Made by a program: the position numbers and the translations under genes
Notes under the pieces: generated by a model
The model's database searches: none
The model's input: only the letters and a program-made list of their open reading frames with translations
Told to the model about the DNA's origin: nothing
DNA from: a virus
Virus record (IMG/VR): IMGVR_UViG_3300030390_002421
Location: 1 to 39,937 of that record
Strand: one strand, 5' to 3'
Length of the DNA stretch: 39,937 nucleotides
Shown here: positions 1 to 39,937 of the stretch, one piece after another
Position numbering within the stretch: position 1 is the stretch's first letter
Layout: the number at the start of each line of letters is the position of its first letter

Positions 1-230
1 AAATAATTACAGTAAATGGAGAAACTATTCCTAAAGAAGAATTAATAGCAAGAAGTGAAGAATGGAGCGAGATTCAAGAAAATTTCTTTAGAAAAATGCT
101 TAAACAGGGTGGAACCTTTAAAGTAGCAGGGATAAAATACAAAGTAGAACTAATCGAAAGAAATGATTTAGATTCAAATGGAAATAAACCAGTAACTGTA
201 CCACCATTACCCGGTGAAAGAACATTTTAA
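1..230 (+). CDS. C-terminal end of an unrecognised protein (partial)
   Basis: The window opens inside this frame (first full codon at base 3) and it stops at 228-230, giving about 75 residues of a longer protein. The visible part is charged, with a helical stretch (EEWSEIQENFFRKMLKQGG), a short beta-like part (FKVAGIKYKVEL) and a proline-rich tail. I do not recognise the family. It carries neither the NSLYG-type motif B nor any other polymerase motif, yet sits one base before a polymerase fragment, so it may be a gene inserted into gene 43 or an added tail on the N-terminal polymerase piece. Confidence 0.6.
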   Translation, partial: IITVNGETIPKEELIARSEEWSEIQENFFRKMLKQGGTFKVAGIKYKVELIERNDLDSNGNKPVTVPPLPGERTF

Positions 231-231
231 T

Positions 232-1167
232 ATGAAACATTTAGAAGAAACACCTTGGTGGATATGTGATGCAGATGATGAAAATTATTGTGCTTATGTT
301 GATACAGACTCTAATTATTTTAATGCGGAACCTATACTACTTCATTTATATCCCAATTTTGAAGAATTTACTGATGAAAAAAAGGATGATATTTTAGAAA
401 GAGTAGCACTTAAATACCAAGATATTATTACAGAACATTATGACAATTTAGCTAAAGATTGTTTTAATGTTCCTGAACATAGACTTGAAATGAAAACTGA
501 ATGTGTAATCAGATCAGCTTATTTTAGAGCAACAAGAAGATATGCCCAGTGGATTACAAAACAGGAGGGTATTTCTAAAGAAACCTTAGATATTAAAGGT
601 TTGGAGTTTATGAAAGCAAATTTTCCACCCATTTTAGGAGAATTTTTTAATGATATTTTAAAACAAGTACTTAAAGGTGGTGAAAAAGCAAATATAATTG
701 ATCAAATTAAAGTATTTAAAAAACAAATATTAGGTGGAGAAATTCCCTTAGCCAAATTAGGTAATCCAACAGCCGTAAAAAAATTAGAAAAATATTCTGG
801 TACTAAAGCTAGAGCAGGGGAAATGTTTACAGAGATACTTAAAGGAGCCCCAGCACCAGTAAGAGCAGCTATTCGTTATAATGATTTATTAAAACTATGG
901 CAGCTAGATAAAAAACATAATTTAATTACTCAAGCAGATAAAGTTAAATGGATTTATGTTAAAGACAACCCATATAAAATAGAAGCATTAGCTTTTTTTG
1001 ATTATGATATACCAGAAAAAATACAAGATTTTTTAAATAGGTATGCTGATAGACAAAAAGTATTTGATTCAATATTATTAAATAAATTAGAGGGATTTTT
1101 TAGTGATTTACAATGGTCATTAGATTTAAACCCTTACACAAACGCATTAGCATCCTTTGAGATATAA
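232..1167 (+). CDS. 43: Family B DNA polymerase gp43, C-terminal part (motif C palm and thumb)
   Basis: This is the C-terminal third of a T4 gp43-type replicative polymerase, which copies phage DNA in complex with the clamp. YVDTDS (residues 22-27) is motif C with the catalytic Asp pair. TRRYAQW (101-107) matches the KKRY primer-contact motif, and the rest fits the thumb. The extreme C-terminus (NALASFEI) sits where T4 gp43 has its clamp-binding tail. I chose ATG 232, directly after the upstream stop; a GTG at 214 in the same frame is possible. At 311 residues it lacks the exonuclease domain and motifs A and B, so these must lie on a separate upstream polypeptide. The clamp gene follows 23 bases later. 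Confidence 0.85.
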   Translation: MKHLEETPWWICDADDENYCAYVDTDSNYFNAEPILLHLYPNFEEFTDEKKDDILERVALKYQDIITEHYDNLAKDCFNVPEHRLEMKTECVIRSAYFRATRRYAQWITKQEGISKETLDIKGLEFMKANFPPILGEFFNDILKQVLKGGEKANIIDQIKVFKKQILGGEIPLAKLGNPTAVKKLEKYSGTKARAGEMFTEILKGAPAPVRAAIRYNDLLKLWQLDKKHNLITQADKVKWIYVKDNPYKIEALAFFDYDIPEKIQDFLNRYADRQKVFDSILLNKLEGFFSDLQWSLDLNPYTNALASFEI

Positions 1168-1174
1168 AATAAAA

Positions 1175-1188
1175 TTCGTATATTACAG
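1175..1188 (+). promoter_or_regulatory. TTCGTATATT promoter-like motif before the clamp gene
   Basis: TTCGTATATTACAG lies directly upstream of the ATG at 1191. It shares the TTCGTATATT core with at least nine other intergenic sites here. Promoter function is inferred from this recurrence and its likeness to the Bacteroidota -7 element. Confidence 0.5.
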
Positions 1189-1190
1189 TT

Positions 1191-1913
1191 ATGATAAATA
1201 AAAACACACTTACTTCAGTTATTTCAAAATATTATTTAAATGGATTAAATAATCAAGTAAAATGGAGAATTAAAGACAACCAACTTACAGTCTACGCAGG
1301 TGATAATGGTAGAGTATGTAAAGTAATACATAATAGTTTTAACTTGGAAGATGCTGAATTAGGTGTGTTTGATACACATAAACTTAGCAAATTAATTTCT
1401 ATTACCAATGGTGAATTAAATATAACTCTTGAAAAGATTAAAGCTGTTTACACTAAAATGCATATTGCAGATTTAAATTTTGACTTAACTTATTCATTAG
1501 CTGATATTTTAATTCTAGGTAAAAATACTTATTATGAAGACCCTGAAGAATTTGAAATACAAATTGATTTAACTAATGAAGATATTACCCATTTAATTAA
1601 AGCAAAAAGTGCTTTAGCTGATGTAAATAATATGTTAATAACTACAACAACAGATTTTGATGGGGTAAATGTTTGTGAGATTATATTTGGTGATAATACA
1701 GGTTTTTCTAATAAAATTACTTACCAACTTAGAGGTAATATTACTAAGGGAGACATTCAAATCCCATTTGATTCAGATATATTTAAGGACATATTAAGTG
1801 CTAATAAGGATATGGAAAAAGGCACACTAAAAATATCAGAAGTAGGTATGTTAAAAGCAAATTTCTCAACAGAAGAAACAGAAAGTGAATATTTTATCGC
1901 GAGGAACGAATAG
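1191..1913 (+). CDS. 45: DNA polymerase sliding clamp (gp45-like)
   Basis: A 240-residue protein of the size of T4 gp45 (about 228), the trimeric ring that holds gp43 on DNA and also activates late transcription in T4. Sequence identity is low, as is normal for this family. The repeated beta-alpha-beta pattern and the end (LKANFSTEETESEYFIA) resemble the gp45 C-terminus. Its place between the gp43 fragment and the clamp-loader genes is the strongest support. It has its own TTCGTATATT motif. Confidence 0.75.
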   Translation: MINKNTLTSVISKYYLNGLNNQVKWRIKDNQLTVYAGDNGRVCKVIHNSFNLEDAELGVFDTHKLSKLISITNGELNITLEKIKAVYTKMHIADLNFDLTYSLADILILGKNTYYEDPEEFEIQIDLTNEDITHLIKAKSALADVNNMLITTTTDFDGVNVCEIIFGDNTGFSNKITYQLRGNITKGDIQIPFDSDIFKDILSANKDMEKGTLKISEVGMLKANFSTEETESEYFIARNE

Positions 1914-1929
1914 GTTACATACGTATAAT

Positions 1930-1959
1930 CGAATTTAATATTGGAGTTTAGGACACGCT
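1930..1959 (+). repeat. Left arm of an imperfect inverted repeat flanking hsp20
   Basis: Bases 1950-1959 (AGGACACGCT) are the exact reverse complement of 2448-2457. The arms extend imperfectly: 1930-1943 (CGAATTTAATATTG) pairs with 2462-2473 (CAATATTATTCG), with a two-base difference in length. Together they bracket the Hsp20 gene. Confidence 0.6.
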
Positions 1960-1961
1960 GT

Positions 1962-1969
1962 TATATTCA
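1962..1969 (+). promoter_or_regulatory. Possible promoter -7 element for hsp20
   Basis: TATATTCA follows a TTGG at 1942-1945 by roughly the spacing seen in other promoters of this window (slightly shorter). This would give a short leader that includes the UUCG hairpin. Inferred from spacing only. Confidence 0.35.
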
Positions 1970-1982
1970 AATAAAATAAATC

Positions 1983-1997
1983 GAGAGCTTCGGCCTC
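1983..1997 (+). promoter_or_regulatory. UUCG-tetraloop hairpin in the hsp20 leader
   Basis: GAG-A-GC, loop TTCG, GC-CTC: a five-pair stem with one bulged A, closed by the very stable C(UUCG)G loop, 15 bases before the Hsp20 ATG. No T tract follows, so a terminator is unlikely. An mRNA-stability or thermosensing element is possible. Confidence 0.5.
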
Positions 1998-2012
1998 ACA
2001 AAACTAAATGAT

Positions 2013-2432
2013 ATGAGTACATTATTCAATGAACGTACACCGTTCGACTTACTATTCCGTAACCTATTTAAGGCAGACGGCGTTTTCCAACCAACAACGT
2101 TTGAAAACAAACAACCACACCCACTAGATATTTTTTATGACGATGAAGGACTTCACTTTGAAGTTGCCTGTACTGGTCTAACTAAAAAGGATATTCAACT
2201 AGAAATTGATGGAGATCTTTTAAAAATTATCTATGATAAACCAACCGAAGAAGAAGAAGATTACACTGGATATATCTATAAAGGATTAGCCAAACGATCT
2301 TTTAACTTAGGTTATAAAGTAGCAGCTAAATTCGAACTAGAGAAATTAGAAGCAGAAATGAAAGATGGTTTGCTTCATCTATTTATTCCAATTGCGGAGT
2401 CTAAAAAAGCAAAAACAATTAAAATAAAATAA
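2013..2432 (+). CDS. hsp20: Small heat-shock protein, Hsp20/alpha-crystallin family
   Basis: 139 residues, typical of class A small heat-shock proteins: ATP-independent holdases that keep unfolding proteins soluble. An N-terminal arm rich in Phe and Leu (FDLLFRNLF) leads into an alpha-crystallin domain from about residue 38: DIFYDDEGLHFEVACTGL, LEIDGDLLKIIYD, AKRSFNLGYKV, and AEMKDGLLHLFIP where family members have A-x-x-x-n-GVL. Hsp20 genes are common in T4-like cyanophages. Its early codons use more C and CG-containing triplets than its neighbours, and it is bracketed by an inverted repeat, which hints at separate acquisition. Confidence 0.9.
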   Translation: MSTLFNERTPFDLLFRNLFKADGVFQPTTFENKQPHPLDIFYDDEGLHFEVACTGLTKKDIQLEIDGDLLKIIYDKPTEEEEDYTGYIYKGLAKRSFNLGYKVAAKFELEKLEAEMKDGLLHLFIPIAESKKAKTIKIK

Positions 2433-2447
2433 AAGTTTTACCAAAAA

Positions 2448-2473
2448 AGCGTGTCCTAGCGCAATATTATTCG
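2448..2473 (+). repeat. Right arm of the inverted repeat flanking hsp20
   Basis: Bases 2448-2457 (AGCGTGTCCT) are the exact reverse complement of 1950-1959; 2462-2473 extends the match imperfectly. The arm runs straight into the TTCGTATATTCACGG promoter motif at 2470. Confidence 0.6.
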
Positions 2474-2484
2474 TATATTCACGG
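2470..2484 (+). promoter_or_regulatory. Promoter-like motif for the groES-groEL run
   Basis: TTCGTATATTCACGG, the full form of the recurrent motif, lies 22 bases before the ATG at 2507. No TTGG box is seen at the usual distance upstream. Confidence 0.55.
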
Positions 2485-2506
2485 ATAAATAAATAAAACA
2501 AGTTAT

Positions 2507-2824
2507 ATGTCTGAAAAACGAAAATCAATCCAAACGATTACAGATAGTTTACTAGAACCCTTCTTTATTACTAAAGATGAGTATAGTTATACTGTTAAAG
2601 AAATGGTTACATCCGATGCTAACCACTTTAGATCTAAAGGTAAAAGTAAAACTTATGAAAAATCTTTGTATTATTTTTCTGAATTTGAACAAGCTCTCCA
2701 TAAAATTGCTGATTTAAAAGCAACTAAAGGAAACTTTGATAGTTTAAGAGGATATATTGAAAATTATGAATTAATTAAAAACCAAATAAAAAATTATACC
2801 AATGGAATTAGAAGCGCTATTTGA
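2507..2824 (+). CDS. Small hypothetical protein upstream of groES
   Basis: 105 residues, hydrophilic and mostly helical, without a family I recognise. The last 23 bases overlap the start of groES, so the two genes are translationally linked. It is the first gene after the promoter-like motif at 2470 and is probably cotranscribed with the chaperonin pair. Confidence 0.7.
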   Translation: MSEKRKSIQTITDSLLEPFFITKDEYSYTVKEMVTSDANHFRSKGKSKTYEKSLYYFSEFEQALHKIADLKATKGNFDSLRGYIENYELIKNQIKNYTNGIRSAI

Positions 2825-3173
2825 TGCTATTATTGTTAAACCCGTAGAAGTAGAAGAAACTACATACGGTAACATTATTGTACCTGACTTAGGTAAAGAA
2901 AAAAATGAAATGGGTACTGTAGTTGCAGTAGGTCCTGGGAAACCAACTATCACAGGTGAATTTATACCTACTAATCTAAAAGTAGGAGATAAAGTAGTTT
3001 TACCAACAATGGGTTTTACAAAACTTCCTTATAATGGGGAAGAATATTATGTAGGACCAGAAAACCAAGTACTAGCTAAGGTAAACCAACAGGTAGCAAT
3101 TGAGGAATTAATTGCAGAAACCAAAGTTACTGAAGAAGAAATTAATCAAATAAAAGATTTAACAAATGAATAA
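2802..3173 (+). CDS. groES: Co-chaperonin GroES
   Basis: GroES is the heptameric lid of the GroEL folding chamber; T4 uses its own gp31 for this with host GroEL to fold the major capsid protein. The sequence shows the barrel start (FDAIIVKPVEVEE), the mobile loop with its hydrophobic GroEL-binding tripeptide (TTYGNIIVPD), then MGTVVAVGPG, KVGDKVVLP and EEYYVGPENQVLAKV. It has 123 residues against about 97 in bacteria; the extra 25 or so form an acidic C-terminal tail. It overlaps groEL by 8 bases. Confidence 0.93.
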   Translation: MELEALFDAIIVKPVEVEETTYGNIIVPDLGKEKNEMGTVVAVGPGKPTITGEFIPTNLKVGDKVVLPTMGFTKLPYNGEEYYVGPENQVLAKVNQQVAIEELIAETKVTEEEINQIKDLTNE

Positions 3174-4788
3174 ACAAGTTACATTAGGAAAAACAGCAAG
3201 AGAAAATTTAGTGGAGGGTATAGATATATTAGCAGATGCTGTAGTATCTACATTAGGACCAAATGGTAGAAATGTAGTTATTTCAAACCCTCAAGGAGCA
3301 CCACAATCAACAAAAGATGGAGTTACAGTAGCAAAATCAATTACTTTAAAAGATCCTAATCAAGAATTAGGTGTACAATTAGTAAAACAAGCAGCTGTTA
3401 AAACCGCAGAAAAAGCAGGTGATGGTACAACAACATCAACTTTATTAGCTCGTGAGATGATAAAAGGAGGATTAAGTGCTTTAAATAATCAAGAAAATGC
3501 TGTGCAAATTAAAAGAGATATAGATAACACAGTAAGTGAAGTAGTAAATAATTTAAGAAATAAAATATCAGAAGAAATATCAGGTGAAGAACAATTAGAA
3601 CAAATTGCAACAATTTCGGCTAATAATGATCCTGAAACTGGAAAATTAATTTCAACCGCAATAGAAAAAGTAGGATTAGAAGGTGTTGTTCATATTGAAG
3701 AATCTCGCACAGGAGAAACTTACTTAGAAACTGTTGAAGGGTTACAGTTTGAAAGAGGATATAAGTCTCCTTATTTTGTTACTAATAATAGTAATATGAC
3801 TGCCATATTAGACAACCCTCTAATCCTTATTGCTGATAAAAAAATTACTCAAGTAAAAGAATTATTACCTATTTTAGAAGCTGTATCTGCGCAAGCAAAA
3901 TCTTTATTAATTATTGCTGAAGATATTGATAATGAAGCATTAGCAACTCTTATTGTTAATAAAATGAGAGGCACAATGAAAGTATGTGCGGTTAAAGCAC
4001 CAGATTTTGGTGATAGACGTAAATTAATATTAGAAGATATTGCTATTACTACAGGTGGAGTAGTGTTTGATAAACAAAAAGGAATGAAGCTTGACAAATT
4101 CTCTTGGGAATGGTTTGGTGAAGCTCGTACTATAACAATAGAAAAAGAACAAACAACAATTGTAGATGGAAAAGGAGGAATTGAACAAATTGAAGCACGT
4201 GTTGAAGAATTACAACAACAAATCAACAAAGCAACAACACCGTTCGAAACAGAAAAACTTCAAGAAAGGTTGGCGAAATTCACAGGAGGAGTAGCTATCA
4301 TTCATGTAGGTGGGAATACAGAAACCGAAATGAGGGAGAAAAAAGATAGAGTTGATGATGCATTACATGCAACTAAAGCTGCTATTGAAGAAGGAATAAT
4401 ACCCGGAGGTGGAACTGCATTATTATATGCTTCTTCAGGTATAAAAGCTAATACAACAGGTGCACAAATTGTAATAGAAGCTTGTGCTAAACCATTTAAT
4501 CAAATTTTAGTTAATGCTGGTTATGATCAGGTTAAAGGTCAAATTCTAGCTAATAATTTAATTAATTCAGGTAATAATACTTGGGCTGGATTTGATATTA
4601 AAACCCTAAAAACAGTTGATATGAAAAAAGCTGGTATTATCGATCCAACTAAAGTAGCAAGAACAGCATTACAAAATGCAGCATCAGTTGCTGGTACAGT
4701 ATTACTTACAGAATGTACAGTAGTAGATGAACCTAGTGAAGATAGTTCTCAACCACAAATAGACCCATCAATGATGGGAATGATGTAA
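3166..4788 (+). CDS. groEL: Chaperonin GroEL (60 kDa, group I)
   Basis: Full-length 540-residue GroEL, an ATP-driven double-ring folding machine. Hallmarks are seen in order: STLGPNGRNVVI, the ATP-site GDGTTTSTLLAREM, apical-domain EGLQFERGYKSPYFVTN, the equatorial RVDDALHATKAAIEEG with the ATPase Asp, GIIPGGGTAL, and a Met-rich tail (PSMMGMM) like the GGM tail of cellular GroEL. Nothing catalytic is missing, so it should be active. Having both GroEL and GroES in one phage is uncommon and implies folding independent of the host chaperonin, perhaps of capsid or tail proteins. Confidence 0.96.
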   Translation: MNKQVTLGKTARENLVEGIDILADAVVSTLGPNGRNVVISNPQGAPQSTKDGVTVAKSITLKDPNQELGVQLVKQAAVKTAEKAGDGTTTSTLLAREMIKGGLSALNNQENAVQIKRDIDNTVSEVVNNLRNKISEEISGEEQLEQIATISANNDPETGKLISTAIEKVGLEGVVHIEESRTGETYLETVEGLQFERGYKSPYFVTNNSNMTAILDNPLILIADKKITQVKELLPILEAVSAQAKSLLIIAEDIDNEALATLIVNKMRGTMKVCAVKAPDFGDRRKLILEDIAITTGGVVFDKQKGMKLDKFSWEWFGEARTITIEKEQTTIVDGKGGIEQIEARVEELQQQINKATTPFETEKLQERLAKFTGGVAIIHVGGNTETEMREKKDRVDDALHATKAAIEEGIIPGGGTALLYASSGIKANTTGAQIVIEACAKPFNQILVNAGYDQVKGQILANNLINSGNNTWAGFDIKTLKTVDMKKAGIIDPTKVARTALQNAASVAGTVLLTECTVVDEPSEDSSQPQIDPSMMGMM

Positions 4789-4823
4789 ATTAATAATTAA
4801 TAATAAATAAATAAAAACAAAAA

Positions 4824-4991
4824 ATGACAAAAAATGAAATCTTTGAGATTATTGAAACAAATTTCAGTATCTTAGCAGAAAACAATGATGGAACTACTAA
4901 ATCTAGCCAAGCAAAAGCTAGAAAAGCAGCACAAGCCATTAAACGAGTAATCACAGATTATAAAAAAGCATCTGTGGCTGAGTCAAAATAA
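4824..4991 (+). CDS. Small lysine/alanine-rich protein
   Basis: 55 residues: an acidic, hydrophobic first half (NEIFEIIETNFSILAEN) and a basic, Ala-rich helix (KARKAAQAIKRVITDYKKA). The basic helix recalls histone-H1-like or DNA-binding small proteins, but this is composition only. It stands alone between groEL and the next promoter-like motif. Confidence 0.6.
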   Translation: MTKNEIFEIIETNFSILAENNDGTTKSSQAKARKAAQAIKRVITDYKKASVAESK

Positions 4992-5006
4992 TTTCGTATA
5001 TTATGG
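4992..5006 (+). promoter_or_regulatory. Promoter-like motif overlapping a start codon
   Basis: TTTCGTATATTATGG contains the ATG of the next gene at 5003-5005. If this is a true -7 element here, the transcript would begin inside the gene, so either the motif is fortuitous or translation starts further downstream. Confidence 0.35.
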
Positions 5007-5275
5007 CTAAGACAAAAATTGAAGAACAAAATATCCTAATCGCTAGGCGAGTACCGCCTGGCGATAAATGGAGATTAATTGCAAATGAACCAGATGGTCC
5101 TATACATAAAACATTAACTGATTGTTTAGAAGCATATATGGTAAAAACAGGATTTAAAGGTAGTTATAAATTAGAACCGTTAAAAAGTAATTTATATGCA
5201 ATTGATTCTAAAGAAACAGAAGTAATACCTGAACCAGTAAAGAAATATTCAATATATGGCGAGTACGGAGCATAG
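5003..5275 (+). CDS. Hypothetical protein upstream of the clamp loader
   Basis: 90 residues, no recognised family. The middle (DKWRLIANEPDGPIHKTLTD) is compact and mixed alpha/beta; the end is Tyr- and Gly-rich. It overlaps the gp44 gene by 20 bases, which argues for a replication-related or at least coregulated protein. Bases 5041-5063 inside it form a strong hairpin. Confidence 0.65.
   Translation: MAKTKIEEQNILIARRVPPGDKWRLIANEPDGPIHKTLTDCLEAYMVKTGFKGSYKLEPLKSNLYAIDSKETEVIPEPVKKYSIYGEYGA
5041..5063 (+). other. GC-rich hairpin inside the start of a coding region
   Basis: CGCTAGGCG, loop AGTAC, CGCCTGGCG: a nine-pair stem with one T-G wobble, beginning 38 bases after the ATG at 5003. It stands out sharply in this AT-rich sequence. 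Confidence 0.55.
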
Positions 5276-6167
5276 TTTATTAGTAGAAAAATATAGACCT
5301 AAAACATTAAATAATTATGTTGGTAACGAAAGCATAAAAAAATCTATATCTGCGTATTTAAATCAAAATGATATACAAAATTTTATATTTTATGGTCCTG
5401 CAGGAACTGGTAAAACAACATTAGCAAAGATTATTGTTAATAGTTTAGATTGTGATCACTTGTATATTAATGCTTCTGATGAGCGTGGTATTGAAACTAT
5501 TAGAGATAAAGTTTCTAGCTTTGCATCTGTTGCTTCATTTAAACCTCTTAAGGTTGTTATTTTAGATGAAGCAGATTTTCTTACTATACAAGCTCAAGCA
5601 TCACTTAGAAACATAATTGAAACATTTTCACGTACTACAAGATTTATTATGACTTGTAATTTTGTAGAACGTATTATTGATCCTTTACAATCTAGATGTC
5701 AAGTACTTAAAATTGTACCCCCAACTAAAAAAGATGTTGCTAAACATTTAAATTGGGTTTTACAACAAGAATCAATTGAACATAATATAAATGATTTAGT
5801 ACCTTTAGTTAACCAATATTATCCTGATTTACGTAAATGTATTAATACTATACAATTATCTACGTTAGATAATAAATTAAAATTAGATAAATCAATACTT
5901 ACATCATCAAATTATATTGATAAAGTAATTACAGCATTATCAAATAAATCTAAATTTAATGATATACGCCAAATTATTGCAGATGCTAATGTAGATGATT
6001 TTGATGAATTATTTAGAGCATTATATGATCGCTCATCAGAATATTATAAGGATAAAGAAGGTACAGCAGCAGTAGCAATAAATGAAGCTCAATACAAAGC
6101 AAATTTCCGTATTGACAAGGAAATAAATATAATGTCATTAATTCAAACTTTAATTAAATATAAATAA
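5256..6167 (+). CDS. 44: Clamp-loader ATPase subunit (gp44/RFC-like)
   Basis: AAA+ ATPase that, with gp62, opens the clamp ring and loads it on primer-template. Visible motifs: LVEKYRPKTL at the N-terminus, Walker A GPAGTGKT (47-54), Walker B with DEAD (104-107), sensor 1 around IMTCN (131-135) and the SRC arginine-finger motif (146-148). 303 residues compares with 319 in T4. It starts inside the previous gene and is followed two bases later by another small gene and then gp62. Confidence 0.92.
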   Translation: MASTEHSLLVEKYRPKTLNNYVGNESIKKSISAYLNQNDIQNFIFYGPAGTGKTTLAKIIVNSLDCDHLYINASDERGIETIRDKVSSFASVASFKPLKVVILDEADFLTIQAQASLRNIIETFSRTTRFIMTCNFVERIIDPLQSRCQVLKIVPPTKKDVAKHLNWVLQQESIEHNINDLVPLVNQYYPDLRKCINTIQLSTLDNKLKLDKSILTSSNYIDKVITALSNKSKFNDIRQIIADANVDDFDELFRALYDRSSEYYKDKEGTAAVAINEAQYKANFRIDKEINIMSLIQTLIKYK

Positions 6168-6169
6168 TT

Positions 6170-6415
6170 ATGCAACAGCAAACCCAACAACCCCCAATTG
6201 ATTTAAAAAATACAACTGCTATCAAAAATTTTGATGGTGGAGTTATTTTTCAACAAGGAGTAGTATTAAGAACTGTGTCCAAATTTGTAATGGGTACAGA
6301 TGAAGATGCTTTACTCCCAATCCCAGTCTTTTATGATCCATCAACTAAGAAAATTCTTAAATCATCAGTTCCAAAAGAACTTAGAGAAGAATTAGCTGAT
6401 GAATTAATGGATTAG
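6170..6415 (+). CDS. Small hypothetical protein between gp44 and gp62
   Basis: 81 residues with a Gln/Pro-rich N-terminus (QQQTQQPP) and an acidic end (ELREELADELMD). No family recognised. Its fixed place between the two clamp-loader genes with 2-base spacing suggests coexpression with them. Confidence 0.65.
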   Translation: MQQQTQQPPIDLKNTTAIKNFDGGVIFQQGVVLRTVSKFVMGTDEDALLPIPVFYDPSTKKILKSSVPKELREELADELMD

Positions 6416-6417
6416 AT

Positions 6418-6831
6418 TTGAAAAATATCTTTGATTGGCTAAAAGCAATTAATACTACTAAACCTCCCGTTGAGTCATTTACTGATAAAGATTGGGAGGT
6501 TTGGAATAGTTATATGATTCACAGATTTTTATCTATGGATCGTTCTAACATTGAGACAGTCAATGATATTCAAGAAATATTACCTACAGATAAAAAGAAA
6601 ATATATTCTATTTATAAAGAATTTATTCCTAGAAACAATAAATGGAATAAATATATTAAATCTAAGATTAAACAGCCTAATAAAGACTTAGTAGATCATA
6701 TTAGAGATTATTTTAAATGTTCAAGTAAAGAATCAAAAGAATATATAAATATATTGGATACCCTAGAAATTAATCGTATATTAATGGAAAGAGGATTAAA
6801 TAAAAAAGAAATAAAACCCTTAATAAAATGA
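6418..6831 (+). CDS. 62: Clamp-loader small subunit (gp62-like)
   Basis: 137 residues starting at TTG, with the start set by the stop two bases earlier. The N-terminal pattern (FDWLKAINTTKPP, then DWEVWNSYMIHRFLSM) and the later KYIKSK and helical C-terminus resemble gp62 of marine T4-like phages, the non-ATPase subunit bridging the gp44 tetramer to the clamp. It is shorter than T4 gp62 (187). Four bases overlap the next gene. Confidence 0.75.
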   Translation: MKNIFDWLKAINTTKPPVESFTDKDWEVWNSYMIHRFLSMDRSNIETVNDIQEILPTDKKKIYSIYKEFIPRNNKWNKYIKSKIKQPNKDLVDHIRDYFKCSSKESKEYINILDTLEINRILMERGLNKKEIKPLIK

Positions 6832-7052
6832 AAAAATTAGTAGATATGTTAAGAACATCTGCACAAGCAGATAAAGCAAAAGCATTGTTATCACTTGAAT
6901 TATTAGGTAACAAAGCAGTTGGTATCGGAGATCATTCCACAGGAGACTTTTACAAAAACGCTGAAGAAGCACTTGTTATGTTAGTAGATGCTGACGATAG
7001 GCTAGAAGCATTAGAAAAGTATTTTGATTCTAAAGGACAAATTAATGGGTGA
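6828..7052 (+). CDS. Small hypothetical protein
   Basis: 74 residues, largely helical and Ala/Leu-rich, with GDHSTGDFYKNAEEAL in the centre. No family recognised. It overlaps gp62 by four bases and the next gene by eight. Confidence 0.65.
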   Translation: MKKLVDMLRTSAQADKAKALLSLELLGNKAVGIGDHSTGDFYKNAEEALVMLVDADDRLEALEKYFDSKGQING

Positions 7053-7473
7053 TTCATTTAAAAAATATCAAGAAATTATGAGTGATAGAGAAATTATGGA
7101 TGCTAAAAATGGAAAACCAACACCCGATTTAAATTCAACTCCAATAGAAATATTTGAGTATGAATACCCAGAATTATCGGATGAGTTTAAACAAATACAA
7201 AAGGAAATGTATGAAATGTTTGCTCGTAAACATATGGATTATGGTTTAAATAATATAGCTTTAGGCGGGGATATCGTTAATAACAGCGATGACAAGCAAT
7301 TCTCACTAACTGGGTTATGTATTAGATTAACTGATAAAATATCACGTTTAAAAAACCTATTAATAAATGGTAAATCATTTGTTGAAGGTGAAGGTATACA
7401 AGATACATTTATAGACATTGCCAATTATGGAATAATCGGTCTTTTAGTAGGTCGCGATAAATGGAAAAAATAG
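7045..7473 (+). CDS. DUF1599 / nucleotide-modification-associated domain protein
   Basis: 142 residues from the ATG at 7045, chosen because the in-frame ATT/ATA codons further up have no support. Signature stretches: ARKHMDYGLNNIA, LCIRLTDKISRLKNL and EGIQDTFIDIANYGIIGLL, matching the MazG-like, all-helical DUF1599 family often found in phages near nucleotide metabolism or modification genes. A role in nucleotide pool control is family-level inference. Confidence 0.75.
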   Translation: MGDSFKKYQEIMSDREIMDAKNGKPTPDLNSTPIEIFEYEYPELSDEFKQIQKEMYEMFARKHMDYGLNNIALGGDIVNNSDDKQFSLTGLCIRLTDKISRLKNLLINGKSFVEGEGIQDTFIDIANYGIIGLLVGRDKWKK

Positions 7474-7474
7474 T

Positions 7475-8449
7475 TTGGCTAAAAAAATACCCAACATTAT
7501 AAAAGAGATTAGAAATAATCCTCCACAACCCATAAATTTTGCCTATCAAAAGAATATATCCTATTCTCAAATGTCAATATTTAGAAGTTGTGCTTATAGA
7601 TGGAAATTACAATATAAAGATAAAATTAAACGGTTTAATTCATCTATTCATACTGTATTTGGGACAGCTATACATGAAGTAATGCAACATTATTTAGATG
7701 TATCTTATGATAAATCATTTGCTTTTGCTGATAGAGAAATAGATATAAAAGATTATTTCCAAGATAAATTTATATCAGAATATCAATCTCAATATAAGTC
7801 AAATAAAAACGAACATTTTTCAGATGCAACCCAAATGAGAGAATTTTTTGAAGATGGTGTTGCTATTTTAGAATGGTTTAAGAAAAAACGTAGTAGATAT
7901 TTTAATAAAAAGGGTACGTATTTAGTAGGTTGTGAAATACCTATTGTTATTCCACCAAATAAAATGTATAATAACGTATTATATATGGGGTATCTAGATG
8001 TTGTCACATACCATGAAGAAACAGAGACATTTAAGATAATCGACATAAAAACAAGTACTAAGGGTTGGAATAGTTATGCTAAAAAAGATGAAAATAAACA
8101 TTTTCAATTAATATTATATAAACAGTATTTTTCTGAACAGTATGGTATTCCTTTAGATAAAATTGAAATTGAATTTTTTATAGTAAAAAGAAAAGTATTG
8201 GATATAGATGATGATAATATTATGTCACCTTACCAAGCTCATAGAGTACAACAATTTACCCCACCAAGTGGTAAAATTAAATTAAATAGAGCTAAAAGTG
8301 CGGTTAATGATTTTATAACAGAGTGTTTTAGTTCAAGTGGAAAAATTAAAGAAATAGATTATTTAAAATCACCTTCTAAATGGAATTGTACGTTTTGTCC
8401 TTATGGGGAAGATAAAGAATTATGTGGAGCCGGATTACATTTTGAATAA
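7475..8449 (+). CDS. RecB/Cas4-like PD-(D/E)XK exonuclease
   Basis: 324 residues with a TTG start two bases after the preceding stop. The N-terminal YSQMSIFRSCAYRWKLQY box and GTAIHEVM (His67) are typical of Cas4/AddB-like nucleases. The catalytic core is GYLDVV (Asp175) and IIDIKTS (Asp190, Lys192). Cys39 with Cys305, Cys308 and Cys317 make the four-cysteine set that binds an iron-sulfur cluster in this family. It would process DNA ends in recombination or replication. The only unusual point is the TTG start. Confidence 0.88.
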   Translation: MAKKIPNIIKEIRNNPPQPINFAYQKNISYSQMSIFRSCAYRWKLQYKDKIKRFNSSIHTVFGTAIHEVMQHYLDVSYDKSFAFADREIDIKDYFQDKFISEYQSQYKSNKNEHFSDATQMREFFEDGVAILEWFKKKRSRYFNKKGTYLVGCEIPIVIPPNKMYNNVLYMGYLDVVTYHEETETFKIIDIKTSTKGWNSYAKKDENKHFQLILYKQYFSEQYGIPLDKIEIEFFIVKRKVLDIDDDNIMSPYQAHRVQQFTPPSGKIKLNRAKSAVNDFITECFSSSGKIKEIDYLKSPSKWNCTFCPYGEDKELCGAGLHFE

Positions 8450-8450
8450 T

Positions 8451-8472
8451 ACTTATATATGTATAATAAACG
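8451..8472 (+). promoter_or_regulatory. Possible promoter for the glycan operon
   Basis: TTATATATGTATAATAAACG precedes the ATG at 8491 and resembles the ATATTTATAA motif upstream of virion-like genes at 24573, 28695, 37086 and 39460. No other candidate is seen for the following 14 kb of tightly packed genes. Confidence 0.4.
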
Positions 8473-8490
8473 TTTTAAAAAATAAAGATT

Positions 8491-8691
8491 ATGACAAACA
8501 AAAAACCAATGACACTAACTAGTGTTAAAGTCAAAAGCGATTTATTCGAGAATTTTAAAATTGAATGTGTAAAGCGTAAATTTTCTTTCCAAAAACTTGC
8601 CGACCGTAGTCTGTTTTTGTATCTTACTGATGAAAATTTCCGTAAACAAATTACTAATCAAATTAATCTCGAAATAAAGGAAAATGAATAA
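8491..8691 (+). CDS. Small protein, possible ribbon-helix-helix DNA-binding type
   Basis: 66 residues. TLTSVKVKSDLFENFKIECVKRK followed by a second helix (FQKLADRSLFLYL) matches the beta-alpha-alpha pattern of Arc/MetJ-like proteins. It overlaps the first glycosyltransferase by eight bases, so it could regulate the operon it begins. Fold assignment is by eye. Confidence 0.6.
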   Translation: MTNKKPMTLTSVKVKSDLFENFKIECVKRKFSFQKLADRSLFLYLTDENFRKQITNQINLEIKENE

Positions 8692-10123
8692 AGACTTTAA
8701 ATCTATCCCTAAGGATAAACGAAAAAAAATACTTCTAATATGTGATGATATTAGAGTGCATTCGGGAGTAGCAACAGTAGCTAAAGAAATAGTTACTCAT
8801 ACTGCTCATCATTTTAATTGGGTACAAATAGCAGGTTCTATAAACCACCCAGAAAAAGGTAAAAGATTAGATTTATCACAAAATACAAATGAATTAATGG
8901 GTATTAATGATTCTTCTATACTTTTATATCCATCTGATGGTTATGGTAATTCTAATATGATACGAGAAATCATTAAAATAGAAAAACCAGATGCTATTAT
9001 GTTGTTTACAGACCCAAGATATTTTATGCATATTTGGAACTTAGAACAAGAAATTAGAAAATCTATTCCTATTACATATTTAAATATATGGGATGATTAC
9101 CCAGCACCTATGTACAATAGACCATACTATGAAGCATGTGATTTATTAATGGGTATATCAAAACAAACTGTTAATATTAATAAATTAGTATTAAAAGGTC
9201 ATGAAGGTAATAGAATTTTTAAGTATATTCCTCATGGTAAGGATACTAAAAATTTCTTCCCAATTGAAGATAATAATTTAGATTATATTAACTTTAAAAA
9301 ATCTATATTTAAACATAAACAACCTAAATTTGTTTTATTTTTTAATTCAAGAAACATTAGAAGAAAACAAATCCCAGATGCTATGTTAGCATTTAGAACT
9401 TTTTTAGATACTATACCAAAAGAAGAAGCTAAGGAGTGTTATATGATTTTAAAAGTAGAAAAAGTTACAGACGCAGGAACAGATTTAACTAAAGTAAAAG
9501 AATATTTATTTGATGAAGAATACCCAGATAATGTAATGTTTATAGACCAAAGGTTATCTGAACAACAATTAAATTGGTTATATAATTTAGCTGATGTTCA
9601 AATATTACTAACATCTAATGAAGGTTGGGGGTTAACAATTACTGAAGCAATGTTAGCTGGAACTCCAATTATTGCTAATGTTACAGGTGGGCTGCAAGAT
9701 CAGATGAGATTTGAAGATGATAATGGAGAATGGTTTACCCCTAATGCTGATATACCTTCTAATCATAGAGGTACTTATAAAAAGCATGGTGAGTGGGCAT
9801 TTCCAGTTTATCCAACAAGTAGATCTATTCAAGGTTCACCTCCAACACCTTATATTTTTGATGATAGATGTAAATGGGAAGATGCTATGGAAAGAATTAA
9901 GGAATGTTATAAATTAGGTAGAAAAGAATTAAAAAGAAAAGGATTAAAAGGAAGAGAATGGGCTTTAAGTGATGAAGCAGGTTTTACCTCTCCACACCAA
10001 GCCCAAAGAGTAATAGAAGCTTTTAATGAGTTATTTAACACTTGGAAACCAAGAGAAAAATATGAGTTAATAAATACTAATGAATATAAAGGAAAATTTT
10101 TGAACCATAAAATTATATATTAA
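8684..10123 (+). CDS. GT4-type glycosyltransferase (GT-B fold)
   Basis: 479 residues. Rossmann-like N-domain beginning ILLICDDIRVHSGVATVAKE, then the donor domain with the NSRNIRRKQ loop and the GT4 signature SNEGWGLTITEAMLAGTP (E-x7-E region), then GLQDQM. It would transfer a sugar from a nucleotide donor to a glycan in the cytoplasm. Specificity cannot be read. A long insertion near residues 340-390 carries a Tyr/Pro/Ser-rich segment. It is the first enzyme of the glycan operon. Confidence 0.85.
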   Translation: MNKDFKSIPKDKRKKILLICDDIRVHSGVATVAKEIVTHTAHHFNWVQIAGSINHPEKGKRLDLSQNTNELMGINDSSILLYPSDGYGNSNMIREIIKIEKPDAIMLFTDPRYFMHIWNLEQEIRKSIPITYLNIWDDYPAPMYNRPYYEACDLLMGISKQTVNINKLVLKGHEGNRIFKYIPHGKDTKNFFPIEDNNLDYINFKKSIFKHKQPKFVLFFNSRNIRRKQIPDAMLAFRTFLDTIPKEEAKECYMILKVEKVTDAGTDLTKVKEYLFDEEYPDNVMFIDQRLSEQQLNWLYNLADVQILLTSNEGWGLTITEAMLAGTPIIANVTGGLQDQMRFEDDNGEWFTPNADIPSNHRGTYKKHGEWAFPVYPTSRSIQGSPPTPYIFDDRCKWEDAMERIKECYKLGRKELKRKGLKGREWALSDEAGFTSPHQAQRVIEAFNELFNTWKPREKYELINTNEYKGKFLNHKIIY

Positions 10124-11415
10124 TGAGTAAACCACGTTTTGTAATTAGTTGCCCCTTTGATACCTACTCAGGTTATGGTGCAAGATCAAGAGATATAGTT
10201 AAATCTATAATTGAGTTAGATAAATATAAAGTAGAATTACTTCCCCAAAGATGGGGAGAAACATCATGGGGTTTTTGTGAAGACCATCCAGAATGGAATT
10301 TTTTAAATAATCATAAAGCAACTCCTGATTGGCAAAAAGTTCAACCTGAATTGTGGATGCAAATAACTATCCCTAATGAATTTCAATCTGTAGGAAAATA
10401 CAATATTGGCTTAACAGCAGGTATTGAGGCTACGGCATGTAAAGCAGAATGGATTGAGGGGTTAAATCGAATGAATATGAATTGGGTTTCTTCTACATTT
10501 GCAAAAGAAACTTTCCAAAAAATGGTTTATGACCAGCAAGATAAAAGAACAGGACAGATAGTAAAACAAGTAAAATTAGAAAAACCAATAGAAGTAATAT
10601 TTGAAGGGGTTGATTTAACTACTTATAAACCAATTAAAGCTTCTGAAATTAAAACTATAGATTTATCTGATATTAAAGAACAATTTTGTTATTTATTTGT
10701 TGGTCATTGGATGAATGGTGACTACGGTCATGATAGAAAAAATGTAGGAGTTTTAATTAAATCATTCTATGAAGCCTTTAAGAATAAAAGAGGAGAAAAA
10801 CCCGCTTTAATTTTAAAATCATCAACTGGGGTATCTTCTTATGTTAGTAGAGATGTTATTTTAGATCGAATTAAAGGTATAAGAAAAGAAGTAGGAGGAA
10901 GTAACTTACCAAATGTTTATTTATTAAATGGTGAATTTGACGACTCAGAAATAAATGAATTATATAATCATCCAAAAGTAAAAGGAATGATTTCTTTTAC
11001 TAAAGGAGAGGGGTATGGAAGACCTTTACTAGAATTTTCTACAACAGGAAAACCTATTATAGCATCAGGATGGTCTGGTCATTTAGATTTTTTAGATAAA
11101 AACAGTAATGTTTTATTAGGTGGGAAATTAGAAAATGTACATCCTTCTGCTGCTAATGATTGGTTAATAAAAGAAGCCCAATGGTTCCAAGTAAATACTC
11201 AACAAGGAATAAGTGCAATGAAAGAGGTATTTAAAAAGTATAAACAATATTCTACAAATTCTAAAAAACAAAGGCATTATGCTAAAACTAATTTTAGTTG
11301 GGAAAAAATGAAAGAATTAGTTAAAAATAATTTAGAAAAAAATGTGCCTGATTTTCCCAAACAAGTAGAATTATCTTTACCTAAATTACAATTACCAAAA
11401 TTAAATAAAGTTTAA
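10123..11415 (+). CDS. Second GT4-type glycosyltransferase
   Basis: 430 residues, start at the TAATG junction. N-terminal ISCPFDTYSGYGARSRDI is a donor-loop-like glycine motif; FTKGEGYGRPLLEFSTTGKP carries the E-x7-E signature near residue 297. VGHWMNGDYGHDRKNVGVL marks the start of the second Rossmann domain. Acceptor and donor unknown. The C-terminus ends in a Lys/Pro/Leu-rich tail. Confidence 0.83.
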   Translation: MSKPRFVISCPFDTYSGYGARSRDIVKSIIELDKYKVELLPQRWGETSWGFCEDHPEWNFLNNHKATPDWQKVQPELWMQITIPNEFQSVGKYNIGLTAGIEATACKAEWIEGLNRMNMNWVSSTFAKETFQKMVYDQQDKRTGQIVKQVKLEKPIEVIFEGVDLTTYKPIKASEIKTIDLSDIKEQFCYLFVGHWMNGDYGHDRKNVGVLIKSFYEAFKNKRGEKPALILKSSTGVSSYVSRDVILDRIKGIRKEVGGSNLPNVYLLNGEFDDSEINELYNHPKVKGMISFTKGEGYGRPLLEFSTTGKPIIASGWSGHLDFLDKNSNVLLGGKLENVHPSAANDWLIKEAQWFQVNTQQGISAMKEVFKKYKQYSTNSKKQRHYAKTNFSWEKMKELVKNNLEKNVPDFPKQVELSLPKLQLPKLNKV

Positions 11416-11416
11416 T

Positions 11417-11860
11417 ATGAAACATGATGAAATAATAAATTGTCCTAGGTCTGGAGGCGATTTATGCTATAAAACAGAAATAAATAAAGATATTACCAAT
11501 TATTACAGTTTATCTTGCGGGTTTTGGACTAATAGTTTAATGTTAGAAGATTCTGATTTTTATAAAGAACAAGTAAGTATTTTACCTGAAATTTATAAAG
11601 ATTTAGCTTGGACTGATCCTAAAACTAAATTAATATGGTTACCTAATACTGTAAATGTTAAAGAAAACGGTATGATATTCGCTTCAGGTACTGATGTAAA
11701 AAATTGGAATTGGGGGGCAGTAAAAGCTATTCTAATCCCAGAAGAGGATAGAGAAAAATATAAAGATGAAAAGTATAGAGCCGATATGTCTACTATAAAA
11801 TATTTTAAAGAACGTGATTTTATAGATGCTCTTTCATATATTGGAATGTTACCAGAATAG
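11417..11860 (+). CDS. Hypothetical protein within the glycan operon
   Basis: 147 residues with Cys-containing starts (NCPRSGGDLCY, SLSCGFWTNSLM) and a Trp-rich core (DVKNWNWGAVKAILIPEED). The two N-terminal cysteines and Cys35 could bind zinc, but I do not recognise a family. It lies between a glycosyltransferase and an epimerase and is probably cotranscribed. Confidence 0.65.
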   Translation: MKHDEIINCPRSGGDLCYKTEINKDITNYYSLSCGFWTNSLMLEDSDFYKEQVSILPEIYKDLAWTDPKTKLIWLPNTVNVKENGMIFASGTDVKNWNWGAVKAILIPEEDREKYKDEKYRADMSTIKYFKERDFIDALSYIGMLPE

Positions 11861-11866
11861 AATAAT

Positions 11867-12718
11867 ATGAAAATACTAGTTACAGGAGGAGCAGGTTTTA
11901 TAGGAACTAACCTTATCAAAAAATTAATATCTGAAAGGCATAATGTACATTCATTAGATAATTATGAGACAGGTTTAAAATCTAATGAACAAATAGGATG
12001 CGATTATCATCTCAATGATATAACTGATATCCATTTAATGGATAAAGATTTTGATTTAGTTTACCATTTAGCAGGTTTATCAAGAATTCAACCTTCATTT
12101 AATAATCCTGAAGAAACCTTTAGAGTAAATACTATAGGTACTCAAAAAGTTTGTGAATTTGCTAGATTAACTGGAGCTAAAGTAGTATATGCTGGTTCCT
12201 CATCAAAATGGCATAATCCTTACCAATCCCCTTATTCTACTTATAAATACTTAGGAGAAGAAATTTGTAAAATGTATAAATTAACTTATGGGATAGACAT
12301 TGAAATCGCTCGTTTTTATAATGTATATGGTCCTTACGAAGTAATAGATGGTGATTGGGCTGCAGTAATAGGCATTTGGAGAAGACAAGTTAGAGATGGT
12401 GAAAAAATTACTATAGTTGGAGATGGTGAACAAAGAAGAGATTTTACCCATGTAGATGATATTTGTGATGCCTTGTGGAGAATAGGAATGAAAAGTTTAA
12501 AACACACAGATGCTTGGGAATTAGGAACAGGTATGAATTATTCTATTAATGATGTTTATTTAATGTTTAAAGAAAGATTTGAGGTTGATTCTATAAATAT
12601 TCCTGATCAAAAAGGTAATTATAGAGAAACATTAAGAGAGAATGATGATAGTTTAGAAAGACTAGGATGGAAACCAAGTGATAAATTAGAAGATTACATA
12701 TTAAATTTAGATAAATGA
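11867..12718 (+). CDS. NAD-dependent sugar-nucleotide epimerase/dehydratase (extended SDR)
   Basis: 283 residues with the NAD-binding GGAGFIG (7-13), a catalytic Tyr-Lys pair in PYSTYK, RFYNVYGPYE and RRDFTHVDDICDAL, all typical of GalE/RmlB-like extended SDRs that act on UDP-, dTDP- or GDP-sugars. Substrate cannot be assigned; it is somewhat shorter than GalE. It overlaps the following transferase by four bases (ATGA). Confidence 0.88.
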   Translation: MKILVTGGAGFIGTNLIKKLISERHNVHSLDNYETGLKSNEQIGCDYHLNDITDIHLMDKDFDLVYHLAGLSRIQPSFNNPEETFRVNTIGTQKVCEFARLTGAKVVYAGSSSKWHNPYQSPYSTYKYLGEEICKMYKLTYGIDIEIARFYNVYGPYEVIDGDWAAVIGIWRRQVRDGEKITIVGDGEQRRDFTHVDDICDALWRIGMKSLKHTDAWELGTGMNYSINDVYLMFKERFEVDSINIPDQKGNYRETLRENDDSLERLGWKPSDKLEDYILNLDK

Positions 12719-13338
12719 AAATAAGTTACGCTATAACGGTATGTAATGAGTTTGTAGAAATACAAAAACTTATATCAATTCTTTTAGAATATAAAAGATA
12801 TGAAGATGAAATTATAATATTATATGACTTTAAAAATGGTAGTGAAGGAATTGAACAATTTCTAAGAGCAAAATCAGTAAATGCCGAATTTAGCTGGCAT
12901 AAAGGAGAATTTAAAGGTCATTTTGCTGATTGGAAAAATCAATTAACAGAATTATGTAGTGGTGATTATATATTTCAAATTGATGCAGATGAATACCCAC
13001 ATGATAGCTTAATATCACAACTGCCAGTTATATTAGAGGCTAATCCTGAAAATGAAGTTTATTTAATCCCTAGAGTAAATACAGTTGAAGGATTAACTAA
13101 CGAACATATACAAAAATGGGGTTGGAATGTTAATGATAAAGGTTGGGTAAATTGGCCTGATTATCAGTGGCGTGTTTGGAAAAACAAACCAGAAATAAAA
13201 TGGGTAAATAAAGTACATGAAAAATTAAGTGGACATAAAACCTATGCTACATTGCCTGATATGGAAGGGTTATCGTTATATCATCCTAAAGATATTAAAC
13301 GCCAAGAAAAACAAAATAAATATTATAATACTTTATGA
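12715..13338 (+). CDS. GT2-like glycosyltransferase (GT-A fold)
   Basis: 207 residues beginning YAITVCNEFVEIQKLIS, with the metal-binding DxD in FQIDADEYPH and a following RVWKNKPEIKWVNKVHEKL segment as in the WaaE/KdtX-like subgroup that modifies lipopolysaccharide cores. Short but apparently complete. Overlaps both neighbours by four bases. Confidence 0.8.
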   Translation: MKISYAITVCNEFVEIQKLISILLEYKRYEDEIIILYDFKNGSEGIEQFLRAKSVNAEFSWHKGEFKGHFADWKNQLTELCSGDYIFQIDADEYPHDSLISQLPVILEANPENEVYLIPRVNTVEGLTNEHIQKWGWNVNDKGWVNWPDYQWRVWKNKPEIKWVNKVHEKLSGHKTYATLPDMEGLSLYHPKDIKRQEKQNKYYNTL

Positions 13339-15707
13339 AAAATAACTTTATAATTATAAGCACTTGCTATAATAAAGATAAATGGGTTAAAAACAATGTA
13401 AATAGTTTAAAATCTCAAAGTAACCAAAATTTTAAGGTATATTATGGTTATGATAAATCCACAGACAATACATTAAAATATTTAAAAGAATCAATAGGGG
13501 AAGATACAGATAAATATCAAATAATTCATAATGAAGGTGAAAAAAGTTTTTTAGGTAATTTTGTCCATGTTTACAAATATCTAAAAGAAAATCAATTAGT
13601 AAATAAAGAGGACATAATTATTGAAATTGATGCTGATGATTGGTTATTACATTCCTTTATATTGCAATATTTAGATCAAGTATACCAAAACCCAGACATA
13701 TGGATGACTTATGGTCAATATATGGAATACCCTTCAGGAGAGCTAGGAGGTCATTTTAATATGCATATTGAGGATAAAGTAGATAGTTTAAATGCTTATA
13801 GACGTGCTCCTTTTGCTTATAGTCATTTAAGAACTTATAAATCTTGGTTATTAGATAAAATATCAGATAAGGATCTTATTGACCCTAGAACCGGGAAATA
13901 TTTTAAACATGCTGGGGATTTTGCTTTATGTATGCCCATGGTTGAAATGGCAGGAAAAAATCGTATACATAGGGTAGATAATCCTGTTTATGTTTTAAAT
14001 AGACATGAAGATTTAGAAAATGAATCTAAAGATAACCTTCATTCACAAAAGGAATGTGATTTATCTATTAGATCTTTACCTGTTAGAGAAAGAATCCCTG
14101 CTATTTCAAAAATACAACCTATATTAGCTGGTGGTTTAGGAAATATGATGTTTCAAATAGCAGCAGCTTATGGGTTAAGTAAAAAACATAATCTAGAAGT
14201 TGTTTCTGATTTAAATCATGTAGGTACACTACATAGTCATCCTTCAACTTATAAAGATAACTTATTTAAAAATTTAAAAATATTATCATCACCATTAAAT
14301 ACATTTAAAAATGTAAAATGTGAACCAATAGATTTTTCATTTCAACCAAATTTAGAAATACCCCCAGGAGAAAATATTAAACTTTCTGGTGAGCTCCAAT
14401 CATATAAATATTTTGACCATTGTAAAGATGAAATTATTAAAATGTTTAAAAACCCTAATCATAAAGAAAAAAAGGGATATGTTTCTATGCATGTTAGAAG
14501 AGGAAATTATATAAATCTATCGGAATATCATTATAATTTAAGTATTGATTATTATAAAAATGCTATTGATTATTTTAAAGGATATAAATTTTTAGTTTTT
14601 AGTGATGATATAGAATGGTGTAAAGAAAATTTTAAAGGGAACAATTTTACTTTTATACAAAATGATAATGATTTTGATGATTTATACCAAATGTCAGAAT
14701 GTGAACATAATATTATTGCTAATTCAACTTTTAGTTGGTGGGGTGCATATTTAAATTCTAATAAAAATAAAATAGTAGTATATCCTAATAAGTGGTTTGG
14801 TAGCAAATATTCTAGTTGGACTATAATGGATTTATTCCCAGATAATTGGGTTTGTTTAAGTGAAAACATCCCCAAAATAGAAGTTAATTTATTTGATAAT
14901 GCATATAGACATTTAGCTAAAGATAATGGTAGATATTCTTCAGTACATGGTAAAATATCTAAACATATTAAATTTGTAAGAGATGTTAAAAATTATGAAG
15001 GTATAAATTTATTTATAGATGAATGTTTAAGTAATGGAGATGTTAAAAATATTAAAACAGGTAAAAAAATTGGTTGGTTAATGGAAACCAGAGAAGTTTA
15101 TCCAAAACGTTATGATGAATTTGAAACCTATGTAAACGATTTCGATTATATTCTTACCCATGATAAGAATTTGTTAACTAAATACCCAAAGAAAACCAAA
15201 TTTGTTCCTTTTGGGGGTTGTTGGATTAAAGATAATAATTTCCATTTGCATATAAAGAATAAAAATATTTCAATGATATATTCAAATAAAACTATGTTTG
15301 AAGGTCATAAATTAAGACACCAAGTTGCTAATAATATTAAGAATATAGATTTATTTGGTAGAGGCACATCAAACCCTGTTAATAATAAAGAAGAATCATT
15401 AGTAGATTATAGGTATTCTATTGTAATAGAAAATTCAAAAACAGATAATTATTTTACTGAGAAACTAATTGATTGTCTTGCTGTAGGTACTATTCCTATT
15501 TATTGGGGTTGTTCTAATTTAAAGGATTATTTTAACTTGGATGGTATAATTACTTTTAGTACATTAGAGGAATTAAATAATATACTGCCTACTTTAAATA
15601 AAAACTTATATAAGTCTAAATTAGATGCTATAAAGGATAATTTAGAAAAAAGTAAAGAATATAATGTAACTGAAGATTGGATTTATAAAAATATAATAAA
15701 TGAGTAA
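13335..15707 (+). CDS. Three-domain glycosyltransferase: GT2-like, GT11-like, GT10-like
   Basis: 790 residues with three transferase domains in one chain. Residues 1 to about 245 are GT-A: FIIISTCYNKDKWVKNNV and the metal site IDADDW near 96. About 255-520 matches GT11 alpha-1,2-fucosyltransferases: LAGGLGNMMFQIAAAYGL near 262, HVRRGNY near 384, NSTFSWWGAYL near 461. About 530-790 matches the GT10 catalytic end: YRYSIVIENSKTDNYFTEKL and GTIPIYWG near 692-715. No membrane anchor is seen. With Gmd and the Fcl-like enzyme encoded just downstream, the obvious donor is GDP-L-fucose or a close relative. I know of no reason to suspect a sequencing join, since the frame is continuous. Confidence 0.85.
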   Translation: MKNNFIIISTCYNKDKWVKNNVNSLKSQSNQNFKVYYGYDKSTDNTLKYLKESIGEDTDKYQIIHNEGEKSFLGNFVHVYKYLKENQLVNKEDIIIEIDADDWLLHSFILQYLDQVYQNPDIWMTYGQYMEYPSGELGGHFNMHIEDKVDSLNAYRRAPFAYSHLRTYKSWLLDKISDKDLIDPRTGKYFKHAGDFALCMPMVEMAGKNRIHRVDNPVYVLNRHEDLENESKDNLHSQKECDLSIRSLPVRERIPAISKIQPILAGGLGNMMFQIAAAYGLSKKHNLEVVSDLNHVGTLHSHPSTYKDNLFKNLKILSSPLNTFKNVKCEPIDFSFQPNLEIPPGENIKLSGELQSYKYFDHCKDEIIKMFKNPNHKEKKGYVSMHVRRGNYINLSEYHYNLSIDYYKNAIDYFKGYKFLVFSDDIEWCKENFKGNNFTFIQNDNDFDDLYQMSECEHNIIANSTFSWWGAYLNSNKNKIVVYPNKWFGSKYSSWTIMDLFPDNWVCLSENIPKIEVNLFDNAYRHLAKDNGRYSSVHGKISKHIKFVRDVKNYEGINLFIDECLSNGDVKNIKTGKKIGWLMETREVYPKRYDEFETYVNDFDYILTHDKNLLTKYPKKTKFVPFGGCWIKDNNFHLHIKNKNISMIYSNKTMFEGHKLRHQVANNIKNIDLFGRGTSNPVNNKEESLVDYRYSIVIENSKTDNYFTEKLIDCLAVGTIPIYWGCSNLKDYFNLDGIITFSTLEELNNILPTLNKNLYKSKLDAIKDNLEKSKEYNVTEDWIYKNIINE

Positions 15708-16590
15708 AATTATAGTAACAGGAGGTTCGGGTTTAGTAGGTAAACATCTAAAAGAAATATTACCTAATGCTATTTATTTAAGTAGTAAAGATTGTGATTT
15801 AACTGACATAAATAAAGTTAAATGGTTAATTTCATCACACAACCCAGATATAGTTGTACATTTAGCTGCCCGTGTAGGAGGAATACAGGATAATCTAAAA
15901 TACCCAGCTGATTATTTTGATGATAATATTTTAATAAATACTAATATTGTTAAAGTATGTAAAGAATATAATGTAAAAAGGTTTATAGGAATTTTAAGTA
16001 CTTGTATTTATCCTAGTGTAGTTGATACTTATCCTATGAAGGAAGAAGATTTATTTATAGGACCACCACCTCCTTCTAATTTTAGTTATGGTTATGCTAA
16101 ACGTTGTTTAGCAGTTCAAATTGATGCTTATAATAAACAATTTGGAACTAAATATAATTATTTAATTCCATGTAATTTATATGGAGATTATGATAATATG
16201 CATGATGAAAGCAAAATGCATTTTATAACAGCTTTATTAAATAAAATTAGGAATAGTAAAGATAAAACATTACATTTATTGGGTACAGGTAAACCCTTAA
16301 GACAATTTATGTATGCTAGAGATTTAGCAGATATTATTAAATTAGTTATTGATAATAATGTAACTGAAAGTTTTAATGTTGCTCCTGATTTTAATTATTC
16401 AATTGATGATATGGCTAAAATGGCATTAAAAGCCACAGGTAATAACTATAAAATTGTATATGATAAGCCTGAATTAGATGGCCAATACAGAAAAGATGTA
16501 AGTAATAAAAAATTATTAAAAATATTCCCTAATTTTAAATTTACAGATTTAAAAGAAGGATTAAAACAAGTTTATGGTAAAATTAGTTAG
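15700..16590 (+). CDS. fcl: GDP-L-fucose synthase-like epimerase/reductase (Fcl or ColC type)
   Basis: 296 residues. Makes GDP-L-fucose from GDP-4-keto-6-deoxymannose by 3,5-epimerisation and NADPH reduction. Seen: GGSGLVG (8-14), HLAARVGGI, STCIYP equivalent to the Ser-x-Cys of Fcl, YGYAKR (Tyr/Lys pair), NLYGDYDNMH and a His in KMHFITALL at the place of the second epimerase residue. All key residues are present. ColC, which finishes GDP-L-colitose, is a homologue with the same motifs, so the choice depends on the PLP enzyme that follows. Overlaps the previous gene by 8 bases. Confidence 0.87.
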   Translation: MSKIIVTGGSGLVGKHLKEILPNAIYLSSKDCDLTDINKVKWLISSHNPDIVVHLAARVGGIQDNLKYPADYFDDNILINTNIVKVCKEYNVKRFIGILSTCIYPSVVDTYPMKEEDLFIGPPPPSNFSYGYAKRCLAVQIDAYNKQFGTKYNYLIPCNLYGDYDNMHDESKMHFITALLNKIRNSKDKTLHLLGTGKPLRQFMYARDLADIIKLVIDNNVTESFNVAPDFNYSIDDMAKMALKATGNNYKIVYDKPELDGQYRKDVSNKKLLKIFPNFKFTDLKEGLKQVYGKIS

Positions 16591-17728
16591 TGATACAATT
16601 GATAAAAATGATATTAATGCGTTAATAGAATGGTTATCCCAAGATGAAATCCCTAGGTTAACTAAAGGTCCTTTAACTCTAGAATTAGAACAAAAATGGG
16701 CTACTAAAATTGGTACCAAATATTCCATATTTGTAAATTCAGGATCATCTTCAATATTATTAACTCTAGCAGCCTTAAAATATCATAGTAAATTAAGAAA
16801 TGATAAAATTATAGTCCCAGGATTAAGTTGGTCAACAGATGTAAGTTCACCTATGTTGTTAGGATATGAAACTTATATGTGTGATTGTAATTTAGAAGAT
16901 TTATCTTGTGATTTAAAACACTTAGAACAATTATTTCAAGAACACGATCCTTCAACTTTTATATTAGTATCACCACTTGGGTTAGTTCCAAATATGGAAG
17001 AAATAGTTTTATTGTGTGAACAATATAATGTAACACTACTTGAAGATGTTTGTGAAAGTATGGGATCTAAAAACCAAAATAAATATTTAGGTAGTTTTGG
17101 TTTAGCTTCATTTTATTCAATGTACTTTGGTCACCATTTATCTACTATAGAAGGAGGATTTATAAACACAGATAATGAAGAGCTATATCATTTACTTTTA
17201 ATGATGAGAAGTCATGGTTGGGATAGAGATTTACCTAAAGATGCTCAAACTAAATTAAGAAAAGAATTTAATAGTAATGATTTTGATTCATTATATAATT
17301 TTTATGTACCTGGATTAAATGTCAGATCAACTGATTTACAAGCTTTTATTGGTTTAAGAGCAATAGATAAATTAGATGAATATTCTTATAAACGTAGAGT
17401 TAATTTCCACCACTACAGACGTAAAATAAAAAATAATATTTTAAAATTAAAGGAAAATGAAAATGATTTTGTCTCCAGTTTTGCTATTCCTATATTAAAT
17501 ACAAATAGGAATAAGATAGCCCAAGACTTACAAAATAATAATATAGAAGTTAGACCTTTAATAGCAGGTAATATGGCTACTAAACCTATGTGGTATAATG
17601 AAAATGATATTCCATCATTACCTAATTGTGAATTAGTAAATAAAATAGGATTTTATATCCCAAACCATCAAGATTTAACAGAGGATGAAATTAATCAAAT
17701 AACATTAATAATTAATAAGTATGAGTAA
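16574..17728 (+). CDS. DegT-family PLP enzyme with His at the catalytic-Lys site (ColD-like 3-dehydratase)
   Basis: 384 residues, fold-type I PLP protein: NSGSSSILLTLAALK (phosphate site), LLEDVCES with Asp158 for the pyridine nitrogen, and FYSMYFGHHLSTIEGG (181-195). Sugar aminotransferases of this family have Lys at the position of His187; here it is His-His. His at this site is the hallmark of the 3-dehydratases ColD (GDP-4-keto-6-deoxymannose) and RfbH/E1 (CDP sugar), which remove the 3-hydroxyl rather than add an amine. With Gmd next door, GDP-4-keto-6-deoxymannose is the likely substrate. No ferredoxin-type reductase partner, needed by RfbH, is seen, favouring the ColD type. Confidence 0.82.
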   Translation: MVKLVSDTIDKNDINALIEWLSQDEIPRLTKGPLTLELEQKWATKIGTKYSIFVNSGSSSILLTLAALKYHSKLRNDKIIVPGLSWSTDVSSPMLLGYETYMCDCNLEDLSCDLKHLEQLFQEHDPSTFILVSPLGLVPNMEEIVLLCEQYNVTLLEDVCESMGSKNQNKYLGSFGLASFYSMYFGHHLSTIEGGFINTDNEELYHLLLMMRSHGWDRDLPKDAQTKLRKEFNSNDFDSLYNFYVPGLNVRSTDLQAFIGLRAIDKLDEYSYKRRVNFHHYRRKIKNNILKLKENENDFVSSFAIPILNTNRNKIAQDLQNNNIEVRPLIAGNMATKPMWYNENDIPSLPNCELVNKIGFYIPNHQDLTEDEINQITLIINKYE

Positions 17729-18704
17729 AATAGCATTAATTACAGGTATAAACGGGCAAGATGGTTCATACTTAGCTGAATTTTTATTAAAAAAAGGATA
17801 TCAAATATGGGGTACAGTTAAAAGAAATTCTGTAGCTGAAAATCAAACGGCTAGGATTAGTAATAATGTATTCAAACAAATTAATTTAGAATATGCTGAT
17901 TTAAATGATTTATCTTCACTTATTAGAGTAATACAATTATGCCAACCAGATGAAATCTATAATTTGGCAGCTCAATCTCATGTAAGAATAAGTTTTGACC
18001 AACCTATTTATACTGCTCAAACAACTGGAATTGGAACATTAAATTTGCTAGAAGCTATAAAATTAACAAATAAATCTATTAAAATGTATCAAGCATCCTC
18101 CTCAGAAATGTTTGGTAATTCAATAGATAACGATGGATACCAAAGAGAAACAACTCCTTTAAATCCTGTATCGCCTTATGGTTGTGCCAAGGTATTTTCG
18201 TATAATATATGCCGAAATTATAGAAATTCTTATGGTATGTTTATATCAAATGGTATATTATTTAATCATGAATCCCCTAGAAGAGGTACAAATTTTGTAA
18301 CTAATAAAGTAGTTAAAACGGCAGTTCAAATTAGTAAGGGTTTAAAACATAAACTAGCATTAGGTAATTTAGAATCTACTAGAGATTGGGGGCATGCTAA
18401 GGATTATGTTGAAGCTATGTGGTTAATGTTACAACAAGATACATCAAACGATTATGTTTGTGCTACTGGTATATCACATAGTGTTAGAGATTTATGTGAT
18501 TATGTTTTTAATAAATTAAATTTAGATTATAGAGATTATATTACAGTAGATCCTAAATATTATAGAGCAGAAGAATTACATGATTTAAAAGGTGATTCTA
18601 CTTTATTAAGAGGTTTAGGTTGGGAGCCTAAACATTCATTTGAATCTATGTTAGATGATATGATAGAATATTGGGATACAAAAGATGTTAAAGATTTAGT
18701 ATGA
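17721..18704 (+). CDS. gmd: GDP-mannose 4,6-dehydratase
   Basis: 327 residues; converts GDP-D-mannose to GDP-4-keto-6-deoxy-D-mannose, the branch point to fucose, colitose, rhamnose and perosamine. Diagnostic motifs: ITGINGQDGSYLAEFLL, NLAAQSHVRISFDQP, SSSEMFGNS, YGCAK (Tyr/Lys pair), LFNHESPRRGTNFVT, GNLESTRDWGHAKDYV and a C-terminal YYRAEELHDLKGD. Complete. Its position directly after the PLP enzyme and Fcl-like enzyme makes a three-gene pathway. Confidence 0.95.
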   Translation: MSKIALITGINGQDGSYLAEFLLKKGYQIWGTVKRNSVAENQTARISNNVFKQINLEYADLNDLSSLIRVIQLCQPDEIYNLAAQSHVRISFDQPIYTAQTTGIGTLNLLEAIKLTNKSIKMYQASSSEMFGNSIDNDGYQRETTPLNPVSPYGCAKVFSYNICRNYRNSYGMFISNGILFNHESPRRGTNFVTNKVVKTAVQISKGLKHKLALGNLESTRDWGHAKDYVEAMWLMLQQDTSNDYVCATGISHSVRDLCDYVFNKLNLDYRDYITVDPKYYRAEELHDLKGDSTLLRGLGWEPKHSFESMLDDMIEYWDTKDVKDLV

Positions 18705-19639
18705 TAGGTAAAAAAATATTTATAACTGGTGGTGCAGGTTTTTTAGGTAAAAATTTAGTTAAACGTTATTATAACAATAATGAAATTACAATTTATTCTA
18801 GAGACGAAGCAAAACATTATTATCTTAAACAACAATTTCCTAAAATTAAATGTGTAATAGGTGATATTCGTAATTTTGATTTACTAAAAAGAGCATCATT
18901 AGGACATAATATAGGCATATTTGCTGCTTCATTAAAACAAATAAGTGCTGTTGATCAAAATGTAGAAGAATCTGTAAAAGTGCTTATAGAAGGTGCTTTA
19001 AATTCTAGAAGGGCGGCTGAAGAAAATAATTTTGAAGCTGCTTGTTTCATATCCTCAGATAAATCAAGATCTGCAACTACATTATATGGCGCGATGAAAT
19101 TTGTAGCAGGTGAATCATTTATAGTTAATGCTGAAAATTCTAATGTGCGTTTATCTACCGCAGTATACGGTAATGTTATTAATTCTACTGGTAGTATTAT
19201 ACCATTAATTTGGGATTCAATTAATAAAAAATACCCATTAACTTTATATTCAGAACAAATGACTCGTTTTGTTATTGATATAGAAAGTGCAATGGATTTA
19301 ATTGAAAAAGGTTTAAAAGTAACAGGATATAATGTGATCCCAAATATAAAATCATTTGAAATAAAAGATTTATTTGAAATATATAAATCAAATTTTGATT
19401 TAGAATATAAAATTGGGACACCTCGTATATCAGAAAAACTACATGAAATAATGTTTTCTAAAGAAGAACTATCTAGAACTTTTTATAATGAACAGGATAA
19501 CACTTACTATATGCACTATAAAGAAATAGATCAAGAACTTTATCCAAGTATTACTAGAGAATTTAGTAGTGATAGAGTTTGCATGCCTAAAGCAGAATTA
19601 AATAACATTTTAAGTACATATAATTATTTTAAACCATGA
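18701..19639 (+). CDS. UDP-sugar 4,6-dehydratase-like SDR (PseB/CapE/WbjB type)
   Basis: 312 residues: FITGGAGFLGKNLV, AASLKQISAVDQN, SSDKSRSATTLYGAMKFVAGE (the S-x-DK and YxxxK pair of inverting UDP-GlcNAc 4,6-dehydratases), then LTLYSEQMTRFVIDIESAMDLI matching the GxMTRF region. In bacteria such enzymes start pathways to pseudaminic acid, FucNAc or QuiNAc. The exact sugar is not readable. ATGA overlap with both neighbours. Confidence 0.82.
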   Translation: MIGKKIFITGGAGFLGKNLVKRYYNNNEITIYSRDEAKHYYLKQQFPKIKCVIGDIRNFDLLKRASLGHNIGIFAASLKQISAVDQNVEESVKVLIEGALNSRRAAEENNFEAACFISSDKSRSATTLYGAMKFVAGESFIVNAENSNVRLSTAVYGNVINSTGSIIPLIWDSINKKYPLTLYSEQMTRFVIDIESAMDLIEKGLKVTGYNVIPNIKSFEIKDLFEIYKSNFDLEYKIGTPRISEKLHEIMFSKEELSRTFYNEQDNTYYMHYKEIDQELYPSITREFSSDRVCMPKAELNNILSTYNYFKP

Positions 19640-20334
19640 AAATATTAATATTAGGACATAAAGGTATGTTAGGACATATGGTTAAAAAAGTATTAACCAA
19701 ATCTAAATTTAAAATCCAAACAATAGAACAAAAATACCCAAATTGGGATTCTTTGATGTTTAAAGATATTGATTTTATAGTTAATTGTATAGGGGCAATA
19801 CCTCAAAAAACTAATAAATTTGATATTAATTGGGAAATACCTATGTGGTTAGAAAATAATACTAATTGTAAAATTATTCACCCAAGCACAGATTGTGAAA
19901 TGGATGATGATGATTATGGTAATTCAAAAAGAAAAGCTGCAGATTTTATTAAATCTAAAGGTACTAAAACCAAAATGATTCAAACTTCTATAGTTGGTCC
20001 TGAAATAAATTCTAATGCCAGTTTATTAGAATGGTTTTTATCACAAGAAGACGAAGTATTTGGTTATACTAAAGCATTATGGAATGGTAATACAACACTT
20101 GAATGGAGTAAATGGTGTTTAAATTTAATAAATAATTGGGATGATTATCCAAAACTTAGTATTTTACAATCAAATACAGTTTCAAAATATAAATTATTAA
20201 ATTTGTTTAAAGAAATTTACCAAAAAGATATAATTATACAAAAAAGGGAATTAGGTAAAGATAAAACTTTAAAGGGTAATATTAAAACAAAAAATATTGA
20301 AGAACAATTATGGGAATTGAAAAATCTAAAATAA
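19636..20334 (+). CDS. RmlD-like sugar-nucleotide reductase
   Basis: 232 residues; ILILGHKGMLGHMVKKVL is the RmlD-type nucleotide site and STDCEMDDDDYGNSKRKAADF gives the Tyr/Lys pair. Shorter than RmlD (about 290). Its place after the PseB/CapE-like enzyme parallels the dehydratase-reductase order of FucNAc-type pathways (WbjB-WbjC, CapE-CapF), but no third epimerase (WbjD/CapG) is seen here. 25 bases overlap the next gene. Confidence 0.75.
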   Translation: MKILILGHKGMLGHMVKKVLTKSKFKIQTIEQKYPNWDSLMFKDIDFIVNCIGAIPQKTNKFDINWEIPMWLENNTNCKIIHPSTDCEMDDDDYGNSKRKAADFIKSKGTKTKMIQTSIVGPEINSNASLLEWFLSQEDEVFGYTKALWNGNTTLEWSKWCLNLINNWDDYPKLSILQSNTVSKYKLLNLFKEIYQKDIIIQKRELGKDKTLKGNIKTKNIEEQLWELKNLK

Positions 20335-21305
20335 TATTTTTATCAGAAATGGGTTTTGAAGGTAAAATACCTTCTAGTCACACTAATATGCGTACCGAAT
20401 TTGCTTGGATGAATGCCTTAGATGCAGAGCATAAAAATTTACATTTATATAATGATATAAAAAATTATGATCATGTATTTTTAATTTTACCTAAAGGTAA
20501 ATTAAACTTAAGTGCAGAGGGAAGTGAAATATCAAACACACCTAACCCAGTATCAAATTTGTATTCTTCTGATTTCATCGATGTTTTAAAGAAAAATAAT
20601 AAAAAAATACATTATATTCAAGAAGGTCCTAATTGGTGGTTTAATGATTATAATATTATAGACCAATTTAATTTTTATAATATTTTATCTAAATGTGATA
20701 CTATATTTTCCCATAATGAAATAGATAAAAAGTTTTATAAAGGGTTATTTCCTAATATAAATGTTAGTGTAATAAAAACATTATTAATAGAAGATTTAAT
20801 TAAACATATTAACCCTTCTAAAGAAGATAAAGTAATTGTAGGTGGTAATTTTGCAAGATGGTATGGTGGATTTCAAAGCTATATAGTAGCAAGTGAATTT
20901 GGATGTGAAAAATGGGTCCAAGAATCCCATGCTAAACGTAAATTAGAAGGTAATATACCAGACTTAAACCATTTACGTAGATTACCTTGGGCTGCTTGGA
21001 TAAATGAATTATCAACATTTAAATACGCAGTACATTTAATGCCAACAGTAGCAGCAGGTACATTTAGTTTAAATTGTGCTTATCTTGGTATACCTTGTAT
21101 TGGAAATAAAGATGTTGATACTCAAAGGTTATGTCATCCTGAATTAGCAGTATCTGTGGATGATGTAGAAAAAGCTCGTATATTAGCCAATAGGTTAAAA
21201 AATGATAAAGAATTTTATAATAAATGTAGTGAACAATCTAAAAAGTTATATAGAAAACATTACGATTTAAATATATGGAAAAAAGAAATGAACAACATAC
21301 TGTAA
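20310..21305 (+). CDS. GT-B-like glycosyltransferase
   Basis: 331 residues. The N-terminal strand KIIFLSEMGFEGKIPSSHTN supports this upstream start rather than the internal ATG at 20349. IHYIQEGPNWWFND and SHNEIDKKFYKG sit at the end of the first domain; AVHLMPTVAAGTFSLNCAYLG with IPCIGNKDVDTQRL is the donor-site region. Family number is uncertain and the donor unknown. It overlaps the next gene by 31 bases. Confidence 0.68.
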   Translation: MGIEKSKIIFLSEMGFEGKIPSSHTNMRTEFAWMNALDAEHKNLHLYNDIKNYDHVFLILPKGKLNLSAEGSEISNTPNPVSNLYSSDFIDVLKKNNKKIHYIQEGPNWWFNDYNIIDQFNFYNILSKCDTIFSHNEIDKKFYKGLFPNINVSVIKTLLIEDLIKHINPSKEDKVIVGGNFARWYGGFQSYIVASEFGCEKWVQESHAKRKLEGNIPDLNHLRRLPWAAWINELSTFKYAVHLMPTVAAGTFSLNCAYLGIPCIGNKDVDTQRLCHPELAVSVDDVEKARILANRLKNDKEFYNKCSEQSKKLYRKHYDLNIWKKEMNNIL

Positions 21306-22435
21306 TAATACCTAGTCATAACACACTAGAACATCTAAAAAATACATATCTGAGTATTAAAAAATATGCTCCTAATGTACCTATGATTATTATAGATGAT
21401 GCATCTGAAGATGGTACTGATATATGGTTAAATAGTTTAGATAATAAAAATCTAACTGTTATTATAGATAAAGAAAGAAAAGGACATACCTATTGGTATG
21501 ATGAAGGAATGAGAAGAGCTAAAACTCCCATTGTATCTATATTACACTCAGATATGATTATAGGACCAGGGTATTTTGAAAATATGTTAAAACATCTTAA
21601 ACCTTTAAGTGTTGTATGTGCTACAAGAATTGAACCACCAATTCATCCCGCTGGATTAGAAAAACATGTTCAACATTTTGGAATTGATCATAATGATTTT
21701 ACTTGGGATGCATTTGAAAATTTTGTTATAGATACTGCTAAAAAAGATAAAGATGTAACTACAAAAGGTATATTTGCACCTTGGATGTTATACAAAGAAG
21801 ATCATTTAAGTATAGGAGGACATGACCAAAGATTTACTCCTTATGGTTACGAAGATTCAGATATATTTAATAGATGGATACAAGCAGGATATAAAATGAT
21901 CCAATCTAGGGATTCTTTATGTTATCATATGACTTGTAGAGGCCATAGATGGAATAAAGGTGTGGGGATTGAAAATTCGGACTATAAAGAAACAATGGGT
22001 AGATGTAGAAGAGAATTTTTAAGAAAATGGGGTGAGTGGATCCAAAATGATTCATATCAATATCCTATTATTAACCCTAAATATGATAAAGGATTAATTA
22101 TTAAAAATTGTACTGATCAATTACTTGCAATGTTAGAACCTTGGTTTGATACCATTTATGTTGATGAATCATCGGATAAAGCTATGGTTGATAATTATAT
22201 TACACTAGAATCACCAAATACAGTTATTGATTTATATCAAAAATTAAAACCTTTTAATAATGAAAAACAAAATAATATTTTAGTTAGTGTAGATGCTCAA
22301 AAGTTTACCCAACAAGATTTTGTTTATATAAACCAACTACCAGCTATTATTAAAGACAGTGGCCAAACTGGTTCATTTGAATTAGGTAATTTAAAAATTG
22401 ATATAATTTCTATGCAAGAATATGTGGTTTCTTAA
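21275..22435 (+). CDS. GT2 glycosyltransferase with C-terminal extension
   Basis: 386 residues. GT-A core: TVIIPSHNTLEHLKNTYLSI, IIDDASEDGTDIWL, and ILHSDMIIGPGYFENML where the metal-binding DxD is replaced by H-S-D. The catalytic-base region is GGHDQRFTPYGYEDSDIFNRW. Residues from about 290 to the end are an extra domain with no recognised family. It is the last gene of the glycan operon; a new promoter-like motif follows. Confidence 0.85.
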   Translation: MEKRNEQHTVIIPSHNTLEHLKNTYLSIKKYAPNVPMIIIDDASEDGTDIWLNSLDNKNLTVIIDKERKGHTYWYDEGMRRAKTPIVSILHSDMIIGPGYFENMLKHLKPLSVVCATRIEPPIHPAGLEKHVQHFGIDHNDFTWDAFENFVIDTAKKDKDVTTKGIFAPWMLYKEDHLSIGGHDQRFTPYGYEDSDIFNRWIQAGYKMIQSRDSLCYHMTCRGHRWNKGVGIENSDYKETMGRCRREFLRKWGEWIQNDSYQYPIINPKYDKGLIIKNCTDQLLAMLEPWFDTIYVDESSDKAMVDNYITLESPNTVIDLYQKLKPFNNEKQNNILVSVDAQKFTQQDFVYINQLPAIIKDSGQTGSFELGNLKIDIISMQEYVVS

Positions 22436-22442
22436 AACATTT

Positions 22443-22456
22443 TTCGTATATTCACG
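22443..22456 (+). promoter_or_regulatory. Promoter-like motif closing the glycan operon
   Basis: TTCGTATATTCACG followed by the leader AAAAAGGTTATAT before the ATG at 22482, the same arrangement as the early-type promoters at 25546, 30048 and 31372. Confidence 0.55.
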
Positions 22457-22481
22457 CCTAATTTAAAAAGGTTATATATTT

Positions 22482-22832
22482 ATGCAACAGACTATTAAAA
22501 CCCCCCGTACTGTGAGAATGATTCCATGTATTAGATGTAAAGAAAATATGCCCGAATTAAGGTTAACTAAATTTGGATATAATTTTTGTATTAACTGTTC
22601 AACAGTTGGTGCTAAAAGAGGCATTCCTGTAACAAGAGGATCAGGTGATCATACTTACACTGAAACTATAGTTATGGAAGAAGACCAATATCAAGACTTT
22701 GTATTAGCAACAGCTATTGAAAGAGGTGATACAAAAACAGCTAAAGCTGAAATGTTAAATATGGATAAAGAAGAACGTAATCTTCAAGGTCCATACCAAA
22801 TAATCAATAACACAGATAAAGATAGAAGCTAA
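22482..22832 (+). CDS. DksA/TraR-like zinc-ribbon protein
   Basis: 116 residues. Cys16-x2-Cys19 (PCIRCKENMPELRL) and Cys36-x2-Cys39 (FCINCS) form a four-cysteine zinc ribbon like that at the end of DksA/TraR proteins, which bind RNA polymerase in its secondary channel. The long coiled coil of true DksA is missing, so a transcription role is only possible. A small acidic C-terminal part follows. It shares one base with the HNH-like gene. Confidence 0.68.
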   Translation: MQQTIKTPRTVRMIPCIRCKENMPELRLTKFGYNFCINCSTVGAKRGIPVTRGSGDHTYTETIVMEEDQYQDFVLATAIERGDTKTAKAEMLNMDKEERNLQGPYQIINNTDKDRS

Positions 22833-23446
22833 TGCCAAAGGCAAAACCACTATCTAAAGAACAAATACTAGCAGCTCAAGCCAAAACAAAATCAAACATG
22901 GCTGCTGCTAGATACCTTCATGTGTCATATCAACACTATAAGAAGTGGGCTAAACTATATAAATTATTTGCTGGGCATAAAAATCAACAAGGTAAAGGTA
23001 TACCTAAATTTTTAAAAGGACCTAAAAAAATGCCTCATATGCTGGAAATAATTGAAGGTAGAATAGCTGCATCTTCATTTAATCCTAATAAACTAAAATA
23101 TGCTCTTATAGAACAAGGATATCTATTAGAGGAATGTGCTGCATGTTCTTTTAAAGAAAGGCGAGTATTAGATTATAAGATGCCTTTGTTACTTCATTTT
23201 CAAGATAATAATAGCAATAATTACAGCCTAGATAATGTTCAGTTATTATGTTATAACCATTATTTTTTAACTGTAGGAGATATTTTTAATGATAAAGATG
23301 TTAAGCAAATTGAAACTAAGCAGGAACATTTTGGGACTACGGAAAAAGTAGAGTGGGAAGTTGATGATTATCATCTACAACGTTTAAAGGAATTAGGTTT
23401 AGATGATGATAAAAATGATGTTAACCAATACATTTCAAGAATATGA
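22832..23446 (+). CDS. HNH-like endonuclease with N-terminal helix-turn-helix
   Basis: 204 residues. Residues 8-45 (LSKEQILAAQAKTKSNMAAARYLHVSYQHYKKWAKLY) read as a helix-turn-helix. Cys102-x2-Cys105, His122 in LLLHFQDNNSNN, Asn135 and Cys140-x2-His143 in LLCYNHYF follow the zinc-HNH arrangement, but His122 lacks the usual preceding Asp and the fourth zinc ligand is His. It could be a free-standing homing nuclease or a nicking enzyme, or a decayed one used for DNA binding. Confidence 0.62.
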   Translation: MPKAKPLSKEQILAAQAKTKSNMAAARYLHVSYQHYKKWAKLYKLFAGHKNQQGKGIPKFLKGPKKMPHMLEIIEGRIAASSFNPNKLKYALIEQGYLLEECAACSFKERRVLDYKMPLLLHFQDNNSNNYSLDNVQLLCYNHYFLTVGDIFNDKDVKQIETKQEHFGTTEKVEWEVDDYHLQRLKELGLDDDKNDVNQYISRI

Positions 23447-23613
23447 AAAAATCTAGATCAATAGATAAAAAACATCATAAAATAACTACAGATTATAATA
23501 AACAAAAATCTAAGCATTTAGAAAAATTAACTGATAGGATGCTTAAACAAGATGAAAAGGCAAACCAATTAAAATCAAAAACTATGAAAGGTGACTTTCT
23601 AAAAAACTTTTAA
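23443..23613 (+). CDS. Small basic protein
   Basis: 56 residues, extremely Lys-rich and helical (KKSRSIDKKHHK at the start). Begins in the ATGA overlap with the HNH-like gene and ends two bases before the lytic enzyme. Function not recognised. Confidence 0.6.
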   Translation: MKKSRSIDKKHHKITTDYNKQKSKHLEKLTDRMLKQDEKANQLKSKTMKGDFLKNF

Positions 23614-23615
23614 TT

Positions 23616-24146
23616 ATGAGAACTTTTATATTATTATTTTTACTATTTATTATACCTTTAAATAACCCATCACCTCAACAATTTTTTAAAGTAAAATTTA
23701 AAAAAGTTAAAACAGAAGTAGTTGAAATTAAAGGTATGGATGAATTTTTATTTGCTATAGGCCACCAAGAATCAGGTAACAGGTACTATATTGTAAATAG
23801 ATATGGTTATATGGGAAAATATCAATTTGGTAAATCAACATTAAAAACTTTAAAAATTAAAGTAACTAAAGAAGCATTTTTAAATAGTCCTGATTTACAA
23901 GAATTTGCTATGAAACAAAATTTATTGTATAATAAAAAAAAATTACAAAAATACATAGATAGGTTTGATGGGCAAACTATAAATAGTATATTAGTAACGG
24001 AATCAGGTTTATTAGCAGCAGCCCATTTAGGTGGGGCAGGTAGTGTTAGAAAATGGTTTAGAAATGGAAAAATAAGAAAAGATGGTAATGGGGTTAAAAT
24101 AACTACCTATATGGAGCGATTCTCAGGTTATAAGTTATATTTATAA
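23616..24146 (+). CDS. Exported lysozyme/lytic-transglycosylase-like enzyme
   Basis: 176 residues. Residues 1-18 are a signal or anchor segment (MRTFILLFLLFIIPL). The core starts at FAIGHQESGNRYY with Glu52 as the likely catalytic acid, then YGYMGKYQFGKSTL and LLAAAHLGGAGSVRKWF, features of the SLT/goose-lysozyme-like fold. It would cut peptidoglycan at lysis or entry; the signal segment favours secretion to the periplasm and thus lysis. No holin is obvious beside it. Confidence 0.8.
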   Translation: MRTFILLFLLFIIPLNNPSPQQFFKVKFKKVKTEVVEIKGMDEFLFAIGHQESGNRYYIVNRYGYMGKYQFGKSTLKTLKIKVTKEAFLNSPDLQEFAMKQNLLYNKKKLQKYIDRFDGQTINSILVTESGLLAAAHLGGAGSVRKWFRNGKIRKDGNGVKITTYMERFSGYKLYL

Positions 24147-24154
24147 TAAAAATT

Positions 24155-24289
24155 ATGGCAAAAATAGTTGTAGGAGATTACATACAAAATAAACATAAAA
24201 AAAGACCTGGTATTCATTCAAAAAATAATAATAGCAGAAGTAAAAACAGTAAAAATTATGTCAAAGCTTATAGGGGTCAAGGAAAATAA
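24155..24289 (+). CDS. Small basic phage protein
   Basis: 44 residues: an N-terminal VVGDYIQNKHKKRPG followed by a Ser/Asn/Lys-rich stretch ending YRGQGK. I believe similar short proteins occur in marine T4-like phages, but cannot name a function. Followed one base later by the next start. Confidence 0.6.
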   Translation: MAKIVVGDYIQNKHKKRPGIHSKNNNSRSKNSKNYVKAYRGQGK

Positions 24290-24290
24290 T

Positions 24291-24443
24291 ATGAATCTAA
24301 GTACATTATCATTATTTAACCATATGACTGATGAAGATTTTATAGCTATACATAAAGCGGGTCAATTAAAAAATTTATGTCAAGCTTTAAGTATTGATTT
24401 GCAACCTAAAGAAAATGAACAAAATACAACTTACACAGCATGA
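24291..24443 (+). CDS. Small hypothetical protein
   Basis: 50 residues from ATG 24291, chosen over an in-frame ATG at 24258 because that one would overlap the preceding gene. Acidic N-terminal half (FNHMTDEDFIAIHKAG). Overlaps the next small gene by 29 bases. Confidence 0.5.
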   Translation: MNLSTLSLFNHMTDEDFIAIHKAGQLKNLCQALSIDLQPKENEQNTTYTA

Positions 24444-24555
24444 ATGGTTTGAAGCTTTAAAAGTTCCTGAGCCACATAGAAATAAAAAAAAATATTTTCG
24501 TAAAGAAAAACATAAAGATGGCGGTATTAATCACTCCTTATATATTTATAAATAA
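24415..24555 (+). CDS. Small basic hypothetical protein
   Basis: 46 residues (start MNKIQLTQHEWFEALKVP), Lys/His-rich in the second half. Its last codons overlap the promoter-like ATATTTATAA motif for the next gene. Not recognised. Confidence 0.5.
   Translation: MNKIQLTQHEWFEALKVPEPHRNKKKYFRKEKHKDGGINHSLYIYK
24537..24553 (+). promoter_or_regulatory. ATATTTATAA promoter-like motif before a virion-like gene
   Basis: CTTATATATTTATAAAT, 20 bases before the ATG at 24573. Same core as at 28652, 37057 and 39435. This second class lacks the CACG end and the AAAGG leader. Confidence 0.45.
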
Positions 24556-24572
24556 ACAAATAATTAAATAAA

Positions 24573-25487
24573 ATGATCTACACAGCAGAAAATCCTGGTA
24601 ATTGGTCCCAATGGAAACAAAAACCAGAAAATAAAAATTTACCCTTAACTGAAGCAAAACAAAAGTTTCTTAAGGAACAATTACTTTTTGAAGACCAATA
24701 CACTAATTTTGTAGCAACACAACAAGCTATTCAACAACAAAAAGCTCAAACGGGAGGAGTTAGTTTAAATGGTGTCTCAGCAGTAGCATTTGATACTCTA
24801 CCAGTATTTCAAACAAACACAGGTAATACACAAACATTAAAAGTTAACTTTGCAAAACCAGTAATAATTACTGGTAATCCTACAGTTGAAGTAGCAAATA
24901 ATCAATTTGGTGGTGGAACAGAAGCAACTTTTAATTATACATTTAGTGCAGGTTCAGGTACAACTGAATTAACATTTCAACATATTCACCCAACAGCTAT
25001 AGTTACATCTCAAGGGTTTTCAGCTAACGTTGTAGCAAATGCAGTTGACTTAGTATCATCTGGAGGTACTGTAGTACAACCAGGAACACCTGTAGATGAG
25101 GTATATACATTTGCAGCAAATACTAATTATACAACATCAGGTGCTGGAAAAGATATTGCAATGACAGTAGAGGTTGTCGGTGGTAATATTATTGAAGTTA
25201 ATGTAACAGCAATTGGAAATGATTTTATTCCAAATGAAGTAATTACATTTGCAGATGGTCAATTAGGGGCTGGATCAACAGGAGGTTCTGTTACAGTAGT
25301 AGCTAGTGTACTTCAGGCAGATACAGTTAGTTTTGCAGCAGGATCTGCAGTATCATTAGCTGGAGGTACTATAAAAACTGGAGATGGTGCTTCATTTAAT
25401 ACACAATATAATGATATTAACCGTAGACAAGGAACACCATCATTAGGATTTAGTTCCACATCTACTAAAACAGGTGTAGCAAGTTAA
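24573..25487 (+). CDS. Probable virion structural protein (beta-rich)
   Basis: 304 residues. A Gln/Lys-rich helical N-terminus (to about residue 60; ATQQAIQQQKAQ) is followed by Gly/Thr/Val-rich beta repeats (VSAVAFDTLPVFQTNTGN, VEVVGGNIIEVNVTAIGND) as in tail, fibre or head-decoration proteins. Almost no Cys or charged clusters. No exact family. Followed by a terminator at 25514, so it is transcribed on its own from the ATATTTATAA motif. Confidence 0.6.
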   Translation: MIYTAENPGNWSQWKQKPENKNLPLTEAKQKFLKEQLLFEDQYTNFVATQQAIQQQKAQTGGVSLNGVSAVAFDTLPVFQTNTGNTQTLKVNFAKPVIITGNPTVEVANNQFGGGTEATFNYTFSAGSGTTELTFQHIHPTAIVTSQGFSANVVANAVDLVSSGGTVVQPGTPVDEVYTFAANTNYTTSGAGKDIAMTVEVVGGNIIEVNVTAIGNDFIPNEVITFADGQLGAGSTGGSVTVVASVLQADTVSFAAGSAVSLAGGTIKTGDGASFNTQYNDINRRQGTPSLGFSSTSTKTGVAS

Positions 25488-25513
25488 AAGTAAATTAAAA
25501 TAAATTAAAGATA

Positions 25514-25547
25514 AGCGCGGTTCCATTAGGATACCGTGCTTTTTTTT
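25514..25547 (+). terminator. Rho-independent terminator fused to a promoter
   Basis: AGCGCGGT (25514-25521) pairs with ACCGTGCT (25533-25540) with one G-T wobble, and TCC/GGA extend the stem around an ATTA loop. Eight Ts follow and lead directly into TTCGTATATTCACG. The preceding AAAATAAATTAAAGATAA also precedes the terminator at 30018. Confidence 0.88.
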
Positions 25548-25560
25548 CGTATATTCACGT
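25546..25560 (+). promoter_or_regulatory. Promoter-like motif at the terminator edge
   Basis: TTCGTATATTCACGT shares its first Ts with the terminator tract. The leader AAAATAAAGGTTATACT leads to the ATG at 25580. Confidence 0.6.
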
Positions 25561-25579
25561 ATAAAATAAAGGTTATACT

Positions 25580-26020
25580 ATGGCATTATGGAAATTTACA
25601 AATTTAAATAAACACGGAAATTACCGAACAAGAATAATTCATACTAAAGGTGCATTAAGTATACCTGGTAGTGGATTAGGTCCAACTGTATTTGCAAATC
25701 GATTTAAATATGAATATAAGGATGAAGTTTTTCCACCAACATTAGCAAACATAGGAGGTAAAATATATTTAATGCCTTTATGGAAAGAAGTAGATCCAAA
25801 TACAACTTTAAATGATATAAATTGGATCAAACCAAAACCTAAAGTAAAACAAGAACCTATAGTTGTAATGACTATTAGCAGTAGCAACGTAAATAAAACG
25901 TATAAAACGGTATATTATCCAGATTCAGGTAAATTCCATTGTAATTGTCCAGGTAGATGGAGAGCGTTTGATGGTAAATGTAAACACATAAAAGAATTAG
26001 AATTAAAAATAAATAAATAA
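25580..26020 (+). CDS. SWIM zinc-finger protein
   Basis: 146 residues. The C-terminal SKFHCNCPGRWRAFDGKCKHIKELE-type segment, read here as C-x-C ... C-x-H (HCNCPG, GKCKHIKEL), is the SWIM zinc-binding pattern used for DNA or protein contacts. The N-terminal half (residues 1-60) is beta-rich and unrecognised. It shares a promoter with the DNA ligase nine bases downstream, so a role in DNA repair or joining is plausible. Confidence 0.75.
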   Translation: MALWKFTNLNKHGNYRTRIIHTKGALSIPGSGLGPTVFANRFKYEYKDEVFPPTLANIGGKIYLMPLWKEVDPNTTLNDINWIKPKPKVKQEPIVVMTISSSNVNKTYKTVYYPDSGKFHCNCPGRWRAFDGKCKHIKELELKINK

Positions 26021-26029
26021 ATAAAGGTT

Positions 26030-27292
26030 ATGACAGAAATAAATAAATTTATCGAAGAAATGAGAGCTACAAGCAGTGCAACTGACAAAATAGCAATTAT
26101 AAAAAATAGTTCTACATTTATACATAATGTACTTGAAGCAACATATAATCCATATAAACAATATTATGTTACAAGTAAAACATGCAAAAAAAATCATGAT
26201 AAAGTTGCAATTATTCATCATACTTTATTTGAAACATTACATTTATTAAGTTCAAGAAAAGTTACAGGACATGATGCTATTAAATTAGTAAATAAATTTT
26301 CTCAAATTGATATTAATTTTGATTTAATTTATAAAATTATAGATAAAGATTTAGGTATTAGAGTAGGTGATTCAATAATTAATAAAGCAATACCAGGATT
26401 AATACCTACATTTAAAGTTGCATTAGCTAAAGAATATGATGATAAATGTGATTGGAATGATGGTTGGTATGCTTCAAGAAAATTAGATGGTGTTAGATGT
26501 TTAGCAGTTGTTAATTATGAAGGTAAATGTACACTTTATTCTAGAATGGGTAAAGAATTAACTACATTAAATAAAGTAAAAGAAGCTATTGAAGCATCAG
26601 GTATTATTAATACTGTGTTTGATGGTGAAATTTGTTTAATTGATGAAAATGGAGATGAAGATTTTCAAGGCATAATGAAACAGTTAAGACGTAAAGATCA
26701 CCAAATCGAAAATCCTGCTTATATGATATTTGATATGTTACATAAACCTAATTTTGATAACCAAAAAGGTGGTCCTATATTAAGTCAAAGGTTACAGGCA
26801 TTAAGAGGATTTTTAACAGGTAGATACATTACAGATAACACATTACGTTATACAGATCAATTCCAAATAACAGATGGTAAACATTTTGATATGTGGGGTC
26901 AAATGGCAACTGATAAAAAGTGGGAAGGATTTATGATACGTAAAGATGTTACATATGAAGGTAAACGTACTAAAAATTTACTTAAAGTAAAGAAATTCCA
27001 TGATGCTGAGTATGTTGTAGTTGATTATGACAATGATGATCATGAAGTAGTTAGAGATGGCAGATCAGAAACAATTAAAATGCTAGCTCAAGTATGGATT
27101 GAACATAAAGGACATAGAGTAAAAGTTGGTAGTGGTTGGAGTCAAGAACAACGTTTACAATATATGGATGGTTCAATTGTAGGTAAAACAATTACAGTAC
27201 AATATTTTGAAGAAACTAAAAATGATAAAGGTGGTATTAGCTTACGATTCCCAACTGTAAAAATTGTACATGGAGATAAACGAGAAGTATAA
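26030..27292 (+). CDS. ATP-dependent DNA ligase
   Basis: 420 residues. Motif I is SRKLDGVRCL with Lys151 as the AMP acceptor; motif III region VFDGEICLID; motif IV EGFMIRKD; motif V LLKVKKF, then an OB-fold part (KMLAQVWIEHKGHRVKVG). The N-terminal 130 residues are helical as in DNA-binding domains of family members. It seals nicks in phage DNA (the T4 counterpart is gp30). Preceded by an AATAAAGGTT leader at the start codon. Confidence 0.92.
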   Translation: MTEINKFIEEMRATSSATDKIAIIKNSSTFIHNVLEATYNPYKQYYVTSKTCKKNHDKVAIIHHTLFETLHLLSSRKVTGHDAIKLVNKFSQIDINFDLIYKIIDKDLGIRVGDSIINKAIPGLIPTFKVALAKEYDDKCDWNDGWYASRKLDGVRCLAVVNYEGKCTLYSRMGKELTTLNKVKEAIEASGIINTVFDGEICLIDENGDEDFQGIMKQLRRKDHQIENPAYMIFDMLHKPNFDNQKGGPILSQRLQALRGFLTGRYITDNTLRYTDQFQITDGKHFDMWGQMATDKKWEGFMIRKDVTYEGKRTKNLLKVKKFHDAEYVVVDYDNDDHEVVRDGRSETIKMLAQVWIEHKGHRVKVGSGWSQEQRLQYMDGSIVGKTITVQYFEETKNDKGGISLRFPTVKIVHGDKREV

Positions 27293-27364
27293 AGTAATAA
27301 CACGTTATTTGGAATTAAGACAAATGAAAAAGTAAGCCGAAAGAGTGCGAGTAAGTAGTATATC

Positions 27365-27401
27365 TTTTGTATCTTACACACGTTGAGCGATTAAGCACAA
27401 C
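27365..27401 (+). promoter_or_regulatory. Variant promoter and stem leader
   Basis: TTTTGTATCTTACACACG is a divergent copy of the TTCGTATATTTACG motif. GTTG and CAAC (27382-27385, 27398-27401) flank a GATTAAG centre, and AAAATAAAGGTTATATG follows. The leader at 30061-30101 has the same layout. Confidence 0.45.
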
Positions 27402-27419
27402 ATTAAAAATAAAGGTTAT

Positions 27420-27638
27420 ATGTTTTATCAAGTACAAAATCAAAAATTAAAAAGAAACAATCAATTTAGAGTTCAAACAGTTCCAGCTGGTTTAAAAGAA
27501 ATTAAAGCTAAAGGATGGAATATTGCTGATTGTAAATTTGAACATTTAAGAGATGAGCTAGTTACTAACAAGTATAAAGAGTTAGATGGTCGTATGAATA
27601 AACGTGGTAAACAATTTGCAATGAGAGCAGGATTATAA
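27420..27638 (+). CDS. Small basic hypothetical protein
   Basis: 72 residues, Lys/Arg-rich throughout (VQNQKLKRNNQFRVQ). Not recognised. First gene after the variant promoter, with an AAATAAAGGTTAT leader against its ATG. Confidence 0.65.
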   Translation: MFYQVQNQKLKRNNQFRVQTVPAGLKEIKAKGWNIADCKFEHLRDELVTNKYKELDGRMNKRGKQFAMRAGL

Positions 27639-27648
27639 ATTTAAAAAT

Positions 27649-28233
27649 ATGACAATAAAGATTAAATCAAAAGTTAAAAATGAATTTAGTTATGAAGCAT
27701 TTCGTAAATGGATGTTATCTGATGAAAAAAACTTTAAATCCATGTATAATAGTGGTGATGTATCAGGTAGGTTTATTGAAAATGTTATTATTCAAAATGA
27801 AGGTGTTAAACAAACAGTAAAAGAAAATCAAAATACTCATTTTTATGATGTTTTAAGGTATAAAAATCATGTTATTATGAAAGGTGAAATTAAATCAACA
27901 TCTACTCTAGTAACTGATGCCTCTATGAAAAAACATAATACTAGTTATTTAAAAATAGGTGGTTTTGCACAGAAAGAAGGTGGATTTGATGAAATGATAA
28001 TAATTGATAAAGTAAATCTTTTCAGGTTTGAAATCCCACATGATGTATTTTTCAATGAAGCTATATTTAGTGGTACAAAAGGTAATGATTTTAGATGGTA
28101 TGCAGATTATGATGAGTATAAAACACTTCAAAAAGTAAAACGTAATTTATTACCTGATGGTACCTATAGACTTAGAAGCGAGGCATTAGCTAATAATACA
28201 AAACTAATAAAAAAATATCAAATTTTAGACTAA
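27649..28233 (+). CDS. Unrecognised protein with a possible PD-(D/E)XK nuclease core
   Basis: 194 residues. YDVLRYKNHVIMKGEIKST contains Asp67, then Glu80-x-Lys82, the spacing of the PD-(D/E)XK metal site, followed by a helical part and YLKIGGF. This could make it a small endonuclease, but the pattern is short and easily met by chance. Next to an RGRP-containing protein (1-base gap). Confidence 0.6.
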   Translation: MTIKIKSKVKNEFSYEAFRKWMLSDEKNFKSMYNSGDVSGRFIENVIIQNEGVKQTVKENQNTHFYDVLRYKNHVIMKGEIKSTSTLVTDASMKKHNTSYLKIGGFAQKEGGFDEMIIIDKVNLFRFEIPHDVFFNEAIFSGTKGNDFRWYADYDEYKTLQKVKRNLLPDGTYRLRSEALANNTKLIKKYQILD

Positions 28234-28234
28234 T

Positions 28235-28651
28235 ATGACAGAAAATAGAGGTAGACCAAAAGAACAAGAAGCCATTCCTTGGCAAAAATACACTCAAGAG
28301 TGTATTGAAGTTCCATCAAAACCAGAATTAGGTGGTAGATCAGTTTGGCATTATGATAGAAGCAAGTTTGAAAACGGGCCTTGGAAAACTGAACATTATG
28401 AGATGAAAGGTTATAAACACCCAAAACCAGATATTGATCAAAAACCTTATGGTAAACATCCAGTTGTAATGGTATTTAAAACATCAAATCGTTCTAATGC
28501 TAAAACTAAGATAAAAGTATTTAATAAAAATATAGATTATATTATTAGTGCTAAAAAATTACCTGGTGTACCTGAAAAAGCTGAAATAGTTGAATTAGGG
28601 GTAGGTAAATCATTTATATCTAAATATAAGCAAAAATATAATTTAGCTTAA
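28235..28651 (+). CDS. Hypothetical protein with N-terminal RGRP motif
   Basis: 138 residues. NRGRPKEQ at residues 4-11 is an AT-hook core, which binds the minor groove of AT-rich DNA. The rest contains a Tyr/Lys/Pro-rich middle and a beta/alpha C-terminal half (VVMVFKTSNRSNAKTKIKVF). No family recognised. Cotranscribed with the possible nuclease upstream. Confidence 0.6.
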   Translation: MTENRGRPKEQEAIPWQKYTQECIEVPSKPELGGRSVWHYDRSKFENGPWKTEHYEMKGYKHPKPDIDQKPYGKHPVVMVFKTSNRSNAKTKIKVFNKNIDYIISAKKLPGVPEKAEIVELGVGKSFISKYKQKYNLA

Positions 28652-28672
28652 TTTTCATATATTTATAACAAA
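28652..28672 (+). promoter_or_regulatory. ATATTTATAA promoter-like motif
   Basis: TTTTCATATATTTATAACAA precedes the ATG at 28695 by 23 bases; second promoter class. Confidence 0.45.
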
Positions 28673-28694
28673 ATATTAATCAAATAAATTTATT

Positions 28695-29000
28695 ATGTTG
28701 AAAATTATAGGTCTTATAGTAGTATTATTAGTAATCGGAGCAGCCGTTTATTATTTTGGGTTTTATAAAAGAGGTAAAATCAATGATAGAGATGGAGATT
28801 TAATCCCTGATGAAATAGAAGATGCAGTAGAAGATGTTAAAGAAGTAGTTAAAGAAACTAAACGTAGAGCTAAATCAGTAAAAAAAGAACTTAAAGATGT
28901 TGCAAGTGCAGCTAAAGAGGTAATTAATCAAGCTGGTGATGTAGCTGCAGCTGTAAAAGGTAAAAAAAGACAAGGTAGAAAACCAAAAGCAAAAAAATAA
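28695..29000 (+). CDS. Membrane-anchored protein with acidic calcium-type loop and basic tail
   Basis: 101 residues. Residues 4-24 are a transmembrane helix (IIGLIVVLLVIGAAVYYFGF), then NDRDGDLIPDEIED, a DxDGDxIPDE loop like those of type 3 thrombospondin or dockerin-like calcium sites, then a long charged helix (EVVKETKRRAKSVKKEL) and a GRKPKAKK tail. The charged helix could be a coiled coil. Precedes the acidic protein by 3 bases. Confidence 0.65.
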   Translation: MLKIIGLIVVLLVIGAAVYYFGFYKRGKINDRDGDLIPDEIEDAVEDVKEVVKETKRRAKSVKKELKDVASAAKEVINQAGDVAAAVKGKKRQGRKPKAKK

Positions 29001-29003
29001 ATT

Positions 29004-29990
29004 ATGAGTAAATATAACTTAACAGACATTTTAGAACAGTACAGAATAGGTTCAGGTTGGACTACAGATTTTGATTATGATGGAATGTTGAAAGCCGGAC
29101 TTAAAGTAGGTGTTGATACTGATATTAAAGTTCTAAAGAAAATGTCTGATGATTTTGAAGATGTTAACTATCATAGGGAAAATAGTCATTTACAAACTGC
29201 TATTGATGCATTAGAAAATGGAGAACCTATTGATGAAGTAAGTATGCTATTTGGAGATTTTCATGCTGAAATTAAACAAACTATGGAAGATCAAGGTATG
29301 GATATAGAACCAACATTAGGTAAATTTATGGATTCTAAAATGGATAAAATGAATGAAGATGAATTTGATGAAGCTAGACAAGCAGCAATTGAATCATCTC
29401 AAGAAAAAGCAGGTATGAATGAAGAAAAAGGTGAAGGCTATAAAAAATATGAAGATGGAGTTGAAAAAGCTAAACTTAAAAAAGATGGTGATTTAAAAGT
29501 AGATGAAATAGCTGGGTATGATAGAAAAGGTAATAAACAGCAAGACTCAGATGGTAGTGATGCTACAAAGTATAAGAAAGCAGCTGGAAACATGGATGAA
29601 TCATCATATAAAATGAACCCTGATAGATCCGAAATGCAAATGCATCTAAAACAATACAGAGATGGTAACATTGATGGTGATGATTTAGCTAACGCATTTG
29701 AAGAAATATTAATGGGAACAGTTTCACCTCCAAGTGAAAGAGGATTTAATACTAAATATGGTATGGAAGAATCAGATTCAATGAAAGAAGGTGTAGTTAA
29801 AGATATTATTCAAGCACTTAAAGATGATGCTAAAGGAACTGATGCTGAAATTGATTCTTATATGGATAGTCTAAAAAGATCAGGAGATACATTTGATGAA
29901 ATAGATGATTTTGTTGAAGATTTTAAAAACTATGTTGCTGATAAAGCATTACAAGAACACTTTGGTCGCTTCATGAAAGATTATCAATAA
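29004..29990 (+). CDS. Large acidic, Met-rich protein, possibly virion-associated
   Basis: 328 residues rich in Asp, Glu, Lys and Met (DSKMDKMNEDEFDEARQAA), helical at both ends with a hydrophilic centre. No family recognised. Composition would suit a scaffold-like or head-associated protein. It lies between an ATATTTATAA promoter and the terminator at 30018, so it and the membrane protein form a two-gene transcript. Confidence 0.6.
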   Translation: MSKYNLTDILEQYRIGSGWTTDFDYDGMLKAGLKVGVDTDIKVLKKMSDDFEDVNYHRENSHLQTAIDALENGEPIDEVSMLFGDFHAEIKQTMEDQGMDIEPTLGKFMDSKMDKMNEDEFDEARQAAIESSQEKAGMNEEKGEGYKKYEDGVEKAKLKKDGDLKVDEIAGYDRKGNKQQDSDGSDATKYKKAAGNMDESSYKMNPDRSEMQMHLKQYRDGNIDGDDLANAFEEILMGTVSPPSERGFNTKYGMEESDSMKEGVVKDIIQALKDDAKGTDAEIDSYMDSLKRSGDTFDEIDDFVEDFKNYVADKALQEHFGRFMKDYQ

Positions 29991-30017
29991 GATACATTAA
30001 AATAAATTAAAGATAAT

Positions 30018-30049
30018 TGCGGTAACATTTGGTTACCGCATTTTTTTTT
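30018..30049 (+). terminator. Strong terminator fused to a promoter
   Basis: TGCGGTAAC (30018-30026) pairs perfectly with GTTACCGCA (30032-30040); a nine-T tract follows and runs into TTCGTATATTTACG. Same upstream AAAATAAATTAAAGATAA as at 25514. Confidence 0.92.
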
Positions 30050-30063
30050 CGTATATTTACGTG
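30048..30063 (+). promoter_or_regulatory. Promoter-like motif starting the early small-gene array
   Basis: TTCGTATATTTACGTG with a leader containing GTTG...CAAC arms and AAAATAAAGGTT directly against the ATG at 30101. Confidence 0.6.
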
Positions 30064-30100
30064 TTGTTATGATTAAGTAGCAACACTAAAAATAAAGGTT

Positions 30101-30247
30101 ATGACAGATCAATTCATTCAAGGCTTAACATTAGCCGTAGACAAAAAATTCATTACTATGTCTCAAGCATTTGAGATTATCAAAGAAACTAATTCTATTG
30201 ATAATACAACAGTAGATAAATCCATAGGTTTTAAACAAAATAGATAG
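30101..30247 (+). CDS. Small hypothetical protein
   Basis: 48 residues (MTDQFIQGLTLAVDKKFITM...), helical. The AATAAAGGTT leader adjoins its ATG, strong support for translation. Function unknown. Confidence 0.65.
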   Translation: MTDQFIQGLTLAVDKKFITMSQAFEIIKETNSIDNTTVDKSIGFKQNR

Positions 30248-30249
30248 TT

Positions 30250-30540
30250 ATGAAAACATTTAAAGATATTACTTTTAAACAACACAAATTAGGTAAAGGA
30301 CACATTCAAGGATTACTAATGTTAGATAATGGTATTGAGTTATCTATAGTAGCAGGTAAAGGAATGTACAGTAGTTCTAAAGATGGCGTTAGAGCATCAG
30401 TTGATGATGTAAAAGATGTTTTATCATTTGAGGTAGCTGTGTTTGATGATGGTGGTAATTTTATTGAAAGTGATGCTGGTTCAGTATTAGGATGGCAATC
30501 AAGAGAAGATATTAACACATTAATTAAAACATTTTCATAA
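30250..30540 (+). CDS. Hypothetical protein, small beta-rich
   Basis: 96 residues: HIQGLLMLDNGIELSIVAGKG, then VDDVLSFEVAVFDDGG-type strands (SFEVAVFDDGGNF). This type of short protein is common in T4-like phages but unassigned. It shares its last base with the next tiny gene's ATG. Confidence 0.65.
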   Translation: MKTFKDITFKQHKLGKGHIQGLLMLDNGIELSIVAGKGMYSSSKDGVRASVDDVKDVLSFEVAVFDDGGNFIESDAGSVLGWQSREDINTLIKTFS

Positions 30541-30626
30541 TGATAGATTTAATAGAAAAATTATACCAGACAAATGAAATTACTGAAGAAGTTAAATTAT
30601 TACTAATAGAAAAATATTATGAATAA
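30540..30626 (+). CDS. Very small hypothetical protein
   Basis: 28 residues, acidic and helical (MIDLIEKLYQTNEITEEVK). Starts at the last base of the previous stop and overlaps the next ATG by 8 bases, which fits the array pattern; otherwise unsupported. Confidence 0.4.
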   Translation: MIDLIEKLYQTNEITEEVKLLLIEKYYE

Positions 30627-30858
30627 AGAAAATAAAAGGTACGTTGTATCAATGGATATGTATGTTTATGCTGATAATGATTATATGGCTAAAAAACGTG
30701 CTAATGATTTAAGATTATCAATAGATAATAGAAGACATTCACAACACGTTGAAGTTAAAGAAATAGGTGAACAACCATTTGCATCAACTTATTATCGTAA
30801 ATTAGATGATCCAACATTTATACCTAAAGATAAGTCTAACGAACCATTACCATTTTAA
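30619..30858 (+). CDS. Small hypothetical protein
   Basis: 79 residues. KRYVVSMDMYVYADNDYMAK is a strand-helix pattern like that of small phage proteins with a ferredoxin-like fold, ending in an acidic Pro-rich tail. Not recognised. Confidence 0.6.
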   Translation: MNKENKRYVVSMDMYVYADNDYMAKKRANDLRLSIDNRRHSQHVEVKEIGEQPFASTYYRKLDDPTFIPKDKSNEPLPF

Positions 30859-30859
30859 T

Positions 30860-31000
30860 ATGATAAAAATTGGAGATAGAATTCGCATTTATGATGATGC
30901 AGTTAAAGTAGTATTTGGTTTTCATAAAAATGGCAACCCATTAATTAAGAATGAAGGTACAATATGTCAAGTACCACTTAAAAATTGTAAAAAATGGTAA
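30860..31000 (+). CDS. Small hypothetical protein
   Basis: 46 residues from ATG 30860, one base after the preceding stop (an in-frame ATG at 30806 would lie inside the previous gene). IGDRIRIYDDAVKVVFGF suggests a small barrel. Overlaps the metallopeptidase-like gene by 7 bases. Confidence 0.55.
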   Translation: MIKIGDRIRIYDDAVKVVFGFHKNGNPLIKNEGTICQVPLKNCKKW

Positions 31001-31368
31001 AAGATAAAATAGTAGATATAATAAATAAAGTTTATCCTAAAATTATAGGATGGTATGGTGTTGGTAAAAAACAATATCCACCAATTGAAATACATAAAAA
31101 TATTTTAGTTAGACTAACTGGTGAACCAGATGCTGAAGGTGAACCTGCTGATGCTGAATATGATAGAAAAGAAAATAAGTTATTTATATACTCAGATTAT
31201 AATAATAGTACTGAAGATGTAATAAGAAGTATTATTCATGAATATACCCATTATTTACAATCTGGATCATGGATGAAAAGGTTTTATGATATAGGTTATA
31301 GTTATGATAATCATCCTTATGAAATAGATGCTAAATTAGCCGAAGAAGATTGGAAGATGTTTGCGTAA
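30994..31368 (+). CDS. Small zincin-like metallopeptidase (HExxH)
   Basis: 124 residues. SIIHEYTHYLQS carries His82-Glu-x-x-His86, and NHPYEIDAKLAEEDW supplies Glu110 as a third zinc ligand, the gluzincin layout of small SprT- or ImmA-like peptidase domains. An acidic insertion (GEPDAEGEPADAEYD) precedes the active site. Target unknown; phage peptidases of this size may process a repressor or host protein. Last gene before a new promoter. Confidence 0.72.
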   Translation: MVKDKIVDIINKVYPKIIGWYGVGKKQYPPIEIHKNILVRLTGEPDAEGEPADAEYDRKENKLFIYSDYNNSTEDVIRSIIHEYTHYLQSGSWMKRFYDIGYSYDNHPYEIDAKLAEEDWKMFA

Positions 31369-31371
31369 AAA

Positions 31372-31406
31372 TTTGGCTACCTGAGTGAGGGTTCGTATAT
31401 TCACGG
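31372..31406 (+). promoter_or_regulatory. Full-length early-type promoter
   Basis: TTTGGCTACC, 12 bases, then GGTTCGTATATTCACGG; the TTTG-to-TATATT gap is 20 bases. The leader GTATAATAATTAATAAAC and AATAAAGGTT adjoins the ATG at 31434. Near-identical copies at 35722, 37522 and 37896. Confidence 0.72.
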
Positions 31407-31433
31407 TATAATAATTAATAAACAATAAAGGTT

Positions 31434-32180
31434 ATGGTAAGTACAGAAACAATGCAATTAGATTTATTTAATGGAGTAGTATTAACTACTGAACAACAAG
31501 AAAAAATTGATAATTTTATAGATACTCAAGCTAAACGTGCAGCTGCATCTCAAGTAGATGTTAGTAAAACAATGATGTTACTTGATGAAGCTGGTTTTGT
31601 TAGAAGTAAAGATTATAAATGTAATTTTGAAGTTCATGAAGTTACTAAAGAACGAGAATTTGGTTATTCTTATAATAATACAAATTTTGACCACGAAGTT
31701 ACTTATTTAAATGCTGTAGGTGGTGTTTATCTTATAGTTAATAGTATTAAAGATGGAGAATTAGGAGTTTATAAATCTAGTGTAAGTAGAGAATATGATA
31801 AATTAATGTGTACTAGTATTACTTCACAATATAGATATTATAAGCCAAGTACATTATATACTAAATTTAATGAGTATAATGATCTTAAAATAAGTGATCT
31901 TGAATATAATGGTAAACAAAAAATTGCCTTAGATATTATAGTTGCTAAATACAAGAAATTATACCCTAAAGCTGATGTTACTGTTGGTTCTGATTATTAT
32001 AGAAGATCATATACTTCATTTCCAATTGTTAAAGTTAAATTTGAATCAGGTAGTGAAATTAGTTTTACTTTAGGTTATAGTGATGAAATGGAGGAAGAAA
32101 GATTCCATAAAAAATATGATGCTGTAGTTGAAACTACTGAAGCATTATTAGAAAGATTTAATAACCAAAAAGCTAAATAA
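31434..32180 (+). CDS. Hypothetical protein with a beta-clamp-binding-type motif (QLDLF)
   Basis: 248 residues. Residues 8-12 are QLDLF, exactly the canonical bacterial sliding-clamp-binding pentapeptide. The rest is mixed alpha/beta with a Tyr-rich centre (YSYNNTNFDHEVTYL) and has no family I recognise. It is the first gene after a full early-type promoter, which would suit an early host-takeover factor. Confidence 0.7.
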   Translation: MVSTETMQLDLFNGVVLTTEQQEKIDNFIDTQAKRAAASQVDVSKTMMLLDEAGFVRSKDYKCNFEVHEVTKEREFGYSYNNTNFDHEVTYLNAVGGVYLIVNSIKDGELGVYKSSVSREYDKLMCTSITSQYRYYKPSTLYTKFNEYNDLKISDLEYNGKQKIALDIIVAKYKKLYPKADVTVGSDYYRRSYTSFPIVKVKFESGSEISFTLGYSDEMEEERFHKKYDAVVETTEALLERFNNQKAK

Positions 32181-32181
32181 T

Positions 32182-32409
32182 ATGAAAGTAAAAAAACAAG
32201 TTTTACACCATTGCTTGGATCAGGCAAAGGAATTTATTAAATTGGGGGAACGAGATAAGGCTAGAGACTATTGTGATATGGGAATAGCTTACGTTGCTGA
32301 GAAAAGAATAGAAGGTTATGGAGCTAAAGACACAATTGAAGATATTAGAGTTGAATTGTGGTTAGAACGCTTTTGGATGTTTTTAGAAAATAAAAATTTA
32401 ATGTTATAA
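32182..32409 (+). CDS. Small helical hypothetical protein
   Basis: 75 residues; HCLDQAKEFIKLGERDKARDY reads as a helix-turn-helix pair like a TPR unit. One-base gap from the previous gene. Not recognised. Confidence 0.6.
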   Translation: MKVKKQVLHHCLDQAKEFIKLGERDKARDYCDMGIAYVAEKRIEGYGAKDTIEDIRVELWLERFWMFLENKNLML

Positions 32410-32410
32410 T

Positions 32411-32539
32411 ATGTGCATGTCAGGAATACATTACGAAATTGAAGACGAATTAGAAGAGGATTTTATAGAAGTCGATCCTAAATTAATTTGTAAATACTCA
32501 GGACTTTTATCAGTTTATGCTTATCAAAATATAGATTAA
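32411..32539 (+). CDS. Very small acidic protein
   Basis: 42 residues, strongly acidic (EIEDELEEDFIEVD), with three Cys. One-base gaps on both sides support translation. Confidence 0.5.
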   Translation: MCMSGIHYEIEDELEEDFIEVDPKLICKYSGLLSVYAYQNID

Positions 32540-32540
32540 T

Positions 32541-32711
32541 ATGAAACAATTTATTAGTACATGGTACCCAATTATAATAGCATTAATAGCTATGCTTTAT
32601 TCAATTGGATTAGGATTATTTGGATTTACAGAAGAAGCCCAATACTCAGCTCATTGGTCAGGCACAATTTTACTATTTGCTATAGCAATCAGACAAAGAC
32701 GTAGATCATGA
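32541..32711 (+). CDS. Small membrane protein, two helices
   Basis: 56 residues with two hydrophobic helices (WYPIIIALIAMLYSIGLG and SGTILLFAIAI) and a basic RQRRRS end. It overlaps the next gene by four bases. A holin-like or envelope role is conceivable but not shown. Confidence 0.6.
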   Translation: MKQFISTWYPIIIALIAMLYSIGLGLFGFTEEAQYSAHWSGTILLFAIAIRQRRRS

Positions 32712-32860
32712 ATATAGCAATGTTTATAGTAGGTACAGCAATCTTTACTATTTTTATTATATGTTTAGCATGGGATATAGGTTATAATGAAGATAAAGTT
32801 AATGAAGATAATAGAGGTTATTATGAAAGACATCAACCTGAAAAAGATGAAATGAAATGA
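32708..32860 (+). CDS. Small single-pass membrane protein
   Basis: 50 residues; residues 3-23 are a transmembrane helix (IAMFIVGTAIFTIFIICLAW), then a charged cytoplasmic-type tail. ATGA overlaps on both sides. Confidence 0.55.
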   Translation: MNIAMFIVGTAIFTIFIICLAWDIGYNEDKVNEDNRGYYERHQPEKDEMK

Positions 32861-33012
32861 GTAAAATAGAAGAATTAGTATACAGTGCACATGAACATGG
32901 ACAACGTACTCAATTGTTTGAACAAGTATCAAAAATTAGAAAAGAATCACCAAATATGCCCTTAGAAGATGTTTATGAAGAGGCATATACAAAAGTAATG
33001 AAAATAAATTAA
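32857..33012 (+). CDS. Small helical hypothetical protein
   Basis: 51 residues, soluble and charged (KIEELVYSAHEHGQRTQL). Overlaps the previous gene by four bases and shares one base with the next. Confidence 0.55.
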   Translation: MSKIEELVYSAHEHGQRTQLFEQVSKIRKESPNMPLEDVYEEAYTKVMKIN

Positions 33013-33371
33013 TGGATATGGAAAAATTATTAATCGGTATATTTTGGTTTACTTTAGGCCATGTAGCAGTATTTTTTCAATTAAATGGACAATTTAAATG
33101 GGAGTGGTTTGCTAAAAACGAATGGGCATTAGCATCACTTGGATTAATTATTTCATTTTTTTACATTTGGGGAACAAAATATACTGTACAAGGATTTGAT
33201 GGTTTATTATGGCCAGCTAGATTTGTTGGTTTTAGTATTGGAATGGTAATTTATGCATTTGGTGTTAGTTACTTTTTTAAAGAGGGTATTACAAATAAAA
33301 CGTTTATTAGTTTAGTATTATGTGTAGTTTTAGTTGCAATACAAGTATTATGGAAAGAAAAAATAATATAA
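33012..33371 (+). CDS. Membrane protein, about four helices
   Basis: 119 residues with hydrophobic stretches at about 6-24, 40-54, 68-88 and 96-113 (FVGFSIGMVIYAFGVSYFF is the third). Small and phage-specific in look. Possible roles include envelope modification or superinfection exclusion; none can be shown. Confidence 0.65.
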   Translation: MDMEKLLIGIFWFTLGHVAVFFQLNGQFKWEWFAKNEWALASLGLIISFFYIWGTKYTVQGFDGLLWPARFVGFSIGMVIYAFGVSYFFKEGITNKTFISLVLCVVLVAIQVLWKEKII

Positions 33372-33374
33372 GAT

Positions 33375-33515
33375 ATGAATCATTGGTTAAACGAAGGTAA
33401 AGAAATATTAAGACAAGGTAGATCTAAAAAACAACAAGAAGATAACTATAAAGGTTGTTTTATAAGTGGGTTAGGTTTATTTATAATTATTATAGTAATA
33501 GCAATTTTTGGATGA
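33375..33515 (+). CDS. Small tail-anchored membrane protein
   Basis: 46 residues: a basic, helical first half (GKEILRQGRSKKQQED) and a C-terminal transmembrane helix (GLGLFIIIIVIAIFG). Overlaps the next gene by four bases. Confidence 0.5.
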   Translation: MNHWLNEGKEILRQGRSKKQQEDNYKGCFISGLGLFIIIIVIAIFG

Positions 33516-33781
33516 AAAAAATCAAAGCAAGGTGGATGCCTGTATTAAGAGCAATGGTTAGAGATAGGAGACTAAATCCCATTGAACGTATGGGAACTAG
33601 AGTTGGTTATATGGGAGCAGGATTTTTAATGGCAGGACAATGGACAGTAGAACCTGCATTATTTATAATTGGATTCATTTGTGTATTAGTACAAGTTAGT
33701 ATTCGTAGACAATGGAACTTAGTAGTATTACAATTAAATGGTCTAATAGCATGGACTATACATTTTATAAATTCAATATGA
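33512..33781 (+). CDS. Small membrane protein with basic N-terminus
   Basis: 89 residues from ATG 33512, chosen over an earlier in-frame ATG at 33455 because the ATGA junction fits the array. Basic start (KKIKARWMPVLRAMVRDRR), then two hydrophobic segments near 30-62 and 68-88. Confidence 0.55.
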   Translation: MKKIKARWMPVLRAMVRDRRLNPIERMGTRVGYMGAGFLMAGQWTVEPALFIIGFICVLVQVSIRRQWNLVVLQLNGLIAWTIHFINSI

Positions 33782-33912
33782 CACAGCAAGACAAATTAGA
33801 CGCAATTAAATCATTACATAAAATGATTATTGAACTTAAATCCAATCCCAGCATTGAAAGCAAAAAAACAATACAACAACTACAACAAAAACTTGATGAT
33901 TTAAAGCTATGA
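33778..33912 (+). CDS. Small helical coiled-coil protein
   Basis: 44 residues, Lys/Gln/Leu-rich, likely one or two helices (KKTIQQLQQKLDDLKL). ATGA overlaps on both sides. Confidence 0.55.
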   Translation: MTQQDKLDAIKSLHKMIIELKSNPSIESKKTIQQLQQKLDDLKL

Positions 33913-34112
33913 ATTATAATATAATATACAAAGATGATTTAGCATATGAAATACTTCAAGAAGTTAGTGCACATATGTTTGTTAATAAAGATGGAAGTAT
34001 TAATCAACAAGTACTAGGAATGTATGTTAATGATTTAGACGGTGATAGAGTATTACAACGTGAAGGCAAGTTTTTAATATGTAGAACAATAGAAGAAGCA
34101 CAAACAATATGA
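33909..34112 (+). CDS. Small hypothetical protein
   Basis: 67 residues, mixed alpha/beta (YVNDLDGDRVLQREGKFLI). Not recognised. Joined to neighbours by ATGA overlaps. Confidence 0.6.
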   Translation: MNYNIIYKDDLAYEILQEVSAHMFVNKDGSINQQVLGMYVNDLDGDRVLQREGKFLICRTIEEAQTI

Positions 34113-34249
34113 GTGGAGAAGAAATAATTGAGCGCGTAAAGGAAATTAAAAAGTTAATAACTCAAGACCCGGGTGGTAGAAACCAAGCGCTACTAAAATG
34201 CGATTACCTAATTGATGATATTTATATGTACAAAAATCATTCGTTATGA
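34109..34249 (+). CDS. Small hypothetical protein
   Basis: 46 residues, helical with a DPGGRNQALL turn. Overlaps both neighbours by four bases. Confidence 0.5.
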   Translation: MSGEEIIERVKEIKKLITQDPGGRNQALLKCDYLIDDIYMYKNHSL

Positions 34250-34401
34250 GAAAAAAACGAGCATATTATGGATGTGAAATGGAATCACCAATCTATAGAC
34301 AAATAATAGCAGAAAAAAATGACAATAGTGGATTACATTCTACAATGAGCATGCCAATTAATGAATATAAAACTAAAAGAGGTAAACGAAGCTCTTTATA
34401 A
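34246..34401 (+). CDS. Small basic hypothetical protein
   Basis: 51 residues, Lys/Arg-rich at both ends (MRKKRAYYGCEMES; KTKRGKRSSL). Last gene of this overlapping run; a promoter-like motif follows. Confidence 0.5.
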   Translation: MRKKRAYYGCEMESPIYRQIIAEKNDNSGLHSTMSMPINEYKTKRGKRSSL

Positions 34402-34421
34402 CACATTACAATAATTTAATA

Positions 34422-34433
34422 CGTATATACAGG
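34422..34433 (+). promoter_or_regulatory. Promoter-like motif at a start codon
   Basis: CGTATATACAGG directly adjoins the ATG at 34434, as TTCGTATATT does at 1175 and 4992. Confidence 0.35.
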
Positions 34434-34643
34434 ATGAATATAGCAATAGTAGCAATAATGTTTTTAGTACTTTGGGGATGGATATCATATGAGATATATT
34501 ATGCTCCAGAGTATGATGAGAATGAAATGCCAGTTAAAAAACCATCTAAACGTGTCAAACATAGGTTTCATATTGACATTAAGGAGGATGATATTAATCA
34601 GGATTTAGGATACATGAAGGATGATAAAAAAGATGTTGAATAG
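34434..34643 (+). CDS. Small single-pass membrane protein
   Basis: 69 residues: transmembrane helix at 3-21 (IAIVAIMFLVLWGWISYEIY), then an acidic and basic soluble tail. Overlaps the next gene by 23 bases. Confidence 0.6.
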   Translation: MNIAIVAIMFLVLWGWISYEIYYAPEYDENEMPVKKPSKRVKHRFHIDIKEDDINQDLGYMKDDKKDVE

Positions 34644-34968
34644 AGAAAAACAGGATCCTTGCTCATGGTGTGGTAGATTAACTTGGATGGAACAGATGCA
34701 ATTACCAGAAACACCTATATTGGAGTTTATGGAGGAAAAAATTGATGAGTTTGGTAGGAATAGAATATGGGGTGAAGATGGTGATTGGAGCACTCAAAAC
34801 TTGGATTCAGATTTTGAAGCCGAGTTATTAGTATATGATAATATGTTGTGTAACATATCTCCAAAAACAGTATGTATTAGCTGCCTTAAGCAAGATGATG
34901 ACCTATGGGAAAAATATTATAATGGGTTTGATGATGATATACAAATTAGATTTGATGCGGAATTTTAA
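34621..34968 (+). CDS. Hypothetical protein with two CxxC pairs
   Basis: 115 residues. CSWC near 14-17 and CISC near 88-91 could form one zinc site across an acidic, Trp-containing loop (IWGEDGDWSTQNLDSD). No family recognised. It may start at the ATG 12 bases further in. Confidence 0.6.
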   Translation: MIKKMLNREKQDPCSWCGRLTWMEQMQLPETPILEFMEEKIDEFGRNRIWGEDGDWSTQNLDSDFEAELLVYDNMLCNISPKTVCISCLKQDDDLWEKYYNGFDDDIQIRFDAEF

Positions 34969-35125
34969 ACATGGATGGAGATTATGGGCTAAAGCCTTAG
35001 GTGAGAAACAGGGCGATAGCAAAGAAGCAGATAAAATAGCATTGTGGAGAACGATGATTATAATCCAGGCGATAATAACGAACATTCTAATATCAATAAA
35101 CATAATAATAACATGGCTGAAGTAA
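34955..35125 (+). CDS. Small membrane protein in an overlapping frame
   Basis: 56 residues from ATG 34955 (MRNFKHGWRLWAKALGEKQGD), then a hydrophobic C-terminal half (MIIIQAIITNILISINIII). It overlaps the previous gene by 14 bases and the next one by 13 or more. Amphipathic-then-transmembrane pattern supports reality. Confidence 0.55.
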   Translation: MRNFKHGWRLWAKALGEKQGDSKEADKIALWRTMIIIQAIITNILISINIIITWLK

Positions 35126-35277
35126 AAACATTTAAATTAAAGTACACTGAATTAATAGGTGATGACCAAGAACGTGATGGGGAAATGATCGTTGAGACAA
35201 AAAATATAACTTGGACACTGGAACAATTCACTAGAAATAGGAATATAGTAAAAATGGACATTAAACAAAAACGATAA
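35113..35277 (+). CDS. Small beta-rich hypothetical protein
   Basis: 54 residues from ATG 35113 (MAEVKTFKLKYTELIGDDQE). An in-frame ATG at 35044 would add 23 Asn/Asp-rich residues within the previous gene; I prefer the shorter form. Strand-rich with ITWTLEQFTR near the end. Confidence 0.55.
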   Translation: MAEVKTFKLKYTELIGDDQERDGEMIVETKNITWTLEQFTRNRNIVKMDIKQKR

Positions 35278-35282
35278 ATAAC

Positions 35283-35411
35283 ATGGGTAAAAACAGTAAA
35301 AAACAGTTAGTGGAGCAATTGATGCAATGGTTACCTACATTAAGTAGCAAACGTAAAAAACCGGTTAAAGCGAATACAATTGGTAAGCATCAAGCGTATA
35401 AACAAAGATAA
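35283..35411 (+). CDS. Very small basic protein
   Basis: 42 residues, Lys/Gln-rich (MGKNSKKQLVEQLMQWLP), ending HQAYKQR. Last gene before the gene-poor segment. Confidence 0.5.
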   Translation: MGKNSKKQLVEQLMQWLPTLSSKRKKPVKANTIGKHQAYKQR

Positions 35412-35721
35412 TATCAAGTGTGACAATCCGTATATAAAGTATGACATACAAATATAATAATATTTAAATGTACATAAATTCGTATATAATGGGTGACCAA
35501 AAATGGGTGTGTTGTGTGGAATAAAAGTGAGGTGGTATTAACCCCTGTATGGCGCAACCAACCAATCTTCGACCTACCTTAAAGTATATACGTCGAATTG
35601 CAGTATGCACAATTGGCACACGTGTAGAAAATTATTATTCACAATAAAACATATGTTTAAATGAGGATATGACAATGCCAAGCGGTGTTCATAAATGTTC
35701 ATAACGGCTTATGTGGAAACA
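35412..35721 (+). other. Gene-poor segment without recognisable gene
   Basis: About 310 bases with only trivial reading frames. It holds an ATTCGTATATAATGGG motif near 35479 and a duplicated TGTTCATAA near 35690-35705. Base composition is more mixed than in the coding parts. No tRNA seen. Confidence 0.5.
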
Positions 35722-35756
35722 TTTGGCTACCTGGGTAAGGGTTCGTATATTTACGT
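35722..35756 (+). promoter_or_regulatory. Full-length early-type promoter
   Basis: TTTGGCTACC ... GGTTCGTATATTTACG, with the same 20-base gap as at 31372; leader ends AAATAAAGGTTATAT before the ATG at 35795. Confidence 0.7.
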
Positions 35757-35794
35757 GTTGGATAATTAAATTCAGCGTTAAATAAAGGTTATAT

Positions 35795-35941
35795 ATGTTA
35801 AATTTACTAGAATTAACTGCATCCCATGATACATTAAGCACAATTGTATTAGATTTGCTTGATACCAACAATATTACACCTGAAACATGCGATGACTTAT
35901 TAAACGCAATTAGCAATTCGCCAAGCAAAAACATATATTAG
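35795..35941 (+). CDS. Very small acidic protein from its own promoter
   Basis: 48 residues (MLNLLELTASHDTLSTIVLD ...), helical, Asn/Thr-rich, ending SKNIY. The full promoter and AATAAAGGTT leader make translation very likely. It has the gene-poor segment on both sides. Confidence 0.68.
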   Translation: MLNLLELTASHDTLSTIVLDLLDTNNITPETCDDLLNAISNSPSKNIY

Positions 35942-36268
35942 TTAAATAAATAATACATCAGATAATAATAATTACCACCGTGGATACAAATACCGCGGTG
36001 GCACTTCTATACGTGGTACTTACGCCCTGATTAATACTTACCTATACCGTACTTAATACATTAATAATACGCATGTAATACATTGCATACGCCGCCATAC
36101 CGGCGCATATATATGCACATAATACCACGCGCGTTGGTGTCCATATACGCGTGTATACGCAAAGTAAGGATGTAGCACAATTTATGAATCGCACACGATT
36201 TTACACCCTCGGGTTGTATATACTTATATCATCGATGAATATATACTTATATCTAAGATATTAGGATT
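35942..36268 (+). ncRNA. Structured gene-poor segment, possible noncoding RNA or cis element
   Basis: About 325 bases without a gene, visibly richer in CG steps than its surroundings. Hairpins seen: 35975-36001 (nine pairs, one wobble, loop ATACAAATA), 36084-36117 (CGCCG/CGGCG at 36090-36105 inside TGCAT/ATGCA), 36144-36157 (TATAC/GTATA). A 14-base direct repeat TATATACTTATATC lies at 36217 and 36240. ATAC-containing words recur. It could be a regulatory RNA, a replication origin or a packaging site; the call is a hypothesis. Confidence 0.35.
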
Positions 36269-36379
36269 ATGGACAGTATGATAATAGCAATAAAAGAACT
36301 TACTGCTATACTAACACCTATTGAGAACCCTAAGGCACTCATAACATACTTTTGGAATTGTTTTTTATCCATAGTTTAG
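36269..36379 (+). CDS. Possible very small membrane-active protein
   Basis: 36 residues (MDSMIIAIKELTAILTPIEN...), hydrophobic at the C-terminal end, stopping 6 bases before a strong terminator. No clear leader, so it may instead be part of the untranslated RNA. Confidence 0.35.
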   Translation: MDSMIIAIKELTAILTPIENPKALITYFWNCFLSIV

Positions 36380-36385
36380 TATTAT

Positions 36386-36410
36386 AGACCCCCATAAAGG
36401 GGGTCTTTTT
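36386..36410 (+). terminator. Strong rho-independent terminator
   Basis: AGACCCCC (36386-36393), loop ATAAA, GGGGGTCT (36399-36406), then TTTT: an eight-pair perfect stem. It ends the transcript from the promoter at 35722 and protects the convergent minus-strand gene. Confidence 0.92.
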
Positions 36411-36493
36411 CCCATTTGATACCAAAACTTAAGAAATCGTAAAATGGCAACCCTAGTTTTTCAAAACCTTTTTGGCATCGGGAAAATATATAT

Positions 36494-36922
36494 TTAATAT
36501 TTTGCTACCATATTGGGATCATCCATGTACCTTTTTAATGTCCCATTTAATATTTGTATATCAGATTGTATTTTTCTAAATTGACTATCAGCTACGTCAA
36601 ATAATTTTTTATTACCCAATCCCTGATCATTAAATGTTTTTGCTAGTTCTGATATCCTATAATTTAATTCAGTATTCCCCGTATACGAATCATTTTGCAT
36701 CTGCTCTATTAATTTTTCTTGTTGTTCAGATACCTCAATCATCTTTTTACTTGATTGATCAAACATTTCTAAAACCTGTCCTCTAGTAGAATGTGTGAGA
36801 TCTAATAATCGTGATGATTCCTCCAGCAATTCCGCATGTGAAGATTTCACTTTACGTAATAACAATACACCATATACTGTTCCTACGGTTAAAATTCCAC
36901 TAATAAAATAAATTAATTCCAT
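36494..36922 (-). CDS. Membrane-anchored coiled-coil protein
   Basis: 142 residues: transmembrane helix at about 3-22 (LIYFISGILTVGTVYGVLLL), then a long Glu/Gln/Ser-rich helix (SRLLDLTHSTRGQVLEMF and on) that reads as a coiled coil to residue 130. The topology suits a periplasmic or cytoplasmic spacer, such as a spanin-like or signalling-type protein; no cysteine lipobox is seen. It is the only convincing minus-strand gene and has its own TTCGTATATT motif. Confidence 0.75.
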   Translation of the reverse strand: MELIYFISGILTVGTVYGVLLLRKVKSSHAELLEESSRLLDLTHSTRGQVLEMFDQSSKKMIEVSEQQEKLIEQMQNDSYTGNTELNYRISELAKTFNDQGLGNKKLFDVADSQFRKIQSDIQILNGTLKRYMDDPNMVAKY

Positions 36923-36939
36923 TTTCCATTTTTTATATA

Positions 36940-36957
36940 CCCCAATATACGAACCCC
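36940..36957 (-). promoter_or_regulatory. Minus-strand promoter-like motif
   Basis: Read on the minus strand, GGGGTTCGTATATTGGGG lies 18 bases before the ATG at 36922. The GGTTCGTATATT core equals that of the full plus-strand promoters. Confidence 0.55.
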
Positions 36958-37056
36958 AATCAAAGGTTCCACATAATTTTATAAAATAAATGTAAGTATA
37001 TTGTATATACGGATGTATAGATGCGAATATGTATAAGAGAAAGAGTCGTTTCCCGC

Positions 37057-37077
37057 CTTTTGTATATTTATAATAAA
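37057..37077 (+). promoter_or_regulatory. ATATTTATAA promoter-like motif
   Basis: CTTTTGTATATTTATAATAA lies nine bases before the ATG at 37086; it combines the TTTTGTATATTT of the first class with the TATAATAAA end of the second. Confidence 0.45.
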
Positions 37078-37085
37078 ATCATATT

Positions 37086-37475
37086 ATGCCAACAATAAAT
37101 TTCGGTCAACTAAATGGAAAAGGAATATTAAACCCTGATACTTTTAATGCTAATAGAACTTATAATATAACCATGGGAGCTCCTACTAGTGGTGGTGCTG
37201 CATATTTTACAATGGAAGCTACTAGAGATGGAAATGGAGTTTTTGATGGTTTTAGTCCTCAACCTGCTAAGGCAAATTTTACTAATTTTATTAATATTAA
37301 CCAAGATACTTTAATTATTTCTAAATCCCCAGGGGAATTTGAAAACCATGTATGGTCTATAGTTATTCCTCCAGGAGGGGGAACATTTAATTATTTCCCC
37401 TTTACCACAACGTTTAATGGTACAGTATTTCTTAGAGGTACTGGTGGTATAACATTTACTTATGTGGAACAATAA
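37086..37475 (+). CDS. Probable virion protein, beta-rich
   Basis: 129 residues, rich in Gly, Thr, Phe and Asn with few charges (FNANRTYNITMGAPTSGGAA, PPGGGTFNYFPFTTTFNGTV), which suggests a beta-sandwich like tail-tip, fibre or head-decoration proteins. No exact family. Stands alone between its own ATATTTATAA motif and the promoter at 37522. Confidence 0.55.
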   Translation: MPTINFGQLNGKGILNPDTFNANRTYNITMGAPTSGGAAYFTMEATRDGNGVFDGFSPQPAKANFTNFININQDTLIISKSPGEFENHVWSIVIPPGGGTFNYFPFTTTFNGTVFLRGTGGITFTYVEQ

Positions 37476-37521
37476 CATTTGGAGATGCTTAAAAAATAAG
37501 TTAAAGTAATGCACCGGAAGC

Positions 37522-37555
37522 TTGGCTACCCGAGATAGGGTTCGTATATTTACGG
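37522..37555 (+). promoter_or_regulatory. Full-length early-type promoter
   Basis: TTGGCTACCC, then GGGTTCGTATATTTACGG, leader GTATAATAATTAAAAAC and AAATAAAGGTT against the ATG at 37583. ACCC/GGGT in the spacer could pair. The preceding AAAGTAATGCAC recurs before the promoter at 37896. Confidence 0.72.
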
Positions 37556-37582
37556 TATAATAATTAAAAACAAATAAAGGTT

Positions 37583-37873
37583 ATGACAAATTTAAAAGAA
37601 GTATTGGAATTCATTAATAATTCAGATTTAGCAGATTTTACTAAAATTAGGTTCGCAGTTGATAAAAAAAGATCAGAGCTTAGATATGATGCTAAAGAAT
37701 CATTTAGAATAGGAGATATTGTTAGTATTAACCATAAGAAAATGGATCCTAAAAGAAATTTCAGAATTATTAAGATTAATAATAAGAATATCAAGGTTCA
37801 AGCTAGTGATGTAACCGATGGTAGAGTAGGAGGGATGTTTACAGTTTCACCAAGTTTATTAGTTAAAAAGTAA
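37583..37873 (+). CDS. Hypothetical protein with a small barrel-like C-terminal part
   Basis: 96 residues. Helical N-terminus (LKEVLEFINNSDLADFTK), then FRIGDIVSINHKKMDPKRNF and IKINNKNIKVQASD, resembling an SH3/KOW-like barrel. Not recognised. Single-gene transcript between two full promoters. Confidence 0.65.
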   Translation: MTNLKEVLEFINNSDLADFTKIRFAVDKKRSELRYDAKESFRIGDIVSINHKKMDPKRNFRIIKINNKNIKVQASDVTDGRVGGMFTVSPSLLVKK

Positions 37874-37889
37874 TTAAAAGTAATGCACA

Positions 37890-37929
37890 GGTAGCTTGGC
37901 TCCCCAGGCTACCTTTCGTATATTCACGG
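37890..37929 (+). promoter_or_regulatory. Promoter overlapping a hairpin
   Basis: GGTAGCTTGG (37890-37899), loop CTCC, CCAGGCTACC (37904-37913): a ten-pair stem with one wobble, followed by TTTCGTATATTCACGG. The TTGG box lies inside the left arm, so the same bases could serve as terminator stem and -33 element. Confidence 0.68.
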
Positions 37930-37958
37930 TATAATAATTAATTAAAATAAATAAAGGT

Positions 37959-38768
37959 ATGTTAAATTTAGAATCAAGTAAGTTTTTAGGAAAAAAAGAG
38001 TTAAGTGAAATCGCTCCAAGTATTTTCACAATGAAACCAGCAAATACTGTTTCGGATAAGTACACACATATTCCAACTGAAAGAGTAATTGATGATATGG
38101 AATTAATGGGTTGGAAGCCTGTTGATGCTAAAGAAGTTAAAGCAAGAACTGAAGATACACGAGGTGTTCAAAAACATCTAGTTATTTTCAGAAATGATGA
38201 TGTTGTTATTAATGGTGAAGATGGAGATACAGTTTTTCCTCAAATATTAATTACTAATTCTCATGATGGTAAAAATGCTTTCCAATTTACAGCTGGATTA
38301 TTTAGAATGATTTGTGAAAATGGTTTAGTTATAGCTACAGATGAATTTGAAGATTTGAAAATGCGTCATATGGGTTATACGTTTGAAGATTTGCAAGTAT
38401 TAATTAGAGGTATGGTAGAAAAATTACCTTTAACAGTAGAAGCAATGAATAAAATGAAAGAAGTTGAATTACAAGAAGAGCAAATGTTTAATCTTGCTAA
38501 ATCATTTCTAGATATCAGAGTAGAAGGTACTAATAATACCTACAATGATCAAGCAATTGAAGATGTTTTAAATGTTCAACGTAAAAAAGATGAAGGTAAT
38601 ATGCTTTGGGAAGTATTTAATAGAATCCAAGAGAATATTATTGAAGGTAATTTTGAGTATAAAACTCAAGGTGGAAAAGTTCGTCAAGCTAGAATTATTA
38701 AGAATTTTAAGCAAGATCAGGATGTAAATAAAAAAATGTTTAGTAAAGCTTTAGAACTTGTAGCATAA
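37959..38768 (+). CDS. DUF932 / phage-plasmid-like family protein
   Basis: 269 residues. SDKYTHIPTERVIDDMELMGW, HLVIFRNDDVVIN, ILITNSHDGKNAFQFTAGLFRMICENGLVIA and a charged helical end match the DUF932 (TIGR03299-like) family, widespread in phages and plasmids with no settled function. It begins two bases after an AAATAAAGG leader and overlaps the next gene by one base. Confidence 0.85.
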   Translation: MLNLESSKFLGKKELSEIAPSIFTMKPANTVSDKYTHIPTERVIDDMELMGWKPVDAKEVKARTEDTRGVQKHLVIFRNDDVVINGEDGDTVFPQILITNSHDGKNAFQFTAGLFRMICENGLVIATDEFEDLKMRHMGYTFEDLQVLIRGMVEKLPLTVEAMNKMKEVELQEEQMFNLAKSFLDIRVEGTNNTYNDQAIEDVLNVQRKKDEGNMLWEVFNRIQENIIEGNFEYKTQGGKVRQARIIKNFKQDQDVNKKMFSKALELVA

Positions 38769-39238
38769 TGGAAAGAATAACAAAAAATAAAGCGAAGGGG
38801 TTTATTCCCCTTCGTGAAAATTACGGAAACACGGATTTAGAACACGCTAAATATTTTACACTATCGCCTAGCGCAAGGGGTGATGGATGGGAAGATATAA
38901 CGTATTATACCGATAAAAAATATGGGTTATATGCGGATAAGGGTGTAGGAGATCAATGGGTTTATATATTATCAAATCTAACACAACCTGGGTTGTTAAA
39001 GATAGGATATACTAAAAAATTTCCTGAAGAGCGAGCTAAACAGATATCTTCAGCAACAGGGGTTGCCTTACCATATAAAGTAGAATGGGCTTACCAATGT
39101 TTTAATGGTGAAATGGTTGAAAGAGAAGTACATCATAAATTAAAAGCACAACGTGTAAATAGTAGTAAAGAATTTTTTCAAATTAGTTTGGAAGAAGCAA
39201 AAGAAACAATTAACTTAATAGGGAATAAATTTAAATAA
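38768..39238 (+). CDS. T5orf172/MUG113-type GIY-YIG-like protein
   Basis: 156 residues. WVYILSNLTQPGLLKIGYTKKFPEERAKQIS, then VERE-VHHKL and SKEFFQIS show the T5orf172 branch of the GIY-YIG superfamily (VYIL and KIGYTK in place of GIY and YIG; Arg near 86; Glu in the ERE-H step). A DNA-cutting role is likely but unproven. A hairpin at 38793-38814 sits near its start. Confidence 0.82.
   Translation: MERITKNKAKGFIPLRENYGNTDLEHAKYFTLSPSARGDGWEDITYYTDKKYGLYADKGVGDQWVYILSNLTQPGLLKIGYTKKFPEERAKQISSATGVALPYKVEWAYQCFNGEMVEREVHHKLKAQRVNSSKEFFQISLEEAKETINLIGNKFK
38793..38814 (+). other. Hairpin inside the start of the T5orf172-type gene
   Basis: CGAAGGGG, loop TTTATT, CCCCTTCG: eight perfect pairs, 25 bases after the ATG. 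No T tract, so not a terminator. Confidence 0.6.
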
Positions 39239-39239
39239 T

Positions 39240-39434
39240 ATGCCAAAACAAGAAGAATTAGATCAACAAAAAGCAGAATTAATTAATGATTTAGTAGCTA
39301 CATCAACGGTAATGGAAGAAGTATGGAGATACCATCCAGAAAATCCAGAAAAAAAAGATGTTGTTGTAGAATATGAAATATTAAAACAAATTCAAAAAGA
39401 CATTGAATCTGAATTAGCAAATATAGATAAATAG
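39240..39434 (+). CDS. Small helical hypothetical protein
   Basis: 64 residues, charged helices (KQEELDQQKAELINDLVA; ILKQIQKDIESELANIDK), probably coiled coil. One-base gap after the preceding stop. Confidence 0.6.
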   Translation: MPKQEELDQQKAELINDLVATSTVMEEVWRYHPENPEKKDVVVEYEILKQIQKDIESELANIDK

Positions 39435-39448
39435 TACATATTTATAAC
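39435..39448 (+). promoter_or_regulatory. ATATTTATAA promoter-like motif
   Basis: TACATATTTATAAC lies 11 bases before the ATG at 39460; second promoter class. Confidence 0.4.
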
Positions 39449-39459
39449 TAAACGTTATT

Positions 39460-39804
39460 ATGTATATATATAAAGCAAAATGTGACAGAGTAGTAGATGG
39501 GGATACCATTGATGCTACTATTGATCTTGGATTTGATACATGGAAAAAAATTAGAATTAGATTAGTTGGCATTAATGCTGCTGAATCTCGTACCCGTGAT
39601 TTAGAAGAAAAATCAAGAGGATTAGCTGCTAAACAATATGTGAAAGATATTTTACATAAACATAATAATGAATTTATATTACATTCACAAGGTGTTGGTA
39701 AATATGGAAGGTGTTTAGGGGATATATTTTTAGGTGATGTGAAATTAAATGATTTATTAATTACAGAGGGACATGCTGTAGCATACTTTGGTGGAAAAAG
39801 ATGA
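39460..39804 (+). CDS. Staphylococcal-nuclease-like (SNase) endonuclease
   Basis: 114 residues covering a compact SNase domain: KCDRVVDGDTIDATIDLG with calcium-type Asp, RIRLVGINAAESR with the catalytic Arg and metal Asp/Glu region, GKYGRCLGDIFLG with the second catalytic Arg, and LNDLLITEGHAVAYFGG. No signal peptide, so it acts in the cytoplasm or as a packaged enzyme. Overlaps the next gene by four bases. Confidence 0.9.
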   Translation: MYIYKAKCDRVVDGDTIDATIDLGFDTWKKIRIRLVGINAAESRTRDLEEKSRGLAAKQYVKDILHKHNNEFILHSQGVGKYGRCLGDIFLGDVKLNDLLITEGHAVAYFGGKR

Positions 39805-39937
39805 TAAATAAAGATAAAATATTTCAACTATTTGTTGATGGAAAAGAAATTGATGATGAAAAAACTAAATCAGAAATAAAGGATTTTATGAACGGTCCTT
39901 TTGCTAAAATAGGAATGTTTGTCAAATTAATCCAAAA
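39801..39937 (+). CDS. Hypothetical protein, N-terminal part (runs off the window)
   Basis: At least 45 residues from the ATGA overlap with the SNase gene (MINKDKIFQLFVDGKEIDDE ...), charged and helical, still open at the window end. Not recognised. Confidence 0.6.
   Translation, partial: MINKDKIFQLFVDGKEIDDEKTKSEIKDFMNGPFAKIGMFVKLIQ

Follow-up and report, generated by a model that had tools for sequence, protein, structure and literature searches.

A family-B DNA polymerase divided between two genes just before motif C in a lineage of T4-like phages, probably acting as two chains

A replicative polymerase normally consists of one chain, and a polymerase gene that seems to begin just ahead of its own catalytic motif C raises the question of where the rest of the enzyme lies and how the break arose. 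The window, i.e. the whole stretch of 39,937 nt analysed here, is the entire IMG/VR record IMGVR_UViG_3300030390_002421; it begins within an unrelated 87-residue gene, so that the N-terminal half of the polymerase lies off the contig and is absent from the record. An earlier note, made from the sequence alone, had read the frame starting at 232 as the end of a split polymerase, with motif C, a KKRY-like motif and a thumb, a cut about 24 residues before DTDS, and an unrelated frame ending just upstream. Each of these readings was borne out (Table 1). The frame matched the T4-type DNA polymerase family PHROG 262 (E=4.7e-44) over columns 565-842 of the 856 in the profile, and neither exonuclease nor motif A nor motif B was present in it. 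An AlphaFold model of the C-half alone reached a pLDDT of 84 and recovered the C-terminal palm/thumb fold of RB69 gp43 in Foldseek (TMq 0.79, E=1.8e-12); according to this model, the C-chain is predicted to fold by itself like the C-terminal part of RB69 polymerase. The head of the C-half can be aligned with an enlarged loop of unsplit relatives and is likely to contribute to the contact surface with the N-half.

Table 1. Positions of the polymerase C-half, its parts and its neighbours in the window
Feature	Position	Strand	Details
87-aa gene, last 75 codons, not polymerase	3-230	+	complete copy in L002, 2333-2596
Junction: 87-aa gene stop TAA, one base, C-half ATG	228-234	+	read from sequence
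C-terminal half, T4/RB69-type family-B DNA polymerase	232-1167	+	311 aa, ATG start; head, motif C, palm end, TRRYAQW, thumb
N-terminal head MKHLEETPWWICDADDENYCAYV	232-300	+	mean majority-residue conservation in split clade 0.84 over aligned loci
Motif C DTDS, catalytic aspartates of C-chain	301-312	+	begins at residue 24; invariant in alignment
TRRYAQW, KKRY-like motif	532-552	+	residues 101-107
Conserved next gene, 240 aa, sliding-clamp position	1191-1913	+	same position and length in L010; similar length in L083
gp44-like clamp loader	5256-6167	+	PHROG 168, E=3.5e-76; marks replication-gene neighbourhood

The upstream sequence, where the earlier note had proposed to look for the missing part, was read from the closest relative, locus L002; its C-half protein and that of the window are 100% identical. 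There the N-terminal part is present as a separate ORF of 580 aa (245-1987), which matches PF03104 and PF00136 and carries exo I (FFDIE, residue 107), motif A (DLTSLYPS, residue 390) and motif B (NSLYG, residue 525). The gene order in L002 is N-half, cupin gene (mannose-6-phosphate-isomerase-like, PF01050), 87-aa gene and C-half (2598-3533); the exonuclease and motifs A, B and C are found in the order of a family-B polymerase, spread across two genes. The end of the N-half aligns with RB69 residue 609, past motif B, and motif C of RB69 is located at 621, which places the cut in the loop that leads from the helix following motif B to the strand bearing motif C.

Relatives were collected in two sets. 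The first comprised the 80 best relatives, taken as loci carrying the C-terminal part, 77 of them with both ends of the break visible; the second, obtained with the diverged Flavobacteriales-bin relative L222 as query, added 78 loci with both ends visible. The split-clade phages make up a large group, uncultured, mostly marine and T4-like. The cut position was identical in all 77 first-set loci, with in-frame stops on either side and gaps of 262-4214 nt, so the split is not an assembly artefact; in most of these loci the N-chain terminates in ...MNKVMRxxxKLxI, and the C-chain starts with MKHLEETPWWICD. Among the 78 loci of the sister subclade, no insert separates the halves in 60, which overlap by 4 nt (ATGA, 50 loci) or 1 nt (TAATG, 10 loci); the remainder are either spaced by 2-43 nt (5 loci) or interrupted by inserts of at least 200 nt (13 loci). 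A fused polymerase was found at none of the 155 loci with both ends visible, a figure that includes near-copies and does not equal 155 independent events. The claim of a gene 43-type polymerase split just before motif C thus holds at the same cut in every one of them. Three loci (L307, L308 and L319) have about 30 extra N-half residues (..GERMTVVGTSFSLGTSESLER) and still show a 1-nt overlap with the C-half start.

Motifs A and B were found in 127/127 loci, motif C and RRYAQW in 160/160; for the two halves, pairwise dN was 0.03-0.19 and dS 0.56-1.3, and by this measure both are under strong purifying selection. Distances among N-halves covary with those among C-halves (Mantel r=0.93, 0/999 permutations). 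Relatives of 158-164 kb, near-complete and bearing the T4 gp23 capsid gene, had no PolA or PolIII-alpha, and PF00136 detected the polymerase halves only; in the 158-kb record it reached the N-half only, the C-half being nonetheless present (L244). The earlier note had left room for a complete polymerase elsewhere, of which the frame at 232 would be a duplicate, and no intact second copy was found in the relatives of 64-164 kb that were searched. It is thus very improbable that the pair is decaying or redundant while another enzyme replicates the genome: the window, as a fragment, cannot alone exclude a second polymerase, but the low dN/dS, the intact motifs across sampled loci and the content of the near-complete relatives all speak against it.

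The halves might instead be rejoined after they are read. Splicing, which the earlier note had named as something that could restore one chain, would take the form of a group I/II intron removed from the RNA or of a split intein acting in trans; inteins do interrupt PolB in LR756508, an uncultured huge phage, and a split intein has been reported in phage MIJ3 (PMC6892783). In the split clade, however, neither intron nor intein was found. The Rfam scan at gathering threshold detected no intron family in the window or in the relatives scanned, and intein N- or C-terminal blocks were found at neither terminus of the break, the intein domain in the C-half of LR756508 being detected as positive control. 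The shortest gaps of the window's subclade are taken up by the 87-aa gene, most gaps in the sister subclade are negative, and intein halves would have no room, since the N-chain ends within about 15 residues of the helix and the C-chain begins about 23 residues before motif C; we hold splicing to be highly doubtful. Programmed -1 frameshifting, by which overlapping pairs would yield some fused chain, is scarcely credible: the C-frame is indeed -1 relative to the N-frame at both ATGA and TAATG junctions, yet a slippery heptamer occurs at 0/60 overlapping junctions and frameshifting is impossible over the gaps of hundreds of nt found in the window's subclade.

Our preferred reading, held with considerable confidence, is that 232-1167 encodes the C-terminal partner in a replicative family-B polymerase made of two chains, an arrangement that has become fixed within one T4-like phage lineage, the break having occurred in a loop and the cargo having probably arrived later. 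An N-chain of about 560-580 aa would contribute the exonuclease, the palm with motif A and the fingers with motif B, and a C-chain of about 311 aa would contribute motif C, the end of the palm and the thumb; the two would be translated separately and assemble non-covalently, the two catalytic carboxylate motifs being divided between them. With motif A on the N-chain and motif C on the C-chain, two chains are needed for the active site. The corresponding claim of the earlier note, that two chains must assemble, therefore stands as regards the separation of the motifs, and the assembly itself, like the function of the pair, is what we infer from sequence. Visible in the sequences themselves are the split and its fixation, the selection on the halves, the overlaps, the enlarged loop and, for the near-complete relatives, the lack of a second polymerase.

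Clues to the origin of the break come from unsplit polymerases. In the nearest unsplit relatives (L220, L221 and L322-L334), the polymerase is a single ORF whose loop is about 15 residues longer at the cut site; in a model of L322, this loop (569-591) runs from helix 539-568 to strand 592-595, with a low local pLDDT of 77. At 45 more distant T4-type polymerase loci, and at nearly all of L139-L219, the gene is uncut and the loop short; contig ends truncate a few of these loci. The nearest named-phage match in GenBank is the unsplit polymerase of a Microcystis phage, at 32-34% identity. In the tree, the split clade forms one group beside the unsplit L220/L221 (SH-aLRT 98-99), and about three further independent cuts fall in the same loop: one shared by LR756508 and L139, one in L141 and one in L181. 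Motif B reads NSLCMATARP, and not NSLYGATALP, in the related unsplit L221 and L334.

The most economical reading of the tree, the overlaps and the loop is likely a succession of three steps: (i) growth of the loop between the post-motif B helix and the motif C strand; (ii) breakage of the gene by a stop/start overlap (ATGA or TAATG) into two cistrons, which would be translationally coupled; and (iii) entry of other genes at the break, both in the subclade of the window and, on several occasions, in its sister subclade. By analogy with L002, the junction in the window's phage would hold the cupin gene and the 87-aa gene. The converse, an ancient insert lost in the sister subclade, requires an equal number of steps, and such a loss is possible, but regaining a 4-nt overlap is less likely.

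The earlier note had looked to mobile endonucleases, as in the split gene 43 of Aeromonas phages, and this comparison was not supported: the cut in Serratia phage PS2, the annotated example of that class, lies elsewhere, an endonuclease was recognised at 1/155 loci (L311) and 60/78 sister loci overlap. A broader version, in which a homing endonuclease made the split in the manner of Aeromonas phage 25 or Aeh1 NrdA and was later lost or swapped for cargo, we regard as unlikely, though it deserves some weight. The GIY-YIG homing endonuclease in the slot of L311, a sister-subclade locus, leaves room for a mobile element as the cause of the break, later lost; distant lineages have an endonuclease-like ORF (L141, where it has 275 aa, and L181) or an intein in motif C (L083) at the same loop; and the Aeromonas gp43A/43B and Aeh1 NrdA-a/b pairs show that the route is possible (PMC2988022). 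It is countered by the insert-free overlapping halves of the sister subclade, by the enlarged loop already present in the unsplit sister group and by the lack, in the split clade, of any N-tail of intein or HEG type.

The preferred reading, a loop break followed by cargo, turns the gap between the halves into a slot whose contents can be followed. In the first set, the 87-aa gene family occupies it at 75 of the 80 C-part loci and fills the 262-nt gaps, the shortest in the window's subclade. Pfam and PHROG searches gave no match for this gene, and named phages no significant one; a diverged homologue lies in L222 at 1665-1886, 6.4 kb upstream of an uninterrupted polymerase pair. Being away from the junction, the L222 copy suggests that the 87-aa gene is a phage gene that moved in and not a remnant of the splitting event. 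Slots of the window's subclade also often hold a gene for a cupin, a DUF6165 protein, a cytidylyltransferase-like protein, a DegT aminotransferase, a GNAT acetyltransferase, an FkbM methyltransferase or a formyltransferase. Separate insertions in the sister subclade comprise a gene for an Smr-like protein, a cluster of sugar genes, a gene found downstream of the pair in L222 and, in L311, the GIY-YIG endonuclease. The extended N-half tails of L006, L008, L057 and L226 end in ..EQPRPMW or ..SPRPYGI and resemble a decayed cupin start fused to the N-half.

Downstream of the C-half, the 240-aa gene in the sliding-clamp position could not be assigned as a clamp, since it had no significant Pfam or PHROG match. 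By eye, a small heat-shock-like ORF (2013-2432) adjoins 123-aa and 540-aa ORFs (2802-4788) that read as GroES and GroEL. After the replication genes, the window carries a glycan/nucleotide-sugar island (8684-22435) with several glycosyltransferases, two epimerases and an aminotransferase; gene kinds of this island also occur as cargo between polymerase halves in relatives.

Other polymerases made from two genes differ from this one in several respects. Methanothermobacter thermautotrophicus likewise has a family-B polymerase from two genes, but an archaeal and not a phage one; reportedly, in the 1999 work of Kelman et al., both of its chains were necessary for activity, and we know of no cargo genes or ATGA overlap in that system. 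The phage case described here consists of two genes, and no splicing element was found in it. The two-gene PolB of Methanobacteriales has been attributed to erratic intein excision (PMC4104785). Closer at hand, gp43A/gp43B of Aeromonas phages 25 and 44RR and of Serratia phage PS2 form a T4-type PolB in two chains, as here, and those of phage 25 co-purify and are active (PMC2988022). In PS2 (gp43B/gp43A), the cut falls near residue 309, as judged from the annotated PS2 genes, between exonuclease and palm, and leaves the palm motifs on one chain; in the Aeromonas phages, the split goes with a seg endonuclease or with a spacer that is not translated, whereas here the gap is coding or absent. Neither mark of the Aeromonas 25 type, i.e. 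the exonuclease/palm cut and the endonuclease or untranslated spacer, characterises the split clade.

The PolB of the PA5oct-like phage MIJ3 is encoded by a pair of ORFs separated by another gene, with a split intein and an HNH endonuclease, and was described under 'fractured genes'; its intein blocks on both parts lead one to expect one spliced chain, and the split clade has none (PMC6892783). PHROG 2062 and PHROG 1918 are likewise separate N- and C-terminal phage polymerase families; PHROG 1918 was set aside as the C-half family because its members start before motif B and so reflect a different cut, the window C-half covering columns 91-371 of 382. LR756508 (= L083) and L139 share the loop cut and a separate C-gene, with an independent origin in the tree; unlike the split clade, LR756508 has inteins in both halves. 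In L083 (8953-12006 and 15012-16877), the N-half is interrupted by its intein at motif B and the C-half within motif C, and four other genes lie between the halves. In L141 (9128-9955), and at the same position in L181, the endonuclease-like ORF, which has no firm family match, cuts the polymerase at motif C; the tail of the N-half looks like the last part of a split-intein N-fragment, and the start of the C-half is seemingly a TTG/GTG just ahead of the T-D-S codons. No description of the present cut or of its cargo slot was found in the literature searched, several key papers lying outside that search.

To our knowledge, the gene-43 splits described in phages so far have been associated with homing endonucleases, with introns or with inteins. 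Here, the reading that we favour by a modest measure is that an obligate heterodimer arose without a mobile element, through a stop/start overlap in an enlarged loop, was not re-fused at any of the 155 loci, and that the break then became a cargo slot in the replication cluster for glycan-modifying and other accessory genes. The intermediates, i.e. the enlarged loop, the overlapping pair and the cargo-separated pair, are visible in sequence, making this lineage a testable case of an essential enzyme becoming a heterodimer whose two chains each carry a catalytic motif, and of a break in a core gene serving as a site of insertion. The group will also be misread by gene callers and by marker-gene surveys in which polB is taken to be one gene.
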